A stretch of 20,325 nt of DNA from a virus (IMGVR_UViG_3300001450_000441:1-20325); one strand, 5' to 3'; shown: positions 1 through 20,325, counted from the stretch's first letter. Program-made: numbers and translations. The notes: generated from the letters alone by a model not told the origin.

Positions 1-548
1 AATCTAGCCCATCCCTTCTTCTCTGGTGCTGAGTGGTATAAATCATAAAAATCATTCTTTCCCTTTGGTGTACCAATAAATATGGCATACCCCTTCCTAT
101 CACTAAGTGCTGGCCTTACTACCTCAGAGAACATCTTTGGGTTCATCTGGGCAAACTCGTCTAGCACAACCCCATCTAAATAAATTCCCCTGAGAGTGTC
201 ATAATTATCAGCTCCGTACAGTTGTATTCTAGCTCCTAAGAAGTCAGCTCTAAGCTCGGCTTCATTAAACTTAACATCCGGAAACACCTCGCACAATCTT
301 TTTAATTCATCCCAAGCAACTGTTTTAGCTTGCTTAAAGAGTGGTGCAATGTATGCATACCTCGGTGCTTTCTTTTTGTTTCCTATATCTTGCACAGCAG
401 ATTTAATTAATTCGTTTACAGCAAATACAGTCTTGCCAAACCTTCTGTGACACACTACAACATTAAATCTTTTAAGGTTAGTGTGTAAATGTCTTTGTAA
501 TTCCCTAGGGGTATAGGGTATTACTATAGGTTTTCTCTCCTCTTGCAT
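1..548 (-). CDS. terL: Terminase large subunit (N-terminal ATPase part; cut by window edge)
   Basis: DNA-packaging motor ATPase that drives genome translocation into the prohead. The visible 182 residues hold the ATPase motifs in order: a Walker A variant CHRRFGKT at residues 33-40 (Lys39, Thr40), Walker B GVVLDEFAQM around Asp130-Glu131, and the coupling motif IFIGTPKG at about 156-163. The C-terminal nuclease domain lies outside the window. The start is the ATG at 546-548, 5 nt after the small terminase stop; no clear Shine-Dalgarno is seen, so translation is probably coupled to terS. Motif order and spacing are those of phage large terminases. Identity is firm; the packaging type cannot be told from this part. 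Confidence 0.93.
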   Translation of the reverse strand, partial: MQEERKPIVIPYTPRELQRHLHTNLKRFNVVVCHRRFGKTVFAVNELIKSAVQDIGNKKKAPRYAYIAPLFKQAKTVAWDELKRLCEVFPDVKFNEAELRADFLGARIQLYGADNYDTLRGIYLDGVVLDEFAQMNPKMFSEVVRPALSDRKGYAIFIGTPKGKNDFYDLYHSAPEKKGWAR

Positions 549-553
549 AGAGT

Positions 554-1141
554 CTAGTGTACTTTACTATCTGTATCTTTTAAAAACTGGTTAGCGTCTG
601 CAATATCGGCCTCATCCTTGGCCCATTGTATGTCAAACTGCCTGTCTTCTACAACAACGTGGTGTTTTGGAGACCAGCCTGCTTGTGTCTTTAGCCAAAA
701 CGTAGTCATGCTAGGAGATTCTCCACTGACTGCCATTTCATAAGCAACACCTGCAACTCTTGCAGTTCTTTTGTCTTTAGCTACCAATAAATTATGTGCA
801 AAATATTTTGTTAGGGTCGCATTACTAATACCCATAACCTTAGAAATAGTATGCTGGTCTAATCCTATAGTAACCATCTCTTCTACTTTAGCATAGTCAT
901 CATCTGTAGGTTTATACGTCTGTCCTCTTTTGATTCTAGACTTTTTACCACCAGCTTTTTTAGATTCAGCACTAAGACCACCAGTTGGTCGGCCTTTTTT
1001 ACGCTCAATTTTAATTACAGCATCAGCAGGTACTATACCTTTAGCAGATGCTACTGCATATCTAAGTTCTTCTTCTAGTTCTTTCTCGATTTCTCGGATT
1101 TCTTCTTCAGAGTCTACTTTAATTGTGCCTTTATTTGCCAT
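554..1141 (-). CDS. terS: Terminase small subunit-like DNA-binding protein
   Basis: 195 residues, immediately upstream of terL on the same strand. An acidic N-terminal helix (about residues 11-30, coiled-coil-like) is followed by a Lys/Arg/Gly-rich linker (47-75) and a helix-turn-helix at about 82-115 (AKVEEMVTIGLD then ISKVMGISNATLTKYF). The stretch ESPSMTTFWLKTQAGW at 141-156 is typical of small terminases that read out HTH-bound pac or cos DNA. The role inferred from family and position is recognition of the packaging site and loading of TerL. The ATG at 1139-1141 has no Shine-Dalgarno; an extended -10 (TGGTATAAT) ends only 8 nt before it, so the message may be leaderless. It is the first gene of the minus-strand late unit. 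Confidence 0.82.
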   Translation of the reverse strand: MANKGTIKVDSEEEIREIEKELEEELRYAVASAKGIVPADAVIKIERKKGRPTGGLSAESKKAGGKKSRIKRGQTYKPTDDDYAKVEEMVTIGLDQHTISKVMGISNATLTKYFAHNLLVAKDKRTARVAGVAYEMAVSGESPSMTTFWLKTQAGWSPKHHVVVEDRQFDIQWAKDEADIADANQFLKDTDSKVH

Positions 1142-1149
1142 ATGTATGT

Positions 1150-1158
1150 ATTATACCA
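1150..1158 (-). promoter_or_regulatory. Extended -10 promoter for terS-terL
   Basis: On the minus strand the sequence reads TGGTATAAT (TGn + perfect -10). No good -35 is visible (TAAAAC at a 17-nt spacing), which extended -10 promoters tolerate. A start about 7 nt downstream would fall at or within 1-2 nt of the terS ATG, giving a leaderless or nearly leaderless transcript. Confidence 0.55.
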
Positions 1159-1185
1159 GAAATTTAAATATTGTTTTAATATAAC

Positions 1186-1250
1186 CTAGAATATTCTAGT
1201 GATTGTTTAAATAGTAAATTATATATAGTATATCACCACTAGAAGTCTAG
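1186..1250. promoter_or_regulatory. CTAG-bounded palindromes and AT-rich element in the divergent region
   Basis: Three elements lie together. CTAGAATATTCTAG (1186-1199) is a perfect 14-bp palindrome. CTAGAAGTCTAG (1239-1250) has perfect 5-bp arms around 2 nt. Between them, 1214-1233 matches GTAARTTATATATAGTATAT, found again at 5774-5793 in the control region before the ssDNA-binding protein gene (19 of 20 bases identical). On the minus strand, ATATTCTAGGTT (1183-1194) also matches the element at 5792-5803. These look like operator or phage-specific promoter sites shared by two control regions; the binding protein is unknown. Confidence 0.5.
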
Positions 1251-1284
1251 GTATGTTTAAGCGTTTAACTTAAAATAAAACAAT

Positions 1285-1293
1285 ATTATACCA
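1285..1293 (-). promoter_or_regulatory. Second copy of extended -10 element, minus strand
   Basis: The same TGGTATAAT appears again, inside a 12-bp exact repeat on the plus strand (TATTATACCAGA at 1149-1160 and 1284-1295), 135 bp upstream of the first. It would give terS a leader of about 135 nt. No convincing -35 is seen. The duplicated motif in a gene-free region supports real tandem promoters, but only a transcript-start map would prove use. Confidence 0.42.
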
Positions 1294-1390
1294 GATGAAC
1301 CATAGTATACTAATAATATTTACCTGTGCCGAAATTCGTATCCCCGAATATTGAAAAAATAATAATTTTACATGGAGCATGGTTCGGCTC

Positions 1391-1420
1391 TGGGGGATTT
1401 TTTTAGATTTGGGTGGGGGC
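1391..1420. other. G-rich patch in the gene-free region
   Basis: G runs at 1392-1396, 1411-1413 and 1415-1419 stand out in a strongly AT-rich neighbourhood, around an eight-base AT tract starting at 1397. Only three runs of three or more G are present, so a three-tier quadruplex is not supported. Position between terS and the iteron array makes a packaging-site role possible, but nothing here proves it. Confidence 0.25.
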
Positions 1421-1442
1421 ATGCCTTGCTTTCTCGGTTTTT
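1421..1442 (+). repeat. Left 22-bp direct repeat flanking the iteron array
   Basis: Bases 1421-1442 and 1593-1614 are direct repeats with 20 of 22 positions identical (core CTTGCTTTCTYGGTTTTT). They bracket the 11-bp iteron array almost exactly: the left copy ends 15 bp before it and the right copy begins at the next base after it. A third, partial copy (CCTTGCTTTTGCC) follows at 1444-1456. Confidence 0.75.
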
Positions 1443-1457
1443 TCCTTGCTTTTGCCC

Positions 1458-1592
1458 TGTTGATAACTCGTTGATAACCTGTTGGTAACTTGTTAGTAAC
1501 TATGTTAATAACTATGTGGATAACTTGTGGATAATGCGTGGATAACTCATGGATAACTCATGGATAACTTGTTTAATACTTTGTTAGTAACT
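1458..1592 (+). repeat. Array of twelve 11-bp DnaA-box-like iterons; candidate replication origin
   Basis: Twelve head-to-tail copies of an 11-bp unit, all in one orientation, begin at 1458, 1469, 1480, 1491, 1503, 1515, 1526, 1537, 1548, 1559, 1570 and 1582. Only three single-base insertions break the register. The consensus is close to TGTKGATAACT. Copies at 1515 and 1526 contain TGTGGATAA, the exact complement of the E. coli DnaA box TTATCCACA; most others differ by one or two bases. The left units are TGTT(G/A)(A/G)TAACT, the right ones YRTGGATAACT. An 11-bp period puts each site on nearly the same DNA face. An AT-rich stretch follows at 1610-1640. This resembles a plasmid or phage origin bound by DnaA or by a phage initiator; origin function is inferred. 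Confidence 0.72.
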
Positions 1593-1614
1593 ATGTCTTG
1601 CTTTCTTGGTTTTT
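1593..1614 (+). repeat. Right 22-bp direct repeat flanking the iteron array
   Basis: Partner of the repeat at 1421-1442 (two mismatches). It runs into an AT-rich stretch (TTTTTATATATTCC) that could serve as a DNA-unwinding element. Confidence 0.72.
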
Positions 1615-1669
1615 ATATATTCCTTTCTTAATAATTAAAGCCGGCTTGGTTTTAATATTGAGACAATCC

Positions 1670-1685
1670 ACGCATTTAAATGCGT
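1670..1685. promoter_or_regulatory. Palindrome copy 1 (ACGCATTTAAATGCGT)
   Basis: Perfect 16-bp palindrome, with CCACG at its left edge (1668-1672). First of five copies in the window. It lies 39 bp upstream of the -35 of the promoter at 1724-1751. A separate 10-bp palindrome, AAGCCGGCTT, sits just upstream at 1638-1647. Confidence 0.7.
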
Positions 1686-1723
1686 AGAAAATAACCCCGG
1701 TATCAAGGCTTTTAATAGATGAT

Positions 1724-1751
1724 TTGACAGGCTTCCCAGAATATGGATAAT
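1724..1751 (+). promoter_or_regulatory. Sigma70-like promoter for the gene at 1932
   Basis: TTGACA (1724-1729), a 16-bp spacer, then GATAAT (1746-1751). The -35 is perfect and the -10 differs by one base. The block GATTTGAC...ATATGGATAAT is repeated at 2766-2795 before the next operon. Arms CTTCC (1732-1736) and GGAAG (1753-1757) flank the -10 as a weak possible operator. The transcript would carry a leader of about 170 nt. Confidence 0.65.
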
Positions 1752-1759
1752 AGGAAGTA

Positions 1760-1901
1760 TGAATTGAGAACAACTGGTCACTATGACAAATCGCAATTCA
1801 CTATCCACGCATTTAAATGCATGGATAACAATTAGAGAAAGTAACTTCATTATTGCTGGCATTAGTTAACGCAATAATGCCAGTATTAAGTTGATACTTT
1901 C
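1760..1901 (+). ncRNA. Highly structured 5' leader with three consecutive hairpins
   Basis: Three inverted repeats follow one another in the leader of the gene at 1932. The first has TGAATTG (1760-1766) against CAATTCA (1794-1800). The second is palindrome copy 2 (1805-1824). The third has GAAAGTA (1837-1843) with TACTTTC (1895-1901), enclosing ACTT/AAGT and CTGGCATTA (1856-1864) with TAATGCCAG (1875-1883) around a 10-nt loop. No U-run follows, so this is not an intrinsic terminator. It may be a regulatory leader or a separately stable RNA. No known riboswitch class is recognised. Confidence 0.4.
1805..1824. promoter_or_regulatory. Palindrome copy 2, with iteron-like outer arms
   Basis: CCACGCATTTAAATGCATGG has one mismatch between its arms. 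The symmetry extends outward to ATCCA on the left and TGGAT on the right (1803-1826). The right arm CATGGATAAC (1820-1829) is the same as the iteron units at 1548 and 1559, so this site is like an inverted pair of iterons. It lies 53 bp after the -10, inside the transcribed leader. Confidence 0.65.
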
Positions 1902-1931
1902 CTTTATTTTTATTTAAAAAAGGATAATAAA

Positions 1932-2609
1932 ATGCAAAACTTAATACCAAATGATGAAGTTGGACTAATAGAAAGTGAAATTAATAAAGCTATTGCAAAG
2001 GATAAAAATGCTTCAGCGATTGTTAGTAGCACTAAAGCAACAGGAAAAGCAAAAAAATCCCAGCGTGATAAGGTTAGGGTTAGCCTTAAAAAAGTAAGCC
2101 TTGATGGAAAAAGTTACGCTGGATTGCATGAAGTTGAGCTAGCTATGAATAAGCTCAAATTAGATTGCATAAAGATACAGGATGACAGCGATATGAAATC
2201 TTTAAAAAGTTGTATCGAAAAGGTTTTTATAGAGTTAGCAAATGATAAGGATTACCCCTTTCATACTATGGAAAATCGCAAAAGTATGAAAAATGTAACG
2301 ATTAAAAATCCTAACGAGTGCAAGTTGTCCGAAGTCTTACTTGAAAGAGGTGCTAATAAAGCTGATGAAAGCGAAAATACACCTCTTCCAGCTGATTTTA
2401 TTGTTAACCTAACAGCTGATGACAAAAATACTTTTTATAGTAAAAATAAAGTATTGTTTGACTCCCACTGTGAGGTTGAAAATGGTGCGTTAGTAGTTGA
2501 TGATGATACATTTAACTATCAAATGTCACTGTTTGAAACCATGCAAAAAGAGTTGATAAAAATGCGTAAAAATGCATTAGCTAAAGCAAAAAAACCTGCT
2601 AAAGTCTAA
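1932..2609 (+). CDS. Lysine-rich protein of unknown function, monocistronic, next to the iteron array
   Basis: 225 residues; I do not recognise a family. The N-terminal 55 residues are rich in Lys, Ala and Ser, and the C-terminus is basic (MRKNALAKAKKPAKV), so nucleic-acid binding is plausible. The middle has a mixed alpha/beta look without a clear catalytic motif or Cys cluster. The ATG at 1932 has AGGA 7 nt upstream. It forms its own unit: promoter at 1724-1751, folded leader, terminator at 2615-2644. A lone gene next to an iteron array is the usual position of an initiator or an origin-binding regulator, but that is inference from place only. It could equally be an early host-takeover protein. 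No signal peptide or membrane segment is seen. Confidence 0.75.
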   Translation: MQNLIPNDEVGLIESEINKAIAKDKNASAIVSSTKATGKAKKSQRDKVRVSLKKVSLDGKSYAGLHEVELAMNKLKLDCIKIQDDSDMKSLKSCIEKVFIELANDKDYPFHTMENRKSMKNVTIKNPNECKLSEVLLERGANKADESENTPLPADFIVNLTADDKNTFYSKNKVLFDSHCEVENGALVVDDDTFNYQMSLFETMQKELIKMRKNALAKAKKPAKV

Positions 2610-2614
2610 CTTCT

Positions 2615-2644
2615 AGCCCTGCTGAAATATGCAGGGCTTTTTTT
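2615..2644 (+). terminator. Intrinsic terminator after the 1932 gene
   Basis: Perfect 8-bp stem AGCCCTGC (2615-2622) with GCAGGGCT (2631-2638), an 8-nt loop and a run of seven T (2638-2644). It lies just after the stop codon. Downstream to 2767 I see only AT-rich DNA with two smaller inverted repeats: TTGCTT/AAGCAA at about 2699-2714 and ATCCAC/GTGGGAT at 2735-2755. Confidence 0.9.
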
Positions 2645-2767
2645 CGTCTGTTAAAAGTTAATAAATGAGTAAATACAAGGTTATTTGCTGATTTATTTGC
2701 TTTTTTAAGCAATTATTAATCATTTTCCAGCAAAATCCACGCTTATTAGTGGGATAGGGCAAGTGAT

Positions 2768-2795
2768 TTGACTTACGGGTTTTTATATGGATAAT
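2768..2795 (+). promoter_or_regulatory. Sigma70-like promoter for the early small-gene operon
   Basis: TTGACT (2768-2773), a 16-bp spacer, then GATAAT (2790-2795). This is the same design as the promoter at 1724-1751, including the flanking GATTTGAC and ATATGGATAAT. A start near 2802 would place palindrome copy 3 in the 5' leader. Confidence 0.62.
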
Positions 2796-2819
2796 TAAGT
2801 ATAGAAATTCACAACAAAC

Positions 2820-2837
2820 CACGCAATTAAATGCGTG
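2820..2837. promoter_or_regulatory. Palindrome copy 3 before the early operon
   Basis: CACGCAATTAAATGCGTG, a 18-bp palindrome with one mismatched pair near the centre. It ends 18 nt before the ATG at 2856 and just upstream of the ribosome binding site AAGGAG. As RNA it would form a short hairpin next to the ribosome binding site. Confidence 0.68.
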
Positions 2838-2855
2838 ACAATATAAGGAGTAAGT

Positions 2856-3035
2856 ATGGTAGATAAAAACAATTCTATGTATGACAATTGGAAAGAATAC
2901 ATGGTTGATATGTATATAGATTTATATTATGTTGCTGATGATACTGGTCTTGTCATGTTAGATGATGTAGACTTTGAAACAGCACACAAATATGCAAGCA
3001 AGATGGATGGTTGCAGTGCATATAGAAAAATATAG
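2856..3035 (+). CDS. Small acidic protein of unknown function
   Basis: 59 residues from an ATG with a good AAGGAG 7 nt upstream (2845-2850 region). It is rich in Tyr, Asp and Met (NWKEYMVDMYIDLYYVADD), with no Cys cluster or membrane segment. The C-terminal half (DFETAHKYASKMDGCSAYRKI) looks helical. It is the first gene of the early operon, directly behind palindrome copy 3. Function unknown; its size and position suit a phage host-takeover protein, which is inference. Confidence 0.7.
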   Translation: MVDKNNSMYDNWKEYMVDMYIDLYYVADDTGLVMLDDVDFETAHKYASKMDGCSAYRKI

Positions 3036-3046
3036 GGGATAGTATT

Positions 3047-3166
3047 ATGTTAAGTGGTTTGCTATTTGATTTCTTTGTGTTTATACTTGTGTTAGTGGGA
3101 TTAAGTTGTGTCTTTGTTCCATTTTTTATGGATATGAATGACAAGATAAACGAGAAATTCAAGTAA
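3047..3166 (+). CDS. 39-residue single-pass membrane protein
   Basis: MLSGLLFDFFVFILVLVGLS and the following CVFVPFF form one long hydrophobic stretch (about residues 3-27), followed by a charged tail (MDMNDKINEKFK). The predicted topology is one transmembrane helix with a cytoplasmic or periplasmic tail. It begins 12 nt after the preceding stop. A partial GGGGAT before the ATG may be its ribosome site. It is too short for a family assignment. Small membrane proteins in early phage operons often act on host envelope processes, but nothing specific is visible. Confidence 0.62.
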   Translation: MLSGLLFDFFVFILVLVGLSCVFVPFFMDMNDKINEKFK

Positions 3167-3173
3167 TAAAAAA

Positions 3174-3214
3174 TATAGGCTATTGCTATTAACTCTAGAG
3201 GGCGATAGTCTATA
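3174..3214 (+). promoter_or_regulatory. Strong mRNA hairpin upstream of the 3246 gene
   Basis: TATAGGCTATTGC (3174-3186) pairs with GCGATAGTCTATA (3202-3214): 13 of 13 positions pair as RNA, two of them G-U, around a 15-nt loop that contains CTCTAGAG. The two differences from DNA symmetry are both G-U pairs, which favours RNA folding over a protein operator. No U-run follows, so it is not a terminator. It may be an mRNA processing or stability element. Confidence 0.5.
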
Positions 3215-3245
3215 CTCTTTATTACTAAGAAGTGGAGGTTTGCCT

Positions 3246-3857
3246 ATGCAAACAATTAAAATTGGTGAGTTTGAATACTCAAGAACTAAGATAAAGAATA
3301 ATATTCTTAGGGTGTACGCTGATAGCCTAGAGTCAGAGAAAAATGACTGGTATAGAGAGGCAAATCAGTGGGCGATTGATGTTTCTAATTTTTTACTCAG
3401 TTTTAAGAGGTTAAATGTTAGTGTTAAGCAGGTATTAGGCATAACATCAGCACTTTCACCCCTCAAGGAATGGGAAAAGAATAAGGAATTGACTGTTGAT
3501 TTTATTCTTAGTGGCGATTGTGGTCACATGAAGAACAATAAAATCAAGGCTTGGAGGATATTACATCATTGTAAAACTGATGATGATATTCTTAAGGTTC
3601 TCAATGGGCCAAAGACATCAAGATTTTATATGAATATGATGTATTCCAATGATGCAACCAGTGTTACTGTTGACAGGCATGCTATTGCAATTGCGATAGG
3701 CAGGACTGCAACAGATGTAGAGCAGGTGTTAACAATTCCTAAGTATACTTTTATTGAGAATTGTTATAAAATAAGTGCTGATGTGTTGGGATTAACACCC
3801 TTACATCTTCAGTCTATAACATGGCAAGCGTGGAAACGCATGAAAGCCAATAAATAA
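3246..3857 (+). CDS. DUF7178-like phage protein, possibly helix-hairpin-helix DNA glycosylase-related
   Basis: 203 residues from the ATG at 3246, chosen because GGAGG lies 7 nt upstream; an upstream TTG in frame at 3183 would put the hairpin at 3174-3214 inside the gene. Conserved-looking blocks are DWYREA (34-39), SALSPLKEW (68-76), KAWRI (101-105), GPKTSRFYMN (121-130) and VTVDRHA (140-146). This order matches phage proteins that I know as DUF7178 (from memory). The G-x-K-T-x-x-F block followed by V-D-x-H resembles the hairpin and catalytic Asp region of HhH-GPD glycosylases, so a base-excision or DNA-binding role is possible. This is a tentative fold guess. Confidence 0.75.
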   Translation: MQTIKIGEFEYSRTKIKNNILRVYADSLESEKNDWYREANQWAIDVSNFLLSFKRLNVSVKQVLGITSALSPLKEWEKNKELTVDFILSGDCGHMKNNKIKAWRILHHCKTDDDILKVLNGPKTSRFYMNMMYSNDATSVTVDRHAIAIAIGRTATDVEQVLTIPKYTFIENCYKISADVLGLTPLHLQSITWQAWKRMKANK

Positions 3858-3866
3858 GGAGAATAT

Positions 3867-4109
3867 ATGTTTCAAGAAATGTTTGAGCAAGCGAATGCTA
3901 AACCTAGCATAGATGTTAGTAGTTTAGTAAAAGATAATTGGTATATGATTAACTTAATGGGCAGTAGTGTGCGAGCAAAACTGCTTGAGTCTCCAAAGCA
4001 AGGCAGGGGATGGAAAAAAGTAGTGCTTATGGATGTGCGTGGTAGTGACATGGGCATGTTTGATGAGATGGGCAGTGTGTATGTGTCTAATATTACAGGG
4101 GATGCATAA
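3867..4109 (+). CDS. Small protein of unknown function, SH3-like look
   Basis: 80 residues; AAGGAG lies 6-7 nt before the ATG. After a helical N-terminus, residues 21-76 alternate short beta-type segments (NWYMINLMG, SVRAKLLES, KKVVLMDVRG, GSVYVSNI) with glycine turns, as in small SH3-like barrels. No catalytic motif is seen. Its last base is shared with the next start codon (TAATG), so translation is coupled. Function unknown. Confidence 0.72.
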   Translation: MFQEMFEQANAKPSIDVSSLVKDNWYMINLMGSSVRAKLLESPKQGRGWKKVVLMDVRGSDMGMFDEMGSVYVSNITGDA

Positions 4110-4279
4110 TGACTAATACTTACCATTGTTGTGTTGATGTAACCTATACTCAGTGGATATATGTAGATGCTGAGAGTGAGGAGGATGCCATTGTGGCTGC
4201 GAAAGATGAAGCTACTGATATGCACCCTAACTCACTGGTTTTGCATGGTGTAAATGTAGATAGTGTCTGGGAGGAGTAG
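4109..4279 (+). CDS. Small beta-alpha protein, DpnD/PcfM-like (tentative)
   Basis: 56 residues from an ATG overlapping the previous stop. YHCCVDVTYTQWIYVDAESEEDAIVAAKDEA shows the pattern of two beta strands, then V-D-A-x-S-x-E-E/D-A and a helix, typical of DpnD/PcfM-like small domains. The gene at 5112 has the same pattern (VDIEADSCEEAEQIA), so the operon carries two relatives. The role is unknown. It is acidic overall and ends in VWEE. Confidence 0.65.
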   Translation: MTNTYHCCVDVTYTQWIYVDAESEEDAIVAAKDEATDMHPNSLVLHGVNVDSVWEE

Positions 4280-4281
4280 TA

Positions 4282-4698
4282 ATGCAATGTAAAGCATTTC
4301 TGGAGCAACAGAAAGAAAAGATATACACTCTCACATCTGGTAGACAAGTGACTGTTCGTGAAGTGATGGATGTTACTGGTCTTTCAAAACCCGGTGCATA
4401 CCGAAGACTAGCTATGAACAAGGATGATGATGATGTGTTTGCTAAGGCTGGCTTTCATATAGGCAGGAAAGGTGCTAAAATAGATTGGGTAAGTGAGCCA
4501 GTCAAGGTAGTCATGGGGATACCACTCAATCCAGAGTATTTGGATGGGCAAATCAAGCACTGTGCGTCTTATGACAGGGATGGGAATAAACTTTCCTATT
4601 CGCAGAGAACTGCACTGGCTAGATATAGACGCAAGCTAAGAAAAGAGTGGCGAAACAGTAGTAATACTATAATAAATAGGAGCAGTTATAATGGCTGA
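4282..4698 (+). CDS. Helix-turn-helix protein, possible phage transcription regulator
   Basis: 138 residues; GGAGGAG at 4270-4276 serves the ATG. Residues about 22-46 (QVTVREVMDVTGLSKPGAYRRLAMN) fit a helix-turn-helix with a recognition helix KPGAYRRL. A second basic stretch at about 114-128 (SQRTALARYRRKLRKEWR) could be an additional DNA-binding helix. It is the only clear HTH protein of the plus arm, so it is a candidate for binding one of the repeated palindromes; this is inference. The C-terminus overlaps the next gene by 8 nt. Confidence 0.72.
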   Translation: MQCKAFLEQQKEKIYTLTSGRQVTVREVMDVTGLSKPGAYRRLAMNKDDDDVFAKAGFHIGRKGAKIDWVSEPVKVVMGIPLNPEYLDGQIKHCASYDRDGNKLSYSQRTALARYRRKLRKEWRNSSNTIINRSSYNG

Positions 4699-4864
4699 TA
4701 TGTATTTAAAGTTGTATGAAGAATGTAATAAACTTAGGGCCGAACTTGAGCAAGAAGCACCTGATGTTTCTGATGATAAAACATTGGAGGTATTTCTTGA
4801 TAAGGTAGAGCGTTTGAAAAGTAAATATAATAAACTTATAAAGATGGAGGATAATATATTATGA
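4691..4864 (+). CDS. Small coiled-coil protein of unknown function
   Basis: 57 residues. The ATG overlaps the end of the HTH gene, with AGGAG at 4679-4683 upstream, and the stop overlaps the next ATG (ATGA). Two charged amphipathic helices (MADMYLKLYEECNKLRAELE and LEVFLDKVERLKSKYNKLI) flank an acidic turn, so a coiled coil or helical hairpin is likely. No known family. Confidence 0.65.
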   Translation: MADMYLKLYEECNKLRAELEQEAPDVSDDKTLEVFLDKVERLKSKYNKLIKMEDNIL

Positions 4865-5112
4865 TTGATTTTAAATGGCACGAATTCAACAAAGAAGTTG
4901 ATGAGCGTATAGAACGTGCTATGAATATACAAAATGAGTACGCAGGTTGTGGTTTGTTTGACGATGATGGCAAGTTAGTGGATACTGGTATGTATCAGCT
5001 GGATAAAGGTACTATGTTAGAGATAATGCAGTACCAACAAGAGCAGATAACAGAGCAGAACAATAAGATTAATGACTTAAATTCTAGACTTTATAATATG
5101 GAGAAACTATAA
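4861..5112 (+). CDS. Small protein with C-terminal coiled coil
   Basis: 83 residues starting in an ATGA overlap. The N-terminal half contains CGLFDDDGKLVDTGMYQLD, a glycine-turn beta-like region; residues 50-83 (EIMQYQQEQITEQNNKINDLNSRL in part) form a Gln/Asn-rich coiled coil. The neighbouring gene at 4691 is also helical, so the two could pair. Function unknown. Confidence 0.7.
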   Translation: MIDFKWHEFNKEVDERIERAMNIQNEYAGCGLFDDDGKLVDTGMYQLDKGTMLEIMQYQQEQITEQNNKINDLNSRLYNMEKL

Positions 5113-5354
5113 TGACATGGTTCAATGTTAAAATAAAATTAATACAAGAGTCGGTTTTTAATGTAGATATAGAAGCTGACAGTTGTGAAGAGGCAGAACA
5201 AATAGCCACGGACAGTGTATGGGATGATGATTACGCTGATTGGATAAGGTCATCACTTGAAATTACTGATGAGGAGTATGATGCTGATGAGTGGTGTCGA
5301 GACTGTGATAGGCCTATTGATTACTGTAAATGTGAGGAGGATAAAGATGAGTAA
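5112..5354 (+). CDS. DpnD/PcfM-like domain with a C-terminal zinc-knuckle-like Cys cluster
   Basis: 80 residues from an ATG overlapping the previous stop (TAATG). Residues 3-36 repeat the pattern seen in the gene at 4109: beta strands and then VDIEADSCEEAEQIA. The middle is very acidic. The tail has Cys62, Cys65, Cys72 and Cys74 in the pattern CxxC-x6-CxC, which could bind one zinc ion. No catalytic residues are recognised. It overlaps the next gene by 8 nt. Confidence 0.7.
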   Translation: MTWFNVKIKLIQESVFNVDIEADSCEEAEQIATDSVWDDDYADWIRSSLEITDEEYDADEWCRDCDRPIDYCKCEEDKDE

Positions 5355-5541
5355 CCCAAATAATAATATGAATGCCTACAAACAAGCATTGCAAATTAAC
5401 AGGGATTTGAAGAAAGAAAATGACAGGCTGGTTGCTGTATTAGTAGAGGTAAACGAGTATCTTATAGGTTATAATATTACTTCCTCTGTTGAAGACAGGG
5501 ATATTGGTAAACTACAACAATTAATAGGAGATGTGCTATGA
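5347..5541 (+). CDS. Small helical protein of unknown function
   Basis: 64 residues from the ATG at 5347, chosen because GAGGAGG (5334-5340) lies 6 nt upstream; a longer in-frame ORF runs back to 5257 but would overlap the previous gene by nearly 100 nt. Residues 10-40 form an amphipathic, Lys/Glu-rich helix (NRDLKKENDRLVAVLVEVNEYL) of leucine-zipper type. It is coupled to the next gene by ATGA. Function unknown. Confidence 0.65.
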   Translation: MSNPNNNMNAYKQALQINRDLKKENDRLVAVLVEVNEYLIGYNITSSVEDRDIGKLQQLIGDVL

Positions 5542-5714
5542 GTAAGATAGGAAATTATTTAATATGGTGTGAAGAGCAAGGCTATACTGATGATGAGGGT
5601 GTAGTCTCTATGGAATATGCTACTGAGTATATGAAGACTAAAGAATATTACCAAGAACATATAAACTTTAGTAAATTATTAGAAGATAATGACAGTGCTA
5701 AGAGTATACAATAA
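5538..5714 (+). CDS. Small acidic protein closing the early operon
   Basis: 58 residues from an ATGA overlap, with GGAG at 5527-5530 as ribosome site. It is acidic and Tyr-rich (YLIWCEEQGYTDDEG, TEYMKTKEYYQEH). No membrane segment, no known motif. It ends 6 nt before the extended -10 at 5721, so the operon appears to run into the second control region without a visible terminator. Confidence 0.62.
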   Translation: MSKIGNYLIWCEEQGYTDDEGVVSMEYATEYMKTKEYYQEHINFSKLLEDNDSAKSIQ

Positions 5715-5720
5715 AAGTTA

Positions 5721-5729
5721 TGATATAAT
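5721..5729 (+). promoter_or_regulatory. Extended -10 promoter before the replication unit
   Basis: TGATATAAT is an extended -10 with a perfect TATAAT (5724-5729), at the very start of the gene-free control region. No -35 is evident. It would give the ssDNA-binding protein message a leader of about 205 nt containing the repeats and hairpins below. Confidence 0.48.
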
Positions 5730-5736
5730 AATACTT

Positions 5737-5809
5737 AGTATATATACTAGGTTTACCTATGATGTTACTAGTTGTAAGTTATATATAGTATATATTCTAG
5801 GTTTACCTA
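5737..5809. repeat. Two 23-bp direct repeats with CTAGGTTTACCTAG dyads
   Basis: Bases 5737-5759 and 5787-5809 are identical at 22 of 23 positions and start exactly 50 bp apart. Each begins AGTATATAT and ends CTAGGTTTACCTA. In the second copy the dyad is complete (CTAGGT-TT-ACCTAG, 5797-5810). Between them, 5774-5793 matches 1214-1233 in the divergent region at 19 of 20 bases. They are probable regulator-binding or phage-specific promoter sites. The 50-bp spacing is within half a base pair of five turns at 10.5 bp per turn (52.5 bp would be exact), so same-face binding is only approximate. Confidence 0.6.
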
Positions 5810-5820
5810 GTTTAGTATCT

Positions 5821-5868
5821 CTAGATGTGTCACAGTTTTTCCTTCCATTTTTTCTGTGGCACTTCTAG
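5821..5868 (+). promoter_or_regulatory. 15-bp hairpin with polypyrimidine loop upstream of the ssDNA-binding protein gene
   Basis: Left arm 5821-5835 (CTAGATGTGTCACAG) and right arm 5854-5868 (CTGTGGCACTTCTAG) pair at 14 of 15 positions in RNA, one of them G-U, with one U-U mismatch. The 18-nt loop is almost all pyrimidine. No U-run follows. A leader hairpin, mRNA processing site or DNA operator are all possible. Confidence 0.5.
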
Positions 5869-5894
5869 TGGTATTAATACTGCTAATAAAAGCT

Positions 5895-5910
5895 ACGCAT
5901 TTAAATGCGT
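5895..5910. promoter_or_regulatory. Palindrome copy 4 before the ssDNA-binding protein gene
   Basis: Perfect ACGCATTTAAATGCGT, 31 nt upstream of the ATG at 5942 and 20 nt before the AGGAG ribosome site. It follows the hairpin at 5821-5868 by 26 nt. Confidence 0.72.
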
Positions 5911-5941
5911 GGCATTGATGTTAACTATAAAGGAGATATAT

Positions 5942-6328
5942 ATGTCAGAAACAATGGCACTAACTGGTAAGGTTGTATTTAATCATGTAACTATACCCGA
6001 CAACTTCAAAGGCTCAGAGAGATATGCTCTGACCATTGCGTTGGATAAGGCTGGTCTTAAAACTGCTGAGAAAGCAGGTCTTAAGACTAGTGAGTATGAT
6101 GGTAATGTACAAATTACTAGTCGCAGAAAGGTAGACTTTGACCGACCTAAGATTTACAATAAAGACAAGACGTTGGTTGATGTCGGACACCTGTCGCTAT
6201 ATGGAGATAAGGTAACTGTGGCTGTTAAGCAGGGTAAGGGAGACTTCAGCGAATACACCTATCTTGAGGCTATTCGTGTGGAAGAGAAGGCAGATGGAGT
6301 GGAGGACTTTGACCCATCTGAATTTTAA
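5942..6328 (+). CDS. Single-stranded DNA-binding protein (T7 gp2.5-type role)
   Basis: 128 residues. It should coat ssDNA at the fork and recruit polymerase and primase-helicase. The start is the ATG at 5942 with AGGAG 6 nt upstream; a longer in-frame ORF exists from 5825, but it would translate the palindrome and hairpin. The body alternates beta strands (GKVVFNHVTIPD, RYALTIALDK, NVQITSRRKVDF, HLSLYGDKVTVAVKQGKG, TYLEAIRVEE) as in an OB fold. The tail EEKADGVEDFDPSEF is acidic and ends in Phe, the partner-binding tail of phage and bacterial SSBs. The place before primase-helicase and polymerase supports the call. Sequence similarity to a named SSB was not testable here. Confidence 0.78.
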   Translation: MSETMALTGKVVFNHVTIPDNFKGSERYALTIALDKAGLKTAEKAGLKTSEYDGNVQITSRRKVDFDRPKIYNKDKTLVDVGHLSLYGDKVTVAVKQGKGDFSEYTYLEAIRVEEKADGVEDFDPSEF

Positions 6329-6349
6329 TTCTGACTAGGCTGTTAAACA

Positions 6350-6378
6350 GGGGCATCTTCGGATGCCCTTTATATTTT
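6350..6378 (+). terminator. Hairpin terminator with UUCG tetraloop after the ssDNA-binding protein gene
   Basis: GGGCATC (6351-6357), loop TTCG, GATGCCC (6362-6368), then TTTATATTTT. The T tract is interrupted, so read-through is likely. This would give more ssDNA-binding protein transcript than downstream replication transcript, as suits a stoichiometric protein. Confidence 0.75.
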
Positions 6379-6394
6379 AAGTAAGGGAGAAAAC

Positions 6395-8044
6395 ATGGAA
6401 AATAAATTACTCCGTAAGGAGCAATGCCCAGATTGTGCTGAGTCTGGTGCTGATACAAGCAAGGATAACATGGCTGTTTATTCGGATGGACAGACACACT
6501 GCTTTGCGTGTAACAAGCATGGATTTATAGAGCATAAAGAAAAGGTACAGGTGGTTGAACCCACCAAGAAAGACTGGATGGTTGAGTATAGCAGAGGTGA
6601 TTACTATGCACTGCCTGATAGAAAGCTAAGGGCCGAGACACTTGAGAAGTACAAAGTCAAGGCAGAGAAAGATGGCAAAGGCAACATCATCAAGCACCAC
6701 TATCCCAATCACAATAAGAAAGGTGAGATGGTGGGTATAAAGACAAGGATAGTAGCCAACAAGAAGTTCTTTGGTGCTGGCAAGACTAGTGCAGTCAACC
6801 AGTTGTTTGGTCAGTCTTTGTTCAGGTCGGGTGGTAAGTTCATTACCATATGTGAGGGTGAGTTAGATGCTATGGCTACCTATGAGATGTTTGGTTCTAA
6901 GTGGCCCTGTGTTAGTGTAATCAATGGTGCTAACTGTGTTGATAACATCAAGGCTAATCTTGAGTGGCTTGATTCGTTTGAAACTGTGGTGATATGCTTT
7001 GATAATGATGAGGCAGGAAGAAAAGCTGCGAGGTTAGTAGCACCTGTGCTTGGCCCTAATAAATGTAAGATACTGACACTGGCTAAACACAAGGATGCAT
7101 GTGATTACCTGTCAAGTGGTGATGCTAAAGCATTCTATGATGAATGGTGGAATGATGCCAAGCCATACACTGTTAGTGGTGTGGCTACCATAGAGGACAT
7201 GCGTAATGCCATGATGGATTACCGGGACACAGAACTAATACCTCTGCCCGATTCGTTTGGCAATCTTAATGAGATGATGCGTGGTGGTGTAGCCAGAGGT
7301 GAGTTGGTGAGTATCATTGCACACACTAGTATAGGTAAGACTACCATACTTAATGAACTCATATACCACTTTGCTTTTAACACGAAAGAAAAGATAGGTT
7401 GCTTTATGGTGGAGGATAATATAGACGAGACCATTAGGAAAGTGGTGAGTGTACACACAGGTGAGAACATGCAGTTGACCAAGCCTAATGACTTGGATGT
7501 TGAACATATAATGGACAACGCTATAGACATAGGGTTTGGCTCTAAGATACAACTGCATAACGATGGTGGTGGTAGCATAGACTTGGAAGAAATGTTCGCC
7601 AAGATTAGATACTTTATAAAAGGAGTGGGTTGTTCTGTTATACTTGTTGACCCATTGCATACTGCTATTAAGAACTTGAGCAATGAGAACATCGAGGAAG
7701 TTATGGATAGATTTATTAAACTGTGCAAGGAGACAAAGGCTACAGTGATACTGTCTACACATACTAGAAAGCCAGATGATGGCTCACATCCTCATAAGAT
7801 TAGTGAGTATGATGTCAAGGGTAGTGGTGCTATACCCCAAGCGTGTCACACTAATATACTATTCTCAAGAGACAAGTTAGCAGAGGATGAGTACGAGAAG
7901 AACTCTACTAGGATACGAGTGCCAAAGATGAGGAGGACTGGACAGACTGGTGAGGCAGGATGGGCATTCTTCAATGGCATTACTGGTAGATTAGAGAAAG
8001 GACAAAACCCTAATGCCCAAGGAGGTGGCGATGCGGACTTTTAG
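6395..8044 (+). CDS. Bifunctional primase-helicase (T7 gp4-like)
   Basis: 549 residues, close to T7 gp4 (566). It makes RNA primers and unwinds DNA at the phage fork. Domains in order: a Cys4 zinc-binding domain (Cys11, Cys14, Cys36, Cys39); a TOPRIM primase with EGELDA at 154-159 and DNDEAG at 203-208; a RecA-type DnaB helicase with Walker A AHTSIGKTT at 309-317 (Lys315) and Walker B VILVDP ending at about Asp419-Pro420, then the ILSTHTRKP strand. GGGAG lies upstream of the ATG. Zinc motif and catalytic residues are all intact, so both activities are expected. The gene overlaps the polymerase start by 14 nt. Confidence 0.95.
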   Translation: MENKLLRKEQCPDCAESGADTSKDNMAVYSDGQTHCFACNKHGFIEHKEKVQVVEPTKKDWMVEYSRGDYYALPDRKLRAETLEKYKVKAEKDGKGNIIKHHYPNHNKKGEMVGIKTRIVANKKFFGAGKTSAVNQLFGQSLFRSGGKFITICEGELDAMATYEMFGSKWPCVSVINGANCVDNIKANLEWLDSFETVVICFDNDEAGRKAARLVAPVLGPNKCKILTLAKHKDACDYLSSGDAKAFYDEWWNDAKPYTVSGVATIEDMRNAMMDYRDTELIPLPDSFGNLNEMMRGGVARGELVSIIAHTSIGKTTILNELIYHFAFNTKEKIGCFMVEDNIDETIRKVVSVHTGENMQLTKPNDLDVEHIMDNAIDIGFGSKIQLHNDGGGSIDLEEMFAKIRYFIKGVGCSVILVDPLHTAIKNLSNENIEEVMDRFIKLCKETKATVILSTHTRKPDDGSHPHKISEYDVKGSGAIPQACHTNILFSRDKLAEDEYEKNSTRIRVPKMRRTGQTGEAGWAFFNGITGRLEKGQNPNAQGGGDADF

Positions 8045-9755
8045 TTGTGATATAGAGACAGATGGACTAGACCCTAGTGTTGTATGGTGTATAGCTGTGC
8101 AAGATATAGACTCGGGACAGGTCATTACCTTTTCAGGTACTACCCTTGGATTGTTTAAGCCTTGGATGGCATCAGAGGTAGACTGTCTTGTGTTTCACAA
8201 TGGCATAGGTTTTGATGTGCCAGTCTTGACTCGACTGTGTGGCATAGACTTTAGTGATGTCCAGATTATGGACACATTGGTGATGAGTCAGTTAGATGAG
8301 CCACGCAGGGATGCAGGACATTCACTTGCTAGTTGGGGTGAGCGTCTGGGATTTGATAAAGGAGACCACGAGGACTGGTCTAAGTTTAGTGAAGAGATGT
8401 TGACTTACTGTATCAGAGATACTGAGATTACAACGAAGTTATACAGACACCTTAAGCTAAAAGAACTGAGCCAAGATGCACTGGCACTTGAGTATGCTAC
8501 AAAGAAACACTGCACACAACAAGAGAACAATGGATGGCACTTTGATTTTCATGGTGCAATGCTATTACTTCAGGATATTAATGAAGACTTGCGTAGTGTA
8601 GAGGAGGAGGTGCATAAAACATTTACACCACTGGCTGTTTGGAAAAGCAAAGCACCAGTCAAGAATAGATGGAAGAAAGGTGGTGGTCGCACTATGGCAT
8701 ATCAATCAGAGGTAAAACTTGAGTGCCATACTAATGAAGATGGTGACTATGGTTATTGGCACTACCCTGAGTTTAATCTAGGCAGTAGGCAACAGGTAGG
8801 AAGATACCTCATGCACTATGGTTGGAAACCCAGTGAGCATACTGCAACTGGATTGCCTAAGGTAGATGAGAGTACGCTTAAGGATGTTGATATACCTGAG
8901 GCCAAGCTAATAGCTAGGTACTTGATGCTACAGAAGAGGCAGGGTCAGGTTAGCAGCTGGATAGATGAGTACAACTACAACACAGGAAGAATACACAGTA
9001 GAGTACACACCATGGGAACTGTCACACACCGGATGTCTAGTAGTAACCCGAACTTACAGCAAGTTACTGCAAGTAACAAGGAGTATGGACAAGAGATGCG
9101 TGGTTTGTTTACTGTACCTGATGGCAAGGTGATTGTGGGTGCTGACCTTTCCGGATTAGAACTCAGGTGTCTCGCCCACTACATGAAAGATAATAACTAT
9201 ACTGAAGAGATACTCAGTGGTGACATACACACAGCTAATCAAAAAGCTGCAGGTCTTGCCACTCGTGATGAGTCCAAGAGATTCATCTATGCTTACCTGT
9301 ATGGTGGAGGTGACAACCTGATAGGTAACATATGTGGTGGTGGCAGGGAGTTAGGCAAGAAAGTAAAGGCTCAGTTTCTAGACAACACACCAGCACTGCG
9401 TAGCTTGAGAGTACGCATTGAGAAAGCTAGCAAGAGAGGTTGGATTAGAACACTTGATGGTCGCAGGGTACATGTGCGTAGTCCACACTCAGCACTTAAC
9501 TTTTTGTTACAGAGTGCAGGCTCAATCATAGCAAAGAGAGCATGGGTTACATTCCATTCTCTTGCACATGAGTTTAGTTACAAACAGTTAGGTGTGATAC
9601 ATGATGAGATACAGATAGAGTGTGACACATCAGATGCAGACGCTATAGGAAAGCTAGTCGTTGATGCTATGGAGTCAACAACACAGTATTACAAATTGAA
9701 TTGCCCTATTACTGGTGAGTATAAAATAGGTAAAACATGGAACGATACACACTAA
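8031..9755 (+). CDS. Family A DNA polymerase with 3'-5' exonuclease (T7-like)
   Basis: 574 residues from the ATG at 8031, chosen because AAGGAGG (8019-8025) lies 5 nt upstream; an in-frame ATG at 8013 has no such site. The exonuclease motifs are SCDIETDGL (Asp7, Glu9), VFHNGIGFD, and TYCIRDTEITTKLYRHL. The polymerase motifs are A (ADLSGLELR, Asp372), B (RDESKRFIYAYLYGGG with Arg412, Lys416, Tyr420) and C (HDE, 524-526). Tyr420 sits at the position of E. coli Phe762 and T7 Tyr526. It is about 130 residues shorter than T7 polymerase, so the thioredoxin-binding insert of the thumb is probably absent. It is translationally coupled to primase-helicase. Confidence 0.96.
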   Translation: MRTFSCDIETDGLDPSVVWCIAVQDIDSGQVITFSGTTLGLFKPWMASEVDCLVFHNGIGFDVPVLTRLCGIDFSDVQIMDTLVMSQLDEPRRDAGHSLASWGERLGFDKGDHEDWSKFSEEMLTYCIRDTEITTKLYRHLKLKELSQDALALEYATKKHCTQQENNGWHFDFHGAMLLLQDINEDLRSVEEEVHKTFTPLAVWKSKAPVKNRWKKGGGRTMAYQSEVKLECHTNEDGDYGYWHYPEFNLGSRQQVGRYLMHYGWKPSEHTATGLPKVDESTLKDVDIPEAKLIARYLMLQKRQGQVSSWIDEYNYNTGRIHSRVHTMGTVTHRMSSSNPNLQQVTASNKEYGQEMRGLFTVPDGKVIVGADLSGLELRCLAHYMKDNNYTEEILSGDIHTANQKAAGLATRDESKRFIYAYLYGGGDNLIGNICGGGRELGKKVKAQFLDNTPALRSLRVRIEKASKRGWIRTLDGRRVHVRSPHSALNFLLQSAGSIIAKRAWVTFHSLAHEFSYKQLGVIHDEIQIECDTSDADAIGKLVVDAMESTTQYYKLNCPITGEYKIGKTWNDTH

Positions 9756-9784
9756 TTTTAAGGTAAAATACATACTAATTTTAA
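9751..9784 (+). repeat. Short direct repeat at the polymerase-exonuclease junction
   Basis: ACTAATTTTAA occurs at 9751-9761 and 9774-9784; GGTAAAA precedes both, with a 10-bp shorter spacing in the second. The first copy contains the polymerase stop codon. It looks like a small local duplication in the 45-bp intergenic gap; no function is evident. Confidence 0.45.
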
Positions 9785-9800
9785 TGAGAGGAGAAAGACT

Positions 9801-10607
9801 ATGAAGTCTATAAATACACTAATCCCTGACATATACAGTGTGATGGAGTCCAAGCAGTACGATGGTGACTTGAACTCTATTGCAATGCAGGCAGGGAGAG
9901 AAGTAGAGGATGCAATCAAAGATGCATTCACACCTAGAGAAGACAACAGAGGTTTGCGTATGTCTGGCATAGGTAGATGTGAAAGAGCACAATGGTACAA
10001 CTACAAAGGATACACCCCTGAGGCAATCAAGGGTGAGGTGTACCTAACTTTTTTGCAAGGCCATATACTAGAAGCAGTGCTTGTAGCTTTGGTTAAACTA
10101 TCAGGACATACAGTAACAGAACAACAAAAGAAACACACGATTGAAGGAATCAATGGTTCTCAAGACTGTACAATTGATGGTGAATTAGTTGACATAAAGA
10201 CTGCAAGTGCGTGGTCTTGGGAAAACAAATTCAAAGAGGCAGGCATTGCTGATGATGCGTTTGGTTACATCAAGCAACTATCTGCTTATGGTAAAGGAGA
10301 CAAGAGAAAAAAAGGATATTTCCTTGCCTTAAATAAAAACAAATCAACACTTAAGTTATGCGAGCAGACACTAGAGCAAGACATAGATACTTTTATTGTT
10401 GATTTAAAAAGCAAGATGGAACTAGACACACCACCGATGAGACTAGCTAATGCAACAACTTGGAACAAAGCCAAGACAGAAGAGAAGTTGTGCATGACCT
10501 GTGCGTTCTGTGGTTTTAAGAATGATTGCTTTGGTAGTTTAGACGCTAGACCTATTCCATCTGGAAAAATAACTAATTACTATGTAACAAGTGGAGCTGA
10601 CTTTTGA
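9801..10607 (+). CDS. Cas4/AddB-like Fe-S PD-(D/E)XK exonuclease
   Basis: 268 residues. This is likely the phage recombination or host-DNA-degrading exonuclease, in the place of T7 gp6. Nuclease motifs: QGHILE (86-91, Glu91), Asp126, then VDIKTAS with Asp131 and Lys133, and QLSAY with Gln159 and Tyr163 (motif IV). Four cysteines fit an Fe-S clamp: Cys60 in GRCERA, then Cys234, Cys237 and Cys243 (CxxC-x5-C), with an extra Cys231. This arrangement, one early Cys and three late, is that of Cas4 and AddB. GAGGAGAAAG lies before the ATG. No CRISPR genes are nearby, so a CRISPR role is unlikely. The stop overlaps the TTG start of the next gene. Confidence 0.88.
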   Translation: MKSINTLIPDIYSVMESKQYDGDLNSIAMQAGREVEDAIKDAFTPREDNRGLRMSGIGRCERAQWYNYKGYTPEAIKGEVYLTFLQGHILEAVLVALVKLSGHTVTEQQKKHTIEGINGSQDCTIDGELVDIKTASAWSWENKFKEAGIADDAFGYIKQLSAYGKGDKRKKGYFLALNKNKSTLKLCEQTLEQDIDTFIVDLKSKMELDTPPMRLANATTWNKAKTEEKLCMTCAFCGFKNDCFGSLDARPIPSGKITNYYVTSGADF

Positions 10608-10777
10608 AACAACTACCTGAACTAAAGGCATACATTGCATCAACGTATGATGTGTGCCTTATATGTGATGAACTAGAAATTGAACCACAAGAATTGCTAG
10701 ATGCTTTTGAAAAAAGATTAATAGAAAAGCAAGACAGGTTTCTTGAAGACTTTGAGGAGAGTACATGGACTACATAG
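10604..10777 (+). CDS. Small TTG-start helical protein
   Basis: 57 residues from the TTG at 10604, which overlaps the exonuclease stop (TTGA); GGAG at 10593-10596 is 7 nt upstream. No ATG is available in this frame near the start. The sequence holds two Cys (CLIC, 18-21) and a charged helix (LLDAFEKRLIEKQDRFLEDFEE). The coupling, ribosome site and lack of a coding gap without it support reality. RusA at 13786 uses the same TTGA arrangement. Function unknown. Confidence 0.68.
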   Translation: MKQLPELKAYIASTYDVCLICDELEIEPQELLDAFEKRLIEKQDRFLEDFEESTWTT

Positions 10778-10965
10778 AAATAAGTATTGCTTTCATATTG
10801 TTAGGTGCTGGTGCTATATACTTCACACACAAGAGAGCATACCAAAAAGGAATTACTGATGCTGTGCTTATGCACAGAACTGGTAGATTAAAATATAAAG
10901 ACTATCTAGATGATGCAGGTGAACGCATGGTAGACATAGAGATAGAACCACTGGAGGAAGAATGA
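10765..10965 (+). CDS. Small membrane-anchored protein
   Basis: 66 residues. One N-terminal transmembrane helix (about 5-22, EISIAFILLGAGAIYF) is followed by a basic segment (THKRAYQKG) and an acidic cytoplasmic-type tail ending EPLEEE. GAGGAG lies 5 nt before the ATG. It overlaps the preceding gene by 13 nt and the ribonucleotide reductase by 4 nt (ATGA). Similar membrane-anchored small proteins occur in marine phages, as I recall; function unknown. Confidence 0.7.
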   Translation: MDYIEISIAFILLGAGAIYFTHKRAYQKGITDAVLMHRTGRLKYKDYLDDAGERMVDIEIEPLEEE

Positions 10966-12926
10966 AAAAATTACCAACTGACTACCAAAATTTTATTGCT
11001 TTAAGCAGGTACGCAAGATGGCTACCTGAAAAGAACAGAAGAGAAACATGGGAAGAAACAGTAGCTAGGTACTTTGACTTTATGGAAGAGCACCTAAAAG
11101 AAAACACTAACCAAGAGTTAGTACCCAAGACAAGAAAAGTATTGGAAGATGCAGTGCTTAACTTAGATGTTATGCCTAGCATGAGAGCATTAATGACTGC
11201 TGGTAAAGCACTCAAAGATAACAACATAGCAGGGTACAACTGTGCATACCTTAGTGTTGACCACCCTAAAGCATTTGATGAATGTTTGTATGTGCTAATG
11301 CATGGCACTGGTGTAGGCTTTAGTGTAGAGAGACAGTTCATTAGGAAACTGCCTGAAGTACCAGAAGAAATGATTGATGTTGAAGACACAGTGGTAGTCC
11401 AGGATTCTAAAGAAGGCTGGCAATCTGCGTTCAGAAAACTAATAGCTTACCTATACAACGGAGAGATGCCTAAGTGGGACTTCTCTAAGGTTAGACCTAA
11501 AGGTGCAAGACTAGCTACCTTTGGTGGCAGGGCAAGTGGGCCTGAGCCTTTGGTAGATTTATTTAATTACTCTACCAATCTATTTAAAGATGCAGTGGGC
11601 AGGCAACTTACTAGCTATGAGTGTCATCGTATGATGTGCAAGATAGCAGAGGTAGTAGTGGTAGGTGGTGTGCGTAGGTCAGCACTTATCTCACTTAGTA
11701 ATCTTACTGATGAGCGTATGCGTAGTGCTAAGTCTGGACAGTGGTGGTCAGACACACCAGAGATGGCACTGAGTAACAACAGTGTGTGCTACACAGAAAA
11801 ACCAGACATAGGAATCTTTATGAAAGAATGGACTTCATTGTATGAGTCTAAATCTGGTGAGCGTGGTATCTTTAACAGAGAGGCAGCCATCAAACAGGTA
11901 GCTAAGAATGGTAGACGAGACACAGACCATGAGTTTGGTTGCAATCCTTGTAGTGAAATACTATTAAGAGATGGACAGTTCTGTAACTTGACTGAGGTTG
12001 TAGTAAGAGCAGGAGACACACAGAAAGAAATACTTCGTAAGACTAGGCTGGCTACTATACTGGGTACATTCCAAGCCTCACTTACTAACATCAAAAGACT
12101 GCGACCTAAGTGGGTACAGAATACAGAAGAAGAGGCACTACTAGGTGTCAGCCTTACAGGTATCATGGACAATGCATACATGAATGGCAGTAGTAATGAC
12201 AGGGGTTACTATGGTAAGCGTAGTTTACCCGACTTCTTATCTGACTTGCGTAAAGAATCAGTTGAAGTTAACAGACATTGGTCAGAGCTTCTAGGCATTA
12301 GCCAAGCTACTGCAACTACTGCTATTAAACCTAGTGGTACAGTCAGTCAGTTAGTTGACAGTGCTAGTGGTATACATACTAGACACAGTGAATACTATAT
12401 TCGTAGAGTAAGAGCAGATAGAAAAGACCCTATAGCTAGACTGATGGAAGACCAAGGCATACCTGCTGAGAACGATGTAATGAAACCTAACAGTGTTAAA
12501 GTGTTCTCATTTCCTATGAAAGCACCTGACAGTGCTGTTACTAGAAACGAAAGGAATGCCATTGAACAACTAGAACTGTGGCTTATGTATCAGAGGTACT
12601 ACTGTGAGCACAAGCCTAGTGTAACCATTAGTGTTAGGGAACATGAGTGGATGGAAGTAGGTGCGTGGGTATACAAACATTTTGATGAGGTTAGTGGTGT
12701 TAGTTTTTTACCACACTCAGACCACACCTACCAACAAGCACCTTATGAAGAATGCGACAAGGAAACATATACCGAACTACTTAATGAAATGCCTGAGGCA
12801 GTTGACTGGGACTTGATTAGTGAGTACGAACTTACTGACCAGACAGTAGGAACTAAAGCATTGGCATGCACAGGAAGTATATGTGAGCTGGTTGATTTAG
12901 TAGAAGAAGAAAGAGATGTGGAATGA
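10962..12926 (+). CDS. nrdJ: Class II adenosylcobalamin-dependent ribonucleotide reductase (monomeric type)
   Basis: 654 residues. It reduces ribonucleotides, probably triphosphates, to deoxyribonucleotides with a B12-derived radical and no oxygen need. It resembles the Lactobacillus leichmannii enzyme (RTPR, 739 residues), with conserved spacing of key residues: Cys94 (RTPR Cys119) in GYNCAY, Asn328-Pro-Cys330-Ser-Glu332 (RTPR Asn406, Cys408, Glu410), Cys341 (RTPR Cys419) and the C-terminal shuttle pair Cys636 and Cys641 (RTPR 731 and 736). All five cysteines are present, so it should be active with a host thioredoxin. The host must supply or import cobalamin. The start overlaps the previous stop; GGAGGAAG lies upstream. 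Confidence 0.95.
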   Translation: MKKLPTDYQNFIALSRYARWLPEKNRRETWEETVARYFDFMEEHLKENTNQELVPKTRKVLEDAVLNLDVMPSMRALMTAGKALKDNNIAGYNCAYLSVDHPKAFDECLYVLMHGTGVGFSVERQFIRKLPEVPEEMIDVEDTVVVQDSKEGWQSAFRKLIAYLYNGEMPKWDFSKVRPKGARLATFGGRASGPEPLVDLFNYSTNLFKDAVGRQLTSYECHRMMCKIAEVVVVGGVRRSALISLSNLTDERMRSAKSGQWWSDTPEMALSNNSVCYTEKPDIGIFMKEWTSLYESKSGERGIFNREAAIKQVAKNGRRDTDHEFGCNPCSEILLRDGQFCNLTEVVVRAGDTQKEILRKTRLATILGTFQASLTNIKRLRPKWVQNTEEEALLGVSLTGIMDNAYMNGSSNDRGYYGKRSLPDFLSDLRKESVEVNRHWSELLGISQATATTAIKPSGTVSQLVDSASGIHTRHSEYYIRRVRADRKDPIARLMEDQGIPAENDVMKPNSVKVFSFPMKAPDSAVTRNERNAIEQLELWLMYQRYYCEHKPSVTISVREHEWMEVGAWVYKHFDEVSGVSFLPHSDHTYQQAPYEECDKETYTELLNEMPEAVDWDLISEYELTDQTVGTKALACTGSICELVDLVEEERDVE

Positions 12927-13063
12927 TAAACACTATAATACTTATAATAGCATTGCAAGTGATTGTTATTACACTCGCAGGGTGCACTACATTTGAAGAG
13001 CAAATGCAACTTCATTGTCATGCACCAGTGGATTCAAGTCTTTGCTTAGGTTGGAAGACTTGA
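12923..13063 (+). CDS. 46-residue lipoprotein
   Basis: MINTIILIIALQVIVITLAGC is a signal peptide with the lipobox LAGC; Cys21 would be lipidated. The mature part is only 26 residues (CTTFEEQMQLHCH...), with Cys32 and Cys41 able to form a disulfide in the periplasm. The start is an ATGA overlap with the ribonucleotide reductase stop. Phage lipoproteins include Rz1 spanins and superinfection-exclusion proteins such as T5 Llp; this one is not proline-rich and has no Rz partner here, so exclusion is the more attractive guess. Too short for certain assignment. Confidence 0.68.
   Translation: MINTIILIIALQVIVITLAGCTTFEEQMQLHCHAPVDSSLCLGWKT
13034..13063 (+). promoter_or_regulatory. Perfect 9-bp hairpin at the 3' end of the lipoprotein gene
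   Basis: TCAAGTCTT (13034-13042) and AAGACTTGA (13055-13063) are exact inverted copies around 12 nt; the right arm ends exactly with the stop codon. There is no U-run, so termination is unlikely. Palindrome copy 5 follows 8 nt later, giving two adjacent hairpins in the transcript. Confidence 0.5.
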
Positions 13064-13070
13064 TGTGTCT

Positions 13071-13088
13071 CACGCATTTAAATGCGTG
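13071..13088. promoter_or_regulatory. Palindrome copy 5 before the membrane-protein gene
   Basis: Perfect 18-bp palindrome CACGCATTTAAATGCGTG, 29 nt before the ATG at 13118 and about 17 nt before its AAGGAG site. It lies deep inside the replication unit, far from the other copies. Confidence 0.74.
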
Positions 13089-13117
13089 GGTTTATGTTTA
13101 ATCATAAAGGAGTAAAA

Positions 13118-13360
13118 ATGTTAGAGAAAATAAAGAATGGTGCTGATGGTGCAATAGATGTCGGCATTAAGTTGATTAGTCTATCAATCATACTACAGAT
13201 TATCTTTGGTTCAAAGGTAGCCTTCCTAACAGGAGATGTAGTTGGTTCTATACTAGGTATAGTTTGGACTTTAGGCAACGCTGGTTTAGCAGGCATCATT
13301 GCTGCTATTATAATCTGGAAGCTACTCGACAAAGATATTGTTGATGAGCTTAAAGACTAA
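13118..13360 (+). CDS. Small two-helix membrane protein, possibly holin-like
   Basis: 80 residues from the ATG at 13118, chosen because AAGGAG lies 5-6 nt upstream; an earlier in-frame start would translate the palindrome. Two hydrophobic segments (about 15-31 and 41-70, the second long and Gly-rich: VVGSILGIVWTLGNAG) end in a charged tail DKDIVDELKD. Holin-like topology is possible, but no lysis genes are near, so the call stays open. It is the first gene after palindrome copy 5, and its 3' end overlaps the next small gene by 17 nt. Confidence 0.72.
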   Translation: MLEKIKNGADGAIDVGIKLISLSIILQIIFGSKVAFLTGDVVGSILGIVWTLGNAGLAGIIAAIIIWKLLDKDIVDELKD

Positions 13361-13478
13361 AGCTAAAAACACTTGGGGTCTTGTCCGTATGGATGGGACT
13401 TCCAAGTTATACATGGAACTAAAAAGAAAAAAACAAAACAAACCACGGAACTTTTGGAGGAGCGACTGGAGAAAATGA
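13344..13478 (+). CDS. Small basic protein (44 residues), coupled to the DUF3310 gene
   Basis: The ORF from the ATG at 13344 runs to a TGA inside the ATGA shared with the DUF3310 start at 13475. The product is very basic (KTKAKNTWGLVRMDG..., then KRKKQNKPRNFWRSDWRK). Without it, the 114-nt stretch between neighbours would be non-coding in a tightly packed operon. The start has no strong Shine-Dalgarno and sits inside the upstream gene, so coupling is assumed. A nucleic-acid-binding role is possible. The alternative is that the DUF3310 protein begins at a TTG at 13373 in another frame, without any ribosome site. Confidence 0.45.
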   Translation: MSLKTKAKNTWGLVRMDGTSKLYMELKRKKQNKPRNFWRSDWRK

Positions 13479-13789
13479 ATACACTACAAGACAAAGCTAT
13501 TGCAGCAAGCAATAAAAGAAGTGAGTTAGCAGCTGACTGTAACACTCAGTGGTTGCCACTTGATGAGAAAGATAACATTAACCCATCACATTACCAACAA
13601 GGTAAGATAGAAGTAATAGATTTTATAATAGACCAGAAAATGAGTTACTTAACTGCATCAGCATGCAAGTACCTATGCAGGTGGGAACATAAACATTTAG
13701 GTGAGGGCAGGTTAGATGACTTGCGTAAAGCCAGATGGTTTATTGAAAAACAAATAGAAGAAATACTTAAAGAGGAGAACATCAGTTGA
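13475..13789 (+). CDS. DUF3310 protein
   Basis: 104 residues from the ATG at 13475, with GGAGGAG at 13456-13462. The domain begins at NINPSHYQQGKIEVIDFI and continues through SACKYLCRWEHK..RLDDLRKARWFIEKQIE, the conserved pattern of DUF3310, a family common in phages and sometimes annotated as nucleotide kinase-like without good proof. A role in nucleotide supply would fit the neighbouring ribonucleotide reductase. A longer form from a TTG at 13373 is possible but has no ribosome site. The stop overlaps the RusA start (TTGA). Confidence 0.82.
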   Translation: MNTLQDKAIAASNKRSELAADCNTQWLPLDEKDNINPSHYQQGKIEVIDFIIDQKMSYLTASACKYLCRWEHKHLGEGRLDDLRKARWFIEKQIEEILKEENIS

Positions 13790-14175
13790 CTACATTCCAC
13801 ATAGCACCAGTAGTTGCTAGCCGGGCAAGAGTCACACGCTGGTCTACATATTTTCCAAAAAGATACACACAATTTAAAAAAGATTTTAAAGAAGTTCTTG
13901 AGAAATATAAAGCAACACCAGAAGATGGTTTGCTATATGTAAAGCTAGACTTCTATGTTCAAATACCTAAAGGTTGGTCTAAGAAAAAGAAACAAGAAAC
14001 AGAAGGCAAGCACTGTGATAACAACGCTGACCTAGATAACTATGTCAAGGCAACACTAGACAGTTTAGAAGGTAAGTATTACCACAACGACAAGCAGATA
14101 GCCATGATTAGAGCAAGAAAGTATTGGTCTGACAGTGGTAGAATTGAATTTGAAATGGAGAAGATATGTCACTAA
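13786..14175 (+). CDS. rusA: RusA-type Holliday junction resolvase
   Basis: 129 residues from a TTG overlapping the DUF3310 stop; GAGGAG lies upstream. It resolves four-way junctions formed during replication and recombination before packaging. The RusA core is complete: ADLDNYVKATLD (Asp82, Asp84, Lys88) and YYHNDKQI (Asp102), matching E. coli Asp70, Asp72, Lys76 and Asp91. The N-terminus is rich in Arg and Lys. It replaces T7 endonuclease I (gp3) in this replication set. Confidence 0.9.
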   Translation: MTTFHIAPVVASRARVTRWSTYFPKRYTQFKKDFKEVLEKYKATPEDGLLYVKLDFYVQIPKGWSKKKKQETEGKHCDNNADLDNYVKATLDSLEGKYYHNDKQIAMIRARKYWSDSGRIEFEMEKICH

Positions 14176-14564
14176 ACAAAAGTAAAGACATAAAAGAGAT
14201 GCGTAAGTTTGATGTTGACCTAGAGTTTGGTCAGCAGTGGGAGGAGTATGTAGATGAGTTGTTCTCTGGTGCTAAGAAATGTGAAATTAAAACAGAGAGA
14301 GACACATGGGCCAAGACAGGCAACATATGTATTGAAGTTGAAAGCTATGGTAAGCCATCAGGGTTAGCCAGCACAGAGGCTGACGTTTGGGTACACAATC
14401 TAGTTAAAGACAATGAGTTGTGTGCTAGTCTCGTGTTTAATACAGACAAGCTACGCAAAGTGATAGAAGAAATGAAACCTTTTACAGTATATGGTGGTGA
14501 TAACAAAGCATCTAAGCTACACCTAGTTGATATAACTAAACTACTTAATGCTATCGCAACCTAG
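14166..14564 (+). CDS. PD-(D/E)XK-like nuclease-fold protein
   Basis: 132 residues; the ATG overlaps the end of rusA by 10 nt, with GGAG upstream. The pattern EFGQQWEEYVDELF, then CEIKTERDTWAKTGNICIEVESYGKPSGLASTEADVWVH (in part) suggests a PD-(D/E)XK fold: Glu26 region, Glu40-x-Lys42 and Glu57. Such proteins are frequent next to phage recombination genes; a DNA-repair or host-DNA-degradation nuclease is likely. The expected catalytic Asp is not obvious, so activity is uncertain. It is the last plus-strand gene and overlaps the convergent methyltransferase by 14 nt. Confidence 0.72.
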   Translation: MSLNKSKDIKEMRKFDVDLEFGQQWEEYVDELFSGAKKCEIKTERDTWAKTGNICIEVESYGKPSGLASTEADVWVHNLVKDNELCASLVFNTDKLRKVIEEMKPFTVYGGDNKASKLHLVDITKLLNAIAT

Positions 14565-15198
14565 TAACAACAACACCAACATCCCCAGAAGATGTTCCAG
14601 TAACTTTAAAGTCCGGCCCAAGAATTGACCTTATGAAGTCTATTAGTTCTTGCTTGGTGAATCCTTTTTGGAATGTATCCTTGCCTGTAATTACTCCATC
14701 CTCATAAGGTCTAGGGTTAACAAGACTTTTTAAGAACCCTCTTCCTCTAACCATGACAACAGCCTTGCCATTAACAGCTAGGCTCTTGCCTATTCCTCTT
14801 ACTGCCTCAACCCTTTGTTGTCTAGGCAATACATTTAAAACAGCATTACTAATTACACCTTTATACTCTTGTTCAATTTGAGATGGGTCTGTATATGTAG
14901 GTGTAAAACCACCCTTTGGAAATGGTTCAAAAGAATCAAAGCCCATTTCTTGTGATGCTCTTCCTAAGCCTGCACCATAATCAAGTATGTCATTGTCGGA
15001 AACATCTTTAAAATGTTTGCTCTTTACTTTTCTATAAGTGCTGACAGTATTAGAAACTTGAGTGTCACCAGACTTAGTTATGTCATAGCCTTGTTCTGCT
15101 TTGTCTATGTCATCTTCTATACCTTTTCTCATCTCAGGAAAATCTCCTGATGGCATTAGAAATCCATTGGCTGTACCCATTGCACATACTTTAGGCAT
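14551..15198 (-). CDS. SAM-dependent methyltransferase-like protein at the end of the late unit
   Basis: 215 residues. Motif I is ILDYGAGLGRASQ (71-83) with the Gly-rich SAM loop; Glu91 in FDSFEPFP is the likely ribose contact (motif II), and GVISNAVLNVLP (114-125) followed by VNGKAVVMVRGRG gives the later Rossmann strands. No DNA-methylase DPPY/NPPY-type motif is seen, so a target other than adenine or cytosine in DNA, such as a protein or small molecule, is more likely. The N-terminus has MGTANGFLMPSGDFP of unknown role. The ATG overlaps the stop of the 1099-residue gene (TAATG). It is the last gene of the late unit. Confidence 0.75.
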   Translation of the reverse strand: MPKVCAMGTANGFLMPSGDFPEMRKGIEDDIDKAEQGYDITKSGDTQVSNTVSTYRKVKSKHFKDVSDNDILDYGAGLGRASQEMGFDSFEPFPKGGFTPTYTDPSQIEQEYKGVISNAVLNVLPRQQRVEAVRGIGKSLAVNGKAVVMVRGRGFLKSLVNPRPYEDGVITGKDTFQKGFTKQELIDFIRSILGPDFKVTGTSSGDVGVVVTRLR

Positions 15199-18100
15199 TA
15201 GTCATTCCTCGCTGCTACACCTAGAGCACCTATTGATGACCTAAGTATTAAATCAAAAAATTCTTCTGGTGCTTTAGCAGCTGTATCTGCTAAGCCCTCT
15301 CCATATAAAGATGCCATAAAATCATCTAGTATTCCAACTACCGGGCCTAGCATGTAGCTAGATGCAGATGTCTCACCTATCAATGGAACACCTATAGCAC
15401 CTACCAAATCAGCAGGGCCACGCTCATAGTCACTGCCCCTAATCTCATCTTTAATTGCCATAGCTAATGCAGCAGCAGATAATGCTGTTGCAATAGCAGC
15501 TAGTGTAGACATTTGTCCCATTAAATCTGGAGTGCAACTTTTTGGATTCATTTTTCTTATTGCTCTCTTAGCAATTGTGTTGCCAAAAAGAATAGGAAAA
15601 GATTTTAATTGTGCAAATAATTGGTAGTCAGGATTTGACATCCATAGTGGCCTGTTGGTAGCTAATGGTTCAAGAGCCACATCAGTTACCATTTTACGCA
15701 ACCAAGGAAGCATCATGTCTCTTACTCTTGTTTGTGTACCATCACTCTTTGTTATAATTGTGTTGAGAAAATTGTCATTAAGTATGTCAATCTTGTTGCC
15801 ACCTGCTCTGTATACAGCACTAAAATCTTCTAGTGTCATACCATTCTCTCTAAGCTCTGCCTCTAGTCTTTTTCTTCTAGCAGGTTTCATTCTTTTAAGT
15901 GCCCTGCCTTCACTTTCTATTCTTTTAAGTGCAGCAGTACCAGCCCAGCCTCTAACAAAATTAGTATATTGAGTAAGAAACATACCGGCAGGCATTCTAA
16001 AAAAATAATTTACATACTTATTAGAGTCACCAGCAAACATCTTTTCATTTCTTTCAGTGTTCTTAGGGTCTAATGCAAAACCTAATACTCTATTTAAATC
16101 CCTAGCAAAGTTAGAGGTCGCACCTTTACCTACACCACCTGAATAAAGACTACGTTTCATACCTGCAAGAGCATGAACAGCCATGGCAGGTAAAGCCTTA
16201 AATGTATTAGCAATACCATTCCTTTGTATTATCCATGCTGGCTCTGTTATTGAGGATATAGTAGCCATTCCAAGATATTTAAAGGTAGCTCCTGCTGCAA
16301 CACCCCTCATTATGTCTTGTCTTAATCTTCCTGAATTATCTTGAGGTCTTTTAAATGTGTGATGAACAGCATCATATAAATCCCACATCTCTTGTGCATC
16401 TTTGTTTCCTACTATTTTATTTTCTAGCAGGTAATTGATGTCATCATTTAATCTGTTAGCTTTGTTTGCACCAAAGGCATCGGCTGATGCTAACCTTGTT
16501 GATGCATTCATTAAGTAATCATTAATAGAACTCATTGGGCTTTTGCTTCTGAACTCTTCTGGAACTCTGTTAAACCTAGCATCTCTTTGTTTTTCAAATC
16601 CCGGTCTGTTTACTCCAGTCCTGTTGTTTGAATTTCTTATCTGCTCTGATGTCATTATTGTAGGGTCTACACCATTCAATACATCATTTAATATTTGTTG
16701 TTTAATTTCTTCTGCTGTTCTAGATGCAGTGTCTTGTATGTTAACACCTTTCTGTTGAACACCATTAGAATCTATATAGGTTTCACCAAGAATATCTAAG
16801 AAACGCTGTGAGTTAGCTTTTACTGCAGCCTTATCAAACCCACGAGTTAGGTAGTTTTCAATGTACCCAATGTCCATTCCATCTCTACCTAGTGTTTTCT
16901 TTAATTGCTTCTGAATCTTGTCGTAGTTTTTTCTAGTTTCAGCAATGTCATTTCTAAGTACATCAAATTTTGTTTTGCCTAATTGTTTTCTTACCTTGGC
17001 TTCAAGAGCAGAGTCAATCTTTTTTTCCATGGCTTGACCAAAGTAAGTGTCAATGTCTTGACCTACTTTACTTCCTAGTTTACCAAGAGCAGGGTAAGAA
17101 GTTTCGTACTTGTCTTTTATGTTTGTAAAAGGTACAACAAACTCACCAATGTTTAATTGCTTTAATGATTGAAAAGATAAATTAGATTGAGAATCTCCAC
17201 TGCCACTTTCAGCAGGAGCAAATCCTCTTAGCACTCTGTTAAGACGAAAGAAACCTTCACCAGTCTTAGCATCATTACGCTTTCTGTCTATCTTGTCAGT
17301 AGATTTACCTAATAAAAAATCACTAGCACCTGTTGTTAATGCATTTAATTTAGTTTGAGGAAGTCTTTTAAAGTCTACTGTTTCAGGTATTACATCTTCA
17401 AAGACACCTTCATTTTTCTTTAGAATATCTGCTTGGGATTTTAACTCAGCACCTTCATATTTATTTAAAAGGTCTTGGTATTTGCTCTCATAATTTTTTA
17501 CTTGTATTCCAAACTCATCGCCTGCTTTTTCTAGTTGGCCTAAGTTGTATTGGTCTAGTGTTTTTTGGTATGTCTTAGCTTCTCTGGTTTCTTGAGTAGC
17601 ATCTCTGTAACCAGCTAGAGTACCCATCGTTGTTCCACCAACAGTACCTGCTGCTACTGCTCCAGCAGTATCATCTAGAGTCATGTCTCTGCCTTTGCTA
17701 ATAGAAGTAAACTGAGCTATTGCTTCTTGCAAACCCTCTGTTCCACCCTCAATAATTCCTATAGCACCTGCTTTTTTAAGTCCTATAAGCATAGCATTTG
17801 CAAATCCTACCTTCTCAAAATCATTTAAGTAAGATGCCATCTCCATTAAATCTTTTTTAATTACAGGTGTAAACGCTCTTCCTACTTTTAAAGGTGCAAT
17901 TATATCTAAGGCAGTCATCATTGCAGCAGCAAAAGTTGTGTTTATTTTTTCACCAGCAGTAAATTCTGATACAGGTTTGTTTGCATTTTCAGCGTGCACA
18001 TTACCTGCTTCATTTAAATGTAAAAAACTTAGTACAGCTGCTGGGGCAGTAAGTCCTCCTCTTGTTAGTATTGTTGCTGCTAAAGCTGCACCACTTCCTA

Positions 18101-18497
18101 CTGCATTTTCTTTTGCTCTTTCAACAGCCCAGCCTAGCTTGCCTCCAAAACCTTCCTGCTCTAAGAAAGTACCAGTAAACTCTGGTCTATAATCTTCCTT
18201 GCCAATTTCACCAGACTCCTCCATTGCTTCTCCCCATTGACTAAGAAAAGAATCTTTGTTTAATAAATCATCTAAAGTCTGAAGTCCACCACCAAATTGT
18301 ATTTTAAAATTATCCCAGCTTGTAGCAAAAGGGTCGTTCTTCATACCACTACCCCACCCATTTCCAAGGCTTAGGTTAGTGTCACCTATGCTGCCTATGC
18401 CTTCTAAATTTCCAAGACCTAAGTTGCTAGTGCCTATATTGCTTAGGCTGTTTAATCCACCTAAAGAATATTCTTCTTCTTCGTCTCTTAAAGCCAT
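15198..18497 (-). CDS. Large virion-type protein (1099 residues), possible internal ejection protein
   Basis: Late, minus-strand, in the virion-gene neighbourhood. The N-terminus is acidic (EEEEY) and Gly/Asn/Leu-rich with a repeat: IGTSNLGLGN (21-30) and IGDTNLSLGN (37-46). Several Ala/Gly-rich hydrophobic stretches follow (about 132-160, 187-203, 232-252, 277-297) and one near the end (STLAAIATALSAAALAMAIK, 997-1016). The middle is long, charged and helical. This matches the style of podovirus internal core proteins that span the envelope on DNA ejection. No lysozyme or transglycosylase motif was noticed. The assignment rests on size, composition and position. AGGA precedes the ATG at 18495-18497. 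Confidence 0.72.
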   Translation of the reverse strand: MALRDEEEEYSLGGLNSLSNIGTSNLGLGNLEGIGSIGDTNLSLGNGWGSGMKNDPFATSWDNFKIQFGGGLQTLDDLLNKDSFLSQWGEAMEESGEIGKEDYRPEFTGTFLEQEGFGGKLGWAVERAKENAVGSGAALAATILTRGGLTAPAAVLSFLHLNEAGNVHAENANKPVSEFTAGEKINTTFAAAMMTALDIIAPLKVGRAFTPVIKKDLMEMASYLNDFEKVGFANAMLIGLKKAGAIGIIEGGTEGLQEAIAQFTSISKGRDMTLDDTAGAVAAGTVGGTTMGTLAGYRDATQETREAKTYQKTLDQYNLGQLEKAGDEFGIQVKNYESKYQDLLNKYEGAELKSQADILKKNEGVFEDVIPETVDFKRLPQTKLNALTTGASDFLLGKSTDKIDRKRNDAKTGEGFFRLNRVLRGFAPAESGSGDSQSNLSFQSLKQLNIGEFVVPFTNIKDKYETSYPALGKLGSKVGQDIDTYFGQAMEKKIDSALEAKVRKQLGKTKFDVLRNDIAETRKNYDKIQKQLKKTLGRDGMDIGYIENYLTRGFDKAAVKANSQRFLDILGETYIDSNGVQQKGVNIQDTASRTAEEIKQQILNDVLNGVDPTIMTSEQIRNSNNRTGVNRPGFEKQRDARFNRVPEEFRSKSPMSSINDYLMNASTRLASADAFGANKANRLNDDINYLLENKIVGNKDAQEMWDLYDAVHHTFKRPQDNSGRLRQDIMRGVAAGATFKYLGMATISSITEPAWIIQRNGIANTFKALPAMAVHALAGMKRSLYSGGVGKGATSNFARDLNRVLGFALDPKNTERNEKMFAGDSNKYVNYFFRMPAGMFLTQYTNFVRGWAGTAALKRIESEGRALKRMKPARRKRLEAELRENGMTLEDFSAVYRAGGNKIDILNDNFLNTIITKSDGTQTRVRDMMLPWLRKMVTDVALEPLATNRPLWMSNPDYQLFAQLKSFPILFGNTIAKRAIRKMNPKSCTPDLMGQMSTLAAIATALSAAALAMAIKDEIRGSDYERGPADLVGAIGVPLIGETSASSYMLGPVVGILDDFMASLYGEGLADTAAKAPEEFFDLILRSSIGALGVAARND

Positions 18498-18506
18498 TGT
18501 ATAATC

Positions 18507-20325
18507 CTACGTTCTTCTAAAAAAATCTAAGAATTTATTACCTTCTTCTTCTTCTTCTTTTTTATCATCCTCTTTTGGAGGTTCTTGTGGGTACAGTTCA
18601 GCTGTAGTTTCTGCAAAGGTAGGTAGCTTTCCATTTACAAGAGCCATCTGTAACATTTTTTCTCTAATAGCATATGATGTTTCAGCTATTTTTCTATCAA
18701 TGTCTTCTTGGCTGTCACCACCAATCAATCCAAATAAAAATCCTTTGCTAGCATCTGCTTCAATTTGTCCTCTTATAGTATCACCAATAGTATCAACACT
18801 AGGTACTGCTGCTCTTAATGCAGCAAACGATGGAGCACTAGATTTTGAGGCCATGCTTGAATTGTAATCCATCATGTTATTCATCTGAGTCATTCTGTTT
18901 TCAATGTTCTGTTGACCCGGAGTCTTAGATGGTCTGTACTTCAATGGTGTACCTATATAAGCAAGAGCTTCAAAGAATTGTACTGCTCTGTTACTACCGG
19001 GAACACCTGCACCTCCACCCATCCACCATTTTTTATTCTCTGGTGATAGTGGGTTAGTAAGTCTGTCCATTGTAAATCCACCAGTTCCTTCATCGGAAGT
19101 AGTTGTCATTAAACTTGGAACAGCGACTGAACCATTATTAACTGCAGCAGGTTTGCTATTAATATTTGTAGTGTTAACAACAGGTTCATCATCTGATAAC
19201 ACTCCACCTTGTTCTACTTCTGTTGTTGATTCTGTTTCAGCTATTTCTGCTATCTTTTTAACTGTCTCGTTTCCATCTTCTTGACTAACACCATCATTGT
19301 CATTGTCTAATACACCAATCCAATCTAAGAATTTTCCTAGCGTTGTCTCACCAGCCAAAGTTGCTTCAACATACTGGTCATTTTTTTCATCATTGGTCAA
19401 TCGGGTAACTGTATTTTCTAATGCTGGCAATATGTCATCTTCAACATTAATTTCTGTTGGTGTTTTTACCAAAGCTACGTCATTAGAAGTAGGATTATTA
19501 ATCTGAGCATTGTAAACATCCAATTCTGCTTGTTGTTTAGCTGCTTCATTAGCTGCTCTTTGAGCATCCATCTGTGCTTTAACATCTGGGTTTAATCCAT
19601 CAAACATCATTTGTTCTGGACTCTTTGGCCCACCTTCAAAAGGAAGTCCAGCATATGGTTCTAATGCAGGAAACATAGGCTCTCTTTCTTGGCTCATTAA
19701 AGATGGTGTAGGCCTAGCTTCATAGCTAGACATAGCATCTTGCATTAATGAAATTCTGTTTCTTTCTTCTGTAACTTTTTGTTCTCTTTCTTCTGCTTCT
19801 GCTCTAAGTTTAATATTTTCTGGTTTGTTAAATTCTTTTTCAGCTTCTATTCTATTAAGCTGGTCATCTGCCCATTGACGTGGCCCAAGAATGTTATTAC
19901 CATCCATGTCTTTCATTCCCATATAAGGGAAAATAGAATTGTCATACAAAGATTGTCCACCAGCAGCTACCATGTCACCAACTTTAGTTCCTACAGTAGG
20001 TTGCATAAGCTCTCTTTGTTCTTGGTAAGTTCTAGCAAAATCTGCATCACTTAATTGTTTGCCTTGGCTAGAATTAAATTGGCCCGGAGGTACAACTCCA
20101 CTAACACCTTGGTCTACTGCTGCTTTTACTGTAGGCTGATAATTAGGAGCACCTAGTCCCGGAGACCAAAGCTGCTGTGCCAATTGTCCAGAACCAGCTT
20201 GTTGGTCGGCAGCACTAGCAGCAACAGCCCTTGCTTTTTCTTGTTCTAATTCTTGTGCATCTATTTGGTTGTTAGCCCATATACCTTGTTTATAAGAAGA
20301 GTTGTCATTAGTCCATGCATCACCA
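18507..20325 (-). CDS. Virion-associated protein, N-terminus beyond the window (at least 605 residues)
   Basis: The reading frame stays open to the window edge, so the TTG at 20181-20183 is not the start; upstream residues include GDAWTNDNSSYKQGIWANNQ. It is rich in Gln, Asn, Ala and Pro. A charged helical region lies at the motif NRIEAEKEFNKPENI..EEREQKVTEERNRI. A DNDNDGVSQED segment (about 19,290-19,310) resembles a calcium-binding DxDxDG loop. The C-terminus is Glu/Lys-rich (DDKKEEEEEGNKFLDFFRRT). No enzyme motif is recognised. Position directly before the 1099-residue gene suggests a tail or internal virion protein. The stop codon sits within the ribosome-site region of that gene. Confidence 0.7.
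   Translation of the reverse strand, partial: GDAWTNDNSSYKQGIWANNQIDAQELEQEKARAVAASAADQQAGSGQLAQQLWSPGLGAPNYQPTVKAAVDQGVSGVVPPGQFNSSQGKQLSDADFARTYQEQRELMQPTVGTKVGDMVAAGGQSLYDNSIFPYMGMKDMDGNNILGPRQWADDQLNRIEAEKEFNKPENIKLRAEAEEREQKVTEERNRISLMQDAMSSYEARPTPSLMSQEREPMFPALEPYAGLPFEGGPKSPEQMMFDGLNPDVKAQMDAQRAANEAAKQQAELDVYNAQINNPTSNDVALVKTPTEINVEDDILPALENTVTRLTNDEKNDQYVEATLAGETTLGKFLDWIGVLDNDNDGVSQEDGNETVKKIAEIAETESTTEVEQGGVLSDDEPVVNTTNINSKPAAVNNGSVAVPSLMTTTSDEGTGGFTMDRLTNPLSPENKKWWMGGGAGVPGSNRAVQFFEALAYIGTPLKYRPSKTPGQQNIENRMTQMNNMMDYNSSMASKSSAPSFAALRAAVPSVDTIGDTIRGQIEADASKGFLFGLIGGDSQEDIDRKIAETSYAIREKMLQMALVNGKLPTFAETTAELYPQEPPKEDDKKEEEEEGNKFLDFFRRT

Follow-up and report, generated by a model that had tools for sequence, protein, structure and literature searches.

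The stretch of viral DNA analysed here (20,325 nucleotides, IMGVR_UViG_3300001450_000441:1-20325; hereafter the window) contains five near-identical palindromes, and the question it raises is what reads them. The window is a phage fragment with a terminase and structural arm on the minus strand and an early and replication arm on the plus strand, the latter coding for a primase/helicase, DNA polymerase A, a Cas4-type exonuclease, a ribonucleotide reductase (RNR), and RusA. No tRNA and no match to an Rfam model at the gathering score were found in the window, and the region 1600-6400 shows no DNA-level similarity to isolate phages. The palindromes are probably the operators of one phage-encoded DNA-binding regulator, the predicted product of the adjacent gene at 1932-2609. 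As a pattern, the co-variation of operators and regulator gene has good support; the mechanism that we infer from it includes direct binding, dimerisation, a repressive rather than some other use of the sites, and the timing during infection.

The initial annotation had listed five palindromes of this kind, and a pattern match bears this out. The sequence CACGCATTTAAATGCGTG matches the window five times at up to three mismatches (1, 1, 1, 1, and 0 in order of position), whereas 100 dinucleotide shuffles of the window yielded 0 matches (chance expectation 0); a sixth copy was not found in the window at this threshold. Each copy is 18 bp long and is assigned to neither strand. Copy 1 (1669-1686) is centred at about -80 from the predicted transcript start of the 1932 gene, a place that is also occupied in the related contigs L004, L005, L006, L007, and L011, and copy 2 (1806-1823) falls within the leader of the same gene. 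Copy 3 (2820-2837) ends 18 nt short of the start codon at 2856, copy 4 (5894-5911) 30 nt short of the start of ssb at 5942, where it occupies the position of a leader hairpin, and copy 5 (13071-13088), which lies 8 nt past a stop codon, 29 nt short of the start codon at 13118. The last place holds a site in L005, L007, and L012 and none in the other relatives examined. An AAGGAG-type ribosome site separates palindrome and start codon at copies 3, 4, and 5, and the short distances to the following genes agree with what had been annotated. All five copies reside in non-coding DNA, as had also been claimed, given the plausible starts at 5942 and 13118: copy 4 overlaps the ssb ORF (5825-6328) only where this was mechanically extended at its 5' end, and the in-frame ATG within copy 5 (13082) precedes the likely start. 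The putative target gene behind copy 4 (5942-6328, plus strand) owes the name ssb to the earlier reader; its 128-aa product has no PHROG or Pfam match, and it is followed by the genes for the primase/helicase (6395) and the DNA polymerase (8013).

The placement of the copies relative to predicted promoters suggests how they might work. The best sigma-70-like promoter of the region 1100-6500 (1724-1751, plus strand; TTGACA-16-GATAAT, 11/12, a consensus match only) is situated between copies 1 and 2 and reads into the 1932 gene, behind which an intrinsic terminator-like hairpin with a T run follows on the same strand (2615-2638). The second-best promoter of that region (2768-2795, plus strand; TTGACT-16-GATAAT, 10/12) would serve the early operon, has similar counterparts in L004, L007, and L011, and directly precedes copy 3; the early transcript predicted from it would include copy 3 at about +19 to +36. 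That the promoter of the 1932 gene has a copy on either side suggests autoregulation: the 1932 protein, most likely as a dimer, would bind the palindromes that flank its own promoter and repress its own gene, possibly via looping between copies 1 and 2, the spacing of which is not fixed across relatives. Through copy 3, in the transcript start region, the regulator would damp or switch off the early operon, and through copies 4 and 5 likewise ssb with the replication genes and the genes after RNR, either by blocking initiation or by stopping the host RNA polymerase inside the leader (roadblock). Away from the regulator gene, the distance from the end of a copy to the next start codon is mostly 15-38 nt. 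A role as activator of the following gene is unlikely because this gap leaves no room for a downstream promoter, and the geometry of copies 3, 4, and 5, the last two of them within the gene array, thus appears to favour repression or a roadblock over activation.

Relatives of the window were sought in IMG/VR, the contigs of which may be chimeric. The ssb and primase proteins served as first queries, followed by the proteins encoded at the position of the 1932 gene (the slot gene), and several dozen related contigs were obtained. The exact 18-mer occurs in IMG/VR in the window only, although the pattern search may omit very near records; its absence from other contigs is explained by the lineage-specific sequence of the palindrome, which is near-uniform within each genome and different between lineages, with sites at the same places in relatives. 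Among others, CACGCA-, CAAGCA-, CACTTC-, TCGGAA-, TCGTAA-, TTGTAA-, and TTRGCGC-type palindromes were found. The window shares CACGCAWTTAAWTGCGTG with L004, L005, and L012, and CAAGCAWTTAAWTGCTTG is found in L007, L008, L055, L057, and L058, ACRCAATTWAATTGYGT in L016 with a similar form in L060, ACACTTCNNGAAGTGT in L006 and L011, TCGGAACAYGTTCCGA in L029, L031, L033, L064, and L066, TCGTAACGYGTTACGA in L030 and L067, TTGTAACGYGTTACAR in L045 and L068, TCGGAAYWRTTCCGA in L032, L046, and L073, TCCGAAGTCCTCGGA in L021 and L052, TCGTATYGGATACGA in L009 and L010, ATTRGCGCGCGCYAAT in L017, L018, L020, L048, and L050, AATTRGCGNCGCYAATT in L019, and GTAACACTGTTAC in L026-L028. Two types, with CAAGCA and CACACA sites, are mixed in L059. 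Each locus has 2-5 sites, each a 16-20-bp palindrome, and in nearly all types they are found on both sides of the slot gene and ahead of the first early genes. Further sites are located before ssb and before the post-RNR gene in class A, before exo and before a gene with methyltransferase-like sequence (named by inspection) in class B, and before ssb in class C. Close relatives have the palindrome at the same sites, L005 without change and others in a form specific to their lineage.

A near-complete view comes from the 47.5-kb contig L007, the ends of which overlap at 88% over 4.3 kb, so that it covers the gene cycle without being a clean circular genome. It contains exactly five sites, all of them in the early and replication arm and none in the structural half, and no other inverted repeat of this kind recurs in the contig; five sites are also present in the 40-kb contig L011. 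The palindrome is thus not frequent at random positions in a near-complete relative, which supports the annotated view of a phage-wide control element that splits the plus arm into units. An unbiased scan for palindromes with exact 6-bp arms and at least three copies, a cutoff chosen after the two-copy result had been seen, detected such sets in 19 of 40 loci with a slot gene and in 0 of 12 without one (Fisher p=0.002, the contigs being non-independent); class C and two-copy loci, which were found by class-specific patterns, fall outside this test. A looser automatic two-copy scan did not separate slot-plus from slot-less loci, because it missed the quasi-palindromes of class C and counted AT-rich repeats, two-copy palindromes of the latter kind being present in slot-less loci.

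A link between the palindromes and the 1932 gene is provided by two closely related contigs. Outside a cassette of about 1.3 kb (5270-6596 in L005), L005 and L007 are 94.7% identical on one side and 91.1% on the other. The slot gene, copies 1 and 2, and a repeat array fall within this cassette, and copy 3 is located immediately outside it. All five sites of L007 read exactly CAAGCATTTAATTGCTTG, and L005 carries CACGCA-type palindromes at those sites. The slot proteins of the two contigs share 46.8% identity, whereas nearly all larger proteins are 91-100% identical. The change also reaches the remote sites, one before ssb and the other 11 kb away: copies 4 and 5 show 7 differences in 26 positions (the palindrome and the adjoining 3-4 nt) within near-identical flanks, a concentration of differences with hypergeometric p=2e-4 and 8e-8, respectively. 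The half-site change is symmetric, with C3 replaced by A3 and G16 by T16 at mirror positions, in addition to a change at the central position 12. Palindrome sequence and 1932 gene change together.

The initial annotation had proposed two proteins as possible readers of the palindromes, and the same comparison tells them apart. The 1932 protein tracks the palindrome; the HTH protein encoded at 4282 is rejected as the tracking regulator, as L005 and L007 share 96% identity in it while differing in their palindromes. Another phage protein or a host factor might still use the sites while the 1932 gene varies for unrelated reasons, and a few small early ORFs do differ between the two contigs (70-84% identity). 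Yet a shared host factor would not explain different operators in two otherwise nearly identical phages, the HTH protein hardly varies, and among relatives with a slot gene nearly all have it flanked by palindromes, which makes such a reader highly improbable. If the 1932 protein is the regulator, then regulator and operators would form a lineage-specific lock and key, with divergence or exchange of the regulator cassette usually followed by a matching change in the remote operators. This coupling has its exceptions. L006 combines an L011-type slot gene and operators 1-3 with a palindrome before ssb that is still of the CACGCA type, and outside the cassette it is mostly 96-100% like L005, except for two small genes; it represents either an evolutionary intermediate or an assembly chimera, and the remote operator does not always follow the regulator. 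Moreover, the window and L004 have the CACGCA half-site in common while their slot proteins are only 47% identical, and the divergence of operator and slot protein is not strictly proportional.

The candidate cognate regulator encoded at 1932-2609 (plus strand; 225 aa, pI 8.5) has no sequence match in Pfam, PHROG, NCBIfam, or the PDB, and none among 50,697 phage records. It is related to the slot proteins of L006 and L011 (hhalign E=1.5e-5). According to profile comparisons, the class B slot proteins, those of L009, L010, and L021 included, form a second related set, and homology among the slot classes A, B, C, and D found no support. An AlphaFold model based on 11 sequences (mean pLDDT 63.6) predicts a helical N-terminal part, with residues 11-105 at about 70-89 pLDDT, whereas the remainder is poorly predicted. 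A fold search with this model gave no reliable match (best VIA Z 6.9; no Foldseek match below E=0.1), and neither an HTH nor another known DNA-binding fold was recognised by Pfam, NCBIfam, or in the model, which is of low to moderate confidence. The 1932 product represents an orphan, previously undescribed family of probable DNA-binding proteins, a function suggested by comparative genetics and not by fold.

Whether the palindromes act as DNA or as RNA had been left open by the initial annotation, which considered binding sites of a dimeric regulator, mRNA hairpins, or both. As 5'-leader hairpins next to the ribosome site, they could control translation, stability, or processing of the transcripts, with the 1932 protein perhaps binding RNA. 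The short distance of most copies from a start codon would fit such a role, and so would the ssb leader, where nearly all relatives examined, with or without the palindrome, have a hairpin at the corresponding position, often with a UUCG or similar tetraloop, and where a longer hairpin further upstream shows covariation (two-sided changes in 13 of its 19 pairs). In the window, L005, and L007, the stems at copies 4 and 5 moreover extend outward via G-U pairs. However, copy 1 is located upstream of the predicted promoter, and most relatives that lack an operator in the exo and post-RNR leaders show no hairpin of comparable form there. In the exo leader, the class B operator has the appearance of about 24 bp inserted cleanly between the stop codon and the ribosome site. 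Quasi-palindromes whose centre is asymmetric also occur in both orientations relative to transcription (L004, L011, L016, L018, L029, L031, L032, and L052), as expected for recognition of the duplex by a dimer; in L052, CTCCGAAGTCCTCGGAG is exact at two sites and has one mismatch at a third, and the exo site carries its exact reverse complement, while all five copies in L007 share one orientation. A generic leader hairpin would also leave the concerted change across sites 11 kb apart unexplained. Thus, a function as RNA is unlikely as the general explanation. In the simplest reading, the operators are DNA elements, and in class A they took over the existing position of the ssb leader hairpin. 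Of the annotated alternatives, the site of a dimeric regulator would most likely apply throughout and the combination of both at ssb only, where nearly all relatives examined have a hairpin that the exo and post-RNR leaders of most operator-less relatives lack.

The swapped cassette also contains the repeat array with TGTGGATAAC units (1440-1590), upstream of copy 1. This array might point to a replication origin, beside which the palindromes would be iteron- or parS-type sites and the 1932 protein would act in replication initiation or partition. For an iteron-type Rep, iterons and operator should have a common recognition sequence and change together, but L004, L007, and L011 share the same type of repeat and have three different operators. 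A ParB/parS partition system was likewise rejected, as a ParA-type ATPase (PF01656) was detected in 0 of 8 contigs, with a positive control, and ParB had no match. Sites at the ssb, exo, and post-RNR leaders are also better accounted for by gene control, and a link to an origin appears very unlikely.

A tyrosine recombinase (PF00589) was not found by sequence in 9 contigs, with a control that was positive in 14 of 14, and a serine recombinase (PF00239) not in 8 contigs, again with a positive control; as several contigs are fragments, the phages may nevertheless be temperate or plasmid-like. A search for the phage single-subunit RNA polymerase (PF00940) returned no match, and neither did its positive control. 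In its major head protein, L007 comes nearest to Sinorhizobium phage phiM5, some Pseudomonas podophages, and environmental phages; the DNA polymerase of the window is nearest to those of Pelagibacter and Roseobacter podophages, and its primase has no match in GTDB genome contigs. A tentative idea, and a rather doubtful one, is an immunity-like code in virulent, non-lysogenic phages, made up of a rapidly diversifying autogenous repressor and private operators at early and replication genes. If so, a co-infecting phage of the same operator type could be silenced and one of another type could not, and selection during co-infection would drive the many operator types. Be that as it may, operators of the 1932 regulator would point to a control layer over early and replication genes in marine phages, exerted by a fast-evolving viral control protein with matching DNA switches. 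About a dozen naturally matched pairs of regulator and operator type appear to exist in one marine phage group, and the near-isogenic pair L005 and L007 together with the mismatched hybrid L006 makes the evolution of binding specificity and regulon directly testable.

The closest known systems are the operators and stoperators of the cluster A mycobacteriophages (L5, Bxb1, Trixie), in which the site motifs vary by lineage together with the repressor (PMC6550527, PMC9283540). The cluster A sites are asymmetric, 13 bp long, present in 20-30 copies, and oriented with transcription, and the repressor of these temperate phages binds as a monomer by means of an HTH and a second domain (PMC9283540). 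As in cluster A, the sites described here are repeated in promoters and short intergenic gaps, include a putative autoregulatory site near the regulator gene, and differ in motif between genomes together with the regulator. In contrast to cluster A, they are 16-20-bp palindromes with 2-5 copies per locus, occur in both orientations in several genomes, and belong to phages in which no integrase was detected. As to the N-terminal HTH of the cluster A repressor, Pfam and NCBIfam searches and a model of low to moderate confidence showed none in the candidate regulator. A repressor that stops elongation once bound is a further feature of the cluster A systems. The palindromes would work similarly to these operator sets, yet lack defining features of that family. 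Palindromic operators are typical of dimeric phage repressors of the lambda cI type, with which the presumed autoregulation is also shared. Unlike those of lambda, the operators of the window are single, distributed over about 11 kb, and in several cases placed inside operons next to ribosome sites, and the 1932 protein has no HTH recognisable in these analyses. The SPBRE motif of SPbeta, a 15-bp motif in a temperate Bacillus prophage, differs in that its repressor MrpR has a tyrosine-recombinase fold, whereas PF00589 had no match in the 9 contigs and the slot protein none in Pfam. In the way it came to light, SPBRE nevertheless resembles the palindromes of the window: it too is a repeated intergenic motif that was recognised from sequence, in silico and years before the phage repressor was found (PMC10516654).

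The leader of ssb holds three hairpins in succession (window 5826-5911), the longest of which has a pyrimidine-rich loop (TTTTTCCTTCCATTTTTT). When aligned across 20 relatives, this longest hairpin is preserved in the majority, and 13 of its 19 pairs show two-sided changes. A search of Rfam returned no match for it. It may serve to control ssb at the RNA level, or it may be a DNA stem-loop. Before ssb, at 5775-5815, lies an AT-rich element (TTATATATAGTATAT ... CTAGGT) that also occurs near terS (1205-1260); relatives without the slot gene, the candidate regulator of the palindromes, carry AGTATATATATACT in both positions.

Upstream of the first palindrome copy, an array of TGTGGATAAC-like repeats (1440-1590) resembles DnaA boxes and is a possible origin. 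The corresponding place in the relatives is occupied by different repeat arrays, which in L004, L006, L007, and L011 are of the ATATATGAATTCATACACAG type.

The related contig L006 (1-10955) is a mosaic that combines an L005-type background with an L011-type regulator cassette, its operator at ssb being unmatched, and represents either an assembly chimera or an evolutionary intermediate. The ends of the 47.5-kb L007 contig (L075 1-4306 and L077 1663-5968) overlap over 4.3 kb at 88% identity, which suggests a duplicated module or strain variation. In L052, the slot gene (3600-4203) appears altered or N-terminally truncated compared with that of L021, and the operators are retained.

In the window, the early operon product encoded at 3246-3857 belongs to DUF7178 (Pfam, E=5e-33), a family of unknown function. 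The small HTH-like protein (4282-4698), present in nearly all relatives, weakly matches a Ren-like exclusion protein in PHROG (E=7e-4).
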